Source: Spirodela intermedia (taxonomy: Eukaryota > Streptophyta > Magnoliopsida > Alismatales > Araceae). From it: 64,000 nucleotides of DNA. How positions within the stretch are numbered: position 1 is the first letter of the stretch; each line of letters starts with the position of its first letter. The stretch covers positions 3,904,501 to 3,968,500 of the forward strand of contig LR746281.1 of the NCBI GenBank assembly GCA_902729315.2, written 5' to 3'. Made by a program: the position numbers and the translations under genes. The notes under the pieces are model-generated. The model was not told where the DNA came from, made no database searches, and was given only the letters and a program-made list of their open reading frames with translations. Below, piece after piece: positions 1 to 64,000 of this stretch.

Positions 1-961
1 AAAAGAGGCTTAATCTCTAGAATTTTCTCTTAAATTCTCATAAAGACTGTAAATCTCATTAGGAGTTTTCTCCATAAAAGCTCCTCCATATATAGAGTCA
101 ACCATATTTCTATGTTGTTCTAATAATCCATCATAAAAAATTCTATTGAGCTGCCACTTGGGTATAACATGATGAGAACACTTTCTTAGTAAATCTTTGA
201 ATATTTCTCATGTCTCATGTAAAGTTTCTCTTGGTCTTTGAGAAAAACTCCATATATGTTTTCTCATATTTTGAGTTTTTCCTAAGGGATAAAATTTTTG
301 AAGAAAAGCCTGTTCTATGTCTTTCCAGCTAGTTAATTCTCTATCTAATGTGGATAGCCAATGACTAGCTTTGTCCCTAAGTATATGAGAGAATAATTTC
401 ATCTTATTAATTTTCGGTGTAACTTGAGGAAGATTAACTAAATCACAGACCATATGAAATTTTGAAATGATGAGGTTCCTCTAAAGGCAATCTATGAAAA
501 TTAGGGAGTATTTGAAAATTTTTTAGATTTATTTCGAATCTAACAGTGGGTGCTAATGGAACTCTAATATTGGATGCTCTTTGAAATGAATACGGGATAC
601 AATAATTTTTCATAGCCATAGGATTGTTCTCAGTTTGACCTGTACTTCCTTCAGGATCCATCAAAATTAATTTTTCTTTCAGATTTTTATTTTTGAATGA
701 AATAATGAAAGGATTTTCTAGCCTTGGATGCAAGGATCTTCTACCATGCATAAAAATCAATAAATTTGAAGGAAAAAGTTAGTAATTGTTACCCTCCTTC
801 AGGATGCTCCAGTCCTTGCCTTACTTCTTTTCATTTTCTTTTTCTAAAAAAATCAGTAAAAAGAAAATAAAATAAAAGTTCAATTTTTTTGTGTACTCTA
901 AGAGAAAAATAGAAAAATACTAAATATTATGCAATACATCCTCAACAACAGCACCAAAATT
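1..961 (-). mobile_element. Element A: 5' internal part (primer site, leader, Gag) of an Athila-like Ty3/gypsy element, cut by window edge
   Basis: Read on the minus strand this is the same leader and Gag start as in elements B, D and E. The Gag pieces run from about 760 down to 1 and include the conserved block around residues DKASHWLSTLDRELTSW. The frame is broken: a short deletion near 460 removes the segment corresponding to EEPHQHLEK, and there are further stops. A decayed primer site lies at 939-956, next to the LTR end. The element continues left of the window, so it is not known whether it carried pol or the pol-less extension. Family assignment is firm because the sequence matches four other copies here. 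Confidence 0.85.
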
Positions 962-1782
962 TGACATAACTCAGTCATTGTATATTAAATTTATAAAACT
1001 AGAAAATATAAATTTTTGGATATTTAAAAGTATTTCTGAATAAATATATCAATTATAATTCAATAAAACTTCCAAAAATAGCAATTTTTCAAATCAATCA
1101 TAGAGATGTAATATAATATCTGGTAATTATTCAGAATTTTTCTCAATGAATATAATTTTCTATGAATTTTATACTAGGAAATAAAAAGGAAATATATTTA
1201 AAATTCATAAAAAAGAAAAATAAGGGTGCAGATGTTAGGATGACATCAACACTTGACAAACGTGAATCAACGAGAAATAAAGTTCTGCCTAGTGATTCTT
1301 ACGTAAGTGATTACAAATGGTTTAATTGATCAAATTAAGATCTATAAATACTAGAAGAATCGTAATAGAACAAAGTATATTTTGGTAAATTAAAATCACA
1401 AAAACTCTCACTAAATGAAACGTAAAGTAAGTCAAAAGCAGGAAAAAAGAGTTCTAGCATCGCGACAGTAATATGTCAGTGATGCACTAGAATCTTGAGT
1501 GTTTGAGAGGATCGATGCGTAGTGTCCACAGCCTCGAAGGCTCTCTTTGGACAAAGACGACGTGGGCAATCTTTTGATCTTCTCGCAAAGTCTAGAGATT
1601 AATGAAATGGGTCATCGAGTCATCTCTAGCGGCTGTCACCAGATGGAGTAGAAAAACGATAGCTTTATAGCTCTTCGACGGCTGTCACCCAACGGAGAGG
1701 AGCTGGATGGAGGTGGGGCACATGTCAGGGAGCTTCATCCTCAAGTTTGCGCAGCAAGAGGAGGCTCTTCATCGCATCTGGT
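962..1782 (-). repeat. Truncated LTR of element A (3' half of the LTR, reverse orientation)
   Basis: Begins TGACATAACTCAGTC, the reverse complement of the LTR 3' end, and follows the LTR backwards through the GC-rich middle part. It stops abruptly at about 1782, where the text switches to the forward strand of the same LTR (TTTTTATCTGATTATCGCG). The LTR 5' half is therefore missing from this copy. Confidence 0.88.
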
Positions 1783-2874
1783 ATTTTTATCTGATTATCG
1801 CGACTTTCCTGCAGATCGCCGGTGAAGGATTAAGCAACAAGAATCGCTAGATCATTGGCGAAAATCTCGTCAACGCGATTCGCGGAGCATTGCTACTAAA
1901 ATTGCTGAATGATTCGCGATAAAAGGATCGCGAATCCATCGAGTAAATCATCTTCGATTGATCGACGAACAAGCCGTCGTCGGGAAGAGGACGATCCGCT
2001 GGGAGACTAGTCACCACCTCCTGAGAGTGCACCAGATGCGATGAAGAGCCTCCTCTTGCTGTGCGGACCTGAGGATGAAGCTCCCTAACATGCGCCCCAC
2101 CTCCATCTAGCTCCTCTCCGTTGGGTGACGGCCGCCGAAGAGCCGCAAAGTCGCCGTTTTTCCGCTCCACCGGGTGACAGCCACCGGAGACGATTCGACG
2201 ACCCACTTTATTGATCTCTAGACTTCGCGAGAAGATCTAGAGATTGCCCACGTCGTCTTTGTCCAAGGAGAGCCTTCGAGGCCGTGGACACTGCACGACG
2301 ATCCTCCCGAATGCTCAGGATTTCAGTGCATCGCCGACGCATCATCGTCGCAACGCCGGAACTCTATTTTTCCTACTTTCAATTTAATTTACGCTTCATT
2401 TAGTGATACTTTGTGTGATTTTAATTCACCAAACTATACTTCGTTCAATTACGATTCTTCTGGCTTTTACGGATCTTAATTTGATTAATTAAGTCGTCTG
2501 TAATCGCTTACATAAGAATCGCCGGGCGGAACTTTGTTTCCGCCTGATTCGTGTTCACCGGGCGCTGACGTCATCCTGACACCCGCACCCTTATTTCCTT
2601 TTTTTTTGTGAATTTTAAATATATTTCCTTTTTATTTCTTAGTATAAAATTCGTAAGAAAATCGTATCCATTGAGAAAAATTCTGAATAATTACCATATA
2701 TTATATTACATCCTTGTAATCAACCTGAAAAGTTACCGATATTTTTGGAATTTTTATTGAATTATAATTGATATATTTATTTAGAAATACTTCTAAATAT
2801 CTGAAAATTTGCATTTTCTAGTTTTATAAATTTTATATTTGCGTGATTTAATATACAACGACTGAGTCACATCA
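1783..2874 (+). repeat. Partial 5' LTR of element B (first ~0.5 kb missing)
   Basis: Matches the 3' two thirds of the family LTR, from TTTTTATCTGATTATCGCG to the terminal CA at 2874, and is followed directly by the primer site. The promoter-proximal part with the TATA box is absent, so this copy could not start its own transcript from this LTR. Confidence 0.85.
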
Positions 2875-2879
2875 AATTT

Positions 2880-2897
2880 TGGCGCCATTGCCAGGGA
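2880..2897 (+). other. Primer binding site of element B (tRNA-Asp type)
   Basis: TGGCGCCATTGCCAGGGA lies six bases after the LTR end. It equals the complement of the 3' end of plant tRNA-Asp apart from two changes (the unmutated form TGGCGCCGTTGCCGGGGA is present in element D). A tRNA-Asp primer is typical of plant Athila and Tat elements. Confidence 0.85.
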
Positions 2898-3077
2898 TGT
2901 ATTGCATACTATTTAGTATTTTTCTGTTTTTCTCTTAGAGTACACAAAAAAAAAAACTTTACTCTTGTTTTATTTTCTTTTTGCCGATTTTTATTAGAAA
3001 AAGGGAACGAAAAGAAGCACGGCAAGGACTGGAGCATCCTGAAGGAGGGTAGCAGTTACTAACTTTTTCCCTCGAAT

Positions 3078-5387
3078 TTGTTGATTTTTATGCATGGTAG
3101 AAGATCTTTGCATCCAAGACTAGAAAATCCTTTCATTATTTCATTCAAAAATAAAAATCCGAAAGAAAAATTAATTTTGATGGATCTTGAAGGAAGTACA
3201 AGTCAAACTGAGAACAATCCTATGGCCATGAAAAATCATTATATCCCTGATTCATTTCAAAGAGCATCTAATATTAGAGTCCCATTAGCACCCACTGTTA
3301 AATTCGAAATAAATCCAGAAATTTTTCAAATGCTCCCTAATTTTCATGGATTGCTTTTAGAGGAACCTCATCAGCACTTAGAAAAATTTCATATGGTCTG
3401 TGATTTAGTTAATCTCCCTCAAGTTACACCGGAAATTATTAAGATGAAATTATTCCCTCATACACTTAGGGACAAAGCTAGTCATTGGCTATCCACATTA
3501 GATAGAGAATTAACTAGCTGGAAAGATATAGAACAGGCCTTTCTTCGAAAATTTTATCCCTTAGGAAAAACTCAAAATATGAGAAAACATATATGGAGTT
3601 TTTCTCAAAGACCAGGAGAAACTTTGCATGAGACATGGGAAAAATTCAAAGATTTACTTAGAAAGTGTCCTCATCATGCTATACCCAAGTGGCAGCTCAA
3701 TAGAATTTTTTATGATGGATTATTAGAACAACATAGAAATATGGTTGATTCTATATGTGGAGGAGCTTTTATGGAGAAAACTCCTAATGAGATTTACAGT
3801 CTTTATGAGAATTTAAGTGAAAATTCTAGAGATCAAGCCTCTTTTGAATTATATGACAAGGAAATGAAGAGAGAAATTTATGAATTGCATCATGATGATA
3901 ATTCTAAACTTAGAAATGAGGTTAATCAGATTAATCAAAGATTAGAAAAACTTGATTTACTTATTGACAATATTAGAAAGCCTCTTAACCCTCAATTTAA
4001 TTCAAATATTACATGTCCTACGTATGGTGAAAATGATCATTTCGAATTTCAATATCATCCTAGGCAAGAACAAGTGCAAGTACCTCACGATTTTAGTAAA
4101 AATTGGGAATATTTTTCTAATTCTTATAATCCTAATTGGGGGAATAATTTTTCGTGGAGAAACCCAAATAATATTCAAAATCCAGAAGCACTTAGACCCA
4201 ATTCAAACTCTGAATTTTGTCCAAAACAAGAAAATAGATTTCAGAAAAATCAGCCCTCTCAAACTCAACCTGATGCTATGGAAATGATGCAGCAAATGAG
4301 CCAAATGATGCAACAAACTATGAATCAAATGATGCAACAAACTATGAATCAGATGATGCTTCATCAGAAACAAATTATAGAGGCTCTTGAGAATAAGAGA
4401 GAAGAGGGACAGCTACCTAGTCAGCCCATAGAAAATTCAGAAAACTGTCCAACAGTAAGATTTCAGCAAGAAGAGTCTAGCTGGATAAATTTAAAAAAAA
4501 ACCAACGAAATGAAAATGTTAGGACAGTGAATATATTGAGTGAGAATATTTTACCTGATCCTTATTTTCAATTATTAAAAGAAATTGATGATCCATTAGA
4601 AGTAAATGAGAATATTAAGGCCAAAAATGTAGTAGCAGAAAATTTGAATAAAATCATTTATTGCTCACAATTGATGAATGAATATAGTGAGGATGATGAG
4701 GAGAAAGAACCCTTAGATGAAGAAACAGCAACTGATCATAGAAAAATCAACCAAATTTTAGTAGAAGGGAGTAAGGACAGAAATGAAGAAAAATATATTT
4801 CAGGTGAGGAAAAATCAATTGATTTGGGAGATGTAGGAGATGAAATTAATGAATCTAATCATAATTTTGCAGCCATGGATGTTGATTGTGAGGATGATGA
4901 TATATATCATATACCAAAATTAAAAGATAGCTCTTGGGAAGATGAAGAATTTGATGAGTTGAGAAACAAAAAGCTAGAAAAAGAATTGATTCAACTAATG
5001 GGAACAAGCGAAAATAATAGATATGAATATAGAGATAATTTTGGAGGAGAAAATTTGAATTTTACTGAATTCATTAGATCTGTGATTAAAGAAGACAATC
5101 CTTCTATCCTTCAAAACCCACAGCACATTAGAATTATTTCTAAGCTTGAAATATTTCACTCCTCGCAAATTGAACAAATATGTATGGAAGATAAAATGGA
5201 GCAGGGGAAGATTATGCAAATAAAAGAAGACATTAAGAAATGGGTGAGTGGAAGAATTAGAGATACCAATTTAGATGAAAAAAATTTAGATTGGGCAAGA
5301 GCTAATCTGAAAATTATATGGCCTGATCACATTTTATGGTTTATTAATAGAAAGTATTTATTAATGAATGAGAGCCTAACAAAATAA
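3078..5387 (+). CDS. gag: Gag polyprotein with unknown acidic C-terminal extension (pol-less element B)
   Basis: A 769-codon open frame. Residues about 60-250 form the retrotransposon Gag capsid region typical of Athila-like elements (SHWLSTLDRELTSW, FYPLGKTQNMRKHIWSFSQ, LRKCPHHAIP). A Met/Gln-rich stretch follows at about 400-435 (repeats of MMQQTMNQ). From about residue 505 onward there is no similarity to the protease frame of element C. Instead there is a very acidic, Lys-rich segment (EYSEDDEEKEPLDEE) and then a region rich in Trp, Ile and Arg (LDWARANLKIIWPDHILWFI). No zinc knuckle and no DTG protease motif are visible. The likely true start is the second Met, at 3090. The frame ends at a TAA where elements D and E have CAA, so the ancestral protein was longer, to about 5588. 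Capsid assembly is the expected role of the Gag part; the extension has no recognised function. Confidence 0.8.
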   Translation: MLIFMHGRRSLHPRLENPFIISFKNKNPKEKLILMDLEGSTSQTENNPMAMKNHYIPDSFQRASNIRVPLAPTVKFEINPEIFQMLPNFHGLLLEEPHQHLEKFHMVCDLVNLPQVTPEIIKMKLFPHTLRDKASHWLSTLDRELTSWKDIEQAFLRKFYPLGKTQNMRKHIWSFSQRPGETLHETWEKFKDLLRKCPHHAIPKWQLNRIFYDGLLEQHRNMVDSICGGAFMEKTPNEIYSLYENLSENSRDQASFELYDKEMKREIYELHHDDNSKLRNEVNQINQRLEKLDLLIDNIRKPLNPQFNSNITCPTYGENDHFEFQYHPRQEQVQVPHDFSKNWEYFSNSYNPNWGNNFSWRNPNNIQNPEALRPNSNSEFCPKQENRFQKNQPSQTQPDAMEMMQQMSQMMQQTMNQMMQQTMNQMMLHQKQIIEALENKREEGQLPSQPIENSENCPTVRFQQEESSWINLKKNQRNENVRTVNILSENILPDPYFQLLKEIDDPLEVNENIKAKNVVAENLNKIIYCSQLMNEYSEDDEEKEPLDEETATDHRKINQILVEGSKDRNEEKYISGEEKSIDLGDVGDEINESNHNFAAMDVDCEDDDIYHIPKLKDSSWEDEEFDELRNKKLEKELIQLMGTSENNRYEYRDNFGGENLNFTEFIRSVIKEDNPSILQNPQHIRIISKLEIFHSSQIEQICMEDKMEQGKIMQIKEDIKKWVSGRIRDTNLDEKNLDWARANLKIIWPDHILWFINRKYLLMNESLTK

Positions 5388-5588
5388 GATAGAAATAAGG
5401 AAAGATTCTTTTCAAAATGGAAATATTATTTTTGGGAAAAAATTGTTAATTTCCATTTTGTTTTGGCTGAAAGTATGTCAAGGTATATATATGAAGTATA
5501 TGAATTTATGCTAAATCTGAAAAAGAATATCATGAAACTTACCTTGGGATACAAATATATTTTGATGGCCATAGATTATCTTATTTGA
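5388..5588 (+). pseudogene. Read-through remainder of the Gag extension, cut off by a nonsense change in element B
   Basis: After the TAA at 5385-5387 the same frame stays open for 66 codons to a TGA at 5586-5588. It matches the C-terminal ends still joined in D (to 37779) and E (from 52470). The segment is rich in aromatic residues (FFSKWKYYFWE). In D and E the first codon is CAA, so a C-to-T change made the stop in B. Confidence 0.7.
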
Positions 5589-5628
5589 TATAAGAGCTGT
5601 CCAGCTGGAGACATTAAATTCAGCGCTG

Positions 5629-5646
5629 CATGGGAGGCAACCCATG
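5629..5646 (+). other. Conserved small hairpin just downstream of the coding region
   Basis: CATGGG-AGGCAA-CCCATG: a perfect 6-bp stem with a 6-base loop. The identical hairpin occurs at 9656-9673 (element C), 37820-37837 (D) and 52412-52429 (E), although the flanking bases vary. It lies where sequence shared between the pol-bearing and pol-less elements resumes. Its function is unknown. Confidence 0.6.
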
Positions 5647-5920
5647 GTTTTTATTTCATTTTGTTTGATTTTTTTTAAGCTCTATTTTTCATAGAATTTC
5701 GCAATACTTGTTTCTGTATTTGTTTTTCTTTCAAAAAAGTGCAGGAGTGTAAGATGAAGTGGAAAATTAAAAACGAGGTTGAGGTAATGTCTTTCAGAGC
5801 TTCATCATTTATGAAAATATTTTTAATGCTTAACTTTGCAGATATGCATGCTTCACTTGAAAATTATATTTTCTGCATATTCTGTTTCGAGTTTTCTGTG
5901 TCATTGAGGACAATGTCATT

Positions 5921-5936
5921 TTTAAGTTGGGGGGTG
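5921..5936 (+). other. Internal polypurine-tract copy in element B
   Basis: TTTAAGTTGGGGGGTG is almost identical to the terminal polypurine tract at 7175-7190 but lies about 1.25 kb upstream of it. The same second copy is present in C (9359-9374), D (38118-38133) and E (about 52112-52125). A short conserved open frame overlaps it (about 5739-6023), but I do not consider that coding. Confidence 0.55.
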
Positions 5937-6608
5937 AAGTATTCATTATTAATTTATGCTGTAGGACGATTAAGAACATGTGTTTGCATTTTATTCAACT
6001 TAGAACAGCATCTAAAAAAATAAAAATAAAATAAAATTCGGAAAAATTGCAACATCTATTTTCTGGTTTTCTGTCAGAAACAACAGACTATCAAAAACAG
6101 CAGACAAAAAACAGCCCGAAATTTGAAATTCTAGAAGACCCTTTTCTCACATTTCAATCCCCTAGATATATATTACTGAAATTCGAAATTACAGCTATAA
6201 AGAAGATAGTTTTGATTTATTTTTGACAAATTTATTACTGCTAAAAATAGAACTGAAAATAGAAAACGGAATTGTCAGAACTATCTAATTTACAAATTCC
6301 TTACATCATATTACATGCATGAAAAATTAAATCAATTAGATTGATTGATACCAAAAGATACTAGGAAGATTATTATTGAGTCAAAAGAATGATCTAGTAG
6401 CATGAAATGTTGGAATACTCCTTGGATACATGATAGATAATATGGATTTGATTTTACAGATTTTCACTTCATGATCTTGATGGATAGTATTTACTTGATG
6501 TGAAAATTTGATTGATCATTTGAGTTTAATGGAGATTTTTGCACCCTGATCTATAGGACTTGTGAGGAGAAATCACTTATTTCGAAAAAAAAAAAAAAGA
6601 GAGCAATG

Positions 6609-6812
6609 TGAAAAATCTAGAAACGAAGAGTACAGATGGAGGGTGTGAGACATCATTCTCATTGTCGAAAATCGTGCATAGAAAAAAACTTGCTGAAAAA
6701 TAAGTGGATAAAGTGAAAGCCTTGAAAATGAAGAGTACATATGGAGGGTGTGAAACATCATTCTTATTGTCGAAATTTGTCTACAGGAAAAGCTACTTAT
6801 CCACTATTTATA
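6609..6812 (+). repeat. Two-copy tandem duplication, unit about 105 bp, in the 3' region of element B
   Basis: The block around GAAGAGTACAGATGGAGGGTG (from 6625) recurs around GAAGAGTACATATGGAGGGTG (from 6730), each followed by CATCATTCT.ATTGTCGAAA. Elements D (about 38820-39020) and E (about 51250-51445) have the same two copies, so the duplication predates their spread. Poly-A runs flank it. Confidence 0.65.
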
Positions 6813-7174
6813 AAAAAAAAAAAAAAGAAGGAAGAAATATAGTGCAAATTTCAAAAATCAAGTCATAGAAAAAGGGAAATGTAAGATCAATATTATTCTT
6901 GGATGAGTATTGATAATTGGAACATCTTGTAAATACATCTATGAGTGAAGAAGTGATAAAGATGTGAATAGAAGAAGTGAAGTCTAGATTGTTATTCCAA
7001 GGAGTGTTTAAACATTTAAGTGCTTGGCATCATTCTTAAATACTTGATATAAGAATCCAAAGTGTTTAACGATGCATCATTTCTAATTATATTTTTTTTT
7101 CTGTATTGAAATATGATGTTTGAGATTTGTAAAATTTTATTTTTGTAATTCCATTGCTAAGGGACTAGCAATGA

Positions 7175-7190
7175 TTTAAGTTGGGGGGTA
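7175..7190 (+). other. Polypurine tract of element B
   Basis: TTTAAGTTGGGGGGTA directly precedes the TG that opens the 3' LTR. This is the expected plus-strand primer for reverse transcription. Equivalent tracts are at 39386-39401 (D) and 50895-50910 (E, reverse). Confidence 0.8.
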
Positions 7191-7622
7191 TGATAAGTCT
7201 TTATTATCATGAGTTAATAATTAGTAAATAATATAGTTTTAGCCTTAACTCATGATAAAGAGGCTTATATTTGTGTTAAAGAATGATTTGTGGTTTTTAA
7301 TTGATTAACGTGAATTTTTGGGTAATTATGTGATTTTATACGATTTTTACAGTCTTACTTTTGAGATAAATGAAGAACAAATAAAAATAAAAATATTCCA
7401 AAAATGAGGGAACCCACTGGCCAGCCGGGCCCGAAAGCGGGTCAGAAGCGCAGTCGGGGGGGGGAGTAAGCCGCGAGCAGGGGCTCGAGCGGCTTGGCTT
7501 GGGGACTAACAGGGCATGCACGTTCGCCGCTCCCCTTCCTCGTCACCGGTGGCCAGCCGGCTGTGCGGCAAGGAGTGGTCGTACACGCGAGAGAAGTGAC
7601 TTTGCTCACAAACCTAACATTA

Positions 7623-7631
7623 CTATATATT
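7623..7631 (+). promoter_or_regulatory. Probable TATA box of the LTR promoter
   Basis: CTATATATT is kept in almost every LTR copy of the family (for example 39828-39836 in D and the solo LTRs) and lies about 430 bp into the LTR. Transcription would start about 30 bp further on. Inferred from sequence only. Confidence 0.55.
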
Positions 7632-7688
7632 CGCCCGAAAACTCGGCGTACAACCGATGTGGGACTAAACCCCGGGGCGACCGGCGCG

Positions 7689-7699
7689 GGTTCGAATCC
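7689..7699 (+). promoter_or_regulatory. tRNA-like B box inside the LTR
   Basis: GGTTCGAATCC fits the Pol III B-box consensus exactly. It sits in a context resembling a tRNA T-arm and 3' acceptor strand (GCGGG TTCGAAT CCTCC, then GAGAGTCA), with a T5 run at 7722-7726. Nearly all LTR copies keep it. I see no convincing A box or 5' tRNA half upstream, so activity is unproven. Confidence 0.4.
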
Positions 7700-8146
7700 T
7701 CCGAGAGTCAAAATTCATATATTTTTATCTGATTATCGCGACTTTCCTGCAGATCGCCGGTGAAGGATTAAGCAACAAGAATCGCTAGATCATTGGCGAA
7801 AATCTCATCAACGCGATTCGCGGAGCATTGCTACTAAAATTGCTGAATGATTCGCGATAAAAGGATCGCGAATCCATCGAGTAAATCATCTTCGATTGAT
7901 CGACGAACAAGTCGTCGTCGGGAAGAGGACGATCCGCCGGGAGACCAGTCGCCACCTCCTGAGAGTGTACCAGATGCGATGAATCCTCTTGCTGTGCGGA
8001 CCTGAGGATGAAGCTCCCTAACACGCGCCCCACCTCCATCCAGCTCCTCTCCGTTGGGTGACGGCCGCCGGAGAGCCGCAAAGTCGCCGTTTTTCCGCTC
8101 CGCCGGGTGACAGCCGCCGGAGATGATTCGACAACCCACTTCATTG

Positions 8147-8177
8147 ATCTCTAGACTTCGCGAGAAGATCTAGAGAT
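8147..8177 (+). other. Conserved LTR stem-loop
   Basis: ATCTCTAGA-CTTC, loop GCGA, GAAG-A-TCTAGAGAT: thirteen base pairs with one bulged A. The outer nine pairs are kept in most LTR copies even where the inner part has mutated (D 3' LTR, solo LTRs). Being downstream of the TATA box, it should be in the RNA. Confidence 0.55.
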
Positions 8178-8807
8178 TGCCCACGTCGTCTTTGTCCAAA
8201 GAGAGCCTTCGAGGCCGTGGACACTGCATGACGATCCTCCCGAACGCTCAGGATTTCAGTGCATCGCCGACACATTGCCGTCGCAACGCCAGAACTCTAT
8301 TTTTCCTACTTTCAATTTAATTTACGCTTCATTTAGTGATACTTTGTTTGATTTTAATTCACCAAACTATACTTCGTTCAATTACGATTCTTCCAAATTT
8401 TACAGATCTTAATTTGATTAATTAAGTCGTCTGTAATCGCTTACGTAAGAATCGCCGGGCGGAACTTTGTTTCCGCCTGATTCGTGTTCACCGGGCGCTG
8501 ACGTCATCCTAACACCCGCACCCTTATTTCCTTTTTTTCATGAATTTTAAATATATTTCCTTTTTATTTCTTAGTATAAAATTCTTAAGAAAATTATATC
8601 CATTGAGGAAAAATTTTGAATAATTACTAGATATTATATCACATCCCTGTGATTGACTTGGAAAATTACCGCTATTTTTGGAATTTTTATTGAATTATAA
8701 TTGATATATTTATTTAGAAATACTTCTAAATATCCAAAAATTCATATTTTCTAGTTTTATAAATTTTATATTTGTGTGATTTAATATAGAACGACTGAGT
8801 CACGTCA

Positions 8808-9712
8808 CTATCCATCAAGATCATGAAGTGAAAATCTATAAAATCAAATCCATGTTATCTATCATGTATCTAAGGAGTATTCCAACATTTCATGCTACTA
8901 AATCATTCTTTTGACTCAATAATAATCTTCCTAGTATCTTTTGGTATCAATCAATCTAATTGATTTAATTTTTCATGCATGTAGTATGATGCAAAGAATT
9001 TGTAAATTAGATAGTTCTAACAGTTTCGTTTTTTATTTTCAGTTCTATTTTTAGCTGCAATAAATTTGTTAAAAATAAATCAAAACTATCTTCTTTATAG
9101 CTGTAATTTTGAATTTCAGTAATATATATCTAGGGGATTGAAATGTGAGAAAAGGGTCTTCTAGAATTTCAAATTTTGGGCTATTTTTTGTCTGCTATTT
9201 TTGACAGTTTGTTGTTTCCGATAGAAAACTAGAAAATAGATGTTGCAATTTTTCTGAATTTTATTTTATTTTTATTTTTTTAGTTGTTGTTCTAAGTTGA
9301 ATAAAATGCAAACACATGTTCTTAATCGTCCTACAGCATAAATTAATAATGAATACTTTACCCCCCAACTTAAAAATGACATTGTCCTCAATGACATAGA
9401 AAACTCAAAACAGAATATGCAGAAAATATAATTTTCGAGTGAAGTATGTATATCTGCAAAGTTAAGTATTAAAAATATTTTCATAAATGATGAAGCTCAG
9501 AAAGACATCACCTCAACCTCGTTTTTAATTTTCCACTTCATCTTACACTCCTCCTCCTACACTTTTTCGAAAAAAAACAAAGATAGAAATAAGTACTGCA
9601 AAATTCTAAGAAAAACAGAGCTTAAAAACAAATCAAATAGAATGGAAATAAAAACCATGGGTTGCCTCCCATGTAGCGCTGAATTTAATGTCTCCAGCTG
9701 GACTCCTTGGTC
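8808..9712 (-). other. 3' untranslated region of element C
   Basis: Reverse complement of the B/D/E 3' region. It contains the internal polypurine tract at 9359-9374 and the CATGGG hairpin at 9656-9673. It is truncated before the 105-bp tandem duplication that other copies have. No gene of its own. Confidence 0.75.
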
Positions 9713-10870
9713 TTACTCTTGAAATTTTTTTAATAATAAAATTTCTTTTTCTGCAAGGCGTTCATGTTCTATGTAATGTTTAAGCCGCTGTCCATTTACC
9801 TTAAAGTTATGATCACTTTTAGGATCTTTAATCATTATAGCCCCATGATCATATGTCTCTTCCACCACATAAGGCACTTTCCATTTTGATTTTAATTTTC
9901 TTGAGAATAATTTCAGCCTAGAATCATATAACCACACTTTTTGTCCAACATCAAATTTTTTTTCTGCTAATGTATTTATCATGGAAAGTTTTAGTTTTTT
10001 CTTTATATATTCTATGATTTTCATAAGCTTCATTCCTCAACTCCTCTAGTTCATGTAGCTGAAAAATTCTATGCCCACCAGCTGATTTCTCATCCATACA
10101 TAAATTTTTTATAGCCCATAATGCTTTATGCTCTATTTCCACAAGAAGATGACATGGCTTTCCAAAAATGAGACGAAATGGGGACATACCTATGGGATTT
10201 TTGTAAGCTGTTCTATAAGCCCATAATGCATCTTGTAATTTCGTGGGCCAATCTTTCCTATCTGGTCTAACTATTTTTCTCAAAATTCTCTAAATTTCCC
10301 TATTTGCTACTTCAGCTTGCCCATTTATTTGGGGATGATATGGAGTGGCTACTCTATGGTGTACTCCATTCTTTTTCAACAGTTCCCTGAAATGTTTATT
10401 TGTAAAATGTGTTCCTCCATCACTAATAATCACTCTAGGACATCCAAATCTCGAAAAAATATTTTCCTACACAAATTTCATCACGATTATATGATCATTA
10501 GTTCTAGTAGGAATAGCTTCTACCCACTTCGACACATAATCAACAGCATGCAAAATATATTCATATTTTTCAGCTGATGGGAAGAGACCCATGAAATCTA
10601 TTCCCCATACATCAAAAATTTTGATTACTCACATGTTACTCATGGGCATTTCATCTTTTTTACTCATGTTACTTATAGATTGGCATGAAATACATGTTCT
10701 ACTAAATTCTATAGAATCTCTAATAATTGTAGGCCAATAAAAACCGCACTGAAAAAATTTTGCAGCTATTTTTCGTCCAAAGAAATGTCCTCCACAGTTA
10801 GATGAATGGCACATGTTAATAATGATATGATATTCTTCTTCAAGAACACATCTCTTTAAAATTTGATCAT
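9713..10870 (-). pseudogene. Integrase of element C, decayed
   Basis: Read on the minus strand. The zinc-binding part is at about 10814-10629 (CHSSNCGGHF ... CISCQ). The catalytic core shows all three acidic residues: Asp in [10 protein letters not shown] (about 10617-10571), Asp in ISDGGTHF (about 10430) and Glu in NGQAEVANR (about 10330-10300). The C-terminal part ([19 protein letters not shown], then VWLYDSRLKLF) runs to 9713. At least two in-frame stops interrupt the core and a frameshift lies near 10000. It would insert element DNA into the chromosome; this copy cannot. Confidence 0.85.
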
Positions 10871-10952
10871 TGTCGAAGTAATATAAATCAAGATCATGTC
10901 AAAAATAATTTCTAATCTTAGAAAAGAAATGATATTTTCTATTCTTATCCCA

Positions 10953-11758
10953 CTATTTTGGAGTTTTTCCAGAAACCAGAAAATTAACAATATGTGCATA
11001 CCATGGTGATGGTTGATGTTGAGCTGCCATCAATTGTTCATCTGGAAATGCGTCTTGTAAAGGTGCTGCCTTTATTCCTGTATCACTTAATCTAGAAAGA
11101 TGGTCAGCAACAACATTCTCGAAACCTTTTTTATCTTTTATTTCTAAGTCAAATTCGTGCAACAATAAAATTCATCTTAATAAATGTGGCTTTGCATCTT
11201 TCTTATTTAATAGATATTTTAATGCTGCATGATCAGTATAAATAATAATTTTAGCTCCCAAATATATGATCTAAAACTTTCTAATAAAAATACTACAGCT
11301 AACAACTCTTTTTCAGTCGTGGTATAATTTAATTGAGCATCGGATATAGTTTTACTAGCATATGAAATTACTATGGGTTTTGACTCTTTTATTTGTCCTA
11401 GAATGGCCCCCACTGCATAATTCGATGCATCACACATTATTTCAAAGGGAAGGGACCAATCAGGAGTTTGTAAAAGGGGTACCTCAGTAAGTAATCTTTT
11501 TATTTCAAAAAAAGACTCAAAACATTTCTCATCAAAATTAAAAGGCACATCTTTAGATAATAGCATGGTGAGAGGTTTAGAAATTTTTGAAAAATCTTGA
11601 ATAAATTTTCTGTAATAACCTGCATGACCTAAGAAAGATCTAATCTGTTTTACTGAATTCAGAGGTTTCATTTTAGATATAATATCAATTTTTGCTCTAT
11701 CCACCTCTAAACCCTTTTCACTCACAATATGACCCAACACAACTCCCTCTTTAACCAT
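10953..11758 (-). pseudogene. RT thumb/connection and RNase H of element C, decayed
   Basis: The minus-strand frame from 11758 to 11219 covers the end of RT (IRSFLGHAGYYRKFIQDFS) and RNase H (FEIMCDASNYAVGAILGQ, TTTEKELLAVVFLLESFRSY). A second frame at 11165-10953 continues RNase H (LEIKDKKGFENVVADHLSRL). A frameshift or stop lies between them near 11200. The matches are standard for plant Ty3/gypsy elements. RNase H removes the RNA strand during reverse transcription. Confidence 0.88.
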
Positions 11759-11759
11759 A

Positions 11760-12680
11760 AAATGTGATTTCTCCTAACTCAAAACTAATTTTTTCTCTAT
11801 GCATTTCTCAAGTACATGCTGTAAATGATTTAAGCATTCATCAAATGATTCACCAAAAACAGAAAAATTGTCCATAAAAATTTCCATGTATTTTCAAATC
11901 ATATTAGAAAAAATAGACAGCCTACATCTTTGAAATGTGGCTGGAGCATTACACAAACCAAAAGGCATGCGTTTAAAAGCAAAAGTACCAAATGGACAAG
12001 TGAAAGTTATTTTTTCTTGATCTAAAGGGTTTATATAAATTTTATTATAACCAAAATATCCATCTAGAAAACAAAAAAGTTTTTTCCAGCTAATTTTTCT
12101 AGAATTTGATCAGTAAATGATAGGGAAAAATGATCTTTTCTAGTAATTGAATTTAATTTTCTATAATCAATGCAAACTCTCCAACTAGTAGTTAGTCTTG
12201 TTTGTATTTCATCCCCATTTTTGTTTTTTATAACCGTGATCCTTGATTTTTTGGCACTACTTGTGTAGGACTAACTCATTTGTTATCTGAAATAGGATAA
12301 ATAATATCAACAACCAGACACTTTAAAATTTCTTTTTTTATTATTTCCATCATGTTAGGATTTAATCTTCATTGTGGTTCCTTGCTAGTTCTAGCCCCCT
12401 CCTCTAAATATATACTATGCATACATACACTCATATCAATGCCCCTTAGATCATCCATTTTCCAGCCCATAACCTTCTTATTTTTTCGAAGTACATCTAA
12501 TAATTCTTCTTCTTGTTCATCACTCAAATCAGCTGCAATAATAACAGGAAATGAATTATTTTCCTCCAAAAACATATATTTTAAACTAGAGGGAAGAGGT
12601 TTCAACTCTAAATTCAAATGATCTTCCTCTTTCTTTTCTTCTAAATTTATATTCTCTATTTCTTCTAATTCTTCTAGCAC
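11760..12680 (-). pseudogene. Reverse transcriptase of element C, decayed, catalytic Asp changed
   Basis: The region from 12680 to 12369 is the conserved pre-RT segment of Athila-like Pol (LKPLPSSLKYMFLEENNSFP, then a block ending EEGARTSKEPQ). The RT palm and fingers follow with several stops: PFGTFAFKRMPFGLCNAPAT is clear at about 12005-11940. The active-site box reads FMDNF at 11862-11880 where the family has an Asp pair; the second Asp codon has become AAT (11867-11869). This change would abolish polymerisation even without the stops. Confidence 0.85.
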
Positions 12681-12724
12681 ACAGTCATCAATAACATCTG
12701 GATCATCAAAATCATCTAGAAGAT

Positions 12725-13603
12725 CTATGGTATGACAATCATATACTTGGGATTTCTTAAGATCATTTGATACCTCAAAATTTTAATTTTTACTAATTGA
12801 TCTCCACATGAAATTTTCACAATACCTGTGGAAAAATCAATATTCATCTTTGTTGTATGCAAAAATGGTCTCCCTAGGATGATTGGTGTATCATAAAACT
12901 GTCCATTAAAATCCATTTCCAGCACTACAAAATCAGCTGAAAATTTACACCCTTTAACTGTCAATATCATATTTTCTAAAATACCTTTAGGATGTTTTAT
13001 GGATCTATCAGCAAATTTTAAGGTAATAGTAGAAGGTTTAAGATCAGAAATATTAAATTTATCACAAATACTTGTAGGTAATAAATTAATACTAGCACCG
13101 GTGTCAAGTAATGCATTCTGAAAAATGAATCCACCAATATCACACGAAATTAAAGGGGAACCTATATCTCTCAATTTAAATGGTAATTGATTTAATAATA
13201 ATGCACTAGCATGCATAGATAATTTTTCTACTCTATGTGCCCTTTTTGGTGTACACATTTCTTTCAAAACTCTAGCATATTTAAGAATATGTTCAATGGC
13301 AGTAAGTAAAGGAAGACTAATTTGCACAACTTGTAAAATTTTCTTTATTTCTTCATTGTGTTCCTTTTTCTTTCTTTGTCTAGGCTCTAGAGCTTTAGGA
13401 AATGGAATGGTTGTCCTCTCTTTCAAAATTTCTTTGGTAGAATCTATAAAATCCTCTTCTACTCCTATTTGATTTTGTTTTGGGTTGTCCACATTTTTTT
13501 TTTCTTCCAATGTTTGGGAATAAGGATCAAGTAAGATCTTACCACTCCTTAATACATTCACTATCCTAATATTTTTATTTCGTGGGTTTTTTCCTAGATT
13601 CAT
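12725..13603 (-). pseudogene. Gag-Pol linker and aspartic protease of element C
   Basis: A 292-codon minus-strand frame. The first ~30 residues (from NLGKNPRNKNIRIVN) correspond to the Gag part just before the unique extension of element B; similarity between the two types ends soon after DPYSQTLEE. The protease is at about residues 145-275, with the active-site motif ALLDTGASINLLP (DNA about 13083-13125) and the flap/closing segment IILGRPFL. The frame is open, but it is separated from Gag by stops and has no intact downstream RT, so I count it as part of a dead element. Confidence 0.82.
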
Positions 13604-13858
13604 GCTACTAGACTCCTCTTACTGAAATCCTATTGTTGGGCGGTTCCCTAGATTTTCTATGGGCTAACTAGGTAGTTGTCTCTCTTCTCTCTTATTTTTA
13701 AGGGCCTCTATAATTTGTTTCTAGTTCTGCATCATTTGATTCATAGTTTTTTGCATCATTTGATTCATAGTTTGTTGCATCATTTGGCTCATTTGCTACA
13801 TCATTTGTATAGCATTAGGTTGGGTTTGAGAGGGCTCATTTTTCTGAAATTTGTTTTC

Positions 13859-15027
13859 TTATTTTGGACGAAATTCAGAGTTTGAATTGGGTCTAAGTAC
13901 TTCTGGATTTTTAATGTTACTTGAGTCTCTCCATGAAAAATTATTCCTCCAATTAGGATTATAAGAATTTGAAAAAGGTTCCTTATTTCTATTAAAACCG
14001 TGAGCTACTTGCACTTGTTCTTGTATAGGATGAAATAATTGATCTAAATTATAACATTGAAATTCAGAATAATCATGTTCACCATACATAGGACATGTAC
14101 TATTCGAATTAAGTTGAGGGCTAAAAGACTTTCTAATATTGTGAATAAGTAAATTAATTTTTTCTAATCTTTGATTAATCTAATTAACCTCATTTTTAAG
14201 TTTAGAATCATCATCATGATGCAATTCATAAATTCCTCTCTTCTTATCTCTGTCATATAATTCAAAAGAGGCTTGATCTATAGAATTTTCACTTAAATTC
14301 TCATAAAGATTGTAAATCTCATCAGGAGTTTTCTCCATAAAAGCTCCTCCACATATAGAGTCAACCATATTTCTATGTTGTTCTAATAATCCATCATAAA
14401 AAACTCTATTGAGCTGCCACTTGGGTATAGCATGATGAGGACACTTTCTAAGTAAATCTTTAAATTTTTCCCATATCTCGTATAAAGTTTCTCCTGGTCT
14501 TTGAGAAAAACTCCATATATGTTTTCTCATATTTTGAGTTTTCCTAAGGGATAAAATTTTCGAAGAAAGGTCTATTCTATATCTTTTCAGCTAGTTAATT
14601 CTCTATCTAATGTGGATAGCCAATGACTAGCTTTGTCCCTAAGTGTATGAGGAAATAATTTCATCTTAATAATTTCCGGTGTAACTTGAGTGAGATTAAC
14701 TAAATCACAGACCATATGAAATTTTTCCAAGTGTTGATGAGGTTCCTCTAAAGGCAATCCATGAAAATTAGGGAGCATTTGAAAAATTCCTAGATTTATT
14801 TCGAATTTAACAGTGGGTGCTAATGGGACTCTAATATTAGATGCTCTTTGAAATGAATCACGGATATAATGATTTTTCATGGCCATAGGATTGTTCTCAA
14901 TTTGACCTGTACTTCCTTCAAGATCCATCAAAATTAATTTTTCTTTCGGATTTTTATTTTTGAATGAAATAATGAAAAGATTTTCTAGCCTTAGATGAAA
15001 GGATCTTCTACCATGCATAAAAATCAA
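13859..15027 (-). pseudogene. Gag of element C, broken
   Basis: Three minus-strand pieces (15027-14587, 14530-14180, 14089-13859) give the same capsid sequence as elements B, D and E, with stops or frameshifts near 14585-14530 and 14170. The Met/Gln-rich tail (about 13800-13700) also has stops. The junction to the protease frame is near 13610. Confidence 0.85.
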
Positions 15028-15207
15028 TAAATTTGAAGGAAAAAGTTAGTAACTTTTACCCTCCTTCAGGATGCTCCAGTCCTTGCCGTGCTTCTTTTCG
15101 TTCCCTTTTTCTAATAAAAATCGGCAAAAAGAAAATAAAACAAGAGTAAAGTTTTTTTTGTGTACTCTAAGAGAAAAATAGAAAAATACTAAATACTATG
15201 CAATACA

Positions 15208-15225
15208 TCCCCGGCAACGATGCAA
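15208..15225 (-). other. Primer binding site of element C
   Basis: Reverse complement of TTGCATCGTTGCCGGGGA: the distal part of the tRNA-Asp complement is intact and the proximal part is mutated. It is five bases from the LTR edge. Confidence 0.7.
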
Positions 15226-15230
15226 AAATT

Positions 15231-16874
15231 TGATGTGACTCAGTCGTTGTATATTAAATTACGTAAATATAAAATTTATAAAACTAGAAAATACGACTTT
15301 TTAGATATTTAGAAGTATTTCTAAATAAATATATCAATTATAATTCAATAGAAATTCTAAAAATAGCAGTAATTTTCCAAGTCAATCACAGGGATTTAAT
15401 ATAATATCTGGTAATTATTCAGAATTTTTCTCAATGAATACGATTTTCTAGGAATTTTATACTAGGAAATAAAAAGGAAATATATTTAAAATTCATGAAG
15501 AAGGGAAATAAGGGTGCAGATGTTAGGATGACATCAGCGCCCGGCAAGCGTGAATCGGGCAAAAATAGAGTTCCGTCCGGTGATTCTTACATAAGCGATT
15601 ACAGATGATTTAATTGATCAAATTAAGATCTATAAAAGTTAGAAGAATCGTAATAGAACAAAAGTATATTTTGGTAAATTTAAATCACAAAAATTATCAC
15701 TAAATGAAGTGTAAAGTAAATTGAAAGCCGGAAAATAGAGTTCCGGCATTGCGACGGCGATGCGTCGGTGATGGGTTGACGATGCATCGGAATCTTGAGC
15801 ATTTAAGAGGATCGTCGTGCAGTGTCCACAACCTCGAAGGCTCTCCTTGGATAAAGACGACATGGGCAATCTCTAGATCTTCTCGTGAAGTCTAGAGATC
15901 AATGAAGTGGGTCGTCGAATCGTCTTCGGCGGCTGTCACCCGGCAGAGCGGAAAAATGGCGACTTTGTGGCTCTCTAGCGGCCGTCACTCGACGGAGAGG
16001 AGCTAGATGGAGGTGGGGCGCGTGTCAGGGAGCTTCATCCTCAAGTCTGCGCAGCAAGAGGAAGCTCTTCATTGCATCTGGTACACTCTTAGGAGGTGGC
16101 GACTCATCTCTCGGCAGATCGTCCTCTTCCCGACAATGGCTTGTTCATCAATCAATCGGAGATGATTTACTCGATGGATTCGCAATCCTTTTATCGCGAA
16201 TCGTTCAGCAATTTTAGTAGTAATGCTCTGCGAATCATGTTGACGAGATTTTCACCGATGATCCAGCAATTCTCGTTGCTTAATCCTTCACCGGCGATCT
16301 GTAGGAAAGTCACGATAATCAGATAAAAATATATAAGTTTTGACTCTGGAAGGATTTGAACTTGTGTCGGTTGCCCGCCTGTGAGGAAGGTGTGATGTGG
16401 GTTTAATCCCACATTAGTTGTGCGCCGATTTTTCAGGCGAATATATAGTAATGTTAGCTTTGTAAGCAAAGTCCCTTCTCTTGCATGTACGACCACTCCT
16501 TGCCCCACAGTCAAGTGGCCACCGGTGACGTGGAAGGAGAGTGGCGCACACGTGCCCCTATTGGTCCAAGCTAAGCTGCTCGAGTGCCTGCTCGTGGCTA
16601 CTCTCTGACTGCGCTTTTGACCTGCTTGTGGGCCTAGCTAGCTGGCGGGTCCCCCTATTTTGTAATATTTTTTATTTTTATTTCTTGTTCTTCATTTATC
16701 TCAAAAGTAAGACTGTAAAAATCATATAAAATAACATAATTACCTAAAAATTCACATTAATCAACTGAAAATCACAAATCATTCTTTAACACAAATATAA
16801 GTCTATTTATCATGAGTTAAGGCTAAAACTATATTATTTACTAATTATTAACTCATGATAATGAAGACTTATCA
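15231..16874 (-). repeat. 5' LTR of element C, 1644 bp
   Basis: Reverse-oriented family LTR, TGATGTGACTCAGTCG to GACTTATCA. Many C-to-T and G-to-A changes relative to the other copies (the B box reads GATTTGAAC on this strand) indicate age and methylated-C decay. CTCCA follows it; with the other end lost, no target duplication can be tested. Confidence 0.9.
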
Positions 16875-17990
16875 CTCCACATTGTAAGAATGAAGGTGTG
16901 TCTAGATGAGAATCGAAGCACATCTTGCCTGAATGAGATCACTCCAACTAATTCAAGTGAGTGCTTATTCCCAGTGAAGAATAGAGAGGAAGGAGCAGTG
17001 ATATCAAGTTAGTTTTGAGGTGAGTGACATTTTGATTTATTTTTGGTTAGAATTTCGTCTAAAATTAGCATTATATTACATTTAGAATTAGATTACGGTG
17101 ACAAGAATTTCCTACCTCTATTTCCACTGAATCTAATAAATCAGATCTAGCATCTTCACTCTCATGTCTACAATCCCACTCATCATTCACTCATCATCTC
17201 TCTTCATCCATTTTCATTAAGATACTGCTAGCAATAAATTGTTTAGCACCAAATTCCTAGCAAAGACAACTCTCTATACATTGAGCCACAATTCAGATGA
17301 AACAATACTAAGTATCTTCTTTGATTGAGAAGAATGTAGGCCTAATGACACCTAGGATAAAATCTAATGCATTAACCATATATAAATATACTAATTTAAA
17401 TTATTTACATTTTAGAGGAAAACTTCTTTGTACATGAGGTCAACTTAAACTTTCAAATTCATACCTCCTTGGCAATAAATGAAAGTGCAAGCTGCAAAAG
17501 ATAATATAGTTGTGCAAACTGAAAAGAAATATCATTTATATAACACTAGTAGACAGAAGCTAGAAATTTAGCTTCCAAGTCTTCTAAAATTTTCAATCAA
17601 AAGGATATGTAACACAAGTGTTGTGACTATCTGTCTCTCTAAAATTTAGTGGAGGTTATGCTGGTGTGGTAAGTAAACATGATAAAATTGAATGCTTGTT
17701 TTTTAATTACAAAAAGAGATAACTAATGCACACTAATCATTGTAGATATAACAATGCACTCAATTTTAAATTTATTATTTGACTATCTAAATATAACTAG
17801 AAAATCTTACATGAGTGTAGGTCAAATCCAGATGGGTGATTTAATTTACTTTTAATACAAATCTGGTGTTCTGGAAAGGTTAATATTTTCTAGAATAATT
17901 AAATGAAAATATTTAAAACAAATTATTTTCTTAAATAAATAAAAAAATACACAAAAAGTTAATTAAGAATAAAAATAAAGGTTCAAGAAG
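16875..17990. other. AT-rich intergenic sequence, nothing recognised
   Basis: No frame of useful length, no recognisable domain and no clear repeat boundary. Confidence 0.5.
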
Positions 17991-17999
17991 AATCTCATC

Positions 18000-18014
18000 T
18001 CACGCAAGTTTATG

Positions 18015-18054
<40 letters not shown>

Positions 18055-18404
18055 AAGTGATAAGAGAGAGCAGAGAGGGGCGATAGGAGAGAGATCAGCG
18101 ATAGGAGAGCGAGGACAATAGAAGAGACCGGAGAGAGAGGGGCGATAGAGAGAAAGGAAGATGGAAGAAAGAGGAGGAGCGATATGAGAGCGATGACGAT
18201 AGAAGAGACAGGAGAATGGGGTGATAGGAGAGAGAGGACGATGGAAGAAAGAGGAGAGAGGAGCAATAGGAGAGCTAAGGCAATAGAAGAGACAGGAGAG
18301 AGGGGCGACAGGGGGAGAGGACGATAGGAGAGAGAAGAACGGTGCGAGGGGGGAAGAGGGGAGAGACGACCGGTCAAAGGAAGTTGACTGGTCAAATATG
18401 ACAC

Positions 18405-18448
<44 letters not shown>

Positions 18449-18450
18449 GA
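18000..18450. repeat. GA microsatellites and GA-rich minisatellite
   Basis: Pure (GA)n runs at about 18018-18051 and 18402-18443 flank imperfect tandem copies of a GA-rich unit (variants of GCGATAGGAGAGCGAGGAC and GATAGAAGAGACAGGAGAG). Apparent open frames here are low-complexity artefacts. Confidence 0.8.
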
Positions 18451-19000
18451 AATAAAGAAACAAAAAAAAAGAAAATCGCTAGAGAGAATTCTCGCTCGCG
18501 GAGGGAAGGTTGCCGCCGGGAGAGATTTCTGGCGAAGGGGGAGGAGAAATCAACTAAAAAAACACAGAAGAAGGTCTAGAGGGACAGATAAGGGAGAAAA
18601 GAAGATCTTGGGGATGAGAAAATCATTGGAAAAGAAAGGAAAAAGGCCAGATGAGAGAAACTCACCGGCAGAAGAGTTTCCGCCGGCGAGAGAGAGGAAA
18701 AGTAGAATGAAAACTCGATAAGAAACCAAGGAACGAAGGAAAAGCTTGGATGAAAGATAAAGAGGAAAAATGATTTTAAAGAAGATAAAATTTACAAGAA
18801 AATAGAAGAACTCACGCCAGAGAGAAGTTTCTCGCTGGCATGAGAAAAATCAGGATTTCTGGTGAATAAAAACGACGGAGGATTATTAAAAAGAAACAAA
18901 CTATCAATTTCTAATGAGAAAACCATCAAAAGAAGAGAGGAATGAGGGAGAAAAAGCGAAAAACCTGTCGAAAAGGGGAAAAGTCCCCGACAAGAGAGAA
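18451..19000. repeat. GA-rich stretch with a series of imperfect hairpins
   Basis: Short inverted repeats recur about every 150 bp: 18514-18534, 18665-18686 (CCGGC...GCCGG), 18816-18839 (GCCAG.GAGAA...TTCTC.CTGGC) and 18966-18992 (TGTCG...CGACA with an inner GGGGA/TCCCC). Each sits in a similar context (AACTCAC before it, GAGAGAG after it), suggesting old tandem units. Nature unknown; possibly an LTR or leader of another retroelement. Confidence 0.4.
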
Positions 19001-20753
19001 CGCCGGCACGAGAGAGAAAACAAAAACTGGAGGACAAAACGGGGGATTTGAGAACGTCAAAACAGCTGCATGAAACCTTCGGAACATCAAAATACTAAGA
19101 AACGATAGAGATGAAGTGGGAGGAAGGGAAGAACATGCCGGAACTGAATGAAAAACAAAGAACTCTTCCCGTCTGTCACCCGGTGAGAAAGAGCAAAAGG
19201 GAGAGCTAGAGAGTCACGAAAACTAACTAAAAACTCAGGAACTAAAGTCTAAAACGTCGAAGACGATGGAGAATGATTTCCTACCTGTCAGACATCAAAA
19301 GATGAAGAGAGAAGAGAGAAACGCCAATAGAAAGAGAGTGCTGGGGAAACGGAAGGGAGAAGAGAAGAGCTGGGAGAAGAGGTGCATGAAAATATATATC
19401 CAAAAATTGGCGGTTGTAGATGGGGACCTAGTAACCTAGGTTAGGTGTCACACTGGAAGCTTTTCGGATCCGGCCCAGCAGCAGGCGGATCGAGAAATGG
19501 TTCACTGTGGAGGGGACTGGGCGAACCGTCGGATTGGACGCACGTTCTCCCATTACGGAGCGGGGAGAGGTGCGGTATAAAGAGGGAAGTCCTGTAAGCG
19601 CTTTCCCCTAAAAATCGGAAGGACATTTGAGCGTGATAAAGCGAAGTGCGGTCTTCCTCCTTCCACCTGTCGGGCACGTGACTCATTAAGTGAGGGAAGA
19701 CGTGGCCAATGTATTCACGTGACTCATTAGGCGACTCCTGATGGGTATATGAGTGCGTAAAGACTATTTTATCCGTTCTTATAGCCAAAATCTCTTTTTT
19801 ATCTTGGAGATAGAATGTAAATAATTAAACTTGAAAAAATATTAGAAATAGAAATGCAGTTAAAAAATTTGAAAATAAATTCTTATCAATATGGAACATG
19901 TAATTTTCATGTTATTTCTTGATGAAATAATGCTCACTTTTATCTTATTTTTACATAAGAATATCATTTATCAATTACCTAATCACTCAAAGGAGTCGAG
20001 TAATTAATTTATCTAAAACTAATAAAAAAAGGATGACCTAATTAGTAAATTGATTTGGCCAGTGATTAAGTCGCTAAGTTCATAAATTTATGTCACTTGC
20101 GGACTATTTAACTTTCAGTTCACCATATAACTTATTATTTATAAAAGGGAACCATGACATTCACAACAAGTTGGAAAATGGCTGCATATTTCTTTTTGTT
20201 GAACTTCCAAGGTTTTCAGACTGTCGGTTATTGGATCTTGGGAAAAACACCTTTCAATTTCTTGAACGTGAAAGGTCTGTCCGATCTTTTCATCTTACTA
20301 GATGTGATGCCCAATGAAAGGTATTATGTTTACATCTTTCCATCTATACGGCTGATGTAGATCAAGTCGGTGTTCTCGAATCTGTCTTAAATGCTTTCAT
20401 GAGATAGGTTTACGTTCTATTGTGACTAGGTGCATTAAATAGATGGTTACAAAACACGCCAGGTATTAGCAGTCATGGAGTAACGATCAGGACTCACCAG
20501 CAATGAGTTTCCATTGCGAGGTGCGATTCTAAAGATGTAAAACTATGATTCTGATCCGGATGCGGTGAGCTCTTACACGGGATAACAAAAGATGACTTGG
20601 GAAGACGCTAAGACAGCGGTTGGTGACCTGCAGGGCATATGTAATCTAATCTCGCGCACAGTCTCTTTTTTTACCGCACCGACCGGGGACATCACCAACC
20701 ATCTTATTGGAGATATTTATTGCTCCGGTGTACCTGATTCGAGATGTTATCGG
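19001..20753. other. Intergenic sequence downstream of the anthocyanidin synthase gene
   Basis: No recognisable gene. A 115-codon minus-strand frame at 19441-19788 is not similar to any family I know. The part next to 20753 is presumably the 3' UTR and flank of the dioxygenase gene. Confidence 0.45.
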
Positions 20754-21965
<1,212 letters not shown>

Positions 21966-22250
21966 GATGCTCCTTTTTCTCTTGGGAGAGAGAGGCGACC
22001 GTAGCGCTGTGCACTTCCAAGAGTCTCTGGAAGCGATGTTGATGCCATCGCGTCTATTTAATGGGCAGGAAGAGGATCATGTAAATGGCGGGCAAGAGTG
22101 CCGAGGTCAACTGCTCGTCTTATGGTTCCACGTTGGGAACGGTGTGTTATAGGTACGACGTGTGGCCTAGATTTAACGGTAGGCACGATGATGCGTTGTA
22201 GCCCAACTACTTTTTTTTTCTTTCTGAAAGATGCGTGGTAGGTACGTTTC
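21966..22250 (-). promoter_or_regulatory. Promoter region of the anthocyanidin synthase gene
   Basis: Read on the minus strand: a TATA-like ATTAAATAG at 22062-22054, about 90 bp before the ATG; an ACGT-core element CCAACGTGG at 22136-22128; and ACCTACC at 22243-22237, an AC-type element of the kind bound by R2R3-MYB regulators of flavonoid genes. Assignment is by motif only. Confidence 0.45.
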
Positions 22251-24479
22251 TGACGGTAACCTGGTGTAACCAGACGACAAATATTTATTTCAGTTCTGCT
22301 TTTCCTTTTTAAAATTTCTACCAGTAACTAAAAAATCCTTTTTTCTGTTCATACCTATAAATCACAGAAAACAACGCTCCAAATTAATGACCATAGTCCA
22401 TAATTTAGGCAATTAAAAAGTCAAATCTAATCAGTACATAATTCACAAATCATTTAATTTAAAGTTTCAATAAATCATGAAAATATTTCAACAAAAGATT
22501 ATAAATAATTTATTCATGCAAATTTAATTTGAATCATAAACCTTTTCGCTATCTTATGCTAACAAACTTTATGTTATCAAAGATTTAGTGAAAATAATGG
22601 TTAATTGATATTCAATATCATTAAAATTTGACATATATTATTTGTATTCAAAATATCTCTAATCAAATGATGTGCCTAGTATTTGTGTTTCATCCTATAG
22701 TGTATAAATGAAATTTTAGCTAAATTAATCCTCTTTCTTTATAAAACATAATTGGGATTATTTTTAAGTTTATTTTGTAATATTTTATTTTTAATTTCAC
22801 TTAAAAGACATGTAGTCAACTAAATCTTGTAGCTGTATAATTAGATTCAGCTATGAACAATTCAATTGTTGTTTGTTTATTAGATGCCTAAGAAACCTAG
22901 CATCCTTTTGAGATAAAGCACAACCTATTTGTACTTTTCTTGTGAATTAAAATCTTCAGTGAAAGAAGGATTATCTAGTATGCAACTAGTTTTGTAATAC
23001 ACTTTTAGAAAATCAAATTCCTAAATCACGTGTGCATGTAATGTATCTAAATATTCTTTTAATTACAATCAATTCTGATTTTGTCAAGTCATTTTGAAAC
23101 CATGCATATTGAAAGGCATTATATCAAGTATATTTCCCACTAAACACAACAAAGATCATGTACGCTTCTATATAATTTTTGATATGGAAGTTTTATAGTG
23201 TTGCTAAGATCAATTTTGCTCTTTCTATTCACAAGGGTCTCTATTAAAGCTAGATTTTTGTGTTTTGATTACTTTTATTAATTGAATTTATTTTTTTAAC
23301 TTACATAATAAATATAGGATATATTGTTAATTTTAGAAGTCTGAAGTTAAAATAATTAGCATAATTTTAGATTATTTTAAAATATAAAATAAAAAAATAA
23401 AAAATAAAAAATATATTCTACTTGTTGGCAAGCCAGCACTCGGCAACTGACCAATAAGAGTGTGTTGCAGTTGAGTGGGTAGATCCAAACTAGGGTAGCC
23501 ATGAGCTAGGCTTGAGTGGTGAAGGACTCAGCTCCATGTGCATGTCTATTGTTCCCCTGCCACCTCCTAGTGCCCAACCAATAGTGGAGCAAGGAGTATT
23601 TGTACACACGTGCACACATTAGGGTAGACCACCCTTTTGCCTTCTCCCAAGATAGTCTTGTGCATTATTTTATTTTAGGAGAAGAGATCTCTAATGAGAG
23701 ACCATAGCTTTGATTTATATTTTGCTCATGTGGCGAAATATTTTCAATGTGAGACTAAATGTTTTCGAGTGTATTAGTTTAGCCATCTAGAGTGCGGTGT
23801 GATTCAACGATATTCAGCGAGCCACATCATCAAATAAGTTAGATCCTATGGTGGGCGAGCCATCACAATACTAACTATGTAAAGTAATCCATCAGTGGTT
23901 CACAAATCTGATATTACTTACGCATGTGATTTTAAAGGATGATTCGATGACTAAGGAGTCGTCACAGTACTAGGAACTTAAGTTCTTGGTCAACAGAAAT
24001 TTGTGGTGGGTTGATCTTGTGTCGCTTAGCACGCCACATGACCAAGCACATTTGATCTAGTGGCTCCCAAAGCACCACGATATTGAGAACTTAACTTCTT
24101 GCATGTATCACTATTAGGATATAAAGACAATAATCAATTAATATTTGGAAAGCAAATATTATCAATTATCTTTAAAATCTTGATGGTAGTCATAAATATG
24201 GCAATCTATTTCCCCCCTCTTTTTGTGTGATCAACATCTTTGACGATCAACAAGTTCATTCTTTCCTCCCCTGACTACACTCATGGCCTCTAGTGAGTGG
24301 TGAGCTCTTCCCTTCTCCCCCAAGATGACGATGACACTATGGTTGACCCCTCTTTTGGTAGATCTCTCTCCAACAAGTGGTACAACACTTCTAGATAATA
24401 CTTTTGTGACTTCTAATGTGGTGTAGCATGTTTGAATGAAATGAAGTCATCACACTAGTGTCTCTAGTTACCCAAGAGG
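22251..24479. other. AT-rich intergenic sequence, nothing recognised
   Basis: No coding region found. The part at about 23400-24240 is less AT-rich and may be an old repeat, but I cannot name it. Confidence 0.45.
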
Positions 24480-25260
24480 CAAACTAACTTGGACAATGAT
24501 TTCTTCTTTTGAATCTTTCAAAACTCATTTGAGATTAAGCTAAGATTATTTTAACTTATTTTTTATTAATTTTTGCAATTAAATCTAGACATATTTATTT
24601 TCTCAATATTTCACGAATAACGATTATTCCTCTATTTTCACAATGAGATTAAAGGCTACTTAATGTTGAACTATTAAAATAATGTGGAGATATTCACGAC
24701 TGACCTTATATCAAGTGTTCAAATTCTAGAGCATACATTCATCCAAGAATAATGGTCACCATGAAAATAAGTTAACCGTATTTCTCTCTTTACTTATTAT
24801 TCTCTTATTTCTCTCTCTCCCTCTCTCGTAAGACTACTTCTTCTCTCTCTATCTCTCATGAGATCTTTCCTTCTCTTTCTCTCTATTGATCAATTTCCCT
24901 CTCTCTTCTTCTCTCTCCCTTTCTCTCTTGTGAGACCTTTCTCTCTCTTTGTCTCATGTGAGATTTCCTTCTCTCTTCTCTCTTTCTTCTCTCTCTCTTG
25001 TGAAACCTTTCTCTCTCTCTATCTCACATGAGATTTTCTCCTCTCTTCTCTCTCTCTTCTCTCTCTCCATCTCATGTGAGATTTCACCCTTTCTCTTCTC
25101 TCTCTCTTCTCTCTCTCTCTTTTCCACTTTTCTTTCTCTACTTCCCTTCCTTTATTTTTCTCACATCACTATTCTATTTTATTATTTTTATTAATAATAA
25201 TAAAATATTTAATTCACTTTATATATAAACTAAATTAGTTTTACGATAAATTAATCAATT
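24480..25260 (-). repeat. CT-tract repeat family, copy 1 (possible copia LTR)
   Basis: Matches 30225-30800 throughout, for example CATTTGAGAT.AAGCTAAGAT, then AAAATAAGTTAACC.TATTTCTCTCT and a long polypyrimidine tract (about 24785-25145). It stops at about 25260, where copy 2 continues, so it is truncated by the GC-rich block that follows. The strand is given by analogy with copy 2. Confidence 0.55.
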
Positions 25261-27299
25261 GATGTAGGACAGAGCGAGAACCTTTGTACCTGATCAATGA
25301 AACTCAAGTCCCAAGATGGGGCAGTTAGACCGATCCGATAAGAATGTATGGACCCTAGACTCTAGGTCTGACCATGTACTCTAAGTACAGGTAGGCATAT
25401 CAATATGCACTATCAACTTAGGACAACCTAGGGAAACACTCGACGATGGTAAGTGTGAGAGATCCCAAGATGGCAGAACTATCGTCGTGAAGTAGCCTAG
25501 GGCTACAGCTCATAAATTGTGACGAGTCTAACATAGCGTCGGAAGTCACGATCTGGTAACTTGTCCTATCTTATCTATGTGCTCCTGACGGTGGTAGAAA
25601 TAAGCCGAGAAAAACCCTTCGAAAGATAATTAAACTTAAGTAAGAAGGGGTACGGAGCTAACCTTTGGGGCTGCATAACCTGGCGGGTCATGACGGAGTG
25701 GAGATCCGATGAAGGCAAGGATGTCCAGTGAAGAGCGATGCTTAGTGTCAACGGTTGGTCCTGGTCGAGAGTTGCCGTAGCTGTCGTCGTAAGGCGTGGC
25801 ACGGTCGGTGCGAGCGTGGGCCCACTGGTGGGCCAAAGGGTACACTAGTGAGCGTGGGTCCACTGGTGGGCTGAAGGGCACGCTAGCAGGCACGAAAGGC
25901 AAGCCACGCGGCGGCCTTATGGCACGCAGGAGCTGGCGCGCAGGGTGCGCGTGGCGGCAGCACTTCGGCGAGAAGGCCGAGCATCTGCGGTGCTTCGGTA
26001 GGAATGCCGAGCGTTAGCAGCACTTTGGCGAGAAGGCCGAGCGTCAGCGATTGGGGTGAAAACCCAACCGTCGCCGGAAGGATCGGCCTCTCTGGTGGCG
26101 CCGGGAAGTAGAGCAAAGAGGAGACTATCTGGCCGATGATACTAGGGAGGGTTGAGCTCTCCTGATCTAAGTGACACCGGAAATGGCATGACGGTGGCAG
26201 AGCTTTGGGAAACTCTGATGGGGGCCTATGAGGAGCTGGTACTGGTTCTGGCTCATCGGCACGGCTGCAGGATCTCTCCTGATGTCGGCAGCAGGTAGGC
26301 GTTCGTCGGCGAACAGCCAGCGACTGGGCAGAGCGGCAGAGGGCGGCTCTGGTGAGTTTATGGTGGAGTTCCGGAGGAAGAGGTGGCAGACAAACCAGGA
26401 GTCGAGAGACTCCGGCGGAGTGCTCAGCGACGGCTCGTAGGGAGGCGAAGCAAGCCCCTTTCGTCGCGACGACATGACGGGGTTCCAACAGAGGCGGCGG
26501 CAGCTGCATCGACAACCGCGACCGTTTCGTCTGGTGACAGTGGCAAACTCCCGAGCGGTAATGAGATGGCTGGCGGCGGCAGTGGTCTCAAGCAGCGGTG
26601 GGACTTCTCAGGCAGCAGCGTCACGAGGAACAAAGTCCTCGAAGGGGGTATCGATGGCCTTCCTCCTCCTCCTTCCCTCCCTATCCTAGATCACGGAGAA
26701 GGTACTCACCAAAACGATAATCTCTCTCAAAAATATGGCACTCACTTGAGGGGGGGTCCTACCTCCCTTTATATGGGGCCTACAAGTGGGCTAAGGGGAG
26801 GTGGGCCCACTTGAGGCCCTCAAGCCCATAAGCCACAAAGGCTACAAAAGGGGCTTATTGAGCCTCTTAAAGAGAGACCCAATAAGCTCCCTAAAAGGAG
26901 AAAGAGGAGGGCCCTCTTATGGTGCTTAAGTAGGCCTCAAATGAAGACCCAACTAAGCCCTAAAAGAGGCCCAAAAGGAAAGACACATAGGTCCCCCCCC
27001 CCTTAGGATTTTAATTGGGCCTCAAAAGAGAGACCCAATAAAACCCTAAAGAAAGGGAGACACAAACAACAACACACACACATAGAATTAGGCCTGCTAA
27101 CACACAAACGTGAGGCCCAACAAGTCAATGTGAAAATACAAAGAAAGATAAGGGTGAGCTCAAGCTCGTCGTCATTGTAGAGGTGGAATGTCATTGTCCC
27201 GAAGGGCTAGGCCATGTAGCGAAAGCCAGGCTCCTTCATCTTTGCATGTCGATCAGGCTGAACTCAAACTGCTAGTGTCTCCTAAGCTAATAGAGATGG
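25261..27299. other. GC-rich block of unknown nature
   Basis: An abrupt GC-rich island in AT-rich surroundings. It carries overlapping open frames on both strands (for example 25883-26515 minus and 26383-26814 plus), mutually antisense and without recognisable domains, and then a purine-rich part with repeated phrases like AGAGACCCAATAA. Possibly an LTR or internal part of another retroelement. No function assigned. Confidence 0.4.
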
Positions 27300-27304
27300 G
27301 TCCC

Positions 27305-28930
27305 TGACGTGACTCAGTCGTTATATAATAAATCACGCAAATATAAAATTTATAAAACTAGAAAATACGAATTTTTAGATATTTAGAAGTATTTCTAAAA
27401 AAATATATCAATTATAATTCAATAAAAATTCTAAAAATAGCGATAATTTTCCAGGTCAATCATAGGGATGTAATATAATATCTGGTAATTATTCAGAATT
27501 TTTCTCAATGAATACGATTTTCTTACGAATTTTATACTAGAAAAAAAAGGAAATATATTTAAAATTCACGAAAAAAAGGAAATAAGGGTGCGGACGTCAG
27601 GATGACATCAGCGCCCGGCGAATAGCGGAAACAGAGTTCCGTCCGGCAATTCTTAAGTAAGCGATTACAGACGACTTAATTAATCAAATTAAGATCTGTA
27701 AAAGCTGGAAGAATCGTAATTGAACAAAATATAGTTTGGTAAATTAAAATCACACAAAGTATCACTAAATGAAGCATAAATTAAATTGAAAGGAGGAAAA
27801 TAGAGTTCTGGCGTCGCGACGGCGATGCGTCGACGATGCATCGGAATCCTGAGCGTTCGAGAGGGTCGTCGTGCAGTGTCCACAGCCTCGAAGGCTCTCC
27901 TTGGACAAAGACGACGTGGGCAATCTCTAGATCTTCTCGCAAAGTCTAGAGATCAATAAAGTGGGTCATTGAATCGTCTCTGGCAGCTGTCACCCGGCGG
28001 AGCAGAAAAACGGCGACTTTGCGGCTCTCCGGCTGTCACCCGACAGAGAGGAGCTGGATGGAGGTGGGGCGCATGTCAAGGAGCTTCATCCTCAGGTCCG
28101 CGCAGCAAGAGGAGGCTCTTCATCGCATCTGGTATGCTCTCAAGAGGTGGCGACTGGTCTCCCGGTGGATCGTCCTCTTCTCGACGACGGCTTGTTCGTC
28201 GATCAATCGGAGATGATTTACTCAATGGATTCGCGATCCTTTTATCGCGAATCGTTCAACAATTTTAGTAGCAATGCTCCGCGAATCGCGTTGACGAGAT
28301 TTTCGCCGATGATTCAACGATTCTCGTTGCTTAATCCTTCACCGGCGATCTGCAGGAAAGTCGCGATAATCAGATAAAAATATATGAATTTTGACTCTGG
28401 GAGGATTCGAACCTACGCCGATCGCCCGCCTCTTCTGAGGAAGGTGTGATGGTGGTTTAGTCCCACATCGGTTGTATGCCGATTTTTCAGGCGAGTATAT
28501 AGTAATGCTAGCTTTGTCAGCAAAGTCCCTTCTCTCGCATGCACGACCACTCCTTGCCCCACAGCTGACTGGCCACCGGTGACGTGGAAGGGGAGTGGCA
28601 TACGCGTGCCCTGTCGGTCCCCAAGCCAAGCCGCTCGAGCCCCTGCTCGCGGCTTACTCCCCGACTGCGCTTCCGACCCGCTTGTGGGCACGGCTGGCCG
28701 GCGGGTCCCCCCATTTTTGCAATATTTTTACTTTTATTTCTTATTCTTCATTTATCTCAAAAGTAAGACTGTAAAAATCGTATAAAATCACATAATTACC
28801 CAAAAATTCACGTTAATCAATTGAAAACCAAAAATCATTCTTTAACACAAATATAAGTCTATTTATAATGAGTTAAGGCTAAAACTATATTATTTACTAA
28901 TTATTAACTCATGATAATGAAGACTTATCA
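27305..28930 (-). repeat. Solo LTR of the main family, 1626 bp, flanked by GTCCC
   Basis: Complete reverse-oriented LTR, TGACGTGACTCAGTCG to GACTTATCA, with the B box (28398-28420 region), TATA box and stem-loop. The 5-bp target duplication GTCCC is perfect at 27300-27304 and 28931-28935. A solo LTR with matching flanks is the product of recombination between the two LTRs of one inserted element. Confidence 0.93.
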
Positions 28931-28949
28931 GTCCCACTCGTCATCATCA

Positions 28950-29056
28950 ATCTTTTTGTGTTTGACCTAAGACTTACATCTATACTAATATTTTGTTAAG
29001 TCTTAGTTATAAATATTATTAGATAATGGGCATTTAAACACAATGATAAGTACACA
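28950..29056 (-). repeat. CT-tract repeat family, terminal fragment (copy 3)
   Basis: GACTTACATCTATACTAATAT through AGATAATGGGCATTTAAA to CACATCA matches 30823-30905 closely. On the minus strand it starts TGATGTGTACTTATCATTG, a plausible LTR start. It lies left of the copia RT relic, and copy 2 lies right of it, as two LTRs would. Confidence 0.45.
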
Positions 29057-29199
29057 TCAATTTCTTTTTTCTCCCCTCTGTAAAAATATTCTTCCTCTAA
29101 TTGTTACTTTGCATAGTATAATTGAGAAATAAAATTTAAATCTTTCAATTATTTCATTTCTAAACTAAGAAAATAACTAAGTTCATTCATCATGCTCAT

Positions 29200-29700
29200 C
29201 TATAACTCATCTTTCATGAAATTCAAAAATATTTAAATAATTTTTCATTCAGAAATCTAAGAACTATGTCATCTATATACACTTGAACAATAAGTATATA
29301 TTTTATTTTACTTTGTTAAATAAAATGTTTCCCCTAAGAATTATTTTTTAATAAAAAAGATATTAGCCTCTCATATCATGCTCTAAGAACTTGCTTTCAA
29401 TCTTTATTAATATATTCAAGAATTTTAAATATTATTTAAGATATTATGAATTCAGAAAACTAAGTGGTAGACTTACATATATTACCTTTCTAATATTTCC
29501 ATTTAAAAATACACCTTTTACATTCATTTGATACAAAACTAGATTTTTCTAACAAACATCACCTAAGCATTGGATTTACTTGAAAATGTTGAGCAAAGAA
29601 ATTAATATCACTTTGGTCATTGTTATCAAAATGATCAAATTTTAAATACTTAGCCAAATCTAAAGCAAGAATTAAAAATAATTTTTGACGAATTTAGGTA
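29200..29700 (-). pseudogene. Ty1/copia reverse transcriptase relic
   Basis: Minus-strand conceptual translation, with stops, gives QMNVKGVFLNGNIRKVIYV (about 29533-29473), which corresponds to the copia block that begins with a conserved QM-V--AFLNG. Further on it gives ILIVQVYIDD (about 29297-29266), the copia active-site strand with its Asp pair. Spacing and order are right for copia RT. Many stops; long dead. Confidence 0.75.
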
Positions 29701-30224
29701 TTCACCAAAATTTACCTCATTTATAAAGATGATGGTCAATCTCAATATCTTTTCATTCTAGACATTTTATTGAAATAGAAAAAAATAAAGAAAAAACGTA
29801 ATCTGCTTTGTGCTTTAAATCTTCCTTAGTGTTTGAGCTCTAAATCTTTTGAATTTGATATGTGCCCATGATGAGGATTGATAGATTACTCAAGACCTGC
29901 TCCAGCAAAGAGGTAGAAGAAATTACAATAATAAAGGAAAAATAAAGGTAAAATAAAGTTCAGATTAGGAAAAAGATGAAAGGAGAGAGAGAAAATATGA
30001 TTGCTATTATAGTGACCTATTGAGTTCCAAGAACTTTTTTCTTGGAACTTCTTTTGGATCATTGTCCCTACAAATCTCAATAATCTCTAGAAAACAAGGA
30101 TTTCTTGCCTCTTCACTTCCCCATCCAAAATAGAGTATGAATGCCAATGAATGATCTAATGAATCCTACTAGCACACAAAACAATGAATTCTTACTTCTT
30201 CACTTCCCCATACAAATTCTAAAT

Positions 30225-30905
30225 GAATGATTTTTGTTCTTTTTTTGAATCATCTAAAATTCATTTGAGATCAAGCTAAGATCATGCTCAAGTTATTTTT
30301 TGTTGATTTTCATAGTCGAATTTTGAAGTATTCATGTTCTCAACATTATATGAATAATGAATATTTTTCTATTTTTGAATGTAAAATCAGTAAAATTAAA
30401 AGTTGATTAATGAGCATTGAAGTGTTAAATTGGTGGAGGCATTCAGACTTGACCTTAGGTCATGTGGGTGAATTCTTGAGCACACATTCATCTGAAAATC
30501 ATGGTAACTATAAAATAAGTTAACCATATTTCTCTCTCTCTTTATTTTTGTCTTATTTCTCTTTCTTTCTTTCTCTTGTGAGACCTCTTCTTCTCTTTTT
30601 GTCTCTCATGAGATCTCTCCCTCTATCTCCCTCTCTTTCTCCACTTCTCTCTTCTCTCTCTTTCTCTCATTCCCTTCTTCATTTTTTTTCTTCTTCACAC
30701 TTCACCTTTCTATTCTATTCTTTTTATTAAATAATAATAAATTATTAAAATCACTCTATATATAAATTAAATTGGTTTTTCATATAAACTAATCAATCTC
30801 TCTATGTTCAATGTGAGACTTACATCTATACTAATATCTTATTAAGTTTTAGTTTTCAATATTATTAGATAATGGGTATTTAAATACAATGATAAGTGCA
30901 CATTA
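30225..30905 (-). repeat. CT-tract repeat family, copy 2 (possible copia 5' LTR)
   Basis: Includes a polypyrimidine tract (about 30530-30720), a TATATATA-like motif near 30755 and the same end (GATAAGTGCACAT) as the fragment at 28950-29056. With the copia RT relic between them on the minus strand, these may be the two LTRs of one old element. Confidence 0.45.
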
Positions 30906-31415
30906 CAATATAACAAAAGAATTTACTTAACAAGATCTTACGTATTAGTCTTGACATTCAAAATTGACATTTCCTTAAAACATAGAATCTTCTCTACACT
31001 AACAAAAAAATTGAAGTGTCATCACAACACTATTTGTAGGGGTGGAAGAACATCATTGTATGCACTTGAAGAAAATAAAACATCAGCCTATATTCTAAAA
31101 ATGAAAGTCTAATCCTTATTGAAAGAAGACAATCATCTAAATAAATTATTGGGAAAAAAGAAAACATAAGGGCCTTCATTCTAGTATGTTGACATGAGAG
31201 AGGAAAATCTTGGAATTCATAATCCTTCTCTAATGAAGAAGAGGAGTACATGAGATTATATAGAAGAGAAGAATGAAGGGAGATGAGAAGAGAGAGATAG
31301 ATAATGGGCCCTAGTGGGCTGGGAGTCTGATACCATTATCGAACATAGTAAGCAATTAAAGAAAAATTATTGAATTAAGAATGATGATGAATACCTCTCT
31401 AAATCTATTACCAAA
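30906..31415. other. Intergenic sequence with a possible tRNA-Met primer-site motif
   Basis: No gene. On the minus strand, 31335-31326 reads TGGTATCAGA, the start of the tRNA-iMet primer site used by many copia elements. The next bases do not extend the match, so this is weak. Confidence 0.3.
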
Positions 31416-31420
31416 ATGAT

Positions 31421-31900
31421 TGACATGACTTAGTTGTTGTATAATAAATCATGCAAATTTAAAATTTATAAAACTAGAAAATACTAATTTTTGAATATTT
31501 AGAAGTATTTCTGAACAAATATATTAATTATAATTCAATAAACTTCTACAAATAGTGATAATTTTTCAGATGATTTATAAGGATGTAATATAATATCAAA
31601 TAATTGTTCAAAATTTTCCTCAAAGAATACAATTTTATATGAATTTTATATTAAGAAATAAAAATGAAATATATTTAAAATTCACAAAAAGGGAAAATAA
31701 GGGTGGGGACATTAGGATGACGTCAGTGCCCGATGAACGTGAATCAGATGAAAATAGAGTTAAGGCTATTTCACAATTTATTTTAATCAATTGAAAACCA
31801 TTTTTCACAATTTAAAACAAATATAAGTCTATTTATCATGAGTTAAGACTCAAAATATATTACTTACTAATTATTAACTCATGATAATGAAGATTTATCA
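31421..31900 (-). repeat. Internally deleted LTR of the main family, 480 bp
   Basis: Both LTR ends are present in reverse orientation (TGACATGACTTAGTTG at left, GATTTATCA at right), but about 1.1 kb of the GC-rich middle is missing; the join is near 31761. Flanks are ATGAT and ATGAC, a target duplication with one mismatch. CpG sites are largely lost, so this is an old copy. Confidence 0.85.
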
Positions 31901-31905
31901 ATGAC

Positions 31906-33906
31906 ACTAATAGACTTTGATGATTACTAGAGCATTGCAAAATTACTATTTTGGAAAGTTAATATTCAAAGTAGGACACTTCTTTTTGTATATACATACT
32001 ATTTTTGTATCAATAAAGAAAATATTATGAGATGTAAAAGAAAATATTTTCACTATCAAATAGGGTAAGAAGCTATAAGTTCTAGAGTCTAAAATTAAAG
32101 TAAATCAAAAATATAGATTCGAGTTGAATGAATTGAACCACTTGAACTACTAAAAGCATCAAGATGATTGGAGAAATTATATTCTTCATAGTAAATGGCA
32201 ATTAGGTAATGACTAAATTACTCATTTAGTTGATTCCCCAACAAAGGGCATAAACTATAGTGTGTCAATTATAGGTCACATGAGTAAAAATTATATACAG
32301 ATTAGTTTCCAATTTTAGCACATGCCTACATTTTATAAATTTCAATCCATTGAAGGAACATTTCCAAAACCATATTGATGAGTGCATATACAAGCCTGTA
32401 ATAGACTACATGAGCTTTCTTAAACAAATCGTGCAAATAAATGCATAAATGATCCTGTATATTTTCCACTATCCATGTAACTTGCAATAGCTTACACAAA
32501 CAAATTAAAATCTAGAAACAAGCAATACTTACACATCTAAAGAGACATTAAAAATAACACAAAACCATCAGTTCTTAAAATACAATTTCTAATAATCGTA
32601 AACAATTAAGATAATAATTTATTCAGATAACCAAAGCACTTTTTCGTAATACAAAAGCAAATCCCAGAGTCTTTTGTATCTATGTCAAGTTTCAGTTTTA
32701 TATATTGTCATAGAAATCCACACGCAGAAGAAAAGGTTTCATCATTCTATCCTTCATCTCTAGAACACAAATAAGAGTTAGATGAATGAGAGACTGTAAC
32801 ATGAAAGATGAAATATCATCCTAGTACCAGGATCTATTTTTGAAAAAAATTACAAAATTAGGCAACTGCACTCTTGAAATGTTTGACTCTATTTGGAGGT
32901 TTTACTATCCAAAGATGGAGCTTAGAGAACATTAATTATTCTATGTTCGCATGGAGACTCATTGATGGAAGTCTTAAAGGATCACATAAGGTACCTGAAT
33001 TTTTATGTGCAGGGAGAAAATCTTATAAAAACATCTCAATCCTTCTGATAACTAACACAAAATTGATTCACCTACCTAGCTAAAAGATGAAGGCACCAAA
33101 TAAGGTCTATATATACCTCCCTGAAGAAATATTTTTGAACATCATGTCTCTCATTTGGTCTATGAGCAAAGGATTAAAACCATTTTGAATATGAGAAAAA
33201 ATATGTTATTCATAATTCGTGTTAGATATCTACCTCATTATCACTCAAATTAAATTTTTGGGGGGAAAACTTTGCTTGTGGAATATCCCAATCCATTAGC
33301 TTATTTACATCAGGAATGTGCAGTGACCTCAAAAAAATGTAGAGAATACATGAATAGAAATCTAATTTTTGGTGAAACATTGTTGCATATCGGTCACTTA
33401 TCACATAGATTCTATGCCCACTTGTCTCCATGCCTATTTCTCCTGATGAAAAACTTCAGTTCATCTTCTCTATTATGCCCCACATTTGCACCTAGAATTC
33501 TCTTTGATGACGCACTACACATTGATTTTTATTATCTTGGACCTAAAAGCATCAATTACCATTTGATTTGTTTCCCGTTTGAGTAAAATGAAGCAAAACT
33601 AAGTCAATCAAGCAAAAACTTCTCACAAGAAATGCACTATTTTTCATAATTTATACAAATTCAGAGTTCTATGAATCGTGCCATAAAAATTATTTCATGA
33701 ATTAGGTCGTTTACTCTTCTCCAATACAGTTGAATGTGAATGAGAAAAACAAGATGTTCTCTAGATTTACCCATAGAGTTTGACCCATGAAAAGTACCAG
33801 ACGTATCATTCTTCTTTCTAAATTATAGATTCCCATGAAGTTATCATTTCCCCAATCAGTTGTTTGTTTTCATGTTTTGTGATAAGTGCATGTAATATCC
33901 TATGAT
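31906..33906. other. AT-rich intergenic sequence, no recognised gene
   Basis: Frames of about 70-104 codons occur at 32874-33083 and 33272-33586 (plus) and 33222-33431 (minus), but none resembles a known family or has clear splice context. Confidence 0.45.
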
Positions 33907-33911
33907 ACATT

Positions 33912-35070
33912 TGATAAGTCTTCATTATCATGAGTTAATAATTAGTAAATAATATAGTTTTAGCCTTAACTCATGATAAATAGACTTATATTTGTGTTAA
34001 AGAATGATTTTTGGTTTTCAATTGATTAACGTGAATTTTTGGGTAATTATGTGATTTTATACGATTTTTACAGTCTTACTTTTGAGATAAATGAAGAACA
34101 AGAAATAAAAATAAAAATATTGCAAAAATGGGGGGACCCGCCGGCCAGCCGGGCCCGCAAGTAGAAGCGCAGTCGGCGACTAAGCCGCGAGCAGAAGCTC
34201 GAGCGGCTTGGCTTGGGGACCGATAGGGCACGCGTACGCCACTCCCCTTCCACATCACTGGTGGCCAGCCAGCTGTGGGGCAAGGAGTGGTCATACACGC
34301 GAGAGAAGGGACTTTGCTCACAAACCTAACATTATTATATATTCGCCCAAAAAATCGGCGATGTGGGACTAAACCCCCGTCACACCTTCCTCAGAAGAGG
34401 CCGCCAGAGACGATTCGACGACCCACTTCATTGATCTCTAGACTTCGCGAGAAGATCTAGAGATTGCCCATGTCGTCTTTGTCCAAAGAGAGCCTTCGAG
34501 GCCGTGGACACTGCATGACGATCCTCCCGAACGCTCAAGATTCCGATGCATCGCCGTCGCGACGCCGGAACTCTGTTTTCCTGCTTTCAATTTAATTTAC
34601 GCTTCATTTAGTGATACTTTGTGTGATTTTAATTTACAAAACTATACTTCGTTCAATTACGATTCTTCCGGCTTTTACAGATCTTAATTTGATTAATTAA
34701 GTCGTCTGTAATTGCTTACGTAAGAATCACCGGGCGGAACTCTATTTCCGCCTGATTCGCGTTCGCCGGGCGCTGACGTCATCCTGACGCCCGCACCCTT
34801 ATTTCCTTTTTTTCGTGAATTTTAAATATATTTCCTAGTATAAAATTCGTAAGAAAATTTTATTCATTGAGAAAAATTCTAAATAATTACCAGATATTAT
34901 ATTACATCCCTGTGATCGACCTGGAAAATTACCACTATTTTTGGAATTTTTATTGAATTATAATTGATATATTTATTTTGAAATACTTCTAAATATCCGA
35001 AAATTCGTATTTTCTAGTTTTATAAATTTTATATTTGCGTGATTTAACATACAATGACTGAGTCACGTCA
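33912..35070 (+). repeat. 5' LTR of element D, 1159 bp, with an internal deletion
   Basis: Same ends as the 3' LTR but about 460 bp shorter. Near 34400 the sequence jumps from TTCCTCAGAAGAGG to CCGCCAGAGACGATTCG, removing the B box and the following GC-rich part. The TATA box region (about 34337) remains. The deletion must have happened after insertion, since both LTRs start identical. Confidence 0.88.
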
Positions 35071-35075
35071 AATTT

Positions 35076-35093
35076 TGGCGCCGTTGCCGGGGA
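35076..35093 (+). other. Primer binding site of element D
   Basis: TGGCGCCGTTGCCGGGGA is an exact 18-base complement of the plant tRNA-Asp 3' end. It is the best preserved primer site in the window. Confidence 0.88.
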
Positions 35094-35273
35094 TGTATTG
35101 CATAATATTTAGTATTTTTCTATTTTTCTCTTAGAGTACACAAAAAAAAACTTTACTCTTGTTTTATTTTTTTTTGCCGATTTTTATTAGAAAAAGGGAA
35201 CGAAAAGAAGCACGACAAGGACTGGAACATCCTGAAGAAGGGTAACAGTTACTAACTTTTTCCCTCGAATTTA

Positions 35274-37779
35274 TTGATTTTTATGTATGGTAGAAGATCC
35301 TTTCATCCAAGGCTAGAAAATCCTTTCATTATTTCATTCAAAAATAAAAATCCGAAAGAAAAATTAATTTTGATGGATCCTGAAGGAAGTACAAGTCAAA
35401 CTGAGAACAATCCTATGGCCATGAAAAATCATTATATCCCTGATTCATTTCAAAGAGCATCTAATATTAGAGTCCCATTAGCACCCACTGTTAAATTCGA
35501 AATAAATCCAGGAATTTTTCAAATGCTCCCTAATTTTCATGGATTGCCTTTAGAGGAACCTCATCAGCACTTAGAAAAATTTTATATGGTCTGTGATTTA
35601 CTTAATCTCCCTCAAGTTACACCGGAAATTATTAAGATGAAATTATTCCCTCATACACTTAGGGACAAAGCTAGTCATTGGCTATCCACATTAGATAGAG
35701 AATTAACTAGCTGGAAAGATATAGAACAGGCCTTTCTTTGAAAATTTTATCCCTTAGGTAAAAGTCAAAATATGAGAAAACATATATGGAGTTTTTCTCA
35801 AAGACCAGGAGAAACTTTGCATGAGACATGGGAAAAATTCAAGGATTTACTTAGAAAGTGTCCTCATCATGCTATACCCAAGTGGCAGCTCAATAGAATT
35901 TTTTATGATGGATTATTAGAACAACATAGAAATATGGTTGATTCTATATGTGGAGGAGCTTTTATGGAGAAAACTCTTGATGAGATTTATAATCTTTATG
36001 AGAATTTAAGTGAAAATTCTAGAGATCAAGCCTCTTTTGAATTATATGACAAGGAAATGAAGAGAGAAATTTATGAATTGCATCATGATGATGATTTAAA
36101 CTTAGAAATGAGGTTAATCAGATTAATCAAAGATTAGAAAAACTTGATTTACTTATTGACAATATTAGAAAGCCTCTTAACCCTCAATTTAATTCAAATA
36201 TTACATGTCCTAGGTATGGTGAAAATGATCATTTCGAATTTCAATATCATCCTAGGCAAGAACAAGTGCAAGTACCTCACGATTTTAGTAAAAATTGGGA
36301 ATATTTTTCTAATTCTTATAATCCTAATTGGGGGAATAATTTTTCGTGGAGAAACCCAAATAATATTCAAAATCCAGAAGCACTTAGACCCAATTCAAAC
36401 TCTGAATTTTGTCCAAAACAAGAAAATAGATTTCAGAAAAATCAGCCCTCTCAAACCCAACCTGATGCTATGGAAATGATGCAGCAAATGAGCCAAATGA
36501 TGCAACAAATTATGAATCAAATGATGCAACAAACTATGAATCAGATGATGCTTCATCAGAAACAAATTATAGAGGCTCTTGAGAATAAGAGAGAAGAGGG
36601 ACAGCTACCTAGTCAGCCCATAGAAAATTCAGAAAACTGTCCAACAGTAAGATTTCAGCAAGAAGAGTCTAGCTGGATAAATTTAGAAAAAAACCCACGA
36701 AATGAAAATGTTAGGACAGTGAGTATATTGAGTGAGAATATTTTACCTAATCCTTATTTTCAATTATTAGAAGAAATTGATGATCCATTAGAAGTAAATG
36801 AGAATATTAAGGCCAAAAATGTAGTAGCAGAAAATTTGAATAAAATCATTTATTGCTCACAATTGATGAATGAATATAGTGAGGATGATGAGGAGAAAGA
36901 ACCCTTAGATGAAGAAACAGCAACTGATCATAGAAAAATCATCCAAATTTTAGTAGAAGGGAGTAAGGACAGAAATGAAGAAAAATATATTTCAGGTGAG
37001 GAAAAATCAATTGATTTGGGAGATGTAGGAGACGAAATTAATGAATCTAATCATAATTTTGCAGCCATGGATGTTGATTGTGAGGATGATGATGTATATC
37101 ATATACCAAAATTAAAAGATAGCTCTTGGGAAGATGAAGAATTTGATGAGTTGAGAAATGAAAAGCTAGAAAAAGAATTGATTCAACTAATGGGAACAAG
37201 AGAAATAATAGATATGAATATAGAGATAATTTTGGAGGAGAAAATTTGAATTTTACTGAATTCATTAGATCTGAGATTAAAGAAGACAATCCTTCCATCC
37301 TTCAAAACCCACAGCCCATTAGAATTATTTCTAAGCTTGAAATATTTCACTCCTCGCAAATTGAACAAATATGTAGGGAAGATAAAATGAAGCAGGGGAA
37401 GATTATGCAGATAAAAGAAGACATTAAGAAATGGGTGAGTGGAAGAATTAGAAATACCAATTTAGATGAAAAAATTTTAGATTGGGCAAGAGCTAATCTG
37501 AAAATTATATGGCCTGATCACATTTTATGGTTTATTAATAGAAAGTATTTATTAATGAATGAGAGCCTAACAAAACAAGATAGAAATAAGGAAAGATTCT
37601 TTTCAAAATGGAAATATTATTTTTGGGAAAAAATTGTTAATTTCCATTTTTTTTTGGCTGAAAGTATGTCAAGGTATATATATGAAGTATATGAATTTAT
37701 GCTAAATCTGAAAAAGAATATCATGAAACTTACCTTGGGATACAAATATAATTTGATGGCCATAGATCATCTTATATGA
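35274..37779 (+). pseudogene. gag: Gag with unknown C-terminal extension, element D, broken by a stop and frameshifts
   Basis: Nearly the same protein as in element B. Breaks: CGA to TGA at 35739-35741 inside the capsid region (B has CGA); a 1-bp deletion near 36095 in the segment after YELHHDD; and another 1-bp deletion near 37200. The extension then runs to the original stop at 37777-37779, including the FFSKWKYYFWE segment that B has lost. The four parts can be aligned to B without gaps elsewhere, so this was one protein of about 835 residues. Confidence 0.85.
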
Positions 37780-37819
37780 TATAAGAGCTGTCCAGTTGTA
37801 GACATTAAATTCAGCGCTG

Positions 37820-37837
37820 CATGGGAGGCAACCCATG
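37820..37837 (+). other. Conserved hairpin in element D
   Basis: Identical CATGGG-AGGCAA-CCCATG hairpin, 41 bases after the Gag-extension stop codon. Confidence 0.6.
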
Positions 37838-38117
37838 GTTTTTATTTCATTTTGTTTGATTTCTTTTAAGCTCTGTTTTTCTTAGAATTTCGTAATACTT
37901 GTTTCTGTGTTTGTTTTTCTTTCGAAAAAGTGCAGGAGGAGGAGTGTAAGATGAAGTGGAAAATTAAAAACGAGGTTGAGGTGATGTCTTTCAGAGCTTC
38001 ATCATTTATGAAAATATTTTTAATGCTTAACTTTGCAGATATGCATGCTTCACTTGAAAATTATATTTTCTGCATATTCTGTTTCGAGTTTTCTGTGTCA
38101 TTGAGGACAATGTCATT

Positions 38118-38133
38118 TTTAAGTTGGGGGGTG
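38118..38133 (+). other. Internal polypurine-tract copy in element D
   Basis: TTTAAGTTGGGGGGTG, the same second copy as in B, about 1.27 kb before the terminal tract at 39386-39401. Confidence 0.55.
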
Positions 38134-38819
38134 AAGTATTCATTATTAATTTATGCTGTAGGACGATTAACAACATGTGTTTGCATTTTATTCAACTTAG
38201 AACAGCATCTAAAAAAATAAAAATAAAATAAAATTCGGAAAAATTGCAACATCTATTTTCTGATTTTCTGTCAAAAACAACAGACTGTCAAAAACAGCAG
38301 ACAAAAAACAGCCCGAAATTTGAAATTCTAGAAGACCCTTTTCTCACATTTCAATCCCCTAGATATATATTATTGAAATTCGAAATTACAGCTATAAAGA
38401 AGATAGTTTTGATTAATTTTTGATAAATTTATTGCTGCTAAAAATAGAACTGAAAATAGAAAACAGAATTCTCAGAACTATCTAATTTACAAATTCCTTA
38501 CATCATATTACATGCATGAAAAATTAAATCAATTAGATTGATTGATACCAAAAGATACTAGGAAGATTATTATTGAGTCAAAAGAATGATCTAGTAGCAT
38601 AAAATGTTGGAATACTCCTTGGATACATGATAGATAACATGGATTTGATTTTACAGATTTTCACTTCATGATCTTGATGGATAGTATTTACTTGATGTGA
38701 AAATTTGATTGATCATTTGAGTTTAATGGAGATTTTTGCACCTTGATCTATAGGACTTGTGAGGAGAAATCACTTATTTCAAAAAAAAAGAAAAAAAAAG
38801 AAAAAAAAAGAGAGAGCAA

Positions 38820-39020
38820 TGTGAAAAATCTAGAAACGAAGAGTACACATGGAGGGTGTGAGACATCATTCTCATTGTCGAAAATCGTGCATAGAAAAAC
38901 ACTTGCTGAAAAATAAGTGGATAAAGTGAAAGCCCTGAAAATGAAGAGTATACATGGAGGGTGTGAGACATCATTCTTATTGTCGAAATTTGTCTACAAG
39001 AAAAGTTACTTATCCACTAT
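38820..39020 (+). repeat. Two-copy tandem duplication in the 3' region of element D
   Basis: Same 105-bp unit as in element B (GAAGAGTACACATGGAGGG and GAAGAGTATACATGGAGGG), flanked by poly-A runs. Confidence 0.6.
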
Positions 39021-39401
39021 TTATAAAAAAAAAAAAAAGAAGGAAGAAATATAGTGCAAACTTCAAAAATCAAGTCATAGAAAAAGGGAAATGTAAGATC
39101 AATATTATTCTTGGATGAGTATTGATAATTGGAACATCTTGTAAATACATCTATGAGTGAAGAAGTGATAAAGATGTGCATAGAAGAAGTGAAGTCTAGA
39201 TTGTTATTCCAAGGTGTGTTTAAACATTTAAGTGCTTGGCATCATTCTTAAATACTTGATATAAGAATCCAAAGTGTTTAACGGTGCATCATTTCTAATT
39301 ATATTTTTTTTCTGTATTGAAATATGATGTTTGAGATTTGTAAAATTTTATTTTCGTAATTCCATTGCTAAGGGACTAGCAATGATTTAAGTTGGGGGGT
39401 G

Positions 39402-41041
39402 TGATAAGTCTTCATTATCATGAGTTAATAATTAGTAAATAATATAGTTTTAGCCTTAACTCATAATAAATAGACTTATATTTGTGTTAAAGAATGATTT
39501 GTGGTTTTCAATTGATTAACGTGAATTTTTGGGTAATTATGTGATTTTATACGATTTTTACAGTCTTACTTTTGAGATAATTGAAGAACAAATAAAAATA
39601 AAAATATTGCAAAAATGGGGAAACCGCTGGCAAGCCGGGTCCGCAGGCGGGTCGGAAGCGCAGTCGGGGAGTAAGCCGCGAGCAGGGGCTCGAGCAGCTT
39701 GGCTTGGGGACCAACAGGGCACGCGCATTAGCCACTCCCCTTTCACGTCACCGGTGGCCAGCCGGCTGTGGGGCAAGGAGTGGTCGTACACGCGAGAGAA
39801 GTGACTTTGCTCAAAAATTTAACATTACTATATATTTGCCCGAAAACTCGGCGTACAACCGATGTGGGACTAAACCCCCGCACACCTTCCTCAGAAGAGG
39901 CGGGGGCGACCGGCGCGGGTTCGAATCCTCCCAGAGTCAAAATTCATATATTTTTATCTAATTATCGCGACTTTCCTGCAGATCGTCGGTGAAGGATTAA
40001 GCAACGAGAATCACTGGATCATCAGCGAAAATCTCGTCAACGCGATTCGCGGAGCATTGCTACTAAAATTGCTAAACGATTCGCAATAAAAGGATCGCGA
40101 ATCCATCGAGTAAATCATCTCCGATTGATCGACGAACAAGCCGTCATCAGGAAGAGGACGATCCACCGGGAGACCAGTCGCCACCTCCTAAGAGCATACC
40201 AGATGCGATGAAGAGCCTCCTCTTGCTGCGCGGACCTGAGGATGAAGCTCCCTAACACGCGCCCCACCTCCATCCAGCTCCTCTCCGTCGGGTGACAGCC
40301 GCCGGAGAGCCGCAAAGTCGCCGTTTTTCCGCTCCGTCGGGTGACAGCCGCTAGAGACGATTCGACGACCCACTTCATTGATCTCTAGATATCACGAGAA
40401 GATCTAGAGATTGCCCACGTCGTCTTTGTCCAAGGAGAGCCTTCGAGGCCGTGGACACTGCACGACGATCCTCCCGAACGCTCAGGATTCCGGTGCATCG
40501 CCGACGCATCACCGTCGCGACGCCGGAACTCTGTTTTCCTGCTTTCAATTTAATTTACGCTTTATTTAGTGATACTTTGTGTGATTTTAATTTACCAAAC
40601 TATACTTTGTTAAATTACGATTCTTCCGGCTTTTACAGATCTTAATTTGATTAATTAAGTCGTCTGTAATCGCTTACGTAAGAATCGCCGGGCGGAACTC
40701 TGTTTCCGCCTGATTTGCGTTCGCCGGGCGCTGATGTCATCCTGACGCCCGCACCCTTATTTCCTTTTTTTTTGTGAATTTTAAATATATTTCCTTTTTA
40801 TTTCCTAGTATAAAATTCGTAAGAAAATCGTATTCATTGAGAAAAATTCTGAATAATTACCAGATACTATATTACATCCCTGTGATCGACTTGGAAAATT
40901 ACCGCTATTTTTGGAATTTTTATTGAATTATAATTGATATATTTATTTTGAAATACTTTTTAAATATCCGAAAATTCGTATTTTCTAGTTTTATAAATTT
41001 TATATTTGCGTGATTTAACATACAACGACTGAGTCACGTCA
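39402..41041 (+). repeat. 3' LTR of element D, 1640 bp
   Basis: Complete family LTR with TATA box at 39828-39836 and B box at 39918-39928. It also has a GC hairpin (CCCCCGC ... GCGGGGG, about 39875-39907) just upstream of the B box that is lost in B and reduced in other copies. The inner part of the stem-loop near 40380-40410 is mutated. Confidence 0.92.
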
Positions 41042-41046
41042 ACATT

Positions 41047-42628
41047 TATTTAAGGAAATATTTTAGGAGGAAGGTTTTATAATATTTATATTGAGCTAAC
41101 TAACTTTTAGCAACAAAGGGAGTTGGCTCTCCTACTATCTATCCTAGGAATGATTAATACATAGAGAAGAATGATGGTTCCATGCTAGATGATATTCCTA
41201 ACCAGCATTTCAAGTTAAACTATACCAATGTGTGGCATTATTGGCTCTAGAAAAAATAAGTAAAAGTAAACTTATCAACGCAACATCTGAATCTGCCAGC
41301 AATGAGGCCCAGCTGAAGCTTGTAGAAGAAAGGAAGTGAAGAGCATAGAATGAAAGAATACGATGAGGAACAAAAGACAGGGGAAGTGTTCCCCTTCCTT
41401 GACCAGATGAGCAAAGCCACCTCACAAAGCTCTGACCAGCAGCATGTGACACGAATGACTATCACAAGAACAGTGGATCTTAAAAAAAATGGCCTGATTC
41501 GTCCCAATAGGCAGTGTAATTTGTCACATTGGCCATTTAATTTTGAATTTCTGAAAACATCTTTAGGTGTAAATTATACAACTGCCTAGTTCTCAGGTCC
41601 AGTTCTATGCCTAAATACATCCAATACACCTATATGAGAGAGTGAAGATGTATGAGAGAGATCGCAACAGTTATAATTTTTTTTTGGTGGGCACCACATA
41701 ACGAGCAGAGTAGTAGTTGGATCATTGTGGGCCAATGTATTGCAAACTCCTTCCTGTCAATCATCACAGTCACCCTTTGGGTTGTGCCTCTCGCCTCCTC
41801 CTCTTCTTGTACTTCTTTGCTACCCCATCTCAAGTTCAGATGATGGTCATGGGTATTCATATCCCACGAATGTCCATTAAAATTTTGTAAGACGGAGATT
41901 TTCAAAGTACGCTGATGATCCAACTCAATTGGGTCTTGCTCACGCCACTTGAATCTGGCTCAGAATGGAACTGCGCCCAGTGTTTATTGGGCCAATAGAG
42001 TCCAAGAACAATCAGGTCATTCACCAACCATAGATATCTCACCTTAGTTTTTGTGCTCATCATCTGTTGCAACTCTCAAGGTTTTTGTGCTTCTTATTTC
42101 ACCAACTTTTGAATGTACTGACTAGTCTCCATTATGTCTGTATATATATGTATACATACAATCCAAAGATGTTTACAGAACAAGGGGGGGGATGGTTTGT
42201 CTGACTAGGTTCATTTTCCTAGCTTGGTTTAGTTTGACTTCTTTTTTCATCTTGAGATCTTGTGACAAACATTTCAAAAACTAAGATTCATCTTTTTTTC
42301 TTGTGTTGCTCTATATTCTCCAACTGATTTAGTTTTTTGGTAACATCAAATAAAATGATTCGAGTTCACAGTGATCCCTATTATGATCATGTCAATGATC
42401 CAAGTTCTTCATTATTTGAGAATAAAATGACGTGAGAACATGGAAAGGAGTTGGATAGTGGCTAAGAAAAATTTTCGAAAATGTCTCTTGTGAATTGTTC
42501 ATCAACAGGAAGAGGACTAACAGAACTCATGATATCATAAAATAGCCGTGCCACAAAGAGGTGATCATTATTCATAAAACATGTTATATAAAATGGGAAC
42601 TAAGAGCCAAAGTATTTCTTTCATGAGA
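41047..42628. other. Intergenic sequence, no recognised gene
   Basis: Two stretches look mildly coding: a 79-codon plus-strand frame at 41350-41589 and a 97-codon minus-strand frame at 41630-41923. Neither resembles a family I know, and they may be gene debris. A run ACAAGGGGGGGG at about 42179 looks like a polypurine tract of some other element. Confidence 0.4.
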
Positions 42629-42633
42629 CCTAT

Positions 42634-44252
42634 TGATAAGTCTTCATTATCATGAGTTAATAATTAGTAAATAATATAGTTTTAGCCTTAACTCATGATA
42701 AATAGACTTATATTTGTGTTAAAGCATGAAAAGTGGTTTTCAGTTGATTAACATGAATTTTTGGGTAATTATGTGATTTTATACGATTTTTACAGTCTTA
42801 GTTTTGAGATAAATGAAGAACAAGAAATAAAAATAAAAATATTGCAAAATGGGGGGAATCCGCCGGCCAGCCGGGCCCGCAAGCGGGTCGGAAGCGCAGT
42901 CAGGGAGTAGCCGCGAGCAGGGGCTCGAGCGGCTTGCTTGGATCGATAGGGGCACGTGTGCGCCACTCCCCTTCCACGTCACCGGTGGTCAGCTGGCTGT
43001 GGGGCAAGGAGTGGTCGTACACGCGAGAGGACTTTGCCTAGAATGCTAACTTTACTCTATATTCGCCCGAATAATCCGCCCACAACCGATGTGGGACTAA
43101 ATCCACCTTGTAAGGCGCGGGCGACCGCCGCGGGTTCGAATCCTCCCAGAGTCAAAATTCATATATTTTTATCTGATTATCGTGACTTTCCTGCAGATCG
43201 CCGGTGAAGGATTAAGCAACCGGAATCGTTGGATCATCGGCGAAAATCTCGTCAACGCGATTCGCGGAGCATTGCTACTAAAATTTCTGAACGATTCGCG
43301 ATAAAAGGATCGCAATCCATCGAGTAAATCATCTCCGATTGATCGACGAACAAGCCGTCGTCGGGAAGAGGACGATCCGCCAGGAGACCAGTCGCCACCT
43401 CCTGAGAGCGTACCAGATGCGATGAAGAGCCTCCTCTTGCTGCGCGGACTTGAGGATGAAGCTCCCTAACACGCGCCTCACCTCCATCCAGCCCCTCTCC
43501 GTCGGGTGACAGCCGCCGGAGAGCCGCAAAGTCGCCGTTTTTCCGCTCCGTCGGGTGACAGCCGCTAGAGACGATTCGACGACCCACTTCATTGATCTCT
43601 AGAATTCACGAGAAGATCTAGAGATTGCCCACGTCGTCTTTGTCCAAGGAGAGCCTTCGAGGCCATGGACACTGCACGACGATCCTCCCGAACGCTCAGG
43701 ATTCCGGTGCATCGCCGACGCATCGCCGTCGCGACGCCGGAACTCTGTTTTCCTGCTTTCAATTTAATTTACGCTTCATTTAGTGATACTTTGTTGATTT
43801 TTATTTACCAAACTATACTTCGTTCAACTACGATTCTTCCGGCTTTTACAGATCTTAATTTGATTAATTGAGTCGTCTGTAATCGCCTACGTAAGAATCG
43901 CCGGGCGGAACTCTGTTTCCGCCTGATTCGCGTTCGCCGGGCGCTGACGTCATCTTGACGTCCGCACCCTTATTTCCTTTTTTTTGTGAATTTTAAATAT
44001 ATTTCCCTTTTATTTCCTAGTATAAAATTCGTAAGAAAATTGTACTCATTGAGAAAAATTCTGAATAATTACCAGATATTATATTACATCCCTGTGATCG
44101 ACCTGGAAAATTACCACTTTTTTTGAGATTTTTATTGAATTATAATTGATCTGTTTATTTTGAAATACTTCTAAATATCCGAAAATTCGTATTTTCTAGT
44201 TTTATAAATTTTAAATTTGCGTGATTTAACATACAACGACTGAGTCGCGTCA
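42634..44252 (+). repeat. Solo LTR of the main family, 1619 bp, flanked by CCTAT
   Basis: Complete LTR, TGATAAGTCTTCATTATC to GAGTCGCGTCA, with perfect 5-bp target duplications CCTAT at 42629-42633 and 44253-44257. The B box lies at about 43132-43142 and the TATA-like box near 43057 is altered (TACTCTATATTCG). Confidence 0.93.
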
Positions 44253-44257
44253 CCTAT

Positions 44258-46914
44258 CATGTGTTTATTTCATGTAACATATATTCTGATCATCATCTTA
44301 TCATTCAAAACCCATATTTACTGTTAGAAGATGCACTGTTTTTTTATGAAACTAGTTTTAATTTATGATGGAGGTAAAGGATCCCCATGGCGCAAACAAG
44401 TGTCAGGCAAGCGAGTTGCCAGTGTCCTCTGGTCTATGGGCTGTCTCCTAACTCCTCTAGTCGAACCCCTTTCTCATTGGCATGACACTTCCACCTTGAT
44501 CATGTCACAGCCATTTGCTAGACCTCTCTCTTGTGTAGATGCCCTACTTTGGTCACCAGTCTCAAAGTTCTCCTTTGCCATCCATCTATTCTCTCTCTCT
44601 TCCCAAGTGAGTGAAGGAGAGTTCAATAAAATTTATCTTAAATATATATCCAGAATCAAGTAGTTAACAAAAACATGTCATACAAGTAGTGCATAAAAAA
44701 CTGAATTTAGTGATTGACTCATGTTATCTTGGGTAATGAGGGCAATATTAATGTTAGAACCTAAGCAAACCATATGATGTGTGCCAATTGGTAGTAAATT
44801 GTTTAAATATGTTTGCAAAAAACAAATGATCAATTTAAAGATAATATTCTAAATATTTTACATGCTTCATGTCTGAATAATTTTAATCATTGTAAAGAAA
44901 ATTCAGCAAATTTATAGTTTATAAATGCTGGAAAATAAGCCAATTTAGAATAATTTAATTTTATATGGGTTCTGCAAGTCAACACAAGATAAAAAAATTA
45001 GTTAGTCAAATAAGCCAATTTATATATGGTTTTTAGAATTTTTAATTGTGAAAATTAATAAAAAAATAATTAAAGAAAATAAATTAGTTATTATGGTGTT
45101 AGCAGAGATCAGCCCATGAAAAACACCCCCAAATTTGACTTGCCAAAAATATATCAACTCTTATTTCTCAAAATCAAAGCCAAATAAATTTATTTAATCT
45201 TTTATTTAAAAGAAGAAATTATTCTTAACATGATGTAGAATTGAATCAAACTTTTTATAAATTAAAAAAATTAAAAATTATGCAAAGATTCAAGTTTTTC
45301 AAAAGAATGGGTGGAATGATCATCAATTGAATTTTCACCAAATTCAATTGATTTCTATAGGAGTGGTGCAATGGATGGATGCCTACACAATCTCCAATTG
45401 ATGAATGACAATCCCAACAATTGTCACTTGTTAGAACTGATTGACTTTGGTGGTTCAACAATTTCTTCTGAGGATCTAGAGAAGGAACCTCAGAAGAAAT
45501 TCTTCTTCGTTTGTATCAAGTGAAGAATGGAATGAGTTTGTGGATGAATTTTAGCTTCTGAGTGCTTGAATCAAGGAGAAATCTAGACAAAATCTATCCT
45601 TTGCATCAAATGAATGATTTAGGTGAATTCAACATTCATCATTGTTAGAGGAGAGAGAAAATGATTATAGAGAGTGATAGCTTGATCGAAAATGCCTTAT
45701 TCTTTCTTCTCCAATATTTTTCATCTTCTTATGCATTAGTTCTGTCGATTTTATTGAATCATCTGCTATTATTCTCCCTATATCCTTTATGTCCATCATT
45801 GATGTAGTAAACCTAAAAAAAGAAATTAGTTTTATATTTTAATTTTATTATTATATTATTATTTATCATAATAAGCTCATAAAATTCAGAGAAATTCAGG
45901 AAAAATCAGAAATAAATACAATTAACATTGAAGCATTTTGATAAAAATAATAATAATCATTGGTAAAAGCTATCAGAATGTTTCTTGGCCAATTTCATCA
46001 TGTAATTTCTAGACTAACAATATAATCATATAAATAAGATTAATATTATTTTTTCTATATTAAAATAATTTAAAATATTTCTGCAAAATTAAATAATAAA
46101 CTTTAAAATAGTAAAAAATTATTATGTAACTAATGAGAGTTATCATTAGCCATGTGTGGTTCTTGTAATTAATGAGAATTATTGTTGCTCCATTTCATTG
46201 AGTGATAGTGATTTAATTGGCTTGTCATTACTAAACATGACTAATATGCACTTGTGCTCTTAAGAGATTAACTCTTCTTGTGCATTGCCTTAAATTATGC
46301 CTTTTTTCTACTGTACCTATTTTTCATCTTTTTATCTATTTTTTGCTCTCCATCATGTATGTTTTAGAAAACTACAAGAAGACAAAGAAAATGGGTGACT
46401 TGGTCTTTTTACCTCATCACTAGGTTGCAATATTACAGCACTTTTATTATTTATTTATTTTATTTTAAAGTGATAAATTTTAATGCCCAAAAACACTTGC
46501 TTTAGGTGAATCAACTCACTTCTTCATAAAAATTAAAATACAACTTTTTTTGGTCTCAAAATAGGCTAGAATATGCATTAAGAAAGGGGAGAATATTTTT
46601 TTTATTTTTAACTTTTCTACATTTGTTCCAGTTTCACTGATTTACCTTTGATTGCAATAAGTGCATTCAATTACTTGGGTTGAAAAATTACTTATTGCCA
46701 ATATGAATAACCTTTTTCTATCTTGGCTTTGGACTTCCTTAACCTATGTCTACTTATCTAGGGTCTTAACCTTGGTTTCCATTATGCTCATCAAGAGAAC
46801 AACTATTCAAATTCACAAGATTAACTCATCACATTATGTCATATATTTCATATGCCAATTCTCATATGCTAGAAATAAAGGCATTAGATTGTCTTCCCTT
46901 TGTTACAAGAGTTA
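44258..46914. other. AT-rich intergenic sequence, no recognised gene
   Basis: A 110-codon plus-strand frame at 44331-44663 and an 84-codon frame at 46661-46915 have no recognisable features. Otherwise anonymous. Confidence 0.45.
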
Positions 46915-46919
46915 GGTGT

Positions 46920-48542
46920 TGATAAGTCTTAATTATCATGAGTTAATAATTAGTAAATAATATAGTTTTAGCCTTAACTCATGATAAATAGACTTATATT
47001 TGTGTTAAAGTATGATTTGTGGTTTTTAGTTGATTAATGTGAATTTTTGGGTAATTATGTGATTTTATATGATTTTTACAATCTTACTTTTGAGATAAAT
47101 GAAGAACAAGAAATAAAAATAAAAATATTGCAAAATGGGGGGACCCGCCGGCCAGCCGGGCCCGCAAGTGGGTCGGAAGCGCAGTTAAGGAGCAGCCGCG
47201 AGTAGAAGCTCGAGCGACTTAACTTGGACTGATAGGGACACATGTGTGCCACTCCCCTTCCGCGTCACCAGTGGCCAGCTGGCTGTGGGGCAAGGAGTGG
47301 TCGTACACACGAGAGAAAGGGCTTTGTTGAGAAAGCTAACATTACTATATATTCGCTCGAAAAATCGCCACACAACCGATGTGGGACTAAACTCGTGTCA
47401 CACCTTCCTCAAAGGCAGGCAACCGGCGCGGGTTCGAATCCTCCTAGAGTCAAAATTCATATATTCTTATCTGATTATCGTGACTTTCCTGCAGATCATT
47501 GGTGAAGGATTAAGCAACGAGAATCGTTGGATCATTGGCAAAAATCTCGTCAACGTGATTTGTGGAGCATTGCTACTAAAATTGTTGAACGATTCGCGAT
47601 AAAAGGATTGCGAATCCATTGAGTAAATCATCTCTAATTGATTGACAAACAAGCCGTCGTCGAGAAGAGGACGATCCACCAGGAGACGAGTTGCCACCTC
47701 CTAAGAGTGTACTAGATGTGATGAAGAGCCTCCTCTTGCTGCACGGACTTGAGGATGAAGTTCTCTGACACGCGCCCCACCTCCATCCAACTCCTCTCCG
47801 TCAGGTGACAACCACCAGAGAGCTGCAAAGTCACCGTTTTTCCGCTCCGCCAGGTGACAGCCGTCAGAGACGATTCGACGACCCACTTCATTGATCTCTA
47901 GACTTCGCAAGAAGATCTAGAGATTGCCCACATCGTCTTTGTCCAAGGAGAGCCTTCGAGGCTGTAGACACTGCACAACGATCCTCCCGAATGCTCAGGA
48001 TTCTAGTGCATCGCCAACGCATCACTATCGCGACGCCGGAACTCTGTTTTCTTGCTTTCAATTTACTTTATGCTTCATTTAGTGATAATTTTTGAGTTTT
48101 TAATTTACCAAGATATACTTTATTCTATTATGATTCTTCCAACTTTTACAGATCTTAATTTGATCAATTAAATTGTTTGTAATTGCTTACATAAGAATCA
48201 CCAAGCGGAACTCTGTTTCCGCCTGATTCGCATTCGCCAGGTGCTGATGTCATCTTGACATCCGCGCCATTATTTTCCTTTTTCGTGAATTTTAAATATA
48301 TTTCCTTTTTATTTCCTAGTATAAAATTCATAGAAAATCGTATTCATTGAGAAAAATTCTGAATAATTACCAGATATTATATTGTGATCGACTTGGAAAA
48401 TTACCACTATTTTTGGAACTTTTATTGAATTATAATTGATATATTTATTTAGAAATACTTCTAAATATCTGAAAATTTGTATTTTCTAGTTTTATAAATT
48501 TTAGATTTGCATGATTTAATATACAACGACTGAGTCACGTCA
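46920..48542 (+). repeat. Solo LTR of the main family, 1623 bp, flanked by GGTGT
   Basis: Complete LTR with perfect 5-bp duplications GGTGT at 46915-46919 and 48543-48547. The B box GGTTCGAATCC is intact (about 47430-47440), the TATA box is intact (near 47344) and the outer stem of the stem-loop is intact (about 47892-47922). Confidence 0.93.
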
Positions 48543-48547
48543 GGTGT

Positions 48548-49274
48548 CATATGGAAGCACATCACCAAAAGGGGGCGAATTGGTAAGACTATTTGCTTCT
48601 TATTTATTCTAATTGTGTTCCTCTTTAGAACTTAGAATCTAGACTATTGTAAGAATATTTCACACACATTTTGATAGTGGTTTGGTCATTAGGCCTACAA
48701 TACTTCTCAATTACTTTTTTTCAAACTCACATCTTGAATTTTGTTAATACCTTAGTGAATTACACATTGAATTACTATTTCAATTTTCTTAGATGCTAAA
48801 TTTGATGGTTCCAACCATCTCAAAATTTTCCCTAATAACCCTCATCTAAATTCACAGTTTTAGTGAGTGAGTAAGGAAAGACTGATTCATCTTGTCTAGA
48901 TTTGTATCTCTAGGGGGGGGGGGCAATAGATCCACTCACACCATCTAGATTGACAACTCTAGGAAAGCCTTGAATGTAAAAGCACTATACATGAGATATA
49001 ATGAACTACTATTCTTAGGAGTTTGACACAATATTTATCCCATGTTTATTCTTCTCTATATATCCATTGGAAAGTCTCATGGAAGAATTTCTGATCTTGA
49101 GCAACATGTTGATGAAACTCAATGTTTACTCTTCTTAAGACTTCATATATTCAAGGTTGCAGTAGTTCCGTCACAACCTTGGAAGAAGATGGTCATTGAA
49201 TCTCATTCTTGATTTAGGTGGAATGACTTTCTACTCCTTCCCATAGCTTTCAGTCAAGCCCTTTTTTTACATAG
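48548..49274. other. Intergenic sequence, possible copia polypurine-tract remnant at its left edge
   Basis: CACCAAAAGGGGGCGAATTG at about 48566 resembles the polypurine tract/LTR junction of Sirevirus-type copia elements. There is nothing else to support a full element. A G-run lies at about 48914-48925. No gene. Confidence 0.3.
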
Positions 49275-49279
49275 AAAGT

Positions 49280-50894
49280 TGACGTGACTCAGTCGTTGTA
49301 TATTAAATCACGCAAATATAAAATTTATAAAACTAGAAAATACGAATTTTCAAATATTTAGAAGTATTTCTAAATAAATATATCAATTATAATTCAATAA
49401 AACTTCCAAAAATAGTAGTAATTTTCCAGGTCGATCATAGGGATGTAGTATAATACCTAGTAATTATTCAGAATTTTTCTCAATGAATATGATTTTCAAT
49501 GAATTTTATACTAAGAAATAAAAAGGGAAATATATTTAAAATTCACAAAAAATAAAAATAAGGGTGCGGACGTCAGGATGACATCAGCGCCTGACAAATG
49601 CAAATCGAGCGGAAATAGAGTTCCACTTGGTGATTCTTACGTAAGTGATTATAGATGATTTAATTGAATAAATTAAGATTTGTAAAAGTCAGAAGAATCG
49701 TAATAGAACAAAGTATATTTTGGTAAATTAAAACATAAAAATTATCACTAAATGAAGCGTAAAGTAAATTGAAAGTAGGAAAACAGAGTTCCGATGTCGC
49801 AATGGTGATGCGTCAGCGATGCACCGGAATCCTGAGCGTTCGGGAGGATCATTGTCCAATGTCCATGGCCTCAAAGGCTCTCCTTGGACAAAGACAATGT
49901 GGGCAATCTCTAGATCTTTTCGCAAAGTCTAGAGATCAATAAAGTGGGTCGTCAAATCGTCTTCGACGACTGTTACCCGGTGGAGCAGAAAAATGGTGAC
50001 TTTGCGGCTCTCTAGCGACTGTCACCTAATGGAGAGGAGGTAGATGAAGGTGGGGCGCGTGTCAGGGAGCTTCATCCTCAGGTCTGTGCAACAAGAGGAG
50101 GCTCTTCATCGCATCCGGTACGCTCTCAAGAGGTGGCGACTCATCTCCTAGCAGATCGTCCTCTTCCCGACGACGACTTTTTTGTCAATCAATTGGAGAT
50201 GATTTACTTGATGGATTCGCAATCCTTTTATTGCGAATTGTTCAACAATTTTAGTAGCAATGCTCTGCGAATTGCATTGACGAGATTTTTGCCAATGATC
50301 CAACAATTCTTGTTACATAATCTTTCACCAGCGATTTGTAGGAAAGTCATGATAATTAGATAAAAATATATGAATTTTGACTCTAGGAGGATTCGAACCC
50401 GCGCCGGTCGCCCGCTTGAGATGCGAGTTTAGTCCTACATCGGTTGTGCGCCGATTTTTTAGGCGAATATATAGTAATGTTAGCTTTGTAAGCTTCTCTT
50501 GCGTGTACAACCACTCCTTGTCCCACACCCGGTTGGCCACTGGTGACGTGGAAGGGGAGTGGCGCACACGTGCCCCTATATCGATCCAAGCTAAGCCGTT
50601 TGAGCCCTTGTTCGCGGCTACTTCCTGATTGAGCTTCCGACCCGCTTGCGGGCCCGACTGGCTAGCAGGTCCCCCCATTTTGTAATATTTTTATTTTTCT
50701 TTCTTGTTCTTCATTTATCTCAAAAGTAAAGACTATAAAAATCGTATAAAATCACATAATTACCCAAAAATTCACGTTAATCAACTGAAAATCACAAATC
50801 ATACTTTAACACAAATATGAGTCTATTTATCATGAGTTAAGGCTAAAACTATACTATTTACTAATAATTCACTCATGATAATGAAGACTTATCA
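49280..50894 (-). repeat. 3' LTR of element E, 1615 bp
   Basis: Reverse-oriented family LTR with intact B box (about 50388-50402) and TATA box (about 50468). Contains several C-to-T type differences from the 5' LTR. Confidence 0.9.
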
Positions 50895-52411
50895 CACCCC
50901 CCAACTTAAATCATTGCCAGTCCAATAGCAATGGAATTACGAAAATAAAATTTTACAAATCTCAAACATCATATTTCAATACAAAAAAAAAATACAATTA
51001 GAAATGGTGTACCTTTAAATAATTTGGATTCTTATATCAAGTATTTAAAAATGATGTCAAGCACTTAAATGTTTAAACACTCTTTGGAATAACAATCTAG
51101 ACTTCACTTCTTCACTCATAGATGTATTTACTAGATGTTCCAATTATCAATACTCATCCAATAATAATATTGATCTTACATTTCCGTTTTTTTATCACTT
51201 GATTTTTCAAGTTTGCACTATATTTCTTCCTTCTTTTTTTTTAAATATATAGTGGATAAGTAGCTTTTCCTGTAGAAAAATTTCGACAATAAGAATGATG
51301 TCTCACACCCTTCATGTGTACTCTTCATTTTCAGGGCTTTCACTTTATCCACTTATTTTTCAGTAAGTGTTTTCTATGCACGATTTTTGACAATGAGAAT
51401 GATGTCTCACACCCTCCATGTGTACTCTTCATTTCTAGATTTTTCACATTGCTCTCTCTTTTTTTTTTTTTTCGAAATAAGTGATTTCTCCTCACAAGTC
51501 CTATAGATCAAGGTGCAAAAATCTCCATTAAACTCAAATGATCAATCAAATTTTCACATCAAGTAAATACTATCCATCAAGATCATGAAGTAAAAATCTG
51601 TAAAATCAAATCCATATTATCTGTCATGTATCCAAGAAGTATTCCAACATTTCATGCTACTAGATCATTCTTTTGACTCAATAATAATCTTCCTAGTATC
51701 TTTTAGTATCAATCAATCTAATTGATTTAATTTTTCATGCATGCAATATGATGTAAAGAATTTTTAAATTAGATAGTTCTGACAGTTTCATTTTTTGTTT
51801 TCAGTTCTATTTTTAGCAGCAATAAATTTGTCAAAAATAAATCAAAAATATCCTCTTTATAGCTGTAATTTCAAATTTCAGTAATATATATCTAGGGGAT
51901 TGAAATGTAAGAAAAGGGTCTTCTAGAATTTCAAATTTCGAGCTGTTTTTTGTCTACTGTTTTTGACAATCTATTGTTTCTAATAGAAAACTAGAAAATA
52001 GATGTTGTAGTTTTTCCAAATTTTATTTTATTTTTATTTTTTTAATTGCTGTTCTAAGTTGAATAAAATACAAACACATGTTCTTAATCGTCCTACAGCA
52101 TAAATTAATAATCCCCCCAACTTAAAAATGACATTGTCCTCAATGACACAGAAAAATCGAAATAGAATATGCAAAAAATATAATTTTCAAGTGAAGTATG
52201 CATATCTGCAAAGTTAAGCATTAAAAATATTTTCATAAATGATGAAGCTCAGAAAGACATCACCTCAACCTCGTTTTTAATTTTTCACTTCATCTTACAC
52301 TCCTCCTCCTACACTTTTTTGAAAAGAAAAACAAATACAGAAACATATACTGCAAAATTCTAAGAAAAAACAGAGCTTAAAAAAAAAATTTAAATAGAAT
52401 GAAATAAAAAC

Positions 52412-52429
52412 CATGGGTTGCCTCCCATG
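52412..52429 (-). other. Conserved hairpin in element E
   Basis: Same 6-bp stem and loop as in B, C and D, unchanged despite the many substitutions around it. Confidence 0.6.
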
Positions 52430-52469
52430 CAGCACTACATTTAATGTCTCTAGCTGGACAGCTCTTAGA

Positions 52470-54943
52470 TCATATAAGATGATCTATGGCCATCAAAATA
52501 TATTTGTATCCCAAGGTAAGTTTCATGATATTCTTTTTCAGATTTAGCATAAATTGATATACTTCATATATATACCTTGACATACTTTCAGCCAAAACAA
52601 AATGAAAATTAACAAAATTTTCCCAAAAATAATATTTCCATTTTGAAAAGAATCTTTCCTTATTTCTATCTTGTTTTGTAAGGCTCTCATTCATTAATAA
52701 ATGCTTTTTATTAATAGACCAAAAAATGTGATCAGGCCATATAATTTTTGAATTAGCTCTTACCTAATCTAAAATTTTTTCATCTAAATTGATATATCTA
52801 ATTCTTCCATTCATCCATTTCTTGATGTCTTCTTTTATCTGCATAATCCTCCCCTACTCCATTTTATCCTCCATACATATTTGTTCGATTTGTGAGGAGT
52901 GAAATATTTCAAGCTTAGAAATAATTCTAATGGGCTGTGGGTTTTGAAGGATGGAAGGATTGTCTTCTTTAATCTCAGATCTAATGAATTCAGTAAAATT
53001 CAAATTTTCTCTTCCAAAATTATCTCTATATTCATATTCATTATTTTCGTTTCTCCCCATTAGTTGAATCAACTCTTTTTCTAACTTTTCGTTTCTCAAC
53101 TCATTAAATTCGTCATCTTCCCAAGAGCTATCTTTTAATTTCGAGATATGATATACATCATCATCAACATTCATGGCTGTAAAATTATGATTAGATTTAT
53201 TAATTTTGTCTCCTACATCTCCCAAATCAACTGATTTTTCCTCACCTGAAATATGTTTTTCTTCATTTGTGTCCTTACTCCCTTCTACTAAAATTTGGAT
53301 GATTTTTCCATGATCAGCTGCTGTTTCTTCATCTAAGGGCTCTTTCTCCTCATCATCCTCACTATCTTCATTCATCAATTGTGAGCAATAAATGATTTTA
53401 TTCAAATTTTCTGCTACTATATTTTCAACCTTAATATTCTCATTTACTTCTAATGGCTCATTAATTTCTTCTAATAATTGGAAATAAGGATCAAGTAAAA
53501 TATTCTCACTCAATGTATTTACTGACCTAATATTTTCATTTCGTGGGTTTTTTTCTAAATTTATCCAACTAGACTCTTCTTGTTGAAATCTTATTGTTGG
53601 ATAGTTTCTTGAATTTTCTATGGGCTGACTAGGTAGCTGTCCCTCTTCTCTCTTATTCCCAAGAGCCTCTATAATTTGTTTCTGATACAACATCATTTGA
53701 TTCGTAGTTTGTTGCATCATTTGGCTCATTTGCTGCATCATTTCTCTAGTATCATGTTGGGTTTGAGAGGACTGATTTTTCTGAAATCTATGTTCCTATT
53801 TTGGACAAAATTCAAAATGTGAATTGGATCTAAGTGCTTCTGAATTTTGAATATTATTTGGGTTTCTCCACGGAAAATTATTCCCCCAATTAAGATTATA
53901 AGAATTAGAAAAATATTCTCTATTTTTACTAAAATCGTGGGGTACTTATACTTGTTCTTGCATAGGATGATATTGAAATTCGAAATGATCATTTTCACCA
54001 TACGTAGGACATGTACTATTTGAATTAAATTGAGGGTTAAGAGGCTTTCTAATATTGTCAATAAGTAAATCATTTTTTTCTAATCTTTGATTAATCTAAT
54101 TAACCTCATTTCTAAGTTTAAATCATCATCATGATGCAATTTATAAATTCCTCTCTTCTTATCCCTATCATATAATTCAAAAGAGTCTTGATCTCTAGAA
54201 TTTTCACTTAAATTCTCATAAAGACTGTAAATCTCATTAGGAATTTTCTCCATAAAAGCTCCTCCACATATAGAATCAACCATATTTCTATGTTGTTCTA
54301 ATAATCCATCATAAAAAATTCTATTGAGCTGCCACTTGGGTACAGCATGATGAGGACACTTTCTAAGTAAATCTTTAAATTTTTCCTATGTCTCATGCAA
54401 AGTTTCTCCTAGTCTTTGAGAAAAACTCTATATATGTTTTCTCATATTTTGAGTTTTTCCTAAGAGATAAAATTTTCAAAGAAAGGCCTGTTCTATATCT
54501 TTCTAGCTAGTTAATTCTCTATCTAATGTGGATAACCAATGTCTAGCTTTGTCCCTAAGTGTATGAGGGAATAATTTCATCTTAATAATTTCCGGTGTAA
54601 CTTGAGGGAGATTAACTAAATCACAGACCATATAAAATTTTTCTAAGTGCTGATGAGGTTCCTCTAAAGGCAATCCATGAAAATTAGGGAGCATTTGAAA
54701 AATTCCTAGATTTATTTCGAATTTAACAGTAGGTGCTAATGGGACTCTAATATTAGATGTTCTTTGAAATGAATCAGGGATATAATGATTTTTCATGGCC
54801 ACAGGATTATTCTCAGTTTGACCTGTACTTCCTTCAAGATCCATCAAAATTAATTTTTCTTTTGGATTTTTATTTTTGAATAAAATAATGAAAGGATTTT
54901 CTAGCCTTGGATGCAAGGATCTTCTACCATGCATAAAAATCAA
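52470..54943 (-). pseudogene. gag: Gag with unknown C-terminal extension, element E, broken
   Basis: Minus-strand pieces (54943-54503, 54283-54080, 54073-53738, 53741-52854, 52694-52470) follow the same protein as B and D. A Trp codon is now a stop near 54500 and another near 54425. The frame is shifted near 54118, at the same place and with the same bases as in element D. Further breaks lie near 53750, 52855 and 52765. The extension (from about 53450) keeps its acidic part and the C-terminal FFSKWKYYFWE part in frame over long stretches. Confidence 0.82.
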
Positions 54944-55152
54944 TAAATTCGAGGGAAAATGTTAGTAATTGTTACCCTCCTTCAGTATGCTTCAGTCCTT
55001 GTCTTGTTTCTTTTTTTTCCCTTTTTCTAAAAAAAAAATTCAGCAAGAAGAAAATAAAATAAGAGTTAATTTTTTTTTTTTGTATACTCTAAGAGAAATA
55101 CAGAAAAATACTAAATATTATGCAATACATCCCCGGCAATAACACCAAAATT

Positions 55153-56768
55153 TGATGTGACTCAGCCATTGTATATTAAATCACACAAATCTAAAATTTA
55201 TAAAACTAGAAAATACGAATTTTCAAATATTTAGAAGTATTTCTAAATAAATATATCAATTATAATTCAATAAAACATCCAAAAATAGCAATAATTTTCC
55301 AAGTCAATCACAGGGATGTAATATAATACCTGGTAATTATTCAGAATTTTTCTCAATGAATACGATTTTCTATGAATTTTATACTCGGAAATAAAAAGGG
55401 AAATATACTTAAAATTCACAAAAAATGGAATAAAGGGCACGGACGTCAAGATGACATCAGCACTTGGCGAATGTGAATCGGGTGGAAATAGAGTTCCACC
55501 CGGTGATTCTTACGTAAGTGATTACAAACAATTGAATTGATCAAATTAAGATCTATAAAAGCAGAAAGAATCGTAATAGAACAAAGTATATTTTGGTAAA
55601 TTAAAAACACAAAAATTATCACTAAATGAAGTGTAAAGTAAATTGAAAGCAGGAAAACAGAGTTCCGGCATTGCGACGGCGATGCGTCGGCGATGCACCA
55701 GAATCCTGAGCGTTCAGAAGGATCGTTGTGTAGTGTCCATAGCCTCGAAGACTTTTCCTAGACAAAGACAACATGGGCAATCTCTAGATCTTCTCACAAA
55801 GTCTAGAGATCAATGAAGTGTGTCGTCGAATCGTCTCTGGCGGCTGTTACCCAACAGAGTGGAAAAACGGCGACTTTGCGGCTCTCTGGCGGCTATCACT
55901 CGATAGAGAGGAGTTGGATGGAGGTGAGGTGCGTGTTAGGGAGCTTTATCCTCAGGTCTGCACAGCAAGAGGAGGCTCTTCATTGTATCTGGCACACTCT
56001 CAAGAGGTGGCGACTCGTCTCCTAGTAGATCGTCTTCTTCCCGACGACAGCTTGTTCGTCGATCAATCGGAGATGATTTACTCAATGGATTCGTGATCTT
56101 TTTATCACAAATTGTTCAGCAATTTTAATAGCAATGCTCTATGAATTGTATTGACGAGATTTTTGCTAATGATCCAGCGATTCTTGTTGCTTAATCCTTC
56201 ACCGGCGATCTGCAGGAAAGTCACGATAATCAGATAAAAATATATGAATTTTGACTCTAGGAGGATTCGAACCTGCACCGGTCGCCCGCTTGAGATGCGG
56301 GTTTAGTCCCACATCAATTGTGCACTGATTTTTTGGACGAATATATAGTAATGTTAGCTTTGTAAGCTTCTCTTGTATGTACGACCACTCCTTGCCCCAC
56401 AACCGGCTGGCCACTAGTGACGTGAAAGGGGAGTGGCGCACACATGCCCCTATATCAGTCCAAGCTAAGCCGCTTGAGCCCCTACTCGTGGCTACTCCCC
56501 GACTGAGCTTCTGACCCGCTTGCAGGCCCAGCTGGCCGGTGGGTCCCCCCATTTTGCAATATTTTTATTTTTCTTTCTTGTTCTTCATTTATCTCAAAAG
56601 TAAAGATTGTAAAAATCATAGGAAATTATATAATTACCCAAAAATTTACGTTAATTAATTGAAAATCACAAATCATACTTTAACACAAATATGAGTCTAT
56701 TTATCATGAATTAAGGCTAAAACTATATTATTTACTAATTATTAACTCATGATAATGAAGACTTATCA
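55153..56768 (-). repeat. 5' LTR of element E, 1616 bp
   Basis: Reverse-oriented family LTR adjoining the primer site at 55130-55147. The B box is intact (about 56262-56272). It shares indels with the left LTR of the same element. Confidence 0.9.
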
Positions 56769-56773
56769 AGAGT

Positions 56774-57470
56774 CTACTAGACTACACATAATTTTCTGGT
56801 CAATAGGCTTTAGCTGTACCTAATAGTCTAAAGAAATGTCATATCCTACACCAATAGTTTAAACTCTAGAAATACACATTAGTATTGTAAAACTCATAAC
56901 AATTCCATACCTTTGAATTTTTAATTGATAGAACTATAGTGCAAGGTAAAACACCAAGAGGGGGGATTGAGTGGGGTTTTTGAAGATTTCTAATGATTTT
57001 TCATTTCAGCATACATCTATATATATATGTGTCAACACGTGTGTCACTCAATAAGGTCTCTCAACTCTCTCTCACCAAGAATACATGGATTTTTATATTG
57101 GTTCACCTCTCACCTAACTACATCCAATACAAGAAGAAACTTCCTTTTGATATTCACTTTTTTCTTATATAAGCTAACATTAGGAGCTCGACCACCCAAC
57201 AACTTACAATTGTCTACTTTGAGACTTAGTCTCTCTAGGACTAAAAGCAACTACCAACACCTCCTACCTTCACCCAAACCCCTCTTTCCTTACTAGTCAA
57301 TTACCTTAGGGTCTGATGAGCACCAATCATGAATATATAGTTGATAACTTTGCCAAAATCAAGAGGAGAAAATGCTACAATATTTTTGTATGATAGTGAT
57401 GCTTGTGTCTTCATGTTCTTGACCAATTTTTAACCCTCAAGCCTTCTCTAATAATTGTTCGTTTGCTAAT
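56774..57470. other. Intergenic sequence, possible copia LTR remnant
   Basis: CACCAAGAGGGGGGATTGAG at about 56953, followed by a CT-rich stretch, a CACGTGTG motif and a TTATATTGGTTC phrase, resembles the polypurine tract and LTR start of Sirevirus-type copia elements. The 89-codon frame at 57027-57296 lies in it and is not a gene. Low confidence. Confidence 0.3.
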
Positions 57471-57479
57471 AACTTCCTA

Positions 57480-57800
57480 ATTACAAGATCTCTAAACTGC
57501 TTAAATGAATAAACTAATAGAAGGCTTCTCTTAATTTTTGAGTAAATTGGAGAATGGCTTTTCACATGACATGAGTTTTGCTAATAGGATTAATTTTTCT
57601 CAAAAATATTTACTCTACTTTTAATCATGTGGTGATCTTATGTGGTAATAATGTGAGCCAATCTCTAACTTTATCATGTAACCTAAGTGTATCTTCTGGA
57701 ATATTAGGAATATGAATAAGTTTGCATGAAGTTAGAAATCTAACAATATGTTGATGTGACTCCTCATTATATAACCCACAAGATTTAGGAAGTATTTATA
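57480..57800 (-). pseudogene. Gag relic of a different Ty3/gypsy family
   Basis: Minus-strand translation gives GLYNEESHQHIVRFLTSCKL, then LRLHDKVRDWLTLLPHKIT and FLRKINPISKTHVM, interrupted by stops. This is the same capsid block as in the main family (order: acidic dipeptide plus HQH, the DKA/DKV-x-W-L motif, FL-K-P--KT) but divergent, so it comes from another lineage. No LTRs found for it. Confidence 0.7.
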
Positions 57801-58429
57801 TACTGCAATGGTGAATATTAAGATAAATATTTGACAAAATAGAAGGTTTAATTATGAGGTAGATCTATATAAAGCAGATATATAATAAGCACACAGGTTT
57901 AGAAGGTTGGGTATTTTTAGCATTCTCCCTCTCTTGGGCTAGATAATCCATCCTAGATGATTCTACTTTCATAAAATATATTTTTTTCCTTTTTCTACAA
58001 TTAGAGTCTCTAAGATAGATGGTAAATTTTATTTTTCTTGTCTCTAAATTTCTAGATCAACTTGTAGCTAGATTTTCTAAGATTGGTCACAAGCCACATC
58101 TACCATTCATAAAATAGGTTTTCAAAATTTAATTTAAGCAAATCATGACTTGAAGATATGATTATAATAAAGGTGTAAAAGATAAATGTAAATTAAGTTA
58201 TAATCTCAATTAAAAGTTGAAATAAAAGATAAATTAAAACTTTAAAAAATCTAACTATTAAAATTAATGTAAATAGAAACCAAATGAACCTAATATATTT
58301 TTTAGATTTTTTTGAAATAGTATTTGAATGAAAATAATGAAATAGACATTTTTTTAAGAAAATCACTAAAATGCAAGAGAGACTAATTCAATTGACATTG
58401 ATTAAAATAAATATCTACAACAATGATGC
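57801..58429. other. AT-rich sequence next to the Gag relic, nothing recognised
   Basis: May be the leader of the same relic element, but there is no visible primer site or LTR. Confidence 0.35.
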
Positions 58430-58711
58430 TAAAAAGATGATGTGTATTTATCTTTGTATTTAAATACTTATTATCTAATAATATTTATAACTAAAATGTA
58501 GTAAGATATTAGTATAACTATGTCTCAAGTTGAATATAAGGAGATTGATTAATTTGTCGTAAAAAAATAATTTAGTTTATATGTAACGTGATTTTAATAT
58601 TTTATCACTATTTAACCAAAAGAACGAAAGAGATGAGATAAGAAGAATGAAGAGAGCAAAGAAAGAAAGGAGAAAAAGAGAGAGACTTATCATGAGAGGA
58701 GAAGAAAGAAC

Positions 58712-58747
<36 letters not shown>

Positions 58748-58760
58748 AATATGTGGGCAA
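58430..58760 (+). repeat. CT-tract repeat family, copy 4 (opposite orientation), with GA microsatellite
   Basis: Starts TGATGTGTATTTATC and continues with TTTAAATACTTATTATCTAA, the reverse complement of the ends at 29056 and 30905. It runs into a GA-rich tract with pure (GA)n at about 58711-58737. This supports TGATGTG as the true terminus of the family. Confidence 0.5.
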
Positions 58761-59687
58761 ATAATCTCAAAATAACAAGGGACATAATTATTGTAGTTAT
58801 CTAACATAGACATGGTCTTGACTCACTTCACAAATCTTATGACATATGTTTTAATGTAGGTAGTAATGATCAACTTTGTTTTAAGTGGTCTATATTTACT
58901 AATTATTAATGAGATCTAATCACTAAAACCAAAAGTTCAAGATGTGATTGATTTCTTGTTGTTAAGATTTTTGTATAGAAACTAATATACAAGAGATCTT
59001 CGCATCATCTATGCTTGAAATTTAGATAAATATCTTGAAGATGTATGAATATTAATAGCATCATTTTAGAAATACATCCTCTAATTCTATGTAAGTAGTC
59101 TATTAATGTCAAAATCTTATAAGTTTTTGTAAACATCATCACCCCCGGAGTGTATTTCATGACTTTTAATTTAGTCTTAGTTAGAGTTCAAACTTTGTGA
59201 TAGTTGCATGATTTGTGGTGTCATAAAAGAGGAGTGGTCTCATTTTCCGTGGTTACAGACTGCTTTACTATGAATATTAAGGAAAGGAAAGGAGAGTTCA
59301 GACGTACACCGTACTTTCAGGACAAAAAAAATCTAATCTTCTAACAAGGTGATGATTTTAGAGGTGGGTCCGGAGCGCAGAGGTGGAGGGGTGTCAAGAA
59401 CCATCACTTCTCCGACGTGGGCTCCACTTTCTCGGAGAGATTTTCTCCCACTCCCCCCCCAGGCTCACCTCCACACGTTGGGTTCTGCTCCTTATCTCCT
59501 CCGTCGTCCACTTCCTACTCGATTCGCACACCCGATCTTCCCCCCCGGCGGCCCCAACCCAATGGAAGGGCTACTTGTTGGTCCGTTCGGCCTCTCCGCT
59601 CCTTTGCTTTCTGCGTAGATACACTACTCTGTAATAGGCAACATCTGATAGAGCGAAAGAGGGGGTGCCCACGAGGCCAGAAGGAAG
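58761..59687. other. Intergenic sequence and 5' flank/UTR of the PGRL1 gene
   Basis: AT-rich up to about 59330, then pyrimidine-rich and GC-rich, as usual for a plant 5' UTR. Upstream frames at 59349-59634 overlap this leader and are not convincing genes. No certain TATA box. Confidence 0.4.
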
Positions 59688-62642
59688 ATGGCATCTTCTG
59701 CCTCTCCTTCGATCACTTCGCCTCAGCTCACCCTCCTCCGGAGAAGATCTCGAGTCGACGAAGCGGGTTCTCTCCACGTCCGTTCGCTGTCTACACGCAA
59801 TCGGCCGTCCATATTGATCCGCAATTCTTCCGCTGCTGCCCGAGCTGGGGCCTCTTCTGCCTTCGGACAGCATAGGCTCTTCCCCATGGTGGGACGAAGG
59901 CCCAGGGCGACGGTGACCCGTCCCAGGGCAGCCGAACAGGAGCAGCAACTGCAAGGTCAGCTCAGTACTTGCATTTTAAGCATTTGAATTGCCATATCCA
60001 TCGGATAATTGGACGACGACACATATCAGAGGGCATCCTCAACTTTCAGACATTGATGAATGGGACATCAATACGTTGTAGGCATATCTTATGAATCACA
60101 GAAGATTATACATGCTTATCAGAAACCATGGAGAGTTGTTCTTTACTCCACCTTACTAATTATACAACCAGAAATTGAAGTTCTCCGTCTTCCAGCCGAT
60201 GTGATTGGGGATTTGATTGAGACCATCTTCTACCTCTTTGATGTTGAATAGAGAGCAGCTGGCTGGGAAGAAACTGTACTATTCAATGGTATTTAACATC
60301 AAACTGGCAGTCACATTGAGATTGCCAATAGGAGACTACTGAACCTTCTGTGATTTCTGTGTTTATGAATTTATCGATACTTGAATTAGATTGTGGCAGA
60401 TGGAATCCTTTTGGGAGAACCATAAACCTCTATTAGTTGCACATTGATGGTATTTTGAGTGCGCAATAATTTTATGGCGTGTTCGTTGTTGATGGGGTCT
60501 CTGAGATATTCTAGAGGATGAAAATAAGTTCTCCCCACATGCTGCTGGGCAAACTGATTACTTCCTAAAAAAGTAACACATACTTGATTTGCCTTTGATG
60601 ATGATATTTATCATTGTCTTGAATATTGAATCTCTTTGGTAACTCACAAATAATCTTTATGCTCATTTGCCTCACATAATATTTACTCTTTGGTTACTGT
60701 ATGCCAGAAGACTTTGCCTCATTCCTATGCTCTGCCTGCCCTTTCCAACATTTTGGTGCCCTAAACATTCATGCAGGCCTGACAAGAAGCAATGAAGAAC
60801 ATATCAAAAGATGTTATTATTGAGTCTTCTAGTTGGAGTTATCATATTGTCTTTTAATGTCTGATACCTTCCACAATATTAATTTCTCTGGAAATAGTTA
60901 ATGAATATCTCGAAGTTTACCATCTTTCTCTGTAGATAAATTCTTTCATGTCAGGAATAAATGGTTCTTGGTATAAGAACCATTAATATATCATGAATAT
61001 TCCATGAAAAGAACGTCATGATTCAATAAAATTGAATAAAATATAGCCTTGCCTTATAAATTTAGACTTTTCATGTCTTGTCACCTCTGATATATAATCC
61101 AGGTCCATTAAGAACCTCGTTGGCGTGGGCAACTAAACTGTCTCGGAAAAATAATATTCTGATTTAACTTTCCCGCTTATTGACAGGTTTTTCTTAGTTT
61201 CAAGTTATTTGACAAGCACGGTTCTAAGATTTGATGGATGGGGTGAGACTAAGCGAAAAGTATTTGAATTTCAATGAAGTATTATATAATTTCTGGTCCA
61301 TGTTAGCATTCATCGATCCTTGCAATGAAGCATTTCAACGTTATTGGATCAGTCATTTCGTCCTTTAGATGATCAGAGAATTATAGGATTAGTTTTCAGT
61401 CTTGTTTGGGTTAATGGCCTGCATCAAGTACTTGCCGAACAAAGCCCTTAAGAGCAATCCAATAGTTTGCCAATCAATTGAAAAGGAGTCAGCCAGGAAA
61501 ATGTTCTTGTGGGACTAAAGTTGGCATTAAGGATCACATGGACACATGACTATATATCAGTGGGGCCTCCCTGAACTTTCTTTCCTTTGCTCAGCCCCAT
61601 TATGGCTATGTCAAATTGGGTCCTGTACATCAGCAGTTTAACTTGAAGTCTTTTTATGTTATTGACTCTCTCAGTGCCTCCTAATTTGGGTTTGTTGGCA
61701 ATTGATTATATTAGACCGATCATATTAGGCTCTACTGATGTTTCCCTCGCCGATTTTGTGTTTTTGTGGACACTGATTTAGGGTTTTGGCCAATCAACCC
61801 CTAAGCCAAATTGAGGCTCATTAATAGGCTTTCTAACATATGAAATTTTGTCTCCCTACTGTGTTCTTTCTTTTCAGGAATGTTGACACATGGTGACCAC
61901 CAAAACCCTCACTCATTGATAATTTTTCCTGTTTAGCTCTCATATTATTTGCAGATTTACCTACAGTTTCTTGTGGGGTTGATCATATTTGACCCTTTTT
62001 GGTTTATATATATAGTCACGTATATTCTTTTCTCTTTGTGACTGTTTATCTTCATTCTCAGGTGAAGTTGAAGGGGAAGTTGTCGACAGCAAAATCTTGC
62101 CATACTGTAGCCTAGACAAGAAAGCTGATAAAAAGACGTTGGGAGAGCTTGAGCAGGAGTTTCTTCAAGCATTACAAGTAAAAAGAAACTGCATGTCTTT
62201 TACCCTTGAAGCATTACACTTATAACTTCGGTTCTTCTGTGCATCTATTTTTATAAAGTGAAAGAGTAATTTTTTCGGTCCAAACTGGTGAACTTTTTTC
62301 AGGCATTTTATTTTGAAAAGAAAGCAATCATGTCAAATGAAGAATTTGACAACCTCAAGGAAGAGCTAATGTGGGAAGGCAGCAGCGTTGTTATGTTAAG
62401 TATGAATCTTCCTAGTTATCATTTTTTCTTCTACCTGTTTCTCCTAAATTTCCCTCTGGAATGATGTTTCAGTTAAAACATTTTCCCGAAGACATCTTTT
62501 ATAGTTGTTTTCTAATGTTTTCAATTTGATCTTGCTACTAGGTCCCGATGAGCAGAAGCTTTTGGAAGCTTCGATGGCTTATGCCTCTGGAAATCCAATA
62601 ATGACAGATGTGGAGTTTGACGAGCTGAAGTTAAAGCTGAAG
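59688..62642 (+). CDS. PGRL1: PGR5-like protein 1 (PGRL1), 5' part: exons 1-4, continues beyond the window
   Basis: PGRL1 is a thylakoid membrane protein that works with PGR5 in cyclic electron flow around photosystem I. Exons: 59688-59955, 62062-62177, 62303-62399 and 62542-62642; all introns are GT-AG and phases fit, giving 194 continuous codons. Exon 1 is a Ser/Arg-rich chloroplast transit peptide (MASSASPSITSPQLTLLRRR). Exons 2-4 give the conserved stromal region: LPYCSLDKKADKKTLGELEQ, FDNLKEELMWEGSSVVML and PDEQKLLEASMAYASGNPIM, ending ELKLKLK. The membrane segments and cysteine-rich C-terminus expected in this family lie to the right, outside the window. The start is the first Met in frame with a transit-peptide composition. 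No disruption seen in these exons. Confidence 0.9.
59956..62061 (+). other. Intron 1 of the PGRL1 gene, about 2.1 kb
   Basis: Donor GTCAGC after GCAAG; acceptor TTCATTCTCAG. It separates the transit-peptide exon from the mature protein. AT-rich, no gene or clear repeat inside. Confidence 0.8.
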
Positions 62643-64000
62643 GTTTATTTTTTAGCTTAATCCATGCAAATATTTATATTTTTTGTAGTAGGACTAAGAT
62701 GTAAACGAATGACAAGACGAATAGGTGATGCTATGCTTTGATCATAAATTTCTTGGTTTATTTTTTAATAAATAATCTATTTAATTTGGATTCAGCTTTG
62801 GTAAGACAAAGAAAACAATAAGTCCAAAGGGAGATTTACAAGAGTGTGGAAATGAAGTGTATTTTCACTCCTATTCATAGAACATAATCTGCTTGTTCTC
62901 CGTTAAGCCTTTTATATGAAACTAGTTCAAAAAGATTATTCATCATTGTTAGAATTCCAATGAGACCAACGGTAATAGACCAGTTCAGAGAGATTATTCA
63001 TAGTTGCTGGATCTCAGATAGACCAACGTTAATAGAGTTAGAAAGAATATACAGATTCATTCTCTGATGTTTTTCCGTGGTCAGCAAATAAATATTAACG
63101 CTTATAGTTATTATAATTCCAGTTTATCATGGACAAATACGGAATCATTTTTTATTTTTCATTATATTCCTCAGTCCAGTCAAAAGGTGTTCTTCCTCTT
63201 CCCATTTCAAGATAGGACAAGGCCAGTCTTTTCTATTCTGTTTGAGGACTAGGTTTTCTTACTGTTTTATGTACAGGATGGGATGAAGTACAAGATTAAG
63301 GTCTGTTGTCTGGATATTTATTGAAAAGACACCCAAATCTGTGTAAATCGTTCAATGGCAAGTAAGATGATTGTGTCACTTATAATTCTGATCTTAAATC
63401 TTACGTTCTGAATTCACTGATTTATTTTCAAAAAGGCCATCATTTAACACTTTAAGTCATGAGCTGCACCAGGATCTATCTATGTGCAGCAGGTTTACCG
63501 GAAAAGTGTGTCAATTGGTCACATTTGATGCAACTCATGATTTATCTGTGCGCAGCAGATAACTAGTTACGGTAAAAGTCATATTGTGTAGCATTGTTAT
63601 GTGGTTGTGCTTTAAACCTGGTAGAACAGATGAAAATATGACCACATATGCACAAGATGGCCCATCCTATATAGTAATGAGGAATTCATTTCGAAAATAG
63701 CGGCCACTGTGGCTCTTATTGCCCTATGCCTGTAATGGTTCCTAGTCACTAAAATGATCCTGGGGGATTTTTTTCCTCCTTGATAAGATTTTTCAGTATC
63801 TGATGTCCAATTTTGATCATCCGATGCTAGCATTAATGGTACTGATATGGCCTTTTGATTCTTAGGGACTTAGTGGTCTCTGGCTGAAACAGTAGGTATG
63901 TTGGTAAATCTATAGTGAGAGGTTCACTGTCATGGAACAAGGCAGAACAGGCATTAATTTCTCCCAAAAATCAAGAGCAATGATGGGAAAGATTATTTAA
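62643..64000 (+). other. PGRL1 intron sequence to the window end
   Basis: Donor GTTTAT after exon 4. AT-rich, without further recognisable PGRL1 exons apart from the doubtful one at 63277-63300. The 61- and 73-codon frames in it carry no family features. Confidence 0.55.
63277..63300 (+). CDS. PGRL1: Possible small exon 5 of PGRL1
   Basis: After acceptor TATGTACAG, 24 bases read DGMKYKIK in phase, followed by GTCTGT as a possible donor. Family members have a Gly after Asp at this place (DG-x), but the rest does not match well, so this could be chance and the true exon may lie beyond the window. Confidence 0.3.

What the first reader, a model, noticed from the sequence alone, without database searches (positions are those of the whole stretch)
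4580..5588. Pol-less elements carry a ~1 kb open frame of unknown origin fused to Gag in place of pol
Comparing B, D and E with the pol-bearing C, homology holds through Gag to about LPDPYFQLLEE, stops, and resumes at GTCCAGCTGGAGACATTAAA (5600). Between these points C has protease-RT-RNase H-integrase, whereas B, D and E have about 330 codons of acidic then aromatic/basic sequence with no motif I recognise. The same segment is open in B and still largely readable in D (36750-37779) and E (53450-52470), so it spread as part of the element. Pol-less Gag elements (TR-GAG) are known; a conserved non-pol domain fused to Gag is not something I can match to a described family. It could be captured host sequence, a remodelled env-like or ORF of Athila, or a packaging or trans-recruitment domain.
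Basis: partly seen in the sequence, partly recalled or inferred. Interest (0 to 1): 0.8.

Follow-up and report, generated by a model that had tools for sequence, protein, structure and literature searches.

The report
Retrotransposon Gag carrying a pol fossil
More than a hundred jumping genes in a duckweed-like plant genome lack their copying enzymes and carry instead a 335-residue tail on their coat protein; the end of that tail looks like a worn-down remnant of the lost enzymes rather than a captured gene, and the rest is of unknown origin.

Summary
In B, D and E pol is replaced by a 335-codon frame fused to Gag (B 4581-5588); homology with pol-bearing C stops at 4584 and resumes at 5599. 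It is a high-copy family: 144 matches, 143 of 656 candidates scored, 16 with a frame of 840-852 aa and no stop in the match. In B, D and E themselves the frame is interrupted. Two parts of the interpretation change. First, the C-terminal third resembles pol: residues 262-286 match the RNase H-integrase linker and 321-334 the start of the integrase core, in pol order; none of 900 shuffles reached either score. So it is at least partly a collapsed pol remnant; residues ~27-221 stay unassigned. Second, Gag plus an unknown domain without pol is already described: wheat RLG_Quinta (PMC11302176). Gag-Pol-length open partners with similar LTRs and the same PBS and PPT exist, and 27 of 35 copies carry more partner-type than B-type bases in central gag but B-type next to the insert. 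Selection on the insert is weak, like Gag's. Best reading: a semi-autonomous element making Gag with a pol-remnant tail and borrowing its partner's enzymes.

The parts
1782..2879 (+). Element B, remnant of 5' LTR
   Evidence: 94.3% to 7720-8807
2880..2897 (+). Primer-binding site of B (two bases off the site of D and of the two autonomous elements read)
3180..4580 (+). Gag of B (PF03732 in open relative L013, E 2.9e-20)
4581..5588 (+). Insert of B in place of pol: 335-codon frame fused to Gag; TAA at 5385-5387 interrupts it in this copy
4596..4658 (+). Residues 6-26 of insert, possible RNase H C-terminal remnant (weak: 15 of 900 shuffles as good)
4659..5243 (+). Residues 27-221 of insert, acidic in its first part, origin unassigned
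   Evidence: no supported pol match in pol order
5253..5495 (+). Residues 225-305 of insert, resembles RNase H-integrase linker of pol (core profile match 262-286 = 5364-5438; the rest by pairwise alignment only)
5541..5582 (+). Residues 321-334 of insert, resembles start of the integrase core
7178..7189 (+). Polypurine tract of B
7191..8807 (+). 3' LTR of B
33912..35070 (+). Element D, 5' LTR (internally deleted)
36773..37779 (+). Insert of D (1-nt deletion near 37200 breaks the frame)
39402..41041 (+). 3' LTR of D; target-site duplication ACATT on both sides of D
55153..56768 (-). Element E, 5' LTR; target-site duplication ACTCT/ACTTT
52470..53468 (-). Insert of E (9-nt deletion, two TAG)
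49280..50894 (-). 3' LTR of E
9716..13603 (-). Element C, pol in broken frames (protease, RT, RNase H, integrase pieces): the pol-bearing relative
   Evidence: protease also (below the curated cut-offs)

Best explanation
B, D and E are members of a non-autonomous (semi-autonomous) Ty3/gypsy-type LTR retrotransposon family that makes Gag and leaves reverse transcription and integration to a Gag-Pol partner in the same genome. The 335-residue tail fused to Gag is, at least in its C-terminal third, what remains of pol after protease, RT and most of RNase H and integrase were lost: it descends from the RNase H-integrase linker and the first residues of the integrase core. The block has diverged so far that DNA similarity to pol is gone, while LTRs, the 5' and central gag and the 3' non-coding region stay close to the partner's, probably because packaged RNAs of the two recombine during reverse transcription. 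Shown here: the replacement, copy number, open Gag+tail frames, shared PBS/PPT and similar LTRs, open Gag-Pol-length frames in the partner, mosaic Gag, similarity of two tail segments to pol in pol order. Inferred: co-packaging and template switching as the cause of the mosaics, use of the partner's enzymes, translation as one Gag-tail protein, and that the tail is kept open because it is part of the Gag precursor.
For: Pol remnant: hhalign of 61 natural copies against 78 non-redundant plant pol proteins gave as its two best hits 262-286 to the linker (35.4) and 321-334 to the integrase core (33.4); 30 shuffles of the whole insert reached 26.6 at most, the reversed insert 25.2. Windows then chosen around these hits: 33.7 and 28.7, 0 of 900 shuffles each; reversed pol gives 18.7 and 14.9. 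The two lie in pol order. Smith-Waterman of residues 141-335 scores 76, 76 and 78 against pol fragments L075, L076, L077 (one related group) versus shuffle maxima 53-59 in 300; 61 against partner L074 (2 of 300 as good), 67 against L078 (1 of 300). Over 78 pols the mean is 51.6, shuffled sets 45.8 at most; 59 of 78 best alignments are centred on L074 residues 700-799. The replaced block is the pol coding part: homology resumes about 10 nt after the pol stop. Partner: open frames of 1778, 1778 and 1770 aa, the length of Gag-Pol, among 150 scored RT matches; C11 element LTRs 0.5% apart over 978 nt; PBS of both autonomous elements read equals D's; LTR of pol-less L020 1.8% from the partner's, with TSD GTGGG on both sides. 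Recombination: of 72 sites separating partner from B and D, L013 is partner-type at 28 of the 38 at gag 757-1271 and B-type at 31 of 31 from 1280 to the junction; 27 of 35 copies have more partner- than B-type sites in the middle, the older subfamily (L039-L042, E) does not. From gag position 1350 to the junction L013, L022, B, D, E and L040 are 76-88% like the partner where pol-bearing C is 92-94%.
Against: Residues 27-221, more than half of the insert, show no supported pol match, so the whole insert is not proven pol-derived. Residues 151-225 score no better than shuffles against the 78 pols (33.4 versus 32.8), and the protease match first seen (172-220, E 0.29) is not supported; window 211-280, which holds the first part of the linker alignment, is not significant either (11 of 40). 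The profile is shallow (Neff 1.35) and HH probabilities are low (9-40%); the claim rests on shuffles and order, and the 900-shuffle windows were picked after the hits were seen. With a whole-pol HMM L013 scores 8.6 bits, the best of 961 controls 8.3 and 7.1; older open copies score lower still (L039 5.5, L040 -5.2). On the 3' side there is no clear drop of identity toward the insert (92-100% in the first 50 nt for L013, B, D, E), so the picture of flanks refreshed up to the block rests on the gag side. The adjacent end of gag differs from the partner's by only 12-24%, so the tail either diverged much faster or is older than that stretch.
Confidence: 0.7

Rival explanations
1. The insert is a captured host gene fragment (transduction) that spread with Gag.
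For: No protein-family match and no DNA similarity to pol beyond short chance-like matches; [quoted passage not shown]
Against: Only one protein matches the insert, a Spirodela intermedia Gag-domain protein of the same element type; C-terminal third resembles pol in pol order. Limit: the search inside the genome is filled by family copies (one search scores 143 of 656), and one search scored 1879 candidates sharing words, so a diverged host gene could be missed.
Confidence: 0.1
2. Hybrid: pol remnant at the C-terminus, but segment 27-221 is a separate acquisition or a de novo expansion inside the deleted pol.
For: Pol matches at 262-334, and weakly at 6-26, flank an unmatched stretch.
Against: Fast divergence of an acidic linker would look the same; the protease-RT linker of the partner is also acidic (read by eye).
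Confidence: 0.35
3. The tail has no function; it is a tolerated relic, open in many copies only because the family is a young burst.
For: N:S of variants shared by 4 or more copies (96:34) is close to that of singletons (275:73), Fisher p 0.27, and 7 stop variants are shared by 4 or more copies; insert alone fixed versus singletons p 0.083.
Against: A tail diverged beyond DNA recognition from pol yet open over 335 codons is not expected without constraint (about 2e-15 by chance); subfamily-fixed changes 11:7 in the insert and 27:12 in gag against singletons give combined p 0.043 at the 0.8 threshold, one of four tried; omega about 0.5 between L013 and open L039 and L040.
Confidence: 0.25
4. 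Env-like ORF of an Athila-type element moved next to Gag.
For: Aromatic, basic C-terminus; lineage resembles Athila (recalled).
Against: Similarity is to the RNase H-integrase linker and integrase core, not to a post-integrase ORF; C itself goes from integrase straight to the shared 3' region.
Confidence: 0.03

Closest known systems
RLG_Quinta of Einkorn wheat (partner RLG_Cereba), PMC11302176 (abstract, section 5 and passages of section 6 seen)
   Same: Gag plus a domain of unknown function (DUF1) and no RT/INT; LTR ends, PBS and parts of LTR shared with an intact autonomous partner; sequence exchange by template switching proposed
   Different: Different element family and plant; the authors have no hint of DUF1's function and say it may have been acquired later; here the tail's end resembles pol. 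Whether DUF1 is also a pol remnant is untested
RLG_Sabrina / RLG_WHAM of wheat, PMC9744471 (passages seen)
   Same: Gag-coding, pol-less 'semi-autonomous' elements; some Sabrina variants carry unique coding segments
   Different: Hardly any sequence homology left to the partner RLG_Wilma; here LTR and gag pieces are mostly 85-99% identical to the partner
TR-GAG elements (named in PMC8704663, PMC10552921 and others, search listings only; the original paper is not held)
   Same: LTRs, PBS, PPT and gag without pol
   Different: TR-GAG is defined by Gag alone (recalled); here Gag carries a long tail
Intra-family recombination of ONSEN, PMC5668417 (abstract seen)
   Same: Pairwise recombination among family members during bursts
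   Different: There among Onsen members in Arabidopsis; here inferred from mosaics between Gag-Pol and pol-less copies

Membership tests
Non-autonomous Gag-only LTR retrotransposon (TR-GAG-like) | Two LTRs with TG..CA ends and target-site duplication | tested here: met
   D: TSD ACATT; E: ACTCT/ACTTT (4 of 5); L020: GTGGG both sides; B not testable, its 5' end is lost
Non-autonomous Gag-only LTR retrotransposon (TR-GAG-like) | PBS and PPT | tested here: met
   PBS pattern in B and D, PPT in B, D, E; E's decayed PBS not matched by the pattern
Non-autonomous Gag-only LTR retrotransposon (TR-GAG-like) | Gag domain, no functional pol | tested here: met
   PF03732 E 2.9e-20 is the only Pfam family of L013's 835-aa frame
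RLG_Quinta-type partner pair | Gag fused to non-pol domain; autonomous partner sharing LTR ends and PBS | tested here: met
   architecture only
RLG_Quinta-type partner pair | Homology of the extra domain to Quinta DUF1 | not testable with these tools
   no Quinta sequence at hand
RLG_Quinta-type partner pair | Co-expression of the two partners | not testable with these tools
   no transcript data
Athila lineage (Ty3/gypsy) | tRNA-Asp-type PBS (recalled) | tested here: inconclusive
   PBS TGGCGCCGTTGCCGGGGA read; the tRNA was not looked up
Athila lineage (Ty3/gypsy) | RT phylogeny | not tested
   no tree was built; the lineage name is recalled
Athila env-like ORF | ORF 3' of integrase, unrelated to pol | tested here: not met
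   the insert stands in place of pol and its end resembles pol
Captured host gene | Similarity to a host protein | tested here: not met
   none with E <= 0.1 among 1879 candidates (insert alone) or E <= 1 among 4709 (insert within the full protein), apart from one Gag protein; sensitivity limited to shared words

The most novel reading that the evidence does not exclude
The pol remnant has been turned into a working Gag tail: keeping an integrase-proximal contact surface of Gag-Pol but no enzyme, it lets the pol-less Gag recruit or bind the partner's Pol in trans, so that such elements evolve from deletion derivatives into specialised particle makers. If so, 'domains of unknown function' on other pol-less Gag elements, RLG_Quinta DUF1 included, may be pol fossils with the same role.
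Probability: 0.15. Interest if true: 0.65.

Novelty: new member of a known kind. Interest (0 to 1): 0.36.

Why it matters
It gives another lineage with the Gag-plus-unknown-domain design known from wheat, in a small plant genome, and offers a concrete origin for the unknown domain: eroded pol, overlooked because neither DNA nor family searches recognise it. That is testable on other pol-less Gag families whose extra domain is filed as unknown.

Tried and rejected
Protease remnant at residues 172-220: suggested by one tblastn hit (E 0.29), not supported by later tests. Weak matches of residues 123-137 to the integrase C-terminus (22.9 and 23.4; 1 and 0 of 40 shuffles as good in the two windows holding it) are out of pol order and in a Glu/Leu/Arg-rich stretch; not counted. 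A match of residues near 216-243 to integrase positions (19.1, 2 of 40) likewise. A drop of identity toward the insert on the 3' side was an artefact: the first bin held about 22 nt of pol end; recomputed from the true border it is gone. AlphaFold2 of the insert: mean pLDDT 38.5, so no fold search was made. PDB by sequence, Pfam and NCBIfam for the insert: nothing meaningful (a PARP_reg hit at E 1.3 to L022 is noise). Frequency-class test of selection: not significant. tRNA genes in the window by ARAGORN: none; Rfam over 7100-8900: five matches, all below gathering score. Host-gene relatives inside the genome could not be ruled out because the search fills up with family copies.

Full report
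What is there. Self-comparison of the window shows LTRs of about 1.6 kb, three pol-less elements (B, D forward; E reverse), one pol-bearing element (C, reverse) and three solo LTRs (27305-28930, 42634-44252, 46920-48542). B and C are alike through gag to 4584, then not until 5599. In B, D and E the gap holds a 335-codon frame that continues Gag.

How common. The window lies in G000, 136.5 Mb in 32 contigs. The insert as DNA gave 40 scored matches of 403 candidates, 96-100% identical; as protein 144 matches, 143 of 656 candidates scored, 74-100% identical. Sixteen of the 144 have no stop in the match and an open frame of 840-852 aa, the length of Gag and insert as one frame. The only outside protein is a Gag-domain protein of Spirodela intermedia with about 50 residues of the insert.

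What the insert is. Ordinary searches find nothing useful. At DNA level no pol similarity beyond short chance-like matches remains (best E 0.001 over 54 nt). At protein level residues 141-335 align to the stretch between RNase H and the integrase zinc finger in L075, L076 and L077 with scores 76, 76 and 78 against shuffle maxima of 53, 59 and 58 (300 shuffles each); these three are one related group, so they count as one test. Partner pol L074 gave 61 (2 of 300 shuffles as good), L078 67 (1 of 300). Three further fragments lacking this stretch gave 35-50. Against 78 non-redundant plant pols the mean score is 51.6 (range 32-83), 40 shuffled sets average 37.5 and at most 45.8, the reversed insert 36.8; 59 of 78 best alignments are centred on L074 residues 700-799. 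Profile-profile comparison gives two best segments in pol order: 262-286 to L074 765-787 (35.4) and 321-334 to L074 895-908 (33.4), the latter the start of the integrase core; 30 shuffles reach 26.6, the reversed insert 25.2. In windows chosen around them none of 900 shuffles reaches the score, and reversed pol gives much less. A third, residues 6-26 to the end of RNase H, is weak (15 of 900). A whole-pol HMM separates less well: 8.6 bits for L013, 10.8 for the best copy, -5.2 for the worst, with 8.3 and 7.1 for the best of 961 controls. Residues 27-221 have no supported match in pol order. The picture is a Gag-Pol frame that lost protease, RT and most of RNase H and integrase, kept end pieces, and drifted.

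Mosaic flanks. In six young copies (L013, L022, L012, L034, L020, L016) gag is 94-100% identical to partner copy AUTO_C2 in every 150-nt bin up to 1350 and 79-83% in the last bin; over all 15 copies tabulated the last bin is 79-84%, while other bins of the remaining copies run lower in places (53-93%). Pol-bearing C keeps 92-94% in the last ~150 nt where L013, L022, B, D, E and L040 have 76-88%. Of 72 sites separating the partner from B and D, 38 lie at 757-1271 and 31 from 1280 on: 27 of 35 copies have more partner- than B-type bases in the first stretch, all 35 are mainly B-type in the second; 15 of 35 meet a strict cut (at least 60% and at most 10% partner-type). The older subfamily (E, L039-L042) and L025, L037, L043 are mainly B-type in both. 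So the young majority took central gag from the partner lineage. On the 3' side identity is high up to the border (92-100% in the first 50 nt for L013, B, D, E); an earlier bin that suggested a drop there was an artefact. Such mosaics are what template switching between co-packaged RNAs leaves; the mechanism is inferred, with ONSEN (PMC5668417, abstract) and Quinta (PMC11302176, passages) as precedents.

The partner. The RT search lists open frames of 1778, 1778 and 1770 aa among 150 scored of 876 candidates. I read gag and pol of two of these in separate pieces (C11: L044, L069, L074, L070; C2: L071), not as one frame. The C11 copy's LTRs differ by 0.5% over 978 nt. PBS and PPT agree with those of the pol-less copies; B's PBS differs at two bases, and E's was not found by the pattern used. 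Pol-less L020 has LTRs 2.6% apart, a perfect target-site duplication and an LTR 1.8% from the partner's; the LTR ends of L013 and L022 could not be paired from the stretches fetched. LTR distances: B 5.1%, D 4.0%, E 12.3%, L039 element 5.9% (B, D and L039 over part of the LTR).

Selection. Neutral expectation for N/S from the singleton spectrum is 4.0 (insert) and 4.3 (gag). Singletons 275:73 (61 copies) and 243:63 (37 copies); variants in four or more copies 96:34 and 63:24; not significant. Changes fixed between young and older groups at 80%: 11:7 and 27:12; at 90, 70 and 60% the insert gives 6:4, 15:7 and 19:7, gag 6:1, 28:12 and 46:18; with only the five older copies that have gag, the insert gives 11:3 to 22:7. 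Against singletons the 80% counts give p 0.083, 0.15 and, combined, 0.043. Pairwise omega: 0.43-0.69 for the insert in 13 of 14 pairs, 1.19 for L013-L043; 0.45-0.72 for gag; several of these copies hold stops and the pairs are not independent. The insert is under weak constraint of the same order as gag. The stronger argument is indirect: a frame that has lost DNA similarity to pol but is still open.

How it works. Most likely the element is a Gag supplier that is copied and integrated by the partner's enzymes; the tail is the remnant of the Pol half of Gag-Pol. Whether the tail does anything is open. My estimate: pol origin of the C-terminal third 0.85, semi-autonomous life style 0.85, useful tail 0.3, trans-recruitment 0.15. 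On recheck I lowered the overall confidence from 0.72 to 0.70 because the 3'-side gradient fell away.

Known or new. The design equals RLG_Quinta's (Gag + DUF1, partner Cereba; section 5 read). The listings of searches showed no paper on this family in Spirodela or on a pol origin of such domains; the library is open-access only and the listings show the top rows, not every paper. New here: the family and the pol resemblance of part of the domain. That makes it a new member of a known kind with a useful twist.

Noticed in passing
window 1-1783 / 2031-3845: A further minus-strand element copy meets B head to head: the two form a large inverted repeat joined inside the LTRs near 1782, so B lacks part of its 5' LTR.
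   Followed up: no
window 8807-9703: The 3' LTR of B ends exactly where internal sequence of C begins (reverse strand); no 3' LTR of C is seen there. A rearranged or nested junction.
   Followed up: no
window 7689-7699, 28403-28413, 39918-39928, 43133-43143, 47431-47441, 50389-50399, 56263-56273: GGTTCGAATCC, a tRNA T-arm / Pol III B-box-like word (recalled), occurs in seven LTR copies against 0.02 expected by chance; no tRNA gene is predicted.
   Followed up: partly
window 20754-21356 (-): ORF resembling the C-terminal part of a plant 2-oxoglutarate/iron dioxygenase (recalled from reading the translation).
   Followed up: no
G000 C4:3729086-3737808 and C4:3801197-3809906: An RT match and an open 852-aa pol-less copy lie about 7.9 kb apart twice, which looks like a segmental duplication.
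   Followed up: no
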